From a virus: a stretch of 32,438 nucleotides of DNA. The first letter of the stretch is position 1. Each line of letters opens with the position of its first letter. This document shows positions 1 through 32,438 of the stretch, one piece after another. A program made the translations under genes and the position numbers. The DNA lies in IMG/VR virus record IMGVR_UViG_3300032053_000303, positions 1 to 32,438 of that record. One strand, 5' to 3'. Below the pieces are notes generated by a model. It was not told the DNA's origin. It worked only from the letters and a program-made list of their open reading frames with translations, and did no database searches.

Positions 1-172
1 TGGACTTTTTCGGAGCGACAGCTTTCCCCTGTACGGGAATCAAGCTTCCTGTGGCCCCCCTGGTCAAGCCCGTCGTCTGGTTGCCGAAGGTTACGTCTTC
101 GGTCCAAGGCGTGCCGGTCTGCTGCTGCGGCCCGTAGAGGGAACTGAGCCAATCGGGAATCGAGTATGCCAT
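1..172 (-). CDS. Partial CDS at left edge: capsid N-terminus or separate small structural protein
   Basis: A frame opens with ATG at 172 behind a GGAGGG ribosome site and stays open for 57 codons to the window edge, beginning MAYSIPDWLSSLYGPQQQ. It is downstream of the portal and the 84-residue gene, where a capsid or scaffold gene is expected. If the window ends are joined directly, the leftover base plus the first two bases of the right end form ATG and the frame runs straight into the major capsid frame, giving 352 residues. However, this N-terminus is glycine- and proline-rich and does not look like the short helical start I associate with that capsid family, so it may be a separate small gene with some sequence missing at the junction. 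Existence of the start is fairly sure; identity is open. Confidence 0.55.
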   Translation of the reverse strand, partial: MAYSIPDWLSSLYGPQQQTGTPWTEDVTFGNQTTGLTRGATGSLIPVQGKAVAPKKS

Positions 173-199
173 CGTCCTACCCTCCCTCAGTGCACCTCG

Positions 200-208
200 T
201 GGTATAAT
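200..208 (+). promoter_or_regulatory. Extended -10 promoter for the HNH gene
   Basis: TGGTATAAT is a perfect -10 hexamer with the TGn extension; no clear -35 is seen upstream, as is usual for extended -10 promoters. It lies between the divergent frame starting at 172 and the HNH gene. The predicted leader contains an inverted repeat, GTGGCCG (213-219) with CGGCCAC (237-243), that could fold a 7-bp stem. Confidence 0.6.
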
Positions 209-270
209 AGGTGTGGCCGCGACGGTGTTAGCCGCCCGGCCACGTGGCAGCGAAAGGAGTTGACCTTCCG

Positions 271-834
271 ATGCACCCTCAGTCTACACAACTCCCCCTT
301 GTTTTGGAAGCCGAGGATTGGCGACCTGTCGTTGGGTACGAAGGTCTCTACGAGGTCTCTGACCTCGGACGGGTGCGAAGCGCTCGACGGGCCAGCAATA
401 CCCACCCGGGTCGCATTCTCAAACCGAACTTGAGTCCCTCTGGCTATCTCGATGTTCAACTGTGCCGTCATAACCGGCCAATCCACTTCCGGGTTCACCG
501 CCTCGTCCTCGCCGCCTTTGTCCGTCGACCCATCGACCGCGAGCAGGCGAATCACATCAACGGCGTCAAGATCGACAACCGACCCTCTAACCTGGAATGG
601 CTCACACCGTCCGGAAATAAGCGTCATGCGCATCGCATAGGTCTCGCACCGCCGCCGCCGCCCAACCTTCGCAGGGGTAGTCAGTGCCCGGGGGCCAAAC
701 TCACTGAGGCCAACGTGTTGACCATCAGAGCGGCAAGAGGGCAGGTAACAGGACCGGAACTTGCCCGACACTTTGGGGTCTCGAAGAACCTCATCTGCCG
801 TATTCAGTTGCGCAAGGTGTGGAAGCATATCTAA
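271..834 (+). CDS. NUMOD4-HNH homing-type endonuclease
   Basis: The 187-residue product has a NUMOD4-type segment (W-x-P-V-x-G-Y-E-G-L-Y-E-V-S-x-L-G-R-V-R-S near residues 18-38) followed by an HNH core (HRLVLAAFV, then NHINGVKIDNRPSNLEW), and a C-terminal helix-turn-helix-like part (ELARHFGVSKNLICRI) that probably contacts DNA. Free-standing HNH enzymes of this type are mobile genes that cut DNA lacking them. The open frame begins at a GTG at 244, but ATG 271 has AGGAG upstream and is preferred. It is transcribed against the surrounding late operon from its own promoter, and its TAA overlaps the TAG of the convergent gene. A proline run (PPPPP) links the domains. Confidence 0.85.
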   Translation: MHPQSTQLPLVLEAEDWRPVVGYEGLYEVSDLGRVRSARRASNTHPGRILKPNLSPSGYLDVQLCRHNRPIHFRVHRLVLAAFVRRPIDREQANHINGVKIDNRPSNLEWLTPSGNKRHAHRIGLAPPPPPNLRRGSQCPGAKLTEANVLTIRAARGQVTGPELARHFGVSKNLICRIQLRKVWKHI

Positions 835-1085
835 CGTCCCTGGCGACGCTGTCTGAGCTGTATCTCCCTACCAATCCAACGATTAGTGGCCGGCCGGCCG
901 TGCTCCTTGATCAGTACGGCGAGTTTCTCCGGCGTGAGACTGTTGAAATCGCTCCGCAACTGACGCCGACTCTGTCCGCCCCCGAACGGGACGGCTCGGT
1001 TCTGCCGTGAGGCCTGAGCGGTCTGATTGAGGACGTTCCCGACCTCCTCCAGCGCCTTGCCGACTACGTTCTCGCCGCTACGCAT
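831..1085 (-). CDS. Small phage protein after portal, function unknown
   Basis: This 84-residue protein starts at an ATG overlapping the portal stop by one base (TAATG), a sign of translational coupling. It is polar and basic towards its C-terminus, with no membrane segment or recognised domain; residues 50-65 (LTPEKLAVLIKEHG) look helical. Position between portal and capsid suggests a head-assembly accessory or scaffold fragment, but that is inference from position only. Its stop codon overlaps that of the convergent HNH gene within the tetranucleotide CTAA. Confidence 0.65.
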   Translation of the reverse strand: MRSGENVVGKALEEVGNVLNQTAQASRQNRAVPFGGGQSRRQLRSDFNSLTPEKLAVLIKEHGRPATNRWIGREIQLRQRRQGR

Positions 1086-2989
1086 TACACCGGCCTCGCC
1101 GGTTTCGGTGGCCCACGTCTGGCAATCTGCCGGAGAATTAAATCGAGCTCCTTTGTCCCGCCAGGGACGGGAGCAGGGTTCGGCCTAATCCGACCGGCTA
1201 TGGGCGGCATGCCCTCAGCCGGAGGCACTGCACTCCCGATACCGGCTCCCGGCGGGGCAAGGCCCGCCCCACCCATTCCTGCTTGCGCCATCATCTCCGG
1301 CGTCGGCCCGGCACCGCCGGCCTGTTCCGTCTGCTTCGCTTCTTCGGCGGCCATGATCTCGTCGAGGTTCCAACCCTGCTCTTCCGCAGCCTGCCGGCTG
1401 AGGAGTTGCTGGATGAGCTCCGAGAACAGGGCCTTGTCCCGCAAGACTTTCTGCAAAACCCCGCTGGCGTCCTCGTTGCCCAGGAACTCCTCCTGGAGCT
1501 GCTCCCACGGGATGACGCCGGCCTGGAACTCCTTGATGCCCTCGCTGCGGCGTGTGATCTGATCCTGCGGCAGGTTCGGGTCGAGGATGGCTTGAACGGC
1601 GTAATATCCGCCTATCTCTTCCGCCGAGATGCTGCCCTTCCACCAACCGCCGCGGTAGGGCCCGGCGACCTCTACGTCGTCCTCCACGTACTCGGCGAGC
1701 ATCTGCCAGTGTTCAAAGGTTTGCTCGAGCGCGACCTGCGTTGCCTGCTTGAGTGGGTCCATGATGAGTCGCGCCACGCCGAGGTATATCTGCGACTGGT
1801 AGGCGGTGTTCTCCCCTTGGCGTAGACCGCGCGCTACCGGCGGCAGGGTGTCGTCGTCGATCGCCGAGGAGAGATGCCCGAGCTGATCGAAGAGTTCACG
1901 GGGGAAGCGCCCGACGTCGATGGCGTCCAACTTCCACCCCTTGAGTTCATTGAGGTCGCCGGGTGCGACGCTCACCTGGGGGTTCTGGTCGGCCTCAGAG
2001 TCGGGGATGCTGGAGTCGCGGGTAAGCTGCCAGACGCGCCAAGCCGTCCCGTGAAGGATTGCCCCGATCTGCGTCTCGCGCCGGGCCTCCTCCTCGAGCA
2101 TGGACTTCACGATGTAGAGAAAAGACCTGTGGACGACCTCCGGCCCCGCCATCGTCGCGTTGTACTGGCTGGCGACCGGCGCCGGCTCCCCGAAGCCGGG
2201 GAGTATCCACGAGTAGGGGACGAACCCCATCTCGTTCCGCTTGTTCAGGTATTCGCCGCCGTTCACGAGGATGATCTTGCGTTCGGGACTTGTGAACTCC
2301 GTCCAGCGCACCAGGTTCGTCGCCGGGTTGTTCCCAGCGATACCAGCCGACACGCTGATCGGGATGGTCTTGCCGAGCATCCTTTCCGCCCGCGACTTGG
2401 GGATCCTGACGTCCTCGATCACGTAACGGCCATCGGGGTCGGGCAGAAGGATGAGGGGGTCGGGAGCGACACAGGCGATAGGCGAGCCGCTGCCCTGTAT
2501 CCGTTGCCAACGGCGCAGGCGGGGTTCGTAGGCGTCGTCGCTCTCTCCCTCGAATCGCTCCGGCTCCGGCATCCAGAAGTCGGGGTCGAGGGTGTTCTTG
2601 AGGCACCCCAGGCCGCGGATGACAGCGTAGGTAACGGACGCGCGCACGGGCGGCGTTGTCAGGCGTTGCGCCGCATATCGTGGGAGCTTGTTGAAGATGA
2701 CCCTGATCCACTTCTCTTTCTTATCTGCAATCTCCTGCCACTTCTTACCCTCCGAGCGCGGGGGACAGAACAATCGCAGGTTCCCCGACGAGATGTGCGA
2801 GATCATGCGATCGCATTGGCGGCGGCCGGTGCCGGGAATGACGGTAGAGAACTGTTTGGGGGCCTTAACGAGGAACTTGAGGTTGTAGATGCGGTCCAGC
2901 ATCATCATCTCGCTGTGCATGGTGGAGTAGTACGTGCGGAGCCCGTTGGCGGCGCTGAGGACCTCGCTAGCGGTTGACGGAAGCGACAT
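1085..2989 (-). CDS. Phage portal protein
   Basis: The 634-residue protein directly follows terminase and has portal-like character: a helical N-terminus (LSAANGLRTYYS), a mixed core with a long hydrophilic region, and an alanine-, glycine- and proline-rich C-terminal tail. Portals form the dodecameric ring through which DNA enters the head. The open frame extends up to 3295, but ATG 2989 has GGAGGAG just upstream and gives a sensible N-terminus; the upstream extension is the shadow of the terminase gene. It overlaps the terminase stop by 23 bases. Length fits the large portals of podoviruses. Assignment rests on position and general sequence character rather than on a short diagnostic motif. 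Confidence 0.8.
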   Translation of the reverse strand: MSLPSTASEVLSAANGLRTYYSTMHSEMMMLDRIYNLKFLVKAPKQFSTVIPGTGRRQCDRMISHISSGNLRLFCPPRSEGKKWQEIADKKEKWIRVIFNKLPRYAAQRLTTPPVRASVTYAVIRGLGCLKNTLDPDFWMPEPERFEGESDDAYEPRLRRWQRIQGSGSPIACVAPDPLILLPDPDGRYVIEDVRIPKSRAERMLGKTIPISVSAGIAGNNPATNLVRWTEFTSPERKIILVNGGEYLNKRNEMGFVPYSWILPGFGEPAPVASQYNATMAGPEVVHRSFLYIVKSMLEEEARRETQIGAILHGTAWRVWQLTRDSSIPDSEADQNPQVSVAPGDLNELKGWKLDAIDVGRFPRELFDQLGHLSSAIDDDTLPPVARGLRQGENTAYQSQIYLGVARLIMDPLKQATQVALEQTFEHWQMLAEYVEDDVEVAGPYRGGWWKGSISAEEIGGYYAVQAILDPNLPQDQITRRSEGIKEFQAGVIPWEQLQEEFLGNEDASGVLQKVLRDKALFSELIQQLLSRQAAEEQGWNLDEIMAAEEAKQTEQAGGAGPTPEMMAQAGMGGAGLAPPGAGIGSAVPPAEGMPPIAGRIRPNPAPVPGGTKELDLILRQIARRGPPKPARPV

Positions 2990-4466
2990 GGCTCTCCTCC
3001 CCCTGCCACGGGCCATAGGCCGAACGCGGCGCCCTCGATTTCTGTGGCTTCCTGATGAATCCGTACTGGTGGATGAGAAGGTAAGCGAGCGCCTTGCAAG
3101 CGTCGTTGAACCTGTCGATCGGCCTCTCGGAACGGGCCTGGCCGTCGTGGTCGACCGGGTAGACGTAGGCGCCGGCACCCTCGACGTTGGGCGGCGCTGG
3201 TCCCGCCCCCATCTCGCAGATGAGCCCCTGACAAGCGGGGTTGACCTGCATCCGCGGCTGTTCGGTAACGGGGTCGAGCATGAGGAAGAAGTCAACCCGC
3301 TCTATCCCGTCCTCGATGCCCACCCGGTTTGTGAAGACGTCTAGCTCCGTCCGGTCATGCCAGACTTCGGCGCAGGACTGCTCGTGGTTGGCGGTCCGTT
3401 GCCGGCCGGCGATGTCCATTACGATTCCGGCGACATCCTTCCACCAGGGCTTTGCTAGGCACAGGTTGATCGCCTGGGGGTGTGTGAGGCCGGTATGGTA
3501 GACCGGCTCGTCGATGATGCGGACGACGTCCTCAGCGGTGAACTGGACGGCCTCGACGGCGTAGGCGTGAGCTCGTCCGGGGTCGATCGCCAGCCAGACG
3601 GGGACGCCTGGCATGTAGACGGCGTCGCTGGTGACGTGGACGTGGTTCTTGAAGAGCCTGAACACTATACCCTTCGGTGGCGCCGGCTTCGCGCCGACAT
3701 GCTCCAGGAAGTAATCGCCGCTGTAGTGCGCCTCCAGCTCCTTGATCTTTGGGTCATCGCGGCCTCCGGGGTAGACGTAGCGGTTGTCCCAGGTCGGTAT
3801 CGTGAAGGAGACGATGCCCCGCGTGTTGTCGGTCTGGCCCAGTGTGTAGTACTCCGGATACCATCCCACCGACCCCTCGAAGGTCCCTATCGCTGTCAGC
3901 CACCCCCCAGTCTGCGAGAGGCGCCCGAGGACGCGGGTAAAGGCCTCGTGCGTGAGCAGGCCCGGCTCGCAGAGCAGTGCCCCGTGGAAGAAGACGCGCC
4001 GGATGCGCTCCGGGTCCTTCGCGCTCCACGTCTCTACCTGCGTCCCGCTCTTGGTTACGAGCTTCCACCGTCCCTGATCCGGCCTGGACACGGACCCCGG
4101 CTTGACCATCCCGAGCTTGGAGAGCCCGTCGAACAGGTAGTCGAACTCTTCTCGCGCGTGGTCGAACTCCTGCGCGATGAGGCCGTAGTGCAGGTAGGGC
4201 TCGGCCCGGCCGAACACCTCCGGCGTCAGGATGGTATAGGGCAGGAGATCCTCGGCCGCGCAGCGGCTCTTCCCCGCCCGTTCCCCGCCGGCGACAATCT
4301 CGATCTTCGACATCGCCGTGTGAAAGGGCAGGGCGGCCTCATTCGGCTGGTATCCCGTCTCCCTCCATACAGGGAGCTTGGCCTCGAGTGGCAACCGCAA
4401 CGAGGGCCACGCCCATTTCGGTAAAGAGGGCCCTGGTGGTAAGACTAAGGTCGTGATCGCTCCCAC
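2967..4466 (-). CDS. terL: Terminase large subunit (packaging ATPase-nuclease)
   Basis: The 499-residue protein powers DNA packaging and cuts concatemers. The Walker A motif GGERAGKS lies about 60 residues from the start. The nuclease half shows an RNase-H-like acidic strand (WLAIDPGRAHAYAV) and a second acidic site (GIVMDIAGRQRT). The start is uncertain: the frame begins at GTG 4466, 128 bases inside terminase small subunit, and TTG codons near 4394-4400 would give an N-terminus closer to LPVWRETGYQPNEAALPFH, a stretch typical of TerL starts. Coupling to the upstream terS is expected from the overlap. Confidence 0.92.
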   Translation of the reverse strand: MGAITTLVLPPGPSLPKWAWPSLRLPLEAKLPVWRETGYQPNEAALPFHTAMSKIEIVAGGERAGKSRCAAEDLLPYTILTPEVFGRAEPYLHYGLIAQEFDHAREEFDYLFDGLSKLGMVKPGSVSRPDQGRWKLVTKSGTQVETWSAKDPERIRRVFFHGALLCEPGLLTHEAFTRVLGRLSQTGGWLTAIGTFEGSVGWYPEYYTLGQTDNTRGIVSFTIPTWDNRYVYPGGRDDPKIKELEAHYSGDYFLEHVGAKPAPPKGIVFRLFKNHVHVTSDAVYMPGVPVWLAIDPGRAHAYAVEAVQFTAEDVVRIIDEPVYHTGLTHPQAINLCLAKPWWKDVAGIVMDIAGRQRTANHEQSCAEVWHDRTELDVFTNRVGIEDGIERVDFFLMLDPVTEQPRMQVNPACQGLICEMGAGPAPPNVEGAGAYVYPVDHDGQARSERPIDRFNDACKALAYLLIHQYGFIRKPQKSRAPRSAYGPWQGEESHVASVNR

Positions 4467-4797
4467 CCTTATCCAGTCCGAGTATCCGCGCCGTCAGGTC
4501 GGCAGCCTTCTCTTTCGCCAGGATGTCCGGCGATTTGAGACCTTCCAGAAGTGCCGCGACGAGAAGCGTCTCCAGGTTCTCCCGCTGCGCCATTACGGTC
4601 TGAAAAGAGACCTGAGCCTCTGTTGCCAGCCACTTGCCGACCGGGTAATTCGGGCTTATCCACCGCACCGCCGTGCGACGGTTGATCCCGACTTTGTCGC
4701 CCGCTACGATGTGCTTCCGACCGTTGGCAAGGTAGTACGACAGGAACAGGAGCTCCTGGGGGTTCAGGTCCCGGACGCTACCCTTCCCCTTACCCAT
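4339..4797 (-). CDS. terS: Terminase small subunit (putative)
   Basis: The 152-residue protein carries a helix-turn-helix-like stretch (HIVAGDKVGINRRTAVRWI) followed by a long helical region (QRENLETLLVAALLEGL) and a short acidic-hydrophobic tail, a layout common in small terminases that recognise the packaging site. It sits immediately upstream of and overlaps terL. The ATG at 4797 lacks a clear ribosome site. The frame is open back to an ATG at 5031 that has a strong AAGGAGG, which would give a 230-residue form with a very basic N-terminus; the region 4845-4997 also encodes a natural-looking protein in another frame, so I favour 4797. Confidence 0.7.
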   Translation of the reverse strand: MGKGKGSVRDLNPQELLFLSYYLANGRKHIVAGDKVGINRRTAVRWISPNYPVGKWLATEAQVSFQTVMAQRENLETLLVAALLEGLKSPDILAKEKAADLTARILGLDKGGSDHDLSLTTRALFTEMGVALVAVATRGQAPCMEGDGIPAE

Positions 4798-4844
4798 CCG
4801 TATAGGCGAGGGCCCCGGCGTTAGTCTCCTGGGGAGGTAGGTGG

Positions 4845-4997
4845 CTAGCTCCCGATCTTGATGGTGTCCTGCCCCGGCAGCTTCGGGCCCTTCGTCGGCG
4901 CTACGTTGTCCGGGTTCCCCTTCTCCGTGAACGCGAACCCCTTGTGCTGGGTGCTCGGCGCCGGGCCGCCCCCGGCCTTTCCCGTTCCGTCTGCCAT
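4845..4997 (-). CDS. Small 50-residue phage protein
   Basis: A short frame starts at ATG 4997 with AAAGGAGGG upstream and ends at TAG 4845. The product begins MADGTGKAGGGPAP and contains KGFAFTEKGNPDNVAPTKGPKLPG, a polar, glycine-proline-rich sequence without membrane segments. It sits between the sponge candidate and terminase. It overlaps, in a different frame, the possible N-terminal extension of terS, so only one of the two is likely to be used heavily; the ribosome site and natural composition favour this one. Function unknown. Confidence 0.55.
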   Translation of the reverse strand: MADGTGKAGGGPAPSTQHKGFAFTEKGNPDNVAPTKGPKLPGQDTIKIGS

Positions 4998-5054
4998 TTC
5001 TGGTCCCTCCTTTTTTCGCTGTCGCGGCCATCAGTGCCGCCTCCTTAACAATCT

Positions 5055-5071
5055 GCCGCCATTTCGGCGGC
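5055..5071 (-). other. Intergenic hairpin GCCGCC/GGCGGC
   Basis: GCCGCC (5055-5060) and GGCGGC (5066-5071) can form a short strong stem just upstream, on the minus strand, of the AAGGAGG site that precedes ATG 5031. It may modulate translation or protect mRNA ends; there is no U-run, so a simple terminator is unlikely. Confidence 0.35.
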
Positions 5072-5109
5072 GTACCAAACTGGTCTCACGGGTTAAGTAG
5101 ATCTCCGGA

Positions 5110-5433
5110 TCAGGGGTTCGAGTTGTGAGCCTGCTCTACCCCCTCGACGCCCTGCTCGCGTCGCAGCTCCGTTCGCCGCCGGAGCCAGAACAGGCCCTCT
5201 TCCAGCTTTGTTATGGCGAGGGCGTTCTCGCGGCAGACGAACGGCCCCCGTTGGAACCCGCGAAGTCGGCTTATCAAGACCCCTAGCACCGCTTCTATCG
5301 TCGTCCCGTTGATGCCCTCCGGCTCCGGGCCCGCCTGGAACTTGATGTACCCGCAGTCCAGGTCCCCGCGCTTGAGCTCAACCCGCGCCGGGCTCCCATC
5401 CATTGCCTCCCGCTCACTGGTCCCGTCTGACAT
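5110..5433 (-). CDS. Tad1-like (Acb2/Tad1 hairpin family) anti-defence sponge candidate
   Basis: The 107-residue protein has the block IKFQAGPEPEGINGTTIE, then ISRLRGFQRGPFVCRENA, then AITKLEEGLFWLRRRT and GVEG near the end. This FQxGP...NG...RLxxFQxGPFxCRENAxAxTKLEEaLxWLxxRT...GVEG pattern is the one I associate with phage proteins of the Tad1 family, helical hairpins that bind cyclic signalling nucleotides (such as gcADPR) and so block Thoeris or CBASS immunity. Recognition is from memory of the pattern. ATG 5433 has AAGGAGG upstream; the frame extends further up only as a shadow. Its place at the head of the packaging operon is unusual for an anti-defence gene and would mean late expression unless another promoter exists. 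Confidence 0.6.
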   Translation of the reverse strand: MSDGTSEREAMDGSPARVELKRGDLDCGYIKFQAGPEPEGINGTTIEAVLGVLISRLRGFQRGPFVCRENALAITKLEEGLFWLRRRTELRREQGVEGVEQAHNSNP

Positions 5434-5459
5434 TCCTGGCCTCCTTAGCCGCTTCTCCC

Positions 5460-5675
5460 TTACTTCCGTCTCCTCCTGGCCTTCCTCGTCTCCAGCCCCT
5501 TGCTTATCAGTTCCCGCGGCGACTTCCCGGTCGGCTCCCACCCGTGGTCCACCGCGTTCAGCAAGCTCTCCTGCGCCGCCGCCTTCGCCGCCGTCGTCGC
5601 CTTCGCATGTACCCGCCCCGTCTTCTTGTTTCTCACCCTCACCCCACCCTTCACCTTCACCGTCTCGTAGGGCAT
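5460..5675 (-). CDS. Small basic conserved phage protein
   Basis: This 71-residue lysine- and arginine-rich protein starts MPYETVKVKGGVRVRNKKTG and ends in RKARRRRK. The pattern 'PYxxVKVxGGxxVxNKKTGRVHAK' followed by a helix recurs in small phage proteins of unknown function and suggests nucleic-acid binding. It is the first gene of the leftward packaging operon, next to the repeat cluster at 5760-6100. ATG 5675 is preceded by a run of G (AGGGGG) that can serve as ribosome site. Confidence 0.6.
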   Translation of the reverse strand: MPYETVKVKGGVRVRNKKTGRVHAKATTAAKAAAQESLLNAVDHGWEPTGKSPRELISKGLETRKARRRRK

Positions 5676-5759
5676 CCCTGCACCCCCTTTTTCTACTTGA
5701 CGGGCCGTTACATGTTTCCCGTCTTCTGCGATGTTCTCTCCCTATCTGAAAAACCCCAT

Positions 5760-6100
5760 GTGTTGCCCACTTTTTACCAGGGCAACACTTCCCCTAGCTT
5801 CGATTCACGTCTGCCAGATTGGGCAACACATCGCGTAGATTCACTTTTGTAACCTGCTCCGCCTTCCGCCTGGTCGTTACCGCACAAGGTAGATTCAAAC
5901 CGATACCCCGTTTTATGTGTTGTTGCCCCCTACTAAAGTAGTTGCTCTTTAGGCAACACTTGTTAGCAGGGAGAGGGTCTTTTTCAGGGCAACACTAGGG
6001 CAACACATCGAAATCGTATCCGAAACCGCCCCCACCTGTTGCCCACCTGTTGCCCAGGCAACACATTTTTGTATCTGGACCTGTTGCCCACCTGTTGCCC
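5760..6100. repeat. Cluster of 12 TGTTGCCC/GGGCAACA sites (iteron-like)
   Basis: TGTTGCCC starts at 5761, 5921, 6037, 6048, 6082 and 6093. Its complement GGGCAACA starts at 5780, 5821, 5987 and 5998, with one-mismatch copies AGGCAACA at 5951 and 6056. The pairs 5987/5998, 6037/6048 and 6082/6093 are each 11 bp apart, one helical turn, so bound proteins would face the same side. GTGTTGCCC and GGGCAACAC at 5760-5788 form a perfect inverted repeat, and 6048-6063 is a near-continuous palindrome. T-rich stretches between sites make this region less GC-rich than its surroundings. Such arrays serve as replication origins, partition sites, or terminase recognition sites. Confidence 0.8.
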
Positions 6101-6931
6101 TTAGTAACATTTTCGGGTGCCCGTTACCCCCCTGTACTGAGTCCCATCCGTCTTTAGGGGGCCCCATCCCTGCCATCGCCTCTCTGCCCCCCTACCCGCC
6201 TACCCTGCCCGGTCCGCGCCCGCCGCTCACCGCCTACCCTTCGCCCGCAGCACCCCCTAGAAACACCCCTAGGGGTAGGGGTCAACAAACAACCCCGCCC
6301 TTGTGCCTGTCCTCATGCGTACACGCAGCACATTGCCCGCCCATGTCAACGCACGGCAGCACAGCACCCGCCCCGGCACCGCGCGCCAGCAGCTCGACAT
6401 CAACCACCACGCCTATATCATGCCCGGCAGCACCCTTGCGGATGCCCCGCCCTGCCCCCACGCTGCCCAGCAGCCGCCGCAGCCAGCCTAGCCCTACCAT
6501 CGCACCAGCCTTGACCGCGCCACGCGCGCAGCACGAGCAGCCCGTCGGCGCTCTACCCTCCGGGACCTCAACGACGCCCGCCACCATGCCCACGACCGCC
6601 GGGACCACCAACGCCAGATACGGGCCACGAGAGCCGCAGGAGATAGAAAGAGCCCGCCGAGCAGTGAAACACCACCCGCCGGGCCCGCAGAGCCGTCAGA
6701 TTTCGACCACAGAGGCAACACGAGCACCCCCGCAGATACGAAAAGCGCCACCGGGACGCCTACATCTTGAGGATAACACAGAGGGGCAAGTCCCTTGCGA
6801 CAGGTGGGACATGCTGTTCGCAGACGAACGGCTGGTGAGAGCATAACCCTGCATCGCAGACGCGGCTCCGAGTCCAGATAGAGAAGCCTGTGCTTCGCTA
6901 ATCGAGGATTGCCCCGGAGATTGATTGCACG
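6101..6931. other. C-rich region without a convincing gene
   Basis: The plus strand here is strikingly rich in C and poor in G up to about 6650, unlike the coding regions around it. Open frames exist on both strands (for example 6301-6846 plus, rich in Pro, Ala, Ser and Thr; and 6303-6491 plus, closed by TAG and reopening as an Arg/His-rich frame to about 6770), but none has a ribosome site or recognisable domain. A perfect 12-bp palindrome ACCCCTAGGGGT lies at 6265-6276, followed by a further AGGGGT. It may be part of the origin/packaging region or a decayed gene. Confidence 0.5.
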
Positions 6932-6973
6932 CCCCCTTGACAAAGTAGGGGGATAGCCCGATACTGATATAGT
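6932..6973 (+). promoter_or_regulatory. Promoter/operator for the rightward small-gene operon
   Basis: TTGACA (6937-6942) is followed 17 bp later by GATACT (6960-6965); an alternative extended -10 is TGATATAGT (6965-6973). The -35 is embedded in CCCCCT(6932-6937)...AGGGGG(6947-6952), an inverted repeat that could be an operator. The 11-mer CCCCCTTGACA is identical to the one at the early leftward promoter (18857-18847, minus strand). Confidence 0.55.
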
Positions 6974-7031
6974 GTCTACAGACGGGGGCGGGGATTACAC
7001 CCGCCGAGTACAGAGGAAGGGGGAACGGGGC

Positions 7032-7262
7032 ATGAAGGCGAAGATGGTAACACGGCGGATGATGTGGCGGATGTGGGACAACGAGACAGGGCTAGACGAC
7101 TCAGGCCAGAGCCCGCTGACACAGGCAATCATCCAGGAGGGGCTGGACGCCGGGGGAGACGGAGACGAGGGCGACCCCCGAGCCGTGGCCGATGGTCTCT
7201 ACCGGCTGGCGAACGACATCGAGGAGCTGGCGAACGCGATATGCCAGAAGTTCGCAGTATGA
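7032..7262 (+). CDS. Small phage protein, first gene of rightward operon
   Basis: The 76-residue protein begins MKAKMVTRRMMWRMWDNETG and is acidic in its middle (GGDGDEGDPRAVADGL), ending in a helix (RLANDIEELANAICQKF). ATG 7032 follows AGGAAGGGGGA; the frame is open from GTG 6972, but that codon lies within the likely -10 region. Its TGA overlaps the next ATG. No recognised domain. Confidence 0.65.
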   Translation: MKAKMVTRRMMWRMWDNETGLDDSGQSPLTQAIIQEGLDAGGDGDEGDPRAVADGLYRLANDIEELANAICQKFAV

Positions 7263-7420
7263 GCCGCCGGGCACCGTGGGACATCGAGGTTGGCGGCGGC
7301 GTGGCGTGCGTAGTGCTGGCGCTTGTCATCGGGACCGGCGCCCCGGCGCTGTCGCTGGGCCTCCTCCTGATAGGGCTGGCGGCGTTGGGGGTCGGAGTAG
7401 CGAGCATCGGGAAGGAGTAG
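7259..7420 (+). CDS. Small two-helix membrane protein
   Basis: The 53-residue product starts MSRRAPWDIEVGGG and has two hydrophobic segments: VACVVLALVIGTG (about residues 14-26) and ALSLGLLLIGLAALGVGVAS (about residues 29-48), with a charged tail GKE. Translation is coupled through an ATGA overlap with the preceding gene. A tiny early inner-membrane protein like this could alter host membrane function or exclude other phages, but nothing specific shows that. Confidence 0.65.
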   Translation: MSRRAPWDIEVGGGVACVVLALVIGTGAPALSLGLLLIGLAALGVGVASIGKE

Positions 7421-7426
7421 AGAACG

Positions 7427-7702
7427 ATGGCACACACACCAGGGCCATGGAACGTATCGAGCGGCCAGGACGACGCCATCATCACGACGGACGATGGTTC
7501 GGGCGCATCCATTGCGGTTGTCTACGGAGCGCACGCTTGGCGCAAGGAATGGCAGGCCAACGCCCGCCTGATAGCCAGCGCCCCCGACCTGCTGGCGACA
7601 CTCAAGGCGTTGCGGCCGCTATTCGAGACGGGGGCCGCCGAGGAGTACGCCGCCGAGATAGAGGCGGCAGAAGCCGCTATCGCTAAGGCCGAGCCCCACT
7701 GA
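7427..7702 (+). CDS. Conserved small phage protein (GPW...NARLIASAPDLL type)
   Basis: The 91-residue protein contains HTPGPWNV near its start and NARLIASAPDLLATLKAL in the middle, the signature of a very common family of small phage proteins with unknown function. The C-terminal half is a helix rich in Ala and Glu. ATG 7427 follows GGAGTAGAG. It overlaps the next gene by one base. Confidence 0.75.
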   Translation: MAHTPGPWNVSSGQDDAIITTDDGSGASIAVVYGAHAWRKEWQANARLIASAPDLLATLKALRPLFETGAAEEYAAEIEAAEAAIAKAEPH

Positions 7703-7899
7703 TGACGCGCGACGACGACCACAACCACGAGGAGCGACCGCGGTGGGTGCTGGCGGGGGAGAGCCGGACCGCGCCGCACTACAAGTTCGAGGGATGCAGG
7801 GCGAGGGCGGGATGCCCGGCGCGCAGGCTGGCGGAGCCGGTGCGGGCGATGGTGCATTGGGTCAGCAAGGAAGGAGAACGGAGAGGATGGGCACGGTGA
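7702..7899 (+). CDS. Small phage protein, unknown
   Basis: This 65-residue frame starts at an ATG overlapping the previous stop (TGATG). The product (MTRDDDHNHEERPRWVLAGE) has a His/Asp-rich N-terminus and two cysteines (CRARAGC) that with the histidines could bind a metal. It is read through by the start of the next gene at 7887. No known family recognised. Confidence 0.55.
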   Translation: MTRDDDHNHEERPRWVLAGESRTAPHYKFEGCRARAGCPARRLAEPVRAMVHWVSKEGERRGWAR

Positions 7900-8036
7900 T
7901 CACCCTGACGGACAAAGAGACCACAATCCTGTTGGCCCTCGTCAGCGACGAGGAGACGGCGGACTATGAGAGGCGCGCCCTTGAGAAGACCATCCGGGAA
8001 CAGTTGGGAGTGTCGAACCACTACCCGGAGAAGTAG
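7887..8036 (+). CDS. 49-residue helical phage protein
   Basis: ATG 7887 follows AAGGAGAACGGAGAGG and overlaps the end of the previous gene by 13 bases. The protein MGTVITLTDKETTILLALVS... is short, helical, with a Glu-rich middle (DEETADYERRALEKTIREQL). The larger open frame from 7743 has a Gly/Ala/Gln composition typical of an out-of-frame shadow, so the short form is chosen. Function unknown. Confidence 0.55.
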   Translation: MGTVITLTDKETTILLALVSDEETADYERRALEKTIREQLGVSNHYPEK

Positions 8037-8107
8037 GGGGGCGCTCCTGCCCCTCTCTCTGGCGACTGACGGCAGCCGCCGGAGCGTAGAGCAGGAGAAG
8101 GGGACAA

Positions 8108-8293
8108 ATGGCAACCACAACCAAGAAACCATCTGCGGCCGAGCTTGCCAGCCGATGCAATGTAGCCGCCCGATATCTTGGGTCAGCGGCTACGGCGCTG
8201 AAACACGGGCGGCTGAGCACGGCCCGCCAGAAGATACGGGACGCCCTCGATGGCATCGCGCTCGTCCAGGAGGAACTCGGCGGAGACTACTAG
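8108..8293 (+). CDS. 61-residue helical phage protein
   Basis: ATG 8108 has AGGAGAAGGGG upstream. The product MATTTKKPSAAELASRCNVA... is mostly helical and ends in an acidic tail (LVQEELGGDY). It is the last gene of the rightward operon, followed by a terminator-like hairpin. No family recognised. Confidence 0.6.
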   Translation: MATTTKKPSAAELASRCNVAARYLGSAATALKHGRLSTARQKIRDALDGIALVQEELGGDY

Positions 8294-8315
8294 GGCAGGG
8301 GACCAAGGATAAGCG

Positions 8316-8345
8316 AGAGAGGGCCGCGCAAGCGACCCCCTCTCT
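8316..8345. terminator. Bidirectional terminator candidate between convergent operons
   Basis: AGAGAGGG (8316-8323) pairs with CCCTCTCT (8338-8345). A second inverted repeat, TCGGCTG (8349-8355) with CAGCCGA (8379-8385), follows. The two lie exactly between the end of the rightward operon (8293) and the end of the leftward early operon (8393). Neither has a strong U-run. Confidence 0.5.
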
Positions 8346-8392
8346 GTCTCGGCTGCCTTTCAGACCGGCGGGGCCGGCCAGCCGAGCAACAA

Positions 8393-8776
8393 TCACTCCG
8401 GCACCGGATACATCCCCGTCAAGCAACCCGCGAGCCGGTCGATACAAACCTCCAGGGCATCTCTGTAACGCTGAAAGACGCGACCCACACCGACGTATTC
8501 CACGACCTGATCATCCATCAGCGCGAAGGCTAGGTGCAGGGCCTCATGACAGGCATCTCGCCATGCCTTAACGCGGGATACTTCCTTGAAGACAGCCGGG
8601 TAGACGGTAAGTACTGCCGTGCAGCGGTCCTGAGTCCAGTTGATCTTCATGTCCGTGTCGTCGCCGCGGCTGGGATAGTCGAACCGCACGGTCCAGCCAT
8701 GGAGGCCGAGCCGGCCCATCCACTCGACCATCCAATTCTCGATCTCTTCCCGCGTTGCGTGGTCCGGCTTGGTCAT
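8393..8776 (-). CDS. Small HExxH putative metallopeptidase
   Basis: The 127-residue protein holds ACHEALHLAFALMDD around residues 83-97, an HExxH zinc site flanked by helices, with a preceding short beta-rich part (HGWTVRFDYPS, then CTAVLTVYPAVF). This layout resembles minimal zincins such as SprT-like or uncharacterised phage peptidases. It is the last gene of the early operon and starts at an ATGA overlap with the gene before it. Substrate unknown. Confidence 0.6.
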   Translation of the reverse strand: MTKPDHATREEIENWMVEWMGRLGLHGWTVRFDYPSRGDDTDMKINWTQDRCTAVLTVYPAVFKEVSRVKAWRDACHEALHLAFALMDDQVVEYVGVGRVFQRYRDALEVCIDRLAGCLTGMYPVPE

Positions 8777-9075
8777 CTCACTACCTCACACGTTCCCCTG
8801 CCAGAGAACGTCCCCTGCCAGACATCGACCCAGTAGTACGGCCCGCCGCCCCGGTCCTCACAGACCACGACCTCCCCGGTGGAGAGCCGGAGCACCGTCC
8901 CGAGATCCCACGCATAGCCACAGGCGGCGGCACCAGGGTGGGCCGGCTGCCCGTTTGCCATGTAGCACTCCGCGTCGTTGCAGCTCTCATAGCTGTACCA
9001 CGTTATCCAGCAGTCGCCGCCCTCTTCGCTTCTTCCGCTAGGGCCAGCGCTCGCTCCACGTCCGCCGCTGTCCAA
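8773..9075 (-). CDS. Cysteine-rich double-psi beta-barrel-like (3D/RlpA-type) protein, start uncertain
   Basis: The recognisable part (8773 to about 9030) reads CWITWYSYESCNDAECYMANGQP..., then ACGYAWDLGTVLRLSTGE and VVCEDRGGG...VDVW, a pattern seen in 3D-domain and RlpA-like barrels that act on peptidoglycan (YxS...MANGxPxxxGxxAC...GTxLRL...VxDRG...VDxW). Six cysteines suggest disulphides and export. No ATG fits; a TTG at 9075 is given as start, but the frame is open up to 9294, where VLLIVMVGAVLVLA would make a membrane anchor. Most of that upstream part overlaps another gene (9003-9251) in a different frame. Domain confidence moderate, start poor. Confidence 0.5.
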   Translation of the reverse strand: MDSGGRGASAGPSGRSEEGGDCWITWYSYESCNDAECYMANGQPAHPGAAACGYAWDLGTVLRLSTGEVVVCEDRGGGPYYWVDVWQGTFSGRGTCEVVR

Positions 9076-9251
9076 TGTGGGAACTCTCTCTTGAAGAACT
9101 CCCTGTCCCGCAGCAGCCGCAGCCTGTAACTCTCCTGGCGTCGGCTCCAGGGCAACGCAAACTGCGGCAGGCAGGGTTCCGCCCATCGCCCAACCAGGTA
9201 TGAGGCACACGTCAACGCTATCCCCACCGACACTCCTATCAGAAATTCCAT
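9003..9251 (-). CDS. Small membrane-anchored helical protein
   Basis: The 82-residue protein starts MEFLIGVSVGIALTCASYLVG, one N-terminal membrane helix, followed by a charged helical region (QESYRLRLLRDREFFKREF) and an Ala-rich end. ATG 9251 has AAGGGGGAG four bases upstream, a strong site. It is embedded in the open frame of the barrel-like protein. A pair of nested membrane genes recalls spanin gene pairs, but no lipobox is seen and it is in the early operon. Confidence 0.6.
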   Translation of the reverse strand: MEFLIGVSVGIALTCASYLVGRWAEPCLPQFALPWSRRQESYRLRLLRDREFFKREFPHWTAADVERALALAEEAKRAATAG

Positions 9252-9323
9252 TCACTCCCCCTTTCGCCAGCACTAGCACCGCGCCCACCATCACGATCAG
9301 CAGGACGCGGCGTGTCGGCCACC

Positions 9324-9581
9324 TCAGCTCTGCCTCTCTTCGCTAGAACCCGGCAGGTCGGCGAGCTTGTGGACCGGCCAGGCCGCCATCTTGTCGGCGT
9401 GTAATCTCGCGGCCGTTGACAGCGCGGGGTCGCCCCCGGCCCTGTCGTTGAGGGTCGCCCAACACCGGACGACCTCCCAGCCGAGCACGTCCTGGCCCCG
9501 GATGAGGAAGACCGGCTCGTCGTCGGGGATCTTCCCCTCGGGGTCTTGGATACGTTGGTAGTCGTCCCTTGCGTGGATCAT
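9324..9581 (-). CDS. Conserved small phage protein (RIQDPEGKIPDDEPVFLIRGQD type)
   Basis: This 85-residue protein carries RIQDPEGKIPDDEPVFLI followed by RGQDVLGWEVVRCWA, a motif found in many small phage and bacterial proteins of unknown function. ATG 9581 follows AAAGGGGG. The CsrA frame upstream has no stop before this gene and runs on in another frame through most of it. Confidence 0.7.
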   Translation of the reverse strand: MIHARDDYQRIQDPEGKIPDDEPVFLIRGQDVLGWEVVRCWATLNDRAGGDPALSTAARLHADKMAAWPVHKLADLPGSSEERQS

Positions 9582-9738
9582 AGTTCCCCCTTTCTTGTGT
9601 CAGCTCCTCGCGGAGCACCTTCACCTCTTCCGGCGCGTCTATTTGGAGGTTGACCTTCCTGTCGACGCGGATCAGGATGCGGCGCCCTTCGACCTCGATG
9701 ACAATAGCTTCTCCGTCCCTACGATTGAGTATCAGCAT
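9343..9738 (-). CDS. csrA: CsrA-like RNA-binding regulator with run-on C-terminus
   Basis: The first ~46 residues are CsrA: MLILNRRDGEAIVIEVEGRR, then RKVNLQIDAPEEVKVLREEL. RNA-contact residues Leu4 and Arg6/Arg7 and the arginine of VLREE (position 43, equivalent to Arg44) are kept. CsrA dimers bind GGA motifs in mRNA leaders and block or stabilise translation. The usual length is 55-75 residues, but here the frame stays open for 131 codons with a Pro/Arg-rich tail overlapping the next gene. A one-base shift would end it at a TGA right after the REE codons, so either a sequence error or a natural frame loss is possible. It overlaps the methylase end by 7 bases. Confidence 0.7.
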   Translation of the reverse strand: MLILNRRDGEAIVIEVEGRRILIRVDRKVNLQIDAPEEVKVLREELTQERGNYDPRKGRLPTYPRPRGEDPRRRAGLPHPGPGRARLGGRPVLGDPQRQGRGRPRAVNGREITRRQDGGLAGPQARRPAGF

Positions 9739-10256
9739 CGGTCTTTCCTCCAGTCCCACCCGCTGAACAGTGGCCGCCCGAATAGTTGTCCCTTCCGCCA
9801 GATCACGATCACGCTGTCCCATGTCGCCGCGGAGGGCGCACCCTTGTACGTGAGCCGGCCCTTGAGCAGCCGGATCTCCGTCGCCTGCATGACCCACTGG
9901 TGCCACCAGCCGGCGCTCGTGCTGGCGGGCAGCAGCGCCACGACGAGCTCCATGCGACCGCAGGCGACCTCGAAGTAGCACTTCTCGACCCACTTCTCGA
10001 CGACGCCCCGACCGTAAGGGGGGTTGACGTAGGCGCTCCCGCCGAACCAGGGGACGGCCAGCCCGTCCTCGAAGAGGGGACTGCCGGGCCCGTCCTCGAA
10101 GAGGGGACTGCCGGGCCCGTACCAGTCGTCGGCCTTCTTGTTCTCCTTGTTGGCGCAGGGGTCGAGGCCGAAGTCGCCGAACTCACGCCGCAGGGCGTCG
10201 ATGAGGGCGTCGGGGGTCTCCCAATCATCGCGGCTCTTGGTGCCGGGGTTACTCAT
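9732..10256 (-). CDS. dam: Phage N6-adenine DNA methyltransferase (Dam-type)
   Basis: The 174-residue protein shows DDWETPDALIDALRREFGDFGLDPCA near the start and YVNPPYGR, the NPPY catalytic motif, followed by a helical and strand region ending VIVIWRKG. This matches the phage Dam-type N6-adenine methylases that protect phage DNA or time its replication. The start chosen is ATG 10256, in an ATGA overlap with the preceding short gene. Between the two motifs a 27-bp tandem duplication adds the repeat GPGSPLFED twice. Frame is intact, so the enzyme may still be active. Confidence 0.85.
   Translation of the reverse strand: MSNPGTKSRDDWETPDALIDALRREFGDFGLDPCANKENKKADDWYGPGSPLFEDGPGSPLFEDGLAVPWFGGSAYVNPPYGRGVVEKWVEKCYFEVACGRMELVVALLPASTSAGWWHQWVMQATEIRLLKGRLTYKGAPSAATWDSVIVIWRKGQLFGRPLFSGWDWRKDRC
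10061..10114. repeat. 27-bp perfect tandem duplication in methylase gene
   Basis: The unit at 10061-10087 is repeated exactly at 10088-10114, and the first bases of a third copy follow. It is in frame and encodes two successive 9-residue copies of GPGSPLFED just before the NPPY block. Confidence 0.9.
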
Positions 10257-10399
10257 TCGACCCACGGGTCATCTGCCGGGTAGCCGAAGCGACCGGCGAG
10301 GCGCTGCGCCATGCGGCGGGCGTAGCAGTATTCGCAGCCGCGCAGGCAGCCGGTGATGGGGTTCCATGTCCGGTCGCACCAGCCTATCGGGTTGCTCAT
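10253..10399 (-). CDS. Truncated Gp37/Gp68-type (radical-SAM-like) protein
   Basis: The 48-residue product MSNPIGWCDRTWNPITGCLR...CEYCYARRMAQRLAGRFGYPADDPW is the N-terminal end of the phage Gp37/Gp68 family, including its CxxxCxxC cluster-binding site. Full-length members run to roughly 250 residues; here a TGA ends it directly after PADDPWVE. Both ends are ATGA overlaps with the neighbouring genes, so it is still embedded in the operon. It is either a remnant left when a deletion joined the methylase gene to it, or a minimal iron-sulphur peptide. Confidence 0.7.
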   Translation of the reverse strand: MSNPIGWCDRTWNPITGCLRGCEYCYARRMAQRLAGRFGYPADDPWVE

Positions 10400-10968
10400 G
10401 CCTTCTTCCCTCTCCCTGCCAACCCCTGCCGGTTGCGCGCCGCGAGCCGCTCCCCTGCCGCCTTCCGCTGCTCCAGCGTCCACATGCGTTTCTTGGGATT
10501 GACAGGCGTTATTCTCAGCGCCGGCAGTTCGTCCAGCGACACGCCGAGCAGCTCGCACACCTTCACCATGTTACGGTACTCGGCTTTCAGCCCGTCGGCC
10601 TGCGTGATCTTCTTGTGGATGGCGAGGGCAAGACCCTTCGCTGCCTCGGCCAGCGCAGCCTTCCCCGCGTCGATGGTCATTCCCTTGATCTCAGCCGGGG
10701 GCTTGTCTCCGTTCATGCTTCGCAGCCTTTCGCAACTTATAGGGATGACCGAGTCGGCTCCCTTGTACAGGGGTTCGTCGAACTTCACCCGCGCCGTCCG
10801 TCCCTCGATGACCACGACAGTCCCCCCAAACCCGTTCCACGTAACCCTGTCGTTGACGGCGGGCCTGTAGACATCGCTCTCCAGGCGGAACACCGTGCGC
10901 GGGTAGAGGTCGTCGACCGTGGGCGCAGGATCTCCGCGATCCGTCTCCCTTCTACGCGGGTCGCCCAT
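10396..10968 (-). CDS. Phage protein of the replication operon, unknown
   Basis: The 190-residue protein has a beta-rich middle (RVTWNGFGGTVVVIEGRTARVKFDEP, SH3-like), a helical region (KAALAEAAKGLALAIHKKI) and a C-terminus with basic repeats (RMWTLEQRKAAGERLAARNRQG) that look nucleic-acid binding. It overlaps the previous stop by 17 bases and the next start by ATGA. No family name can be given. Confidence 0.6.
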   Translation of the reverse strand: MGDPRRRETDRGDPAPTVDDLYPRTVFRLESDVYRPAVNDRVTWNGFGGTVVVIEGRTARVKFDEPLYKGADSVIPISCERLRSMNGDKPPAEIKGMTIDAGKAALAEAAKGLALAIHKKITQADGLKAEYRNMVKVCELLGVSLDELPALRITPVNPKKRMWTLEQRKAAGERLAARNRQGLAGRGKKA

Positions 10969-11164
10969 CCGGTCCCGCCTCGCCCTTCCTCACGATGGTG
11001 ACGTACTTCTCCAACAGCGCGTCGACCTCCTCTCCGGGAATGAGGTAGACGGCGACGTTGCGAACCAGCTTGCCGTCTATGATCTCTGCCAGGAGCTTGA
11101 CGCCACTGCTTGTAGTAACATTGGCGAGCCCGGTGTAGCCGGCCGGTATGATCGGATCTGGCAT
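10952..11164 (-). CDS. Small phage protein, unknown
   Basis: A 70-residue protein beginning MPDPIIPAGYTGLANVTTSS with a beta-rich core (VKLLAEIIDGKLVRNVAVYLIP) and a short helix. Its ATG is separated from the helicase stop by one base, and it is preceded by a purine-rich GAGAGAGGG that serves as ribosome site. No recognised domain. Confidence 0.6.
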   Translation of the reverse strand: MPDPIIPAGYTGLANVTTSSGVKLLAEIIDGKLVRNVAVYLIPGEEVDALLEKYVTIVRKGEAGPDGRPA

Positions 11165-11165
11165 C

Positions 11166-12425
11166 TCAACCCTCTCTCTTTACCCCGTAGAGAACCTTCC
11201 GCCCTTCCTTCCCGGCGACACAGAATCGCACGTCGTCGCGTAGGAGCGCCGCCAGATTGGAGCGGTTGAAGCCCATCTCGGCGGCAATATCTGTCGCCGA
11301 CATCGCTCCTACGTCCAGAAGGAAGGTGTAGGCCTGGTCGCCCATGCTCACGGTCTTGTTCGCTACGAGTTGGGGGAACTCGCGCGCTGTGGCCGTTCGC
11401 ACCCCCGTCAGGCCGCCGTCATCGAACTCGAAGGCAAGCAGCTCCATCGGGGGTATCGCAATATCGTTGGCCTGCGTGATCTCGAGGGCCACGCCGATCG
11501 TCCGGCGGTCGGCCGATGGTTGAGCGGTCAGACGGACGCCGATATCCTGCCCGGCGTCGAACATCTGTGAGCCGTAGACGTGGCTGGTGTCGCCTCGTGA
11601 GGGATGCCCTATCGCAAACCAGGTCGGAGTCAAGGAACTCAGGGCGTCGACTATGGCGTTTCCGACCTCGTTGGTGTTCAGGTCCCCCATGCCCGAGCGA
11701 GAGATGCTGTCTAAGAAGACGACCTCATAGCCATCGGCTTGAATGGCGGCCTGCGCCTGCTCCAGGACGTCAGGGATCGACTTCCCCCGCGCTTGGAGAA
11801 CCCGAAGACGGCGCTTAGACGGCAGGCCGAGCGCGCGATTCACCCGCCAGATGCGGCGGTTGATAGAGTCCGCCGACCGCTCCAGGTTGATGAAAAGTAC
11901 ATGACGTTGCTGGACCGGCCACACCTTATCGCAACCCGCGTCGACGGAGACGGCCTTGAGGAAGCCGTCAGTGCTCTTGCCAGCGCCCGGCGGCGCGAAG
12001 AGGATCGTCCCTCCCCCCTCCAGGATGTAGGGCTTGAGTATGTAGGTGGGCGGCGGCGGCTCCTCATCGGCGCCACCCTCGATGATGCCCGTCGCTTTGA
12101 GGAACTCCGGCATGACCCGCTTGCAGAAGCGAGCGAGGGCCTCTTCCAAGAGGTCGAGGGGCAACGCCTTTTGCTCCACGGCCCCCAGATGGGCAAAGGC
12201 ACTCTTCGCCAGCTTCCGGCGGTCCTCGCCGCGGAGGAGATTGAAGAGATCGTCGGCCAGGTCATGCTCTCCTAGCCGGAAGGTAACACTGGCGTGAGGG
12301 CCGGTACGCGCCCGCCGGATATGCTCGGCGCGCAGCTCTAACGGGCCCACCTGCGTTGTCGAGCGGGCGTAGACGATACCGCCTTCATTTGCATATTCCC
12401 AACTAGAGGCCGGTGAGTCGGACAT
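11166..12425 (-). CDS. RecA-fold replicative ATPase (DnaB/RepA-like helicase domain)
   Basis: The 419-residue protein has an N-terminal mixed region, then Walker A FAPPGAGKST (about residue 137), Walker B EVVFLDSIS, and a C-terminal winged-helix-like end (MSATDIAAEMGFNRSNLAALL). This is the RepA/DnaB RecA-like ATPase layout used for replication helicases and their phage derivatives. AAGGAG precedes ATG 12425, and it overlaps the DnaB-N-like gene by 23 bases, so the two products probably act together as helicase or loader at the replication fork. Confidence 0.8.
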   Translation of the reverse strand: MSDSPASSWEYANEGGIVYARSTTQVGPLELRAEHIRRARTGPHASVTFRLGEHDLADDLFNLLRGEDRRKLAKSAFAHLGAVEQKALPLDLLEEALARFCKRVMPEFLKATGIIEGGADEEPPPPTYILKPYILEGGGTILFAPPGAGKSTDGFLKAVSVDAGCDKVWPVQQRHVLFINLERSADSINRRIWRVNRALGLPSKRRLRVLQARGKSIPDVLEQAQAAIQADGYEVVFLDSISRSGMGDLNTNEVGNAIVDALSSLTPTWFAIGHPSRGDTSHVYGSQMFDAGQDIGVRLTAQPSADRRTIGVALEITQANDIAIPPMELLAFEFDDGGLTGVRTATAREFPQLVANKTVSMGDQAYTFLLDVGAMSATDIAAEMGFNRSNLAALLRDDVRFCVAGKEGRKVLYGVKREG

Positions 12426-13203
12426 CGCGCTCCTTGCGTCGGGTTTCTATGACGGTGTCGACCAGGCGTGGGGTCGGTTTCTTAGCTTGTGGCGGTCGCC
12501 GCGCACGGTGGGCAGCGACGCGCAGGCGTGAGAAGATGGCCGCCAGCGTCCGCCGGGGATCTTCGTCGACCAGGAGCGGACGCAGGATAGCCGGCGACTC
12601 CTGCAACAAGGCCCGCCGGAAGGTGGTCTCGGTGAGTCGGTCGCGGAAGTCGACGGTGAACGCCTCCACGCCGGCGAACCAGTCATCCAGCGAACAGTCG
12701 TGGTCCTCTTCCTCCGTCGTGATGGGCCACGAGCAGGCGTCCAGGATGTCGTAGCAGCGGGTGACGTAGCCGTTCTCGGGGTAGTAGGTGTCCTTCCAGA
12801 AGAGGACGAGCGCAGAGAACAGCACGACCCTCATCCTCTCCGGGCCCCTGTCATCCATCAACCCGCGCTCCCAGGCCAGCAGGGTCTTCTCGAAGAGATA
12901 GCGGTGGAAGACATCGGCGAAGTCGTCCGGCGTCAGCTTCCCCTCTAGCAGGGGGATGGCGGCATGGGGAGCGTCTATCATCAGCCCGAGGACGGCTTGC
13001 TCCGCCTCCGCGTCGTAGGGGATGGGCAGGTGGCCGAGGTTGACGAAGGGGCGCTTGACCGCCTGCCGGCCGCGGTCGTAGCAGAGGCAGCGCCGGTTGT
13101 GCTCGGTGCAGTGTTCGTGGACAGCGGGGGACACGTCGCGTTCGGCGGCGCGAAAGCCCGCCTTCCAACAGGCGCATTGCTCGCTACAGCGGTCGTGCGT
13201 CAC
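12403..13203 (-). CDS. DnaB N-terminal-domain-like protein
   Basis: The 266-residue protein carries LPIPYDAEAEQAVLGLMID about residues 59-77, the signature of the DnaB N-terminal domain that binds primase and shapes the hexamer, followed by helical segments and a basic tail. A cysteine/histidine cluster before it (CSEQCACW, then HEHCTEHNRRCLC) looks like a zinc site, odd for DnaB. It lacks the ATPase half, which is encoded by the next gene. It starts at GTG 13203, overlapping the previous stop (GTGA). Confidence 0.7.
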   Translation of the reverse strand: MTHDRCSEQCACWKAGFRAAERDVSPAVHEHCTEHNRRCLCYDRGRQAVKRPFVNLGHLPIPYDAEAEQAVLGLMIDAPHAAIPLLEGKLTPDDFADVFHRYLFEKTLLAWERGLMDDRGPERMRVVLFSALVLFWKDTYYPENGYVTRCYDILDACSWPITTEEEDHDCSLDDWFAGVEAFTVDFRDRLTETTFRRALLQESPAILRPLLVDEDPRRTLAAIFSRLRVAAHRARRPPQAKKPTPRLVDTVIETRRKERDVRLTGL

Positions 13204-13424
13204 TCCGGCCGCGCCCCCGCCAGAAGCTCCGCGTCTTCAACTGCGAGTAGGAGCCGCACACGGATGTCGCGAGTGGACGCGAACTTGGCAAGAATGTCCT
13301 CACGGCAGGCACGACAAACCAGGAGTTTCGCCGTGTCAGACGGGAGACCCACCACGAGTCCCAGCGGTTGAGGCTTCCGCCGTTCGCTCCCACAACAAAC
13401 ACAGGGTGCTCGTTCTCTGATCAT
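13200..13424 (-). CDS. Small zinc-binding protein
   Basis: This 74-residue protein has two paired-cysteine sites, CVCC near residue 8 and CRAC near residue 37, separated by a basic loop, and a helical end. It looks like a zinc ribbon or knuckle of a phage transcription or replication factor. The start overlaps the preceding stop as ATGA. Confidence 0.6.
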   Translation of the reverse strand: MIRERAPCVCCGSERRKPQPLGLVVGLPSDTAKLLVCRACREDILAKFASTRDIRVRLLLAVEDAELLAGARPE

Positions 13425-13618
13425 ATCTGTTCCTCCTCTTCATCAGAAGACGTCTCATATCCCGTGCCGCCGCACCTCGCACAGACACGAGGGCTAGAAC
13501 TACCATCCGTTGTCGATGACTGATTCTTGTGTATCAGGCCAAACCCGCCACACTCCCGACAGGTTTCGGGCGGGCGGTGGTGTGTGTTCCCGCAAGTTGG
13601 ACAAGTGCAATCTGGCAT
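13421..13618 (-). CDS. DnaJ-like zinc-finger mini-protein
   Basis: The 65-residue protein holds CTCPTCG, CRECGGFG and CARCGGTG: paired CxxC motifs with the CxxCxGxG style of the DnaJ central domain, ending in an acidic tail (SSDEEEEQI). Such mini-proteins may act as zinc-dependent chaperone or DNA-binding accessory factors; nothing here fixes the role. Confidence 0.65.
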   Translation of the reverse strand: MPDCTCPTCGNTHHRPPETCRECGGFGLIHKNQSSTTDGSSSPRVCARCGGTGYETSSDEEEEQI

Positions 13619-13710
13619 CTCGCCCCTCCCTCACATAGGCGGGCCGGGCTGAGTCTCTACCCTCACGCCCGGCACACCACGAACGCGGCCGCAGGGCTGC
13701 TTACCGCGCC

Positions 13711-14013
13711 CTAATCCGTCACAACCCCCAGCTCGGCGAAGCGCCGGGTGGTGCCGCCGTCGACCTCGTGAGCCTCACGGCTGTGGCTCGCCAGGCGGAA
13801 GACGTACTCACCGACGCGATAGCGGATATCGTCCTTCAAGGCCCTCTTCGCTATTGTGTCCTTCAACTTGCGATTGGCGCTCCCGTGCTTCCGCGCTGCC
13901 TCCGCCGTCAGCAGGCGGTCAGTGATCAGTTGCTCGAGTTCGGGGTCTTCGAGGAACTCCTCCTCAAAGTGCTGCTGTGGGTCCTTCTTCGGCGTTGCCT
14001 TTGCTTTTGCCAT
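13711..14013 (-). CDS. Phage protein of unknown function
   Basis: The 100-residue charged protein starts MAKAKATPKKDPQQHFEEEF and is helical (ITDRLLTAEAARKHGSANRKL), ending in a short beta-like segment (GEYVFRLASHSREAHEVDGG). It overlaps the end of the RusA gene by 50 bases in another frame; AAGGAG precedes the ATG. No family recognised. Confidence 0.6.
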   Translation of the reverse strand: MAKAKATPKKDPQQHFEEEFLEDPELEQLITDRLLTAEAARKHGSANRKLKDTIAKRALKDDIRYRVGEYVFRLASHSREAHEVDGGTTRRFAELGVVTD

Positions 14014-14521
14014 GTTGACTCCTTTTGGGCGGATTCAGTAGATCGAACACTCGCTGGCCGTGCGCCAGGTAGAACCCGAAGATCTCCTCCCCCGTCTCCG
14101 GCATCTCACAGAGGAAGATGTGGACTCCCGGCTCGTCGCCGTAGATGCCGATCGGTGTGGGGGCGAAGACACGCGCGTCGTCGGTGATGGCGGCGCCCTT
14201 CGTCAGCGCGTCGAGCATCGCGCGGCAGAGCTTGTCCTCATCCGGCGACACGGTATGGAAGACGCGCTTGGGGGCCGACTTCACGCGGGGGAAGACGAAG
14301 ATGAGCGACGCGGCGATACTCCCATCGAAGGGCGAGCCGCACCAGTTGAGGGCAAGGTAGTTCTTCACCATCTGTCGCCACTCGCGGACGCCCGGCGTCA
14401 TCGAGGAGTAGATAGGCCTCCTGGTCTTTGGGTTGACGAACGCTTGGCCCGAACCTTGAGGCTGCGGTATGCCGTGTATGAACGCGCTGAACGTCCTTGC
14501 TTCCGAGCAAATGCCCTTCAT
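13964..14521 (-). CDS. rusA: RusA-type Holliday junction resolvase
   Basis: The 185-residue protein matches RusA: IHGIPQPQGSGQAFVNPKT near the start, then PDEDKLCRAMLDALTKG and ITDDARVFAP, whose spaced aspartates (DEDKL...LDAL...DD) form the metal site that cuts four-way junctions. Resolvases of this kind clear recombination intermediates before packaging. Its C-terminus is longer than usual (about 120 residues is typical) and ends in a basic tail overlapping the next gene. Confidence 0.85.
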   Translation of the reverse strand: MKGICSEARTFSAFIHGIPQPQGSGQAFVNPKTRRPIYSSMTPGVREWRQMVKNYLALNWCGSPFDGSIAASLIFVFPRVKSAPKRVFHTVSPDEDKLCRAMLDALTKGAAITDDARVFAPTPIGIYGDEPGVHIFLCEMPETGEEIFGFYLAHGQRVFDLLNPPKRSQHGKSKGNAEEGPTAAL

Positions 14522-14533
14522 GTCGCCTCCGTG

Positions 14534-14971
14534 CTAGTCGCTATGCTCGCGTCCTTCGGGCAGTAGGGGAGAATCCTGGCCGAGCGGCAGACTGCGAGCG
14601 CCCTGCTGCATCGCGTCGTCAACGTCCTGGAAGAACACGCGGTCCGTGCCGGTGATCATGAAGGAGAGAAATTCGTGGGCGAGATCGGCGACGCCAGATT
14701 CGGCGGCGGTCATCTTGGCCTTCATGTAGTAGAACAGGACCCGCGCCTTCTCGCGCCGCAACTGGTCGCGCTCTTTTTGGTCGCGGCCAGCCGGGACCGG
14801 GACATCTACGCGATAGCCGACGCGGTTGAGTTGGAACTCGAAGCGGATGAGGTCAGGGAAGTTCGTCCACCGGGTGACCTGGACGCCGTACCCCGAGATC
14901 AGGGAGTCGAGATCGTCCTGCGTCTTGTAAGCGCTAACCCCGGTGTTCTGGTATGCCCTACTACGGGCCAT
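14534..14971 (-). CDS. Conserved phage protein (MARSRAYQNT family), unknown
   Basis: The 145-residue product begins MARSRAYQNTGVSAYKTQDDLDSL, has a beta-rich middle (LIRFEFQLNRVGYRVDVPVP) and a helical region (RREKARVLFYYMKAKMTAA). This organisation recurs in phage replication modules. ATG 14971 has AAGAGG upstream; ATG 14986 is an alternative that forms an ATGA overlap with a possible 36-codon frame (15093-14983). Function unknown. Confidence 0.65.
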   Translation of the reverse strand: MARSRAYQNTGVSAYKTQDDLDSLISGYGVQVTRWTNFPDLIRFEFQLNRVGYRVDVPVPAGRDQKERDQLRREKARVLFYYMKAKMTAAESGVADLAHEFLSFMITGTDRVFFQDVDDAMQQGARSLPLGQDSPLLPEGREHSD

Positions 14972-15138
14972 GTCGCCTCTTTTCATGGCCCGCCGGCTAG
15001 GAGACGGTGAGATGAAACACCGGCAGGAGAACCGGCGGGCCTAAAATCCTCTCCCGCGACGAACCCCCTGCCGCTCTCATCCTTGGTTGCCATCGCCCAT
15101 CCGTGGGCCAGGGGGCTCGTTTCGTCCTCTAGGACTCG

Positions 15139-16338
15139 TCAGGCGGGGAGATTAGGCGGTCGGCACTTCGTGCAGTACGCTTGCCCGGACGTTGCCGGCG
15201 CCTGGCAGCACGAACAGAACGACCACTCCGTTCCCTTTTTGTTTGTCTCGGCCTTCGCCTTTGCCCAGCGCAGATTCTTGTCGGCGACCGAGACGTGGGC
15301 GCAGGCCATACGCGGGTCGCCCTCCATCTCCGTGCCGCCTTGGGGGGCGGGGCGGGCGGCTGTTGCTGTTGGTGCCCCCTGGGGGGCAGCAGGGGCGGAA
15401 GGCGCAACGCCCCCGTTCACAGTGTCCCGCCCGGCCGTTGCCCCGTCCTGTTCGTCATTGTGGGCCGGTGGAGCGGCACTTTCGGCCTCCTCCTCTGTCG
15501 GCAGCTCTGAGGGGTCGCCGAAGAACTCACCGGCCTCCTCCTCGTCCGGTTCTACGATCTCGCCCTCGATGGGTTCTGCCTCTCGTCCCTCCGGCAGGGC
15601 GGCGTATTGGGCTTTCACAGTTTCGCCCGTCAACCGCCGCAATTCCTCCACGTCTTGTTCAGCAATGAGTTGGAGCACATGAACTGTCTTGCGTTTGCCG
15701 TCAGCCGTCACCTCTTGGGGGATAAGGGTCAGTAGCAACTTGACGCCACTCACGTTCCCCCCGAGGACGCGGTCGTTCCGCATTACATCGAGCATCCCGT
15801 TGATGTTGAGGATGCTGTTGACGCTCGACGTATCGAGCTGGTGAACCCCGAACCTCCGGCAGCCGAGCACGAAGAACTGGAGCATCATGATGCGCTTGCA
15901 GTCCTTGTTCTCGTAGGCCGGACAAGCAGGACAGTCCCCATAACCGACACCAGCGCAGGGTATCTCGACCATCTGGTTCTTCTGCGATTCGCTGCTAGCC
16001 CAGATGCCAAGTTCAACTTTGCCCTTCCACTTCGCTGAGTCGACGCGCGCGGTCGCCTTGTACCCGTCGCCCTTGCAGACGAGACCCGTTGTCTGCTTGT
16101 AGGCGCGGTAGTATTGAGAGGCGATCTTCTCGTCGCTTTCGACAGGGAACATGATGCGGAGTTCGGTCGGGTTATCCCCGTAGACCTCGCGCGCATACGG
16201 CGCGTCGTTCAACACGAAATGCGGCGTAGCCTTGGGATACCAGACATTCGGGTTATTGGTGCTCTGCACCTTGACGCCCAGGTGTATCTTCCCAATTCGC
16301 GGAATACGTCCCTGTTCGCTTAAACCTCTAATCGGCAT
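15139..16338 (-). CDS. Gp3-like / recombination-directionality-factor family protein with zinc sites
   Basis: The 399-residue protein starts MPIRGLSEQGRIPRIGKIHL, continues NPTELRIMFPVE and YRAYKQTTGLVCKGDGY, and holds a cysteine cluster (CAGVGYGDCPACPAYENKDC) near residues 140-160, matching the family of phiC31 Gp3-like proteins (some annotated 'hydrolase or metal-binding'). phiC31 Gp3 directs serine-integrase excision, but the integrase here is a tyrosine type, so this may be a replication or recombination factor. A second cysteine group (CSCCQ...CTKC) sits in a C-terminal extension. ATG 16338 overlaps the nuclease stop by 11 bases; the frame opens at 16359. Confidence 0.65.
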   Translation of the reverse strand: MPIRGLSEQGRIPRIGKIHLGVKVQSTNNPNVWYPKATPHFVLNDAPYAREVYGDNPTELRIMFPVESDEKIASQYYRAYKQTTGLVCKGDGYKATARVDSAKWKGKVELGIWASSESQKNQMVEIPCAGVGYGDCPACPAYENKDCKRIMMLQFFVLGCRRFGVHQLDTSSVNSILNINGMLDVMRNDRVLGGNVSGVKLLLTLIPQEVTADGKRKTVHVLQLIAEQDVEELRRLTGETVKAQYAALPEGREAEPIEGEIVEPDEEEAGEFFGDPSELPTEEEAESAAPPAHNDEQDGATAGRDTVNGGVAPSAPAAPQGAPTATAARPAPQGGTEMEGDPRMACAHVSVADKNLRWAKAKAETNKKGTEWSFCSCCQAPATSGQAYCTKCRPPNLPA

Positions 16339-17329
16339 CCTCGTCCTCCCCCGCGGCAAGCGGCACGTACTTCACCTGCCAGAAGCGGTCAACTCGCGCC
16401 TCCATCGCTTTGACGTTCCGCTCGATTTGCTTCCCCGCGACCATCGCCACGTCCGGCACGAGCGCCTGCTCGACGCCCTCGAACTTCTGGCCGAGCCGCT
16501 TCCGCAGCGCCTCGTACTCCGACGCCCGGGGCTTGAGTTCCAGCAGTCGGCGGACGTCAGTGATCACGTCCTCGTCGGTGATGACGCCGACATCCGGCGC
16601 CATCGCCAGGGTCGCGTTGCAGGCCTCGGTCTGCCAGAACGAGCAGCCGGGGCAGACGTCGGGGTCGCAGATCGGCTCCGGCTCGCTGCCGGCGGCGATG
16701 TGCACGTTCACTCGCTCGCACTGCTTGAGCAGGCTCTCAGCGTGGTCGTAGTCCAGCGGCACCGCGACCGGCTCCCACCAGCCCGTGAGTCCGATGGGAA
16801 GAAGTATCCCCTCCTCGTGACCGTCCAGCAGCTCGTAGACCATGAGCTGCGAGACCCAGTTGCGGACACGCCAGTTCTTGTTGTGGATGATGTCCTGGTA
16901 GGTCGTCACGCCCCGCATGAGGTTGGGGTGGACCGACTTCACCTCGAAGGGGACGTACTTGGCGTGGCCGTTGCCGTTGCCGGACGGTCGGGCCTCCAGG
17001 TCGGGACGGCCGGAGATCTGATATTGCTCCCACTCCGCCGGCCGCTCGATGCTCTTGATGTCCCACCCCATCTCCATCATGAGACGGACGGCCAGCTTTC
17101 CGATCTCCGTCCCCATGAGGAACCGCGCCTGTAGGCTCGGCGGGAAGGGCCGCTGCATCGCTCCCTTCGTCCGGCGCAGCACCAGGAAGCGGTCGCAGGG
17201 GTGGCCCATTTGCGAGGGGTTGTTCCAGCGCGCGGTCGCCACGCTGGATCGGGCCTGCATCATCTGTTCGAAGTTCTCACGTAGCCGGGCAGCGTAGAGT
17301 CCGGCCACTGGTTCGGTAGTTGTAGTCAT
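16328..17329 (-). CDS. Cas4/RecB-like PD-(D/E)XK nuclease with likely iron-sulphur cluster
   Basis: The 333-residue protein has an N-terminal cysteine (GHPCDRFLVLRR), then the catalytic elements GRPDLEA and FEVKSV (aspartate and ExK), followed by QLMVYELL and the cysteine set CDPDVCPGCSFWQTEAC. One early and several late cysteines are the layout of [4Fe-4S]-bound Cas4/AddB-type exonucleases, which resect double-stranded ends for recombination. It lies between a small unknown gene and the Gp3-like gene, a common phage pairing for DNA end processing. Confidence 0.75.
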   Translation of the reverse strand: MTTTTEPVAGLYAARLRENFEQMMQARSSVATARWNNPSQMGHPCDRFLVLRRTKGAMQRPFPPSLQARFLMGTEIGKLAVRLMMEMGWDIKSIERPAEWEQYQISGRPDLEARPSGNGNGHAKYVPFEVKSVHPNLMRGVTTYQDIIHNKNWRVRNWVSQLMVYELLDGHEEGILLPIGLTGWWEPVAVPLDYDHAESLLKQCERVNVHIAAGSEPEPICDPDVCPGCSFWQTEACNATLAMAPDVGVITDEDVITDVRRLLELKPRASEYEALRKRLGQKFEGVEQALVPDVAMVAGKQIERNVKAMEARVDRFWQVKYVPLAAGEDEDAD

Positions 17330-17341
17330 GGCGCCTTCTCC

Positions 17342-17587
17342 TCAGTTGTCCGAGAACGTGTGAAACGCTCGCTCCACGCGCTCCCTGTCTATGCGGGTGA
17401 AGTAGTAGCTGGTGACGTGTGGGCAGCCGGGCTTTGGAACGCTCAGAAGTTCGAGGATGGGGTGTTGTCGCCCGCTGGGGTCTTCCGTGAAACCGACGAC
17501 CTTCCCGTAGTGCCAGGGCACCGGCGCTCTCGCATCCGGGTCGCGTACCCGCGCAAGTTGCCCCACCTGGAGATCCGGCCCGCTCAT
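17342..17587 (-). CDS. Small phage protein, unknown
   Basis: The 81-residue protein starts MSGPDLQVGQLARVRDPDAR; a beta-barrel-like segment (PWHYGKVVGFTEDPSG) resembles small SH3-like modules, and the rest is polar with a CxH pair (PGCPHVTSYY). The ATG at 17587 forms an ATGA overlap with the preceding stop, so it is preferred over 17599. No function known. Confidence 0.6.
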   Translation of the reverse strand: MSGPDLQVGQLARVRDPDARAPVPWHYGKVVGFTEDPSGRQHPILELLSVPKPGCPHVTSYYFTRIDRERVERAFHTFSDN

Positions 17588-17988
17588 CTCTCTGCCCACT
17601 CCGCCGTCCAGTCTTTCAGCGTCTCCAGGATGTCGAAGCGGGTCAGGAGGTTCGCCTCCCGCTCCTCATCCGGCTGGTAGTGATAGACCAGCTTCGTCTC
17701 GTAGACCGGCTCCGGGCATTTGCAGCCGAGGAAGTGAGCCTCCTGCGTCCGCCCGCACTTCGTACAGTTGGTCCGCCACTCGACATGAATGGCCGGCCGC
17801 TCGCCGAACGACCGCAGGCGGAAGTCGACCTGGACATGGCCGTACATCTTCGCCATGTCCTCAAGGGCTTGCAGTTGGGCCTCCGGCCAGCGGGCGTGTC
17901 CTGTCGGCTTCGGGGTCGTGGTCAGTGGGGTCCTCGTTCGACGTCCCGTGGCCTCGACCAGTGCTAGGTGTCCTGGTCGTCCTCGCAT
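17584..17988 (-). CDS. Putative zinc-binding phage protein
   Basis: The 134-residue protein has a basic N-terminus (MRGRPGHLALVEATGRRTRT), a helix (EAQLQALEDMAKMYG) and a strand-rich part with four cysteines (CTKCGRTQEAHFLGCKC), forming a probable zinc ribbon. GAGGTGAAGC precedes the ATG. It lies directly after the HNH gene in the early operon. Role unknown. Confidence 0.6.
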   Translation of the reverse strand: MRGRPGHLALVEATGRRTRTPLTTTPKPTGHARWPEAQLQALEDMAKMYGHVQVDFRLRSFGERPAIHVEWRTNCTKCGRTQEAHFLGCKCPEPVYETKLVYHYQPDEEREANLLTRFDILETLKDWTAEWAER

Positions 17989-18055
17989 GCTTCACCTCGC
18001 CTTCTTGGGGGAGGCCGCCCGGCCCGAGCCCTCGTTACGGGCGGCCCCCGCTTGA

Positions 18056-18796
18056 TTAGCACTCTCCAACGGCTGGACAGATTCCTCGATAGGCAACCCC
18101 TTTCCTACAGACGCGCAAACGTGAAGAAGATGATTGCTCCCTGGCCCGCTCGGAGAGCTTGGGGTGCGTAACCTTGCGGGCCGGGGCCGGGAAAGAAGAC
18201 CGCGCCGCCGCCGGGGTTACTGGTGGCGAGGTGAACCCAGCGGTGGGAACGCGCGCAGAAAGCCGATGATGAAGACGGGTGTGCTCGCCGTTGCCGAGTA
18301 CCCAAAGATTGCTGGGATCGTTGTTGTCGGGGTCACCGTCAAGATGGTGGACGATTTCATGCGGCTCTAGGTAGCGGCCCAGAACCTTCTCCATGACGAG
18401 GCGATGCTGGTAGACATAGCCGTGGCAAGCATACGGATGATCGGGGCGGAACTCTGCCAGGCGGCCACTGCGCCGGACGACACCGCCGTTCTTCTGCCGT
18501 CCCCGCAGGCTGGCGGCGATCTTGGCGCGCGTTTCCAGGGAGACGGGGCGACCTACCAGCGCCGCCCTGGTCTCAGGCGGCAGGGGACGGCCCTTGAGAG
18601 CAGCCGCTATCTTGGCGCGGGTGGCGGCGGTTTGCTTGCGGCCTGGACGAGAGGGAAGTAGACTAGGGGCGACAGACCTCTGTCCGTTTACCTGAATAGG
18701 GTGGGGCTGTAGCTCATTTGGGAGAGCGCCTGCCTGGCAGGGAGATGGGACTACGGAGGTCTGTTCTGTGTTTTTACGGGTTTCTTCCCCTGTCAT
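18056..18796 (-). CDS. NUMOD3-HNH homing-type endonuclease, first early gene
   Basis: The 246-residue protein has NUMOD3 repeats (TRAKIAAALKGRPLPPETRAA, then SLETRAKIAASLRGR) followed by an HNH core: HGYVYQHRLVMEKVLGRYLEP, HEIVHHLDGDPDNNDPSNLWVL and HTRLHH. Such enzymes are mobile DNA cutters. The ATG at 18796 has AAGGAGAG six bases upstream. Codons 20-32 are the complement of a tRNA-Ala half-gene, so the coding start overlaps the presumed attachment core. It heads the leftward early operon behind the promoter at 18852-18825. The C-terminus after the core is long, polar and probably not conserved. Confidence 0.8.
   Translation of the reverse strand: MTGEETRKNTEQTSVVPSPCQAGALPNELQPHPIQVNGQRSVAPSLLPSRPGRKQTAATRAKIAAALKGRPLPPETRAALVGRPVSLETRAKIAASLRGRQKNGGVVRRSGRLAEFRPDHPYACHGYVYQHRLVMEKVLGRYLEPHEIVHHLDGDPDNNDPSNLWVLGNGEHTRLHHRLSARVPTAGFTSPPVTPAAARSSFPAPARKVTHPKLSERAREQSSSSRLRVCRKGVAYRGICPAVGEC
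18703..18739 (+). other. 5' half of a tRNA-Ala(GGC) gene: attP core candidate
   Basis: GGGGCTGTAGCTCATTTGGG starts a 37-base match to bacterial tRNA-Ala, continuing through the D-arm (GCTC...GAGC) and the anticodon stem/loop CCTGC-CTGGCA with GGC anticodon. It diverges at the 3' side of the anticodon stem and no T-arm follows, so it is not a working tRNA gene. Tyrosine integrases often use a crossover within the anticodon loop of tRNA genes. A 5' rather than 3' half is less usual and would need a phage-supplied promoter; TTGCGG-N17-TAGACT (18636-18664) is a weak match. Confidence 0.6.
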
Positions 18797-18824
18797 CCCA
18801 AGCTCTCCTTATTTATGCCCCTTC

Positions 18825-18852
18825 ATTTTACGCCCATTGTTAGTAATGTCAA
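18825..18852 (-). promoter_or_regulatory. Early leftward promoter
   Basis: On the minus strand TTGACA (18852-18847) is followed by 16 bp and TAAAAT (18830-18825). It points at the HNH/replication operon starting at 18796. It is preceded by CCCCC, giving the 11-mer CCCCCTTGACA shared with the rightward small-gene promoter. The repressor promoter diverges from it 41 bp away. Confidence 0.7.
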
Positions 18853-18893
18853 GGGGGTAAACCCGATTTCTCAAAAGAAAGTTACGTACCATG

Positions 18894-18922
18894 TTGACAA
18901 AACGGGGTCGGCCTGCTAACCT
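18894..18922 (+). promoter_or_regulatory. Repressor promoter giving a leaderless mRNA
   Basis: TTGACA (18894-18899), 17 bp, then TAACCT (18917-18922) with a TGC extension. Transcription should begin at about 18929-18930, the position of the repressor ATG. An inverted repeat TTTCT/AGAAA (18867-18880) and the palindrome TACGTA (18883-18888) between the two divergent promoters are operator candidates. Confidence 0.7.
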
Positions 18923-18929
18923 AGAGGTG

Positions 18930-19169
18930 ATGACACCACTAGGAAGATTCGTCAGAAGTCTTCGGACGGCTCAGGGTCTTACCCTGGACCAGCTCGCTCA
19001 ACGGAGTGGGATAACACTCCGTTCCATCCAGGCCATCGAGACGGGCAACTCCGAGCGTCCCCGCGTGGAAACGCTGCAAGCCCTCGCTGCGGGCCTGGGC
19101 ATCGACGTGAGTACCTTGGCTGCGAAGGTCTACGAAGCCCCCCCGCCCGAGGTGAAAACCGCCGTCTAA
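18930..19169 (+). CDS. Cro/cI-type XRE repressor
   Basis: The 79-residue protein MTPLGRFVRSLRTAQGLTLD is a single XRE helix-turn-helix domain: QLAQRSGITLRSIQAIETGN is the recognition region, followed by RVETLQALAAGLGID. It lacks a separate oligomerisation or protease domain, so it is a Cro- or minimal repressor-like protein. The frame is open from 18891, but that ATG overlaps the -35, while ATG 18930 matches the family start and the predicted transcription start. It diverges from the early operon and is followed by small genes leading to the integrase, so it is the likely lysogeny regulator. Confidence 0.85.
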   Translation: MTPLGRFVRSLRTAQGLTLDQLAQRSGITLRSIQAIETGNSERPRVETLQALAAGLGIDVSTLAAKVYEAPPPEVKTAV

Positions 19170-19187
19170 CCCCGTGGAGGTGAAGGC

Positions 19188-19346
19188 ATGAGAACCCTCG
19201 GCCTGAAACTGCTCGCCACCTTCGTTGGCCTTGTGAGTTTCAACTGGGACTGTGTACGTGCAGCCTGGGATAGCAAATACCGCGATAGGCTCCTCGAAGC
19301 CGAGAAACGGGGCGACCGCCGGTGGCCCTTCAATAGGATGGATTGA
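19188..19346 (+). CDS. 52-residue small protein
   Basis: ATG 19188 follows GTGGAGGTGAAGGC. The product MRTLGLKLLATFVGLVSFNW has a short N-terminal hydrophobic helix and then a charged, Trp- and Arg-rich tail (KYRDRLLEAEKRGDRRWPF). It probably associates with the membrane. It uses nearly the same ribosome site as the next two genes. Confidence 0.55.
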   Translation: MRTLGLKLLATFVGLVSFNWDCVRAAWDSKYRDRLLEAEKRGDRRWPFNRMD

Positions 19347-19356
19347 GGGTGAAGGC

Positions 19357-19560
19357 ATGATCGAGATAGTCGTCATCATCGCTATCATTATCCTGGGCAT
19401 CATTTGGGGCGTCGGAATCTGTGCGCTATTCGCTTTCGGGGTAGGACCGAAAATGATGCGCGGAGACCCATGTACTCTTGGCGAGGCACTGCGCGATATC
19501 GGGAAATGTATGATCTGGCCGGTCCTGGTGCTCCTGACACTATGGGAGCAGAAGAGGTGA
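19357..19560 (+). CDS. Small membrane protein
   Basis: ATG 19357 follows GAGGGTGAAGGC. The 67-residue product begins MIEIVVIIAIIILGIIWGVG, one long membrane helix, and has a second hydrophobic stretch (MIWPVLVLLTLW) near its end, with a short polar part between. Encoded between repressor and integrase, a region often expressed in lysogens, it could take part in superinfection exclusion, without direct evidence. Confidence 0.6.
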   Translation: MIEIVVIIAIIILGIIWGVGICALFAFGVGPKMMRGDPCTLGEALRDIGKCMIWPVLVLLTLWEQKR

Positions 19561-19564
19561 GGGC

Positions 19565-19900
19565 ATGAGAGACCCGACGGAACCCCCGGAACTGCCCTGG
19601 AAGGCCGTGCCGGTCAAGGGATATGCTCAGATCATCAACGCAGCCGGCGTCGCCATAGCGAATGTCGGCCTCTTGGAGTATGCCGCCGTGATTGTCCACC
19701 ACGTCAACGCCTTCGACAAGATGCGCGAGGCGCTCAAGAAAGCGGACACGCTTGCCGATGAAGCACTCGGCCTGGTCGGTAGCAAGGTGGGCACGGGAGT
19801 TAACACTGACCGGAACACAGAGGATGTGCGAAAGGCAGTCTTGGCTTTCCACCGTGCTGTCGCTGCCTGCGCCGCTGAGGAGAAACCCCCCGCCGTCTAA
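19565..19900 (+). CDS. Conserved small phage protein, unknown
   Basis: The 111-residue protein contains AQIINAAGVAIANVGL and IVHHVNAFDKMREALKKA, a strand pair followed by a helix common to many small phage proteins of unknown function, then an acidic-helical end. ATG 19565 follows AAGAGGTGAGGGC. The stop region CCGTCTAACCCC repeats that after the repressor gene, a small duplicated sequence. Confidence 0.65.
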   Translation: MRDPTEPPELPWKAVPVKGYAQIINAAGVAIANVGLLEYAAVIVHHVNAFDKMREALKKADTLADEALGLVGSKVGTGVNTDRNTEDVRKAVLAFHRAVAACAAEEKPPAV

Positions 19901-19907
19901 CCCCGCC

Positions 19908-19925
19908 GTCTACCTTCTGGTAGAC
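19908..19925 (+). terminator. Perfect 7-bp hairpin before integrase
   Basis: GTCTACC (19908-19914), loop TTCT, GGTAGAC (19919-19925). It lies between the upstream gene cluster and the integrase; no U-run follows, so it could be an attenuator, an mRNA end, or an integrase arm site. GATAAT at 19938-19943 may be a -10 for the integrase gene. Confidence 0.45.
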
Positions 19926-19959
19926 ACACTCCCCGCCGATAATCGAACAGAGGACCTGC

Positions 19960-20814
19960 ATGGCGAGCCCACGATGGGCAGCCCGCACGGATGCATATCG
20001 GCTGCACCTTGAAACGCTGGGGAGGGCCCCCCACACAGTAGAGACGACGTTCTCGGCGCTGGGCAACTTCGCCCGCTTCTGCCGAGAGAACCGGCGTTGC
20101 CCTTGCCCTGAACTCGCCCCGGCTTGGCTCGCCTCCCTCTACGGCCTCTACGCCCGCTGGACCGTCCGCGGGTACTACTTCGCCCTGCGCTCGTTCCTCC
20201 GGTGGCAGGGTGGCGCCAATCCCCTCGCCGAGATCCCCGTCCCCCAGGAGAGGGATGTCCCCATCCGGCCCTACTCGCTTCTTGAGCTCAGGCGGTTCCT
20301 GAGAGCCGCGAGAAACGACCCTCGGGACACGGCACTACTCCTGCTACTGATCGCCTCCGGGATGCGGGCCAGCGAGATCGTAGCGCTTTCTGTGGGCGAC
20401 GTGGACTGGGAGGCCGGTACTCTTCTCATTCGCAACGGGAAAGGTGGCAAGTCCCGCCGCGTCGCACCGGGTACACGCGCGCTCACTTCCCTGCATAACT
20501 ACCTGACTTCTCACCGCATCCGCCGCGGCTGGCTCTTTCCGGGGTTGAACGACGGACACCTGCGCGCCGACTCGCTCTATCACCTGGTAGAGCGCCTGGG
20601 GGCAAGAGCGGGCATCCCCGGCTCCAACTGCCATCGCTTCCGCCACACTTTCTCCCACGAGTTCCTAGCCGCCGGCGGCGACGTCGGTGATCTAAAGGAA
20701 TTGCTGGGGCATAGCACGATCGCCATGTCCCTACGCTACGCGCGGTACTTTGCGGCAGACAGGGCCCTCGACGCCCAGCGCCGCTTCAACGATCGCTTGA
20801 CGCGCGCTGTATAA
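19960..20814 (+). CDS. int: Tyrosine integrase
   Basis: The 284-residue protein has a SAM-like N-terminal core-binding domain (TVETTFSALGNFARFC...) and a complete catalytic domain. The active-site set is visible: Arg in SGMRASEI, Lys in GKGGKSR, HRFR (His-x-x-Arg), the His of LGHST, and the nucleophile Tyr in SLRYARYF. It is short and lacks an obvious arm-binding domain, like XerC/D-type or simple phage integrases. ATG 19960 follows AGGAC. It probably mediates insertion at the tRNA-Ala-like site 1.2 kb upstream. No serine integrase is present. Confidence 0.92.
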   Translation: MASPRWAARTDAYRLHLETLGRAPHTVETTFSALGNFARFCRENRRCPCPELAPAWLASLYGLYARWTVRGYYFALRSFLRWQGGANPLAEIPVPQERDVPIRPYSLLELRRFLRAARNDPRDTALLLLLIASGMRASEIVALSVGDVDWEAGTLLIRNGKGGKSRRVAPGTRALTSLHNYLTSHRIRRGWLFPGLNDGHLRADSLYHLVERLGARAGIPGSNCHRFRHTFSHEFLAAGGDVGDLKELLGHSTIAMSLRYARYFAADRALDAQRRFNDRLTRAV

Positions 20815-20815
20815 T
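20808..20815 (+). promoter_or_regulatory. -10 element for the downstream membrane-protein gene
   Basis: TGTATAAT overlaps the integrase stop. A TTGACG at 20797-20802 is too close to be its -35, so this would act as an extended -10-type promoter. The expected start near 20822 leaves a short leader with GGGGGAG before ATG 20837. Confidence 0.5.
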
Positions 20816-20836
20816 CGCGCACGAAAGGGGGAGATT

Positions 20837-21208
20837 ATGTCTCAGCTGTGGAAGTCCTGGGAGTCCCTGAGCAAGGGGGCAAAGTGGGGTTGGGCCGTCA
20901 TCGTTATCGTCACCGTCCTGTTCGTCCTGCCCGTCACCTGCGAGGTAGGTAGAGCTTTCGTTTTCGGTGGCCCTGGCACTAACGACTCCGGCTGGACGAT
21001 TGAAAGCGAGAAGGCCTTCCTGCAAGGGTGTGCGATGTCTGGGTCTGGCACCGTGGATGCAGAGTCGGAACGCATTTGCGCCTGCCTCCTCAACGACATG
21101 AAACGCGCGGGGAAAAGTCCCGCAGACGCCGCAGAAATGGGTGACGCTGCGTTGCATCAACGACCTCTCGCGTCTTGGGTAAGGCCCATCGTCGAAGGTT
21201 GCCGGTAG
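20837..21208 (+). CDS. Membrane-anchored cysteine-containing protein (lysogen surface candidate)
   Basis: The 123-residue protein has a cytoplasmic start (MSQLWKSWESLSKGAKWG), one membrane helix (WAVIVIVTVLFVLPVTCEVG) and an outward domain with GWTIESEKAFLQGC and CACLLNDMKRAG and a final GCR. The pattern of spaced cysteines after W...FL..C is seen in small secreted domains that form disulphides. With its own promoter directly after int, it is a candidate for expression in the lysogen, for example superinfection exclusion. Confidence 0.65.
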   Translation: MSQLWKSWESLSKGAKWGWAVIVIVTVLFVLPVTCEVGRAFVFGGPGTNDSGWTIESEKAFLQGCAMSGSGTVDAESERICACLLNDMKRAGKSPADAAEMGDAALHQRPLASWVRPIVEGCR

Positions 21209-21232
21209 CCCCCTTGACGCTAGGTTTGTCAA
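21209..21232. promoter_or_regulatory. CCCCCTTGACG and TTGAC-N9-GTCAA palindrome
   Basis: CCCCCTTGACG (21209-21219) differs by one base from the 11-mer at the two lytic-type promoters, and TTGAC (21214-21218) with GTCAA (21228-21232) form an inverted repeat spaced 9. No convincing -10 is seen for the plus strand, so this looks like an isolated operator. Confidence 0.4.
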
Positions 21233-21264
21233 GCGCGTGGTGAAAGGTTAGCGCTCAGTCCCTG

Positions 21265-21291
21265 TTGACATTTCCTCCCAGCGTGTATAAT
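21265..21291 (+). promoter_or_regulatory. Promoter giving a leaderless GTG start
   Basis: TTGACA (21265-21270), 15 bp, TATAAT (21286-21291). Transcription should start about 21298, exactly at a GTG in the frame of the next gene. TGTTGACA (21263-21270) is shared with the repressor promoter. Confidence 0.65.
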
Positions 21292-21297
21292 GCGGAC

Positions 21298-21777
21298 GTG
21301 CAGACCCAAATGCGTGTCTTCACGGCGCTCGAGGTCGACGTCCACATTAGGATGACGGATCGCGACAAGTGGCTCCAGCTAGGGCGCGCCTACCGCCAGG
21401 CCGCAAAGATGCTCTGGCGGATGGAGCTGCGGGAGTTCCCTGTCCGCGCCGAGTGGCCCCCCCTGCTTGGACAACATGAAGGTGCCCTCTCCTCCCACCC
21501 AGAACGCGAAGCCCTACGCCGCGACCAGATTGAAGGCCGCTCCATCGTCTCCCGCATCCAGATAACCCAGGCCCTTGAGATGCTCAAACTCGTGAACCCC
21601 GAGGCCCACGCCGCCGTCTTTCTCGTCGACGTCAAGCACTTCCGGCAGGATGCGGCAGCGACCGCCCTTCACACGTATCGGCGCCACCTCAACCGCCTGA
21701 TCGACAAGGGCTGGGCGATAGTGGCGGAGTTCATAGAAGGTACGAAAGGAGCCGACCATGAGAGTCAGGAAGGCTAA
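21298..21777 (+). CDS. Putative sigma/ArpU-like transcription regulator, leaderless
   Basis: The 159-residue product is helical; its C-terminal half, QALEMLKLVNPEAHAAVFLV then DAAATALHTYRRHLNRLIDK, resembles the region-4 helix-turn-helix of sigma-like and ArpU-type late regulators, though only loosely. The frame is open from TTG 21265, but that lies inside the promoter, so GTG 21298 (leaderless) or ATG 21310 is the start. It overlaps the next gene by 20 bases. If correct it could switch on the late operon. Confidence 0.5.
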   Translation: MQTQMRVFTALEVDVHIRMTDRDKWLQLGRAYRQAAKMLWRMELREFPVRAEWPPLLGQHEGALSSHPEREALRRDQIEGRSIVSRIQITQALEMLKLVNPEAHAAVFLVDVKHFRQDAAATALHTYRRHLNRLIDKGWAIVAEFIEGTKGADHESQEG

Positions 21778-22093
21778 CGCGGGGGAGATCTTCCGGTGCA
21801 GTTCCGGGCATCACTACCCCGAGGCCCTGCTGGTCGAGGGACAGGAGCCCCCGCACCTGAACGGGACGTACTGCCTCGTGTGTTTCGGTGCGCGAGTTAT
21901 CGGTCGGCTGGCAGTTCCCCGTGCCACGGCCGTCGAAGACCCGTTCGAGTCGGTAGTTGAGACGCCACCAGAGGAGGTTCCCCTTGCCCAAGCCGAAGAA
22001 GTCTCCGACCCTGATAAGGCCCAAGCGGAGCAGCCCGCCGCCAAGCCCAAGCCCCGAGCCAAGCGCCACACCGGAGCCAAGCGCCGCCGATAG
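21758..22093 (+). CDS. Small phage protein with CxxC and basic tail
   Basis: The 111-residue protein has a beta-like N-terminal half with CSSGHH and CLVCFG, a likely zinc-binding pair set (C-x4-H ... CxxC), then an acidic linker and a basic tail (KPKPRAKRHTGAKRRR). AAAGGAG precedes ATG 21758. No family recognised; DNA or RNA binding is plausible. Confidence 0.6.
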   Translation: MRVRKANAGEIFRCSSGHHYPEALLVEGQEPPHLNGTYCLVCFGARVIGRLAVPRATAVEDPFESVVETPPEEVPLAQAEEVSDPDKAQAEQPAAKPKPRAKRHTGAKRRR

Positions 22094-22280
22094 GCCCCCC
22101 GGCCCAAAGGTCGTGCAGGTCATCGCCGCGGCCACGGTCGGCTACGCTGTCGCGATGGAAGGTGTCGGCGTCCTCCTGGCGACTGAGTCGCTGGAGTTCA
22201 CCCTAGCGACGGTGGCGGAGCTGTTCACGGGGCGCACCGTGGCACGGCTGGAGCTGGTGTTCGAGGATGAGGTGACGTAG
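21984..22280 (+). CDS. Proline-rich then beta/helical small protein, TTG start proposed
   Basis: The frame is open from 21957. A TTG at 21984 has GAGGAGG six bases upstream and gives a 98-residue product with a Lys/Pro-rich start (PKPKKSPTLIRPKRSS) and a natural-looking end (ATVGYAVAMEGVGVLLATES). The first third overlaps the tail of the previous gene in another frame; GTG 22113 is the alternative start if only the end is real. Function unknown. Confidence 0.45.
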   Translation: MPKPKKSPTLIRPKRSSPPPSPSPEPSATPEPSAADRPPGPKVVQVIAAATVGYAVAMEGVGVLLATESLEFTLATVAELFTGRTVARLELVFEDEVT

Positions 22281-22282
22281 GT

Positions 22283-22696
22283 ATGGCCGCAACGTCGAGG
22301 GACATGCTCCTCTTCGCCGAGATCGTTTTCCCCACCATGCGGGCCTACCACCTCATGCCCCGCGACCGCGAGGACGACCTGGCTGTGTTCCTCTGCCACG
22401 GCATCCAGCTCTCCAAGCTCCCGACATCTCCACTAGCTCAGAAGATGACGCCGGCACACCGCAGGGACTACGCTTGCCCGGTGTGTCGGCGGCGCTTCTC
22501 TCCGAGTGAACGGCGTCGGGATATGGAGATGCTCTTCGCGGGGGAACGCGCGGACCTTGCTTTCCTGATTGTGAGACGCGAAGGGATAGCGCAGGGGTGG
22601 TACGACCCGAACGTGCCGGTGACGGCAGAGGAAGAGGCGCGTGTGGTCAGGTACAAGAGCGGGGAGCTGCTACCGCCGGAGCCGTCGTTCGACTAA
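22283..22696 (+). CDS. Small phage protein with CxxC zinc knuckle
   Basis: The 137-residue protein has a helical start (MLLFAEIVFPTMRAYHLMP), then CHG and CPVCRRRFSPSERR, a compact zinc-knuckle-like site, and a helix-rich end (AEEEARVVRYKSGELL). It is the last gene of the rightward region and ends tail-to-tail with the SpeH-like gene, sharing CTAA between both stop codons; no terminator fits in the overlap. Confidence 0.6.
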   Translation: MAATSRDMLLFAEIVFPTMRAYHLMPRDREDDLAVFLCHGIQLSKLPTSPLAQKMTPAHRRDYACPVCRRRFSPSERRRDMEMLFAGERADLAFLIVRREGIAQGWYDPNVPVTAEEEARVVRYKSGELLPPEPSFD

Positions 22697-23046
22697 GGGC
22701 TACTGGGCAGGGTTACGATGGCGATCCGTCCGTCCTGGGGATTACCGAAGAAGCACTCGTAGACCACCGCCTCAATCTTGACATCGCTCACCGGCTGGCA
22801 GGAGAAGACGTCAGCCGCCCCAACACCGCCCTCGGGGAACAACCAGACGTGAATGTGGCTCTCGGCGATGACGACATGGCCGTCGATGTGGCCGTCGTGT
22901 TCGACGACCTGGGGTTTGGTGATCTTATGCAGACCCGTCGTTTCGACGGCCCGCTCCAAGAAGGTGCGAGCCGCCTCAGCCGTCCAGAGTATCCGCGCCT
23001 TCTCTGCCGGCAGGGCGAAGTTGACCAAGACGCGAACCGGCTGCAT
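22693..23046 (-). CDS. SpeH-like pyruvoyl S-adenosylmethionine decarboxylase homologue (variant)
   Basis: The 117-residue protein has the AdoMetDC/SpeH core: GHVVIAESHIHVWLFPEGGV followed by AADVFSC. Aligned to Thermotoga SpeH, the self-cleavage Ser of the ES pair (Ser63) and the active Cys (Cys83) are kept, but the processing residues Ser55 and His68 appear replaced (Asp and Trp, with His two places earlier). SpeH makes decarboxylated AdoMet for spermidine; homologues with altered sites act as pyruvoyl ornithine or arginine decarboxylases. GGAGG precedes ATG 23046. Last gene of the late operon, after the lysis genes, hence a cargo gene. Confidence 0.65.
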   Translation of the reverse strand: MQPVRVLVNFALPAEKARILWTAEAARTFLERAVETTGLHKITKPQVVEHDGHIDGHVVIAESHIHVWLFPEGGVGAADVFSCQPVSDVKIEAVVYECFFGNPQDGRIAIVTLPSSP

Positions 23047-23061
23047 CGGCGACGACCTCCA

Positions 23062-23622
23062 TTAGGCGGGGAAACGCGGCGCGTTGTACGCGGCGAACGA
23101 CAGCACCTTCGGCAGCCACAGCGCGGGTCCAGGACACTCAGTCCCCGGTGCCCACTCCCGATGCCCCAGGACGACGCGGAGCTGGCCAAGAAACCGCCAG
23201 AGGATAATGAGACCTAGAGAGAGACTGCACAGCCCCTCCACGGGCGGCTCACCCTTGCGGTAGTCGCCCATGATGGCGATACCCAGCAGACGGTCGTTCA
23301 TCTTCTTGACGTGAGCCCCCCAGGTATCGAGAGACCGGCACCAGAAGAGCCGACCGTTCGGGCTGGCGACCAGTTGATACCCGAACCCCCCATAGGATTG
23401 CAGGTTGGCGTTGTAGATCGCGTTGAGCCGTTCCATGTCCTCATCGAGGGTGGTCCCGTTGTAGTCCTGATCGCCAACGTCGAAGTGAACCCCGTCGTGG
23501 TGAAGGGCGATCCCTCGGATGGCTTCGGGTTCGTGATAGTTGGAGCATGATGCGTCTGGCGCGTCAGGGAAGAGGTAGCGCACATCGGCGACCTCGATAC
23601 CGTACAGCTTCACAGTCGGCAT
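23062..23622 (-). CDS. N-acetylmuramoyl-L-alanine amidase (endolysin)
   Basis: The 186-residue protein is a PGRP/Amidase_2-type enzyme: IALHHDGVHFDVG, then WGAHVKKMNDRLLGIAIMGD and LGHREWAPGTECPG carry the zinc histidines and cysteine. It cuts the stem peptide from the glycan of the host wall at the end of infection. ATG 23622 overlaps the holin-like stop by one base; a GTG three bases earlier is also possible. No separate wall-binding domain and no signal peptide, so it needs the holin for access. Confidence 0.85.
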   Translation of the reverse strand: MPTVKLYGIEVADVRYLFPDAPDASCSNYHEPEAIRGIALHHDGVHFDVGDQDYNGTTLDEDMERLNAIYNANLQSYGGFGYQLVASPNGRLFWCRSLDTWGAHVKKMNDRLLGIAIMGDYRKGEPPVEGLCSLSLGLIILWRFLGQLRVVLGHREWAPGTECPGPALWLPKVLSFAAYNAPRFPA

Positions 23623-23828
23623 CACGTACCTCCGTTGATCTTGTTGATTCCGTTCTTCGCGGCAGTCCCCAGTACGGGAGCGCCGAGAAGGGTGCCGCTG
23701 AGCGTGGCTAGAATCGCAACAATCTCCGGCGGGACGGGGTGCTCTAGCACTATGCAGAGCATTACCCCCGTAGAGAGGATGGCGGCGATGAAAGCCACCG
23801 CAACCATTGCTATCCTTTTCTCGGTCAT
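23622..23828 (-). CDS. Holin-like small membrane protein
   Basis: The 68-residue protein MTEKRIAMVAVAFIAAILST has two membrane helices (AMVAVAFIAAILSTGVMLCI, and AILATLSGTLLGAPVLG) and a short basic tail (AAKNGINKING). Placed directly upstream of the amidase with overlapping stop/start, it fits a holin that opens the membrane at lysis. Assignment is by topology and position only. Confidence 0.65.
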   Translation of the reverse strand: MTEKRIAMVAVAFIAAILSTGVMLCIVLEHPVPPEIVAILATLSGTLLGAPVLGTAAKNGINKINGGT

Positions 23829-23864
23829 CAATGTGCTCCCTTCTGCTAGTTGAGCTACTGCCAG

Positions 23865-24653
23865 CTACGCCGTGTACTCGATGTTGATCCCGACGAACCC
23901 CACGTCTCCGTCTGCGGTGTCATCGGCGTGAGTGGCATACCTACCGGCCACCACGGTCATCTGTTGACCTGCGGTTACAGCCAGTCCGCTCTTCATTGTT
24001 ACTTCACTGAAATCGTTGGCGGCCGGTGGTACTGCCGCCGTTTGATAATAGGCTGTCAACGGCTGGAACAGTTGATCCGTGAGGCAAAGCAAAATCGCCC
24101 ACCGTACATTACCCGTAGCCACCACGAGGGCCGACTGCACCAACTTGATCTCGACGGTCCCCGTGCGCGGGACTCGCCACCCAGAGACCACGTATTCAAC
24201 TGATGCCTTGTCCAACGGCCAGCAGACGTGATAATACTCTTTGGATAAGGCCGGCGTTCCAGTGTAGACCATGAACGCGGTTGCTGGCAGGTAGAATGAC
24301 GACAGGGCGCCGAACAGCTCCACCGTCGCGTTGGCGAGCCGCCCCCAGAACCTCGTCCCAGCCCGCCAGATCATCCCGTCCTCAAGGCTGCCCGGCAACG
24401 TGATCTGGTCGGCCAGCACGGGGATGCCGTCCGAGCGCAGAGCGAACTTCTCTGCCCCCGCCGCGTTCTTGATGGGGAACAGGTGGACGACGCTGGCCGG
24501 ATCGGTGTTCGGTCGAAGGCTGAACGTGCCGGCGACGTTGCCCGCCAGTCTGACGGTGTCTTCCCCGCCCACGACACCCTTGAGCAGGTTGTAGTAGGTG
24601 TTCCACTCGGCGGCCGTGATCTTCGCGCCGGCTACTGCCTGATAGAGTCCCAT
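23865..24653 (-). CDS. Tail-associated / receptor-binding protein, putative
   Basis: The 262-residue protein starts MGLYQAVAGAKITAAEWNTY, an N-terminal attachment stretch (the 'ItaAeWN' motif recurs in phage fibres and tail spikes), continues with a collagen-poor, strand-rich region (FSLRPNTDPASVVHLFPIKN), and ends in a beta-rich domain resembling trimeric fibre tips (SGWRVPRTGTVEIKLVQSAL...). It sits between propeller and holin, the usual place for fibre tips. Confidence 0.6.
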   Translation of the reverse strand: MGLYQAVAGAKITAAEWNTYYNLLKGVVGGEDTVRLAGNVAGTFSLRPNTDPASVVHLFPIKNAAGAEKFALRSDGIPVLADQITLPGSLEDGMIWRAGTRFWGRLANATVELFGALSSFYLPATAFMVYTGTPALSKEYYHVCWPLDKASVEYVVSGWRVPRTGTVEIKLVQSALVVATGNVRWAILLCLTDQLFQPLTAYYQTAAVPPAANDFSEVTMKSGLAVTAGQQMTVVAGRYATHADDTADGDVGFVGINIEYTA

Positions 24654-24665
24654 GATGCCCTCCCT

Positions 24666-26612
24666 CTAGGCGAATATCGCTGTATCGAACCGCGCCTCTT
24701 CATCGTCGAAGTAGTAGGCCACCGAGCGCGCCCCGTACTCCCTGATGACCACCGGCACGGCCCAGGCGGCAGTACGGAACATCTCTTTCTCCCGATCGTT
24801 CAGCGCCCGCTTTGGCAGAGCGCGGACAATGCCGACCTTCCTTTCACCCCGGATGGTGGTGACGTCCACGGGCCCGGCGCCGCGCGCGGTTTCCAGGTCG
24901 ACGAGCTGCTGTTCAAGGCCCCGGCTCTCCCGCCGGTCTATCCCGTCCCCAACGATGAGGGTTACCTGCCACTCTTGCCTCGGTTGCAGGATGAGTTCCT
25001 CCTCGGCCATGAGGAGATGAACGATCGCGCACTTCTCCCCGCTGGCGTCTGTCGAGCCCAGCCCCACCTTGAGCGTCAACCACTTCCCCGTCGTCGGGAT
25101 GCTGAACTCGCGGTGTACCAACCCGGCGTCGTAGACGCGGGCCAGCGTCTCCTCTGTCCCTCCGTCGACGGAGTAGATGAGGTCAACAAACGTCTGTAGG
25201 CTTGCGTCCTCCCCTATCACGGGAACGCCCGCCGCCAGATACCGATGTGAGATGTCAGCGTGAATGGCGACAAAGGCCTTCTGAACGTTCGGCAGGTTCA
25301 GGGAGTGGGCCGGCAGCCCCACCGTCCCGTAGGATGTGAATCGGCAAGCGGGGTCGAGCAGTCCATCATCGGAGAACTCCGACAGCACCATGTAGGCGAT
25401 GGAGTTGCCCACGGCCATCATCAGGCGGGGGTTCTCTCCCTCCTTCTGGTGCCAGTGGAGCGCTGTGATCGCGGTCGTGCCCCCCGGCGTCCAGACCGGA
25501 TGCCAGCCCCGGCCCGCTGTCGGGTCCCCGTCGTACTTCATCAGGAAGTACTTGCCCGAGAGCGTCTTCATGATCGCGAACAGCCAGCGGGGATGTCCGC
25601 CGAGAACACAGGTGATGCGCCCCTGGAGATCGCTTTCGTCGGCGGTCGGCACCTCGAGCCGTAACTTTTCCGTGGCGCCGACGTTGACGAGCTGGCCGCC
25701 CGTGAAGCCATAGAGCCCCAGACCGACGTTGAACCACATGATGTTGCCCCAATCGCAGACCGCGCGGCAGTTATCGGGGTGGCGTATCACGTCGCGGGCC
25801 AGAGCGCGCACAATTCCATTGGAGAACATAGTGAACATCCCGTTCTCTTTGCCCGCGAACCAGTACTCGTCATAGTCGAAGAGGCTTGTGATGTCGGCGT
25901 CGGCGTCTCCGATGTAGTACGCACTCCCCCAGGTCGCGCCGTCGCCGGAGACCTTGACCACGTTGGGCAGGTCGGCCAAGAGGAGAACGTCCTTGTAGTC
26001 CGTCGAGTCATCGCCGCCGACAGCCCGGAAGAGGCTGGCCTTCTGCGCCCCGTGCTGCGCCCAGGAAGTCGCGTCCCGATACCAGAAGTTGCCCGCCGAC
26101 CCGATGCCGACGTACAGCTTCGGTATCGCCGTGCTGCCGGAGTAGATGCCGGCGCAGCCCGGCAACAGGTCGACGCCGGCGCCGAAATCCCTGTCTTCTG
26201 CCCAGGCGTTTGTAGCGAAGTCGGATTGCTTGAGGCACTTCTGCCCGCCGAGAGCGTAGAGGCCCCCCCCGAACTGGATGAACTGCTTGACCGCCATGCC
26301 GACGTCCGTTGAGTAGACCTTGAAGGCGGGCAAGACCATGCCGGGGTGAACCGTCTCGGCGTTCTCTACCTCATGCGTCCGGTCGCGCACTTCCCCTTCG
26401 GCAAGGTGCAGGCCATACCGCCGGAGGCCATACCCGCCGCGGAAGTCGTCCTGGGCGAAGGTGGAAATGCTGAGAGAGTCGGCATAGCCGGGGTCGCCCT
26501 CGTGCTGCTTGGGCGCAAACTGCTCCGGGTCGAGTTCCTGGAAGGTGCCGGGGTTGATCGTGTAGAAGTGGCCGTTGATGTAGATGCGCTCAATCGGCGG
26601 CTGGTCTGCCAT
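24666..26612 (-). CDS. Large beta-propeller-like tail protein (nozzle candidate)
   Basis: The 648-residue protein contains recurring strand-turn units (GGGLYALGGQKCL, KLYVGIGSAGNFWYRD, KDVLLLADLPNVVKV, GDGATWGSAYYIGD, EYWFAGKENGMF) like propeller blades, followed by a strand-rich C-terminal part. Podovirus nozzle proteins are of this kind and size. No coiled-coil or tape-measure helices are seen. GTAGGAGGA precedes ATG 26612. The nozzle role is inference from fold character and the absence of long-tail genes. Confidence 0.55.
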   Translation of the reverse strand: MADQPPIERIYINGHFYTINPGTFQELDPEQFAPKQHEGDPGYADSLSISTFAQDDFRGGYGLRRYGLHLAEGEVRDRTHEVENAETVHPGMVLPAFKVYSTDVGMAVKQFIQFGGGLYALGGQKCLKQSDFATNAWAEDRDFGAGVDLLPGCAGIYSGSTAIPKLYVGIGSAGNFWYRDATSWAQHGAQKASLFRAVGGDDSTDYKDVLLLADLPNVVKVSGDGATWGSAYYIGDADADITSLFDYDEYWFAGKENGMFTMFSNGIVRALARDVIRHPDNCRAVCDWGNIMWFNVGLGLYGFTGGQLVNVGATEKLRLEVPTADESDLQGRITCVLGGHPRWLFAIMKTLSGKYFLMKYDGDPTAGRGWHPVWTPGGTTAITALHWHQKEGENPRLMMAVGNSIAYMVLSEFSDDGLLDPACRFTSYGTVGLPAHSLNLPNVQKAFVAIHADISHRYLAAGVPVIGEDASLQTFVDLIYSVDGGTEETLARVYDAGLVHREFSIPTTGKWLTLKVGLGSTDASGEKCAIVHLLMAEEELILQPRQEWQVTLIVGDGIDRRESRGLEQQLVDLETARGAGPVDVTTIRGERKVGIVRALPKRALNDREKEMFRTAAWAVPVVIREYGARSVAYYFDDEEARFDTAIFA

Positions 26613-26621
26613 CGCGTCCTC

Positions 26622-27749
26622 CTACAACTCCGGGATCTGCGCGCTGCGAATCGGCTTGGCTGCGCTGTGCTGCATCCGCATTTCCGCCAGCCAGCCCCGC
26701 CAGTGGTTGATCATGCTCTTGACGTGGTCCTCCGCCAGGTAAGGGACGAGGTTGAAGGCCTGGTTGTAGAGCCTCAGCGCGGCGGCGGCGTAGAGGATCT
26801 CCGTCTGGGGGAAGAGGAGCTCGATCTCATCGTCCTCATCCACGAGTTCCGACAGCGCACTCACACCCCGCACCCGGAGAGTGGCGCTATCCGGCAGCCT
26901 CTCTAGGACGGTGAAGCTCACGCCGTCTCCGGTCGGTTCCCACTGCACCGGCCGCCAGTTCACCCAGTCCGACGAGTCCGCGACCTTGCAGCAGATGTCG
27001 CGCAGGTTCACGATCGCCGGCGTCCCCGGTATCGTGTACGTGGGCCCGCCGGTAGCGGCGAGGAGTTCCACCTTGAGGATGCCGACGTTCGGGAAAGCGT
27101 CCCCTCGCGCCCAGTTGAGCAGGTCGGTCAGCATCCCCGGCCGGAACTGGTGAACCTCCAGGATTCCTGTGGGAGCCACGGACCACGCCGGAGCGACGGT
27201 GAAAATCCTGCCCGTGTAGCCACTGACGCGGCGCTCCCAGGTCGCGGGAGTCGTGTCCTGGGGCAGCAACCAGGAGTTATCGTAGTGGCCGTCAGCGTCG
27301 GCCGTGTTCGTGAGCTGGGCGATGGTGGTCGTGGCGCTCTCTATCGTGTCCTCGTGATACAGGCCGATCCTCTTGCTGAGTTCCCGCCGCAGTTCGGCCA
27401 GGGTCGTTACGTTTGGCGAGGCTCCGGCAGGAATGAGCGTAAGGGTTCCAGCCGCCAGAGGTTGCTCGAGGCCGACGTCCATCCGCTTGCACTCGAAGTA
27501 GTACGGTCCGAGCGCGAAAGCGTCCGTGTCGGTGTCCTCTATACTCACCCGGAAGATGCGGTTTGCGGCGTCGGTTATGACGATGCTTCCGGCCCCGGTA
27601 CTCTTCTCGATGAGCACGTCCACGCTCGCCTCAGTTGCGCGCACCCACAGAGAGATCGTCCAGCCAGCGATGCTGCCCGAACCCTCAACCGTGAACTCCA
27701 GCGTGTGATCCGCGCCACGATACAGCCAAAGGTTTTGCAGTTCAGCCAT
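26622..27749 (-). CDS. Structural protein with BppU-like N-terminus and adaptor-like C-terminus
   Basis: The 375-residue protein begins with a strand-rich domain (WLYRGADHTLEFTVEG..., WTISLWVRATEASVDVLIEK...), typical of BppU-type baseplate N-domains, followed by a domain with VTTLAELRRELSKRIGLYHED and helical segments (ILYAAAALRLYNQAFNLVPY) like those of head-tail connector proteins. It overlaps the upstream gene by 8 bases. Mixed-domain role, probably at the neck or tail. Confidence 0.55.
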   Translation of the reverse strand: MAELQNLWLYRGADHTLEFTVEGSGSIAGWTISLWVRATEASVDVLIEKSTGAGSIVITDAANRIFRVSIEDTDTDAFALGPYYFECKRMDVGLEQPLAAGTLTLIPAGASPNVTTLAELRRELSKRIGLYHEDTIESATTTIAQLTNTADADGHYDNSWLLPQDTTPATWERRVSGYTGRIFTVAPAWSVAPTGILEVHQFRPGMLTDLLNWARGDAFPNVGILKVELLAATGGPTYTIPGTPAIVNLRDICCKVADSSDWVNWRPVQWEPTGDGVSFTVLERLPDSATLRVRGVSALSELVDEDDEIELLFPQTEILYAAAALRLYNQAFNLVPYLAEDHVKSMINHWRGWLAEMRMQHSAAKPIRSAQIPEL

Positions 27750-29472
27750 AGCTCGCCTCCAAATCTATGAGCGGTTCATCCGAGGCCCGCAGCTGGACGA
27801 TGTTCTCATCACTCGCCCGGAGTTTGATAACAGTCGGCTCGGCGCCGACAGCCGTGGCGACGAGGGTGCCGATTGCCTGAAAGGTGGCCCTGCCGAAGTA
27901 CACGGCGTGGGCTACCGCCGTAAGCGTCCCTGTGCCAACAAGAGAGACGGCAGCGAAGCATAGTCTCCGTGCAGTCGCCGTCATTGTCCCGCTGCCAGCC
28001 AGGGTTGCCGTACCTAGCCGTACCCGAATCCCAAGGCCGATCATCGTTCCCGCGCCGGATAGAACAGCCGCGGCACGGCGTACACGTAGCCCAGCAGCCG
28101 CCATCGTGCCGGTGCCGCTGAGGGTTGCACTCCCCTTTGCTATCCGCCGCCCAGCGGCGACCAAGTTACTCGCACCACTCATGACGGCGGCACCCCAAAC
28201 GATAACGCCACCGCTGGCGTCCGCAACCATCGTCCCACTGGCTGAGAGAACCGCCTTGCCAGCCGCGATGAGCCGCCCGGCGGCCGCTAGGGTCGCGCTT
28301 CCAGCCAAGGCCGCAGCACCGAAGGTGACTCGTCGACCGACCGCGCCCAGGGTCCCCGCGCCGGACAGAGAGGCCGTTGCCCCTGCCAGCAAGCGCCCGT
28401 TAGCGACCATGTTGCTCGAACCGCTGAGGGCTGCCGCGCCCCAAGTGATAGTGACGCCGAAGGCATACGCGGTCAGGCTTCCTACGGCGGAAAGAGTCGC
28501 CGCGCCTCCGGCGATCAGTCGGCCGGCGGCGGTCATTGTGCTGCTCGCAGAGAGGGCGGCAGTAGCCTTGGCTATCAGTCGGCCGGCGGCGATCATGGTG
28601 CCAGCGCCCCCGAGAGAGGCGGCAGCGAAACTCACCCTCTTCCCTACGGCTGCCATCGTGCCGGTGCCCGCGAGGGTCGCGTTGGCCTTAGCAATCAAGC
28701 GCCCGACAGCGGTGAGAAGGGTAGTGCCCGCGAGAGTCGCGCTGCCCGCCGCGACGAGCTTTCCGGCAGCCGCCATCGTGCCGCTTGCCGCGAGAGCCGC
28801 CTCGCCCCACAGCACTTCGCCGGCTGCCGAAACCCCAAAGCCGGACGAGAAGCCACTATCGAAGCTAGCCGGAGGGACCGTGTACTCGATGTGGAGCTTC
28901 GCGCCCTTTACGTTGCCGGTTTGGTCCCAGGCGTAGGCCCGTCGGATGTTCCCAGCTTCGTGAGTCGAACGGTTGTCGTAGTCGTCCCAGAAGGTGACGA
29001 TATCGTTGCCGCTCGCCCATCCTGGACGGTCGATGACCTCCTGAAAGACCGGAGAGAGATCGGGGGTGCGATACCAGGTGACATTGTCTACTACCCAGGC
29101 ACCGAGCGGGTAAGTAGGGGTGTCATGGTCCCAATCAACCTGTGCCGTGGTGACGTTCGCAGGGAAGCGGGCCTTGAAGTCTGTTGCGTCAACAAAGGCA
29201 CCCGCATCGTCCACGTCCTCGGCGCGTATCCTGGTGTGTACTCCCGTGCCAGCGTGGGCGGTCTGGGCCATGAACTCCAAGTATGCAGCGGTAATCTGAA
29301 CACCTGGGGGGGCGGTGATGTTCAGGAAGCGGTGGCCGGAACAGTATTGGTAAGAACTAGCGACGGCTCCCACGTCGCTGTAGGCAGAGACCTGAGAATA
29401 CGCCTCCGTGACGTACCGCATGCGGCAGTCGTCCGCGCTGGCGGCTACCTGGCGGTCGATTGGAGAAGTCAC
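27742..29472 (-). CDS. Tail fibre-like protein with 16 twenty-residue repeats
   Basis: The 576-residue protein has a beta-sandwich-like N-terminal domain (ITAPPGVQITAAYLEFMAQT..., then DNVTWYRTPDLSPVFQEVID..., typical of DNRLRE-like or carbohydrate-binding folds), then from about residue 220 to 542 sixteen successive ~20-residue repeats of the type RLIAKGSATLSGTGTMAAAG, and finally two LRASDE motifs and a related LEASYG. Regular repeats of this kind suggest a stacked beta-solenoid or triple-beta fibre. The start is GTG 29472 with GGGAG upstream. Confidence 0.65.
   Translation of the reverse strand: MTSPIDRQVAASADDCRMRYVTEAYSQVSAYSDVGAVASSYQYCSGHRFLNITAPPGVQITAAYLEFMAQTAHAGTGVHTRIRAEDVDDAGAFVDATDFKARFPANVTTAQVDWDHDTPTYPLGAWVVDNVTWYRTPDLSPVFQEVIDRPGWASGNDIVTFWDDYDNRSTHEAGNIRRAYAWDQTGNVKGAKLHIEYTVPPASFDSGFSSGFGVSAAGEVLWGEAALAASGTMAAAGKLVAAGSATLAGTTLLTAVGRLIAKANATLAGTGTMAAVGKRVSFAAASLGGAGTMIAAGRLIAKATAALSASSTMTAAGRLIAGGAATLSAVGSLTAYAFGVTITWGAAALSGSSNMVANGRLLAGATASLSGAGTLGAVGRRVTFGAAALAGSATLAAAGRLIAAGKAVLSASGTMVADASGGVIVWGAAVMSGASNLVAAGRRIAKGSATLSGTGTMAAAGLRVRRAAAVLSGAGTMIGLGIRVRLGTATLAGSGTMTATARRLCFAAVSLVGTGTLTAVAHAVYFGRATFQAIGTLVATAVGAEPTVIKLRASDENIVQLRASDEPLIDLEASYG
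27847..28815 (-). repeat. 60-bp tandem repeats (16 copies) within fibre gene
   Basis: Each unit encodes about 20 residues with consensus G-R-L-I-A-x-G-x-A-x-L-S-G-x-G-T-M-x-A-x; a few units have one to three extra residues (VTITWGAAAL, GVIVWGAAVM). Nucleotide copies are diverged, so amplification is old or selection keeps only the residues. Confidence 0.85.
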
Positions 29473-29484
29473 TAGGCCACTCCC

Positions 29485-30540
29485 TTACGGTGTGGCGACC
29501 CAGTACCAAACGATAGTGGACAGGGTCACGGCCCTCACGGTGTCGCCGTTCTGCCACCTGATCCGTAGTCCGGTATCAAACGGATACTTTTCGTTAAGGA
29601 ACCAGCGGTAGGCCGTGAGCGTGAAGGGACTAATCCAGGTATCGCCACTGATGGTGCCCTTGTGGAGCAGTCCCTGATCAAGACCCAATGTCTGCGGAGG
29701 TAGCTCCCCAGGAGCGAAATAGAACGCCCCGAAGAAGAAGTCCTCAAGCCCCGATGAGTGGAAACTATACGACCCCTCACCGTCCCTGTAGAACTCGACG
29801 TTTCCCTCCATGAAGGTGTGGGTTGTCCCTCCCGTCATGGTGCAAAAGAACTGGATCCCTGCAAGTTCACCCTTCGCAGAAATGTTGATCAAGTCCTGCC
29901 AAGCGGATGCAGCCACATTAACCCCGTCTAGGTAGGCAACCTTGAGCTTCTGGCGGCGTAGTGGCAGGATCGTCGCCCCCTCATGGTAGTCCACAGATGA
30001 CCAGAAGCGCCCGAAGGGGTTTGGCGTACCCTCCGGACAGTACCATTTGATTACGCAGCCGTTCTGGTAGGGCATCGGCAGCCGCAGATAACCACCAACT
30101 ATGTCGTTGTTCCCGCCCTCGAAGGTCTTGCCGAAATAAGGGTGCCAGAAATTAGGCACACCAGGGTACCCGCGGTCGCAGAAGAGATCCTTAGCCTTGA
30201 TGGAGATTGATGGCGAACCCTCGCCGTTGAAGTAGAACTTGAATAGGGAGTTACGCATGGCAGCCAGGTCGCCAGCTTGGTCAAAGGACATAACCATCCA
30301 GATGGCTTCCACCGTTCCTGCATTACCAGCCCCTAAGTTCAGCAGGGTGTAGTCGGTGTCTTCGTTAAAGTAGGTGCCCTCGTTGACGGTGTTCTTTAGC
30401 GGCCTGATCTCAGCACCAGGGCCACCAGCACCCATGACACTTACCAGGAAGTCCCGCACGTCCTGGGGCGATATATCTCCGCTGGTGTTGTCTGCAAGGA
30501 GTGCTTGCAGCGCCGCTAGGGTTCTAGGTGTGTCAGTCAT
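29485..30540 (-). CDS. DUF2961/GH172-like glycosidase on a tail-attachment domain
   Basis: The 351-residue protein begins MTDTPRTLAALQALLADNTS...ISPQDVRDFLVSVMG, a common N-terminal module of phage tail proteins, and then carries the blocks of DUF2961 (GH172): AIWMVMSF...LFKFYFNGEGSPSISIKAKD, then GGYLRLPMPYQNGCVIKWYC, GNVEFYRDGEG and SGLEDFFFGAFYF. The last matches GTEDYFGGAYxF, whose glutamate is catalytic in the family. GH172 enzymes act on fructofuranosides or D-arabinofuranosides, including mycobacterial arabinan. A wall- or capsule-degrading tail enzyme is inferred. Confidence 0.72.
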   Translation of the reverse strand: MTDTPRTLAALQALLADNTSGDISPQDVRDFLVSVMGAGGPGAEIRPLKNTVNEGTYFNEDTDYTLLNLGAGNAGTVEAIWMVMSFDQAGDLAAMRNSLFKFYFNGEGSPSISIKAKDLFCDRGYPGVPNFWHPYFGKTFEGGNNDIVGGYLRLPMPYQNGCVIKWYCPEGTPNPFGRFWSSVDYHEGATILPLRRQKLKVAYLDGVNVAASAWQDLINISAKGELAGIQFFCTMTGGTTHTFMEGNVEFYRDGEGSYSFHSSGLEDFFFGAFYFAPGELPPQTLGLDQGLLHKGTISGDTWISPFTLTAYRWFLNEKYPFDTGLRIRWQNGDTVRAVTLSTIVWYWVATP

Positions 30541-30571
30541 GGCTCACCTCTACTTCGGACGCTATGAGCCT

Positions 30572-30604
30572 CTTCGGGCGACGGCTACCTACCGCCGCCC
30601 GAAG
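30572..30604 (-). other. 9-bp intergenic hairpin
   Basis: CTTCGGGCG (30572-30580) and CGCCCGAAG (30596-30604) are perfect complements between the 130-residue gene and the GH172-like gene. No U-run on the minus strand, so it is more likely an mRNA-stabilising or attenuating element. Confidence 0.5.
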
Positions 30605-30628
30605 CTCGCTCGTTGTGTTTGGCCTCGT

Positions 30629-31018
30629 CTAGTCGATGCTCACGTCCAGCGCGCCGGCCGCCATCTTGAACTGGTCGTCGATGCCGATGATCTTCTCTGC
30701 GGCCAGCGGCCCGTGCCAGATGCGGTTGCCGGCGGTCACAGCGTCGAAGATGACGACGTGAGTGATCGTCCCCCAGGCCGCCGTAGCGACCGGGAAGGCG
30801 ATCTCGGCGGTGTTGTCGGTGGCCCCACTCGCCGCCGCGTTGAAGGCCACGGCTTGACGCGCGTAGGAACCCCCCGAGACCTCTGTGCCCCCGCTTGCCT
30901 CGCCGGGGTCGGCCGTGAACAGGCCCAGATAGACCGCCGTGGGCTTTGTCCACGTAGTTGTCCCGAGGCAGTGGTCGATGATCTTGTTCTCTGCGAAGTC
31001 GCAAAGGTTGTTTGCCAT
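30629..31018 (-). CDS. Conserved phage structural protein (tail/head accessory)
   Basis: The 129-residue protein carries AVYLGLFTADPGE..., VSGGSYARQAVAF and FPVATAAWGTITHVVIFDA, the pattern of a common family of small virion proteins, often annotated as tail fibre or head accessory protein. ATG 31018 is chosen because AGGGAGG precedes it; the frame extends two codons further. Function in the particle unknown. Confidence 0.7.
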   Translation of the reverse strand: MANNLCDFAENKIIDHCLGTTTWTKPTAVYLGLFTADPGEASGGTEVSGGSYARQAVAFNAAASGATDNTAEIAFPVATAAWGTITHVVIFDAVTAGNRIWHGPLAAEKIIGIDDQFKMAAGALDVSID

Positions 31019-31035
31019 CTGCAATCCTCCCTAAA

Positions 31036-31064
31036 GGGGAAGCCCCGCCGAAACGGGGCTCCCC
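31036..31064 (-). other. Strong intergenic hairpin after decoration gene
   Basis: GGGGAAGCCCCG and CGGGGCTCCCC flank a six-base loop between 31036 and 31064. On the minus strand it is followed by only TTT, so it could be a partial terminator or a stabiliser for the capsid-module mRNA. Confidence 0.5.
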
Positions 31065-31086
31065 CAAGTCTGTCAGGTCTCTACCG

Positions 31087-31488
31087 CTAGGCGTGGAGCT
31101 TCCGCGCCTCCTGCCCACAGTGGCAGTCGACGAAAAGGCGCTCCGTACTCACGGCGATGCCTAGCATCTGATTGATGTCGCCGGTAGTCGCGGGCAGTGA
31201 ACCCACGATGATCACCCCCCCGGCGGTAGTCTCGTCGAGGTAGTACAGAGAGCCCTCCGTGAAGGGAGCGTCCCTGTCCCACAGCACGGCGCGGCGGAAA
31301 CAGGTGATCTTGTCGCCGATCGCGCCCGCCTGCCCAGCGATCAACTCCGCAGGGATAGCCGTACCTACCGTCGCGTTGGACTTCTTCCACCCGGACGAGT
31401 AGCCGAGAAGTTCGCCCGGCTTCACGGCGACGGCGAGCGTGATCTGCACGGGCTGCAACCCGTTCTCTACTATCAGGTCATACGCCAT
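31087..31488 (-). CDS. Capsid decoration-type protein (putative)
   Basis: The 133-residue protein lies directly after the major capsid gene and is beta-rich: GLQPVQITLAVAVKPGELLG, then AELIAGQAGAIGDKI and YYLDETTAGGVIIVG, in the style of small DUF2190-like cement proteins that sit on the capsid surface. GAGGAGG precedes the ATG. The ending (CHCGQEARKLHA) is unusual in holding two cysteines. Assignment by position and composition. Confidence 0.6.
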   Translation of the reverse strand: MAYDLIVENGLQPVQITLAVAVKPGELLGYSSGWKKSNATVGTAIPAELIAGQAGAIGDKITCFRRAVLWDRDAPFTEGSLYYLDETTAGGVIIVGSLPATTGDINQMLGIAVSTERLFVDCHCGQEARKLHA

Positions 31489-31522
31489 TGGTGTTTCCTC
31501 CTCAAAAGGATCGTGGTGGGCA

Positions 31523-31546
31523 AGGGCCGAACCGAAGCCCGGCCCT
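31523..31546 (-). other. Hairpin downstream of major capsid gene
   Basis: AGGGCCG (31523-31529) pairs with CGGCCCT (31540-31546) around a 10-base loop, immediately after the capsid stop on the minus strand. It may protect the 3' end of the abundant capsid message or attenuate downstream genes. Confidence 0.5.
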
Positions 31547-31551
31547 AGTCC

Positions 31552-32438
31552 CTAGACGTCGGTTACGGCGGCGTCGGTGATGCCGTCGATCAGAGACGCC
31601 GAGAGCGTCCCAAAGTTGAGCAGCCCACAGTACCACTTGATGCGGGTGCGGCTGGCGTCCTTCGTCTCCAGCTCACCGAGACGAACGACGGTGATCGGGC
31701 CGTTCTGCGCCCCGCAGATACCCAGCCCTTCGCCGAACTGCATCATGAAGATGGTGCTGCTGGCGCCGGTGGACGGGAGAGTGTAGACGCTGGGAGTCCC
31801 CGACACGGTCTCCGTCTGCAACAGGAAGTCGGAGATCGCTATGGGCACCTCACCGTACATCGGGATCTGCCGGCCCATCTCGTCCGGCGACACCGTGAAG
31901 TGGTAGCCCGACGCCCGGCTGTGCTGGGAGATGCGCCGCTTTACGGCCCGCGTCATCACCATGAGGTCCGGACGTCCCGGTCTCACCAGGTCGATCGCCG
32001 CGTCCAGCTTGATCAGGTCGAGCGGCGCCGGCGTGGTGGTGGTGCCCATGTGGACCTGCTGGGTGAGCGGGATGAGGTTGACCGAGTGCAGGCCGTCGAA
32101 CTCCTTGGTGAAGGCGGTGGCGTTGCCGTAGAAGAACTTGTCCTCAAACGTGTGGCGGACAGCCTTCGCCTTCAACTCGATTGCCGTGGCCTCCTGGTCG
32201 TTGATGTTCGACCGGGTCTGCTGGATGAACTGGTCGACGTCCGCGTCCCCGCCGAGGATCTTGAGTGCCGCCGTCACCTGTGTGTAGGTGGGCGTGTCCT
32301 CGACCCAGGTGTCGCCGACGTCGTAGAAGGCCGCCGATGCCATAGCGTTCTCACGGTTATACGTGAGGGCCGAGCCGACGATGTCGATGAAGGGCAACCG
32401 TTCCATGATCGGGTTGTCCTTCACGATGGTCGCGATCA
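31552..32438 (-). CDS. Major capsid protein, 5' end cut by window edge
   Basis: The frame runs off the right end; the part seen reads IATIVKDNPIMERLPFIDIV, then LTYNRENAMASAAFYDVGDTW, LGGDADVDQFIQQTRSNIND and ELKAKAVRHTFEDKFFYGN, the pattern of a widespread family of HK97-fold major capsid proteins (around 300 residues). The frame is open past a GTG at 32424 to the edge, so the true start lies outside. A direct join with position 1 keeps the frame open through 57 more codons to ATG 172. Late-operon position and the cement-like gene after it agree. Confidence 0.85.
   Translation of the reverse strand, partial: IATIVKDNPIMERLPFIDIVGSALTYNRENAMASAAFYDVGDTWVEDTPTYTQVTAALKILGGDADVDQFIQQTRSNINDQEATAIELKAKAVRHTFEDKFFYGNATAFTKEFDGLHSVNLIPLTQQVHMGTTTTPAPLDLIKLDAAIDLVRPGRPDLMVMTRAVKRRISQHSRASGYHFTVSPDEMGRQIPMYGEVPIAISDFLLQTETVSGTPSVYTLPSTGASSTIFMMQFGEGLGICGAQNGPITVVRLGELETKDASRTRIKWYCGLLNFGTLSASLIDGITDAAVTDV

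Follow-up and report, generated by a model that had tools for sequence, protein, structure and literature searches.

A possible integration-dependent switch in a soil phage: half a tRNA-Ala gene separating early promoter and early operon

INTRODUCTION

The DNA-processing and transfer genes of Tn916 are without a promoter when the element is integrated; in the circular form, transcription from Porf7 crosses the attachment site and enters those genes, with an insulating terminator on one side and a cis-acting RNA on the other (PMC11658703). Mycobacteriophage BPs and its relatives have integration-dependent immunity, with attP in the repressor gene and integration activating the repressor (PMC9934374). 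Where mycobacteriophages and Gordonia phages have an attP that matches a tRNA gene, they use a tyrosine integrase and a core of 30-45 bp, which is usually the 3' half of the tRNA (PMC10865867). Restoration of the 5' half is seldom seen in bacteria (PMC8371274). In Islander, a 5' tRNA fragment was recorded in 159 of 3919 tDNA islands, and 2083 islands have anticodon-centred sites (PMC4383910). Here we describe a phage locus in which a 5' half tRNA-Ala, a probable attP core, lies between an early promoter and the early operon.

RESULTS

The window and its relatives

The window, by which we mean the whole 32,438-base stretch analysed, is a phage genome segment (an IMG/VR virus record from soil, classed as linear) that carries head and terminase genes, replication genes running leftward, and an HTH repressor and a tyrosine integrase running rightward. 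Its first 5.6 kb are present at 100% identity in a contig from another metagenome (L011). Since L011 extends beyond the left end of the window, the phage genome is larger than the window. Past that end, L011 continues for at least 7 kb (5626-12656), a part without a match to the right end of the window.

The att region was compared in two phages only, the window and a second phage on contig IMGVR_UViG_3300032053_000364 (L002), whose integrase is 80% identical to that of the window. Searches for further relatives of this region with the exonuclease, gene 14534, gene 22283 and two DNA motifs returned this same contig each time. A terminase scan revealed additional relatives, of which the close ones besides the L002 contig were L011, L012 and L014; these three share sequence with the window only left of about 11100, and none of the loci from the terminase scan contained a new copy of the half tRNA. 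The features of the locus are listed in Table 1.

Table 1. Positions of the features discussed, in window coordinates (P_L, early leftward promoter).
Feature	Position	Strand	Remarks
Leftward early genes: Cas4-like exonuclease, PF18897, RusA, DnaB N-terminal domain, AAA ATPase, small genes	9809..17988	-	
Second G+C-rich stem-loop directly before gene 17988-17584	18005..18050	-	possible insulator
Leader ORF fused to HNH_3/NUMOD3 endonuclease	18056..18796	-	core = about codons 19-31
Conserved non-coding hairpin element	18090..18192	-	loop complementary to leader ribosome-binding site and start codon
Weak promoter-like site, TTGCGG-N17-TAGACT, pointing into half tRNA	18636..18664	+	7/12 only
Probable attP core: 5' half tRNA-Ala(GGC), acceptor 5' strand to just past anticodon loop	18703..18741	+	identical in L002 (9460-9498)
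Leader ribosome-binding site and start codon, GGAGAGCTTGGGATG	18794..18808	-	kept in L002; 14/15 complementary to loop 18152-18166
P_L, TTGACA-N16-TAAAAT	18825..18852	-	11/12; L002 TTGACA-N16-TACAAT, 11/12
GGGGGTAAACCC adjoining -35 of P_L	18853..18864	.	possible repressor operator; L002 near-palindrome CAAGGGGGTAAACCCCCCTTG
Repressor rightward promoter, TTGACA-N17-TAACCT	18894..18922	+	by inspection; kept in L002
HTH repressor	18930..19169	+	PF13560, PF01381
Tyrosine integrase, Xer-like, 284 aa	19960..20814	+	PF00589; intact, catalytic domain complete

The half tRNA is built like an attP core

The half tRNA, GGGGCTGTAGCTCATTTGGGAGAGCGCCTGCCTGGCAGG, contains the anticodon GGC, ends one base beyond the anticodon loop and occurs once in the window. 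The initial annotation had described a 37-base 5' half of tRNA-Ala(GGC) ending at the anticodon loop; this element is real and slightly longer, at 39 nt. By BLAST it aligned with a phage tRNA-Ala gene at 94.7% identity over 38 nt (E = 4e-8), and when joined in silico to a generic tRNA-Ala 3' half it was called as tRNA-Ala(ggc). The Rfam tRNA model gave 18.6 bits at 18703-18768 against a cut-off of 29, a sub-threshold score that is expected because only half a tRNA is present. ARAGORN detected no complete tRNA in the window, and neither a 3' half nor a complete tRNA was found in the window or the scanned viral relatives. An intron-split tRNA was rejected on these grounds. The element bears the 5' and not the 3' portion of a tRNA. 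In both contigs the site is uninterrupted and has phage DNA on both sides, as in free phage. The core ends at the anticodon stem-loop, a standard place of crossover, which favours its use as attP; we regard this use as probable.

The order of elements in L002 is that of the window, with divergent promoters, P_L, ribosome-binding site, ATG, the identical 39 bases and the early genes. The flanks of the unchanged core are identical at 36/57 and 37/45 positions. Within the core, 9.3 synonymous sites carry 0 changes, compared with pS values of 0.40-0.47 before and after it. The part of the ORF before the core has pS 0.40 and pN 0.11 (few sites) and indels of 3 and 9 nt, and because of these values a short leader peptide may be translated from it; after the core, pS is 0.47 and pN 0.33. 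The exact word shared at the core is 42 nt long and ranks tenth among the words common to both phages, nine longer ones of up to 74 nt lying elsewhere. Because of these longer words, the argument for attP is carried by the tRNA match and the placement, not by identity alone.

An integrase alignment search of 84,980 genomes yielded no relative of the integrase, and hence no prophage bearing it, and the exact 37-mer of the half tRNA had no match in the same genomes; among viral contigs it matched only that of L002. Neither a prophage nor attL or attR was seen among the 84,980 genomes or the viral relatives. The proposal that the core is attP thus draws on tRNA-half anatomy, placement and conservation in L002, and the exact match to a host tRNA-Ala gene, whose absence the initial annotation had named as speaking against it, did not appear in these genomes. 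The likeliest reason for the absent genome matches is probably an unsampled host.

The core lies in a leader ORF that carries an HNH cassette

The leader ORF runs from 18796 to 18056, with GGAGAG as ribosome-binding site before its ATG, and the core begins after codon 18. In the window, an endonuclease with HNH_3 and NUMOD3 domains makes up the greater part of this ORF. The HNH cassette (about 18254-18650, minus strand) is cleanly absent from L002, where the ORF continues as a 143-codon frame of uncertain coding value that ends where the next gene starts. The half tRNA had been placed in the coding start of the first early gene. The position is right; the gene, as judged by comparison of the two genomes, is not a conserved early gene but a leader ORF bearing an HNH cassette, which is dispensable, being missing in L002. 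It is therefore loss of the promoter, and not loss of a gene product, that would matter on integration. The cassette, in frame with the leader ORF and beside the att core, resembles a mobile endonuclease insertion.

P_L is separated from the early operon by the core

P_L is the sole consensus site in 16300-19300. A scan for other leftward hexamer pairs of at least 9/12, covering 18,900-11,000 in the window and the matching part of L002 (about 8 kb), found none; it was of sigma-70 type and could miss promoters peculiar to the host. The presumed attachment site has this promoter on one side and the operon on the other, as in Tn916, and this is read directly from the DNA of both phages. A leftward early promoter at 18852-18825 and the order promoter, core, operon, both put forward in the initial annotation, were thus confirmed, the order in L002 as well. 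The operon was also said to end at 8393, and here we differ, since the leftward gene run goes on to the terminase. Its early genes mostly overlap or are closely spaced. Between them, 15139-16359 (minus strand) encodes a PF18897 'recombination directionality factor-like' protein, though the integrase is a tyrosine recombinase; this protein is 46% identical in L002, compared with about 80% for several neighbours. A small zinc-finger protein at 13421-13618 (minus strand) weakly resembles antitermination protein Q (PF03589, E 3e-4, below cut-off).

On the operon side of the core, the sequences TAGACT in the window and TAGGCT in L002 both lie exactly 38 nt before the half tRNA. This promoter-like site could serve the restored tRNA after integration, although it matches at 7/12 only.

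Repressor and integrase lie whole outside the core

The repressor ORF is listed from 18891; the position of its promoter and the alignment with L002 favour a start at 18930. The -10 hexamer ends 7 nt before this ATG, as it does before the counterpart in L002, and the repressor mRNA is for this reason probably leaderless or nearly so, which would be a hint to the host group. The repressor lies whole and outside attP, unlike that of BPs, and so would stay intact on integration, as had been proposed. The tyrosine integrase 1.2 kb from the half tRNA also proved complete. Its core-binding region begins near residue 10, leaving no space for an arm-binding domain. The 15-nt inverted repeats were considered as integrase arm sites and are unlikely to be such, since the Xer-like integrase is without an arm-binding region. 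Repressor and integrase form one rightward module on the P_L side of the core. No excisionase was recognised.

A conserved hairpin is complementary to the leader start

The hairpin element is 92-100% identical between the two phages in 25-base segments (23-25/25). It contains a 1-nt indel, and pS about equals pN in all six frames, indicating no codon signal. The hairpin itself (18134-18192) folds on the minus strand (z = -2.4 and -2.6), and the plus strand folds more weakly. It lies 0.6 kb downstream of the leader start region, and its loop is complementary to that region at 14/15 positions in both phages. Among 2000 Markov-resampled versions of the region, one gave an exact complementarity of 12 bases. 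The complementarity in both phages counts once, because it is common by descent. The element may serve to pair in cis, to insulate or to act in trans.

DISCUSSION

We propose that the half tRNA is the attP core and that integration cuts P_L from the early operon, which excision rejoins; we put the probability of this reading at roughly 0.6. The Xer-like integrase would act on a host tRNA-Ala(GGC) gene, with the crossover in the anticodon loop, and the phage would restore the 5' half of that gene, probably with a substitute promoter, in place of the usual 3' half. Because attP sits between them, P_L and the operon would be separated. P_L, its ribosome-binding site and 18 codons would come to lie at one prophage end, facing host DNA, together with the repressor and the integrase. 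At this junction, host upstream DNA and the 5' half would be followed by P_L, repressor and integrase. The other junction would consist of the early operon start, the 5' half and the host 3' half, making a whole tRNA, and the replication and late genes at this end would have no recognisable promoter. The integrase would keep its promoter, because it and the repressor belong to one rightward module, situated on the P_L side. From this layout we infer integration itself, its crossover point and the transcriptional silence of the lysogen. Read-through from the host could express the operon in the lysogen despite the lost P_L. If the reading is true, lytic expression would require prior excision and circularisation, the early genes would stay unexpressed until then, and the integrated prophage would not replicate in situ. 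A temperate phage would then be using its own genome topology as a second lock on lysis, beside the repressor.

The core could be attP and the early operon could still be served by a separate promoter to its left, around 18060 for instance; integration would then switch nothing off, and the P_L leader would matter only early in infection. The interval 18120-17995 is strongly conserved beyond coding constraint and contains GAGAGTGCTAATCA and a stem-loop before gene 17988, and this conserved GAGAGTGCTAATCA near 18060 could be a promoter that the sigma-70 scan missed. However, neither phage has a hexamer pair of at least 9/12 there, and GCTAAT is without a matching -35. We consider this alternative unlikely, but worth keeping in view.

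It is distinctly improbable that attP is elsewhere and that the half tRNA represents a leftover or captured piece (from transduction, a homing-endonuclease scar or a regulatory tRNA mimic). Such an origin would fit the HNH endonuclease within the same ORF of the window, as well as the failure to find a host match for the exact 37-mer or any attL/attR in the genomes searched. It fits poorly with 39 bases unchanged in L002, which has no HNH cassette, with a half tRNA that stops exactly at the anticodon loop and has an integrase nearby, and with a window and viral relatives that hold no other tRNA piece. That P_L makes a short RNA ending before 17990, unrelated to the early operon, with the replication genes started otherwise, is very improbable: G+C-rich hairpins (18134-18192 and 18010-18049) do separate the leader from the first conserved early gene, but both are without a T-run, no minus-strand terminator was called in the terminator scan, and no alternative promoter was found.

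If P_L is cut from the operon as we propose, integration might also split an RNA switch, since attP would have the leader ribosome-binding site (18794-18808) on one side and the hairpin (18134-18192) on the other. While the phage is circular, pairing within one transcript would control read-through or early translation. In the lysogen, the lone hairpin would insulate against host read-through, or act in trans on a superinfecting phage. We regard this extension as rather doubtful. The antisense RNAs of the P1 c4 and P4 CI type may be a parallel, and we take them as a lead only.

Cores formed by a 5' half are rare but known. Their apparent combination here with a cut between lytic promoter and operon was matched by no described phage, and no phage with attP between early promoter and early operon was found, in the literature searched, which mostly left out subscription papers. 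The locus is most readily set beside Tn916, in which integration likewise parts a promoter from an operon and circularisation rejoins them; Tn916, however, is a conjugative element with loose AT-rich targets, whereas the window belongs to a phage that has a repressor and probably targets a tRNA gene. With the mycobacteriophages and Gordonia phages it shares a tyrosine integrase, a probable tRNA target and a core length of 30-45 bp. Archaeal pTN3-like elements differ in having attP in the integrase gene, where this phage would have it in the early lytic leader. As in BPs, attP would lie inside a regulatory coding region and integration would alter the genetic switch, but here the repressor would be untouched and the lytic operon cut from its promoter.
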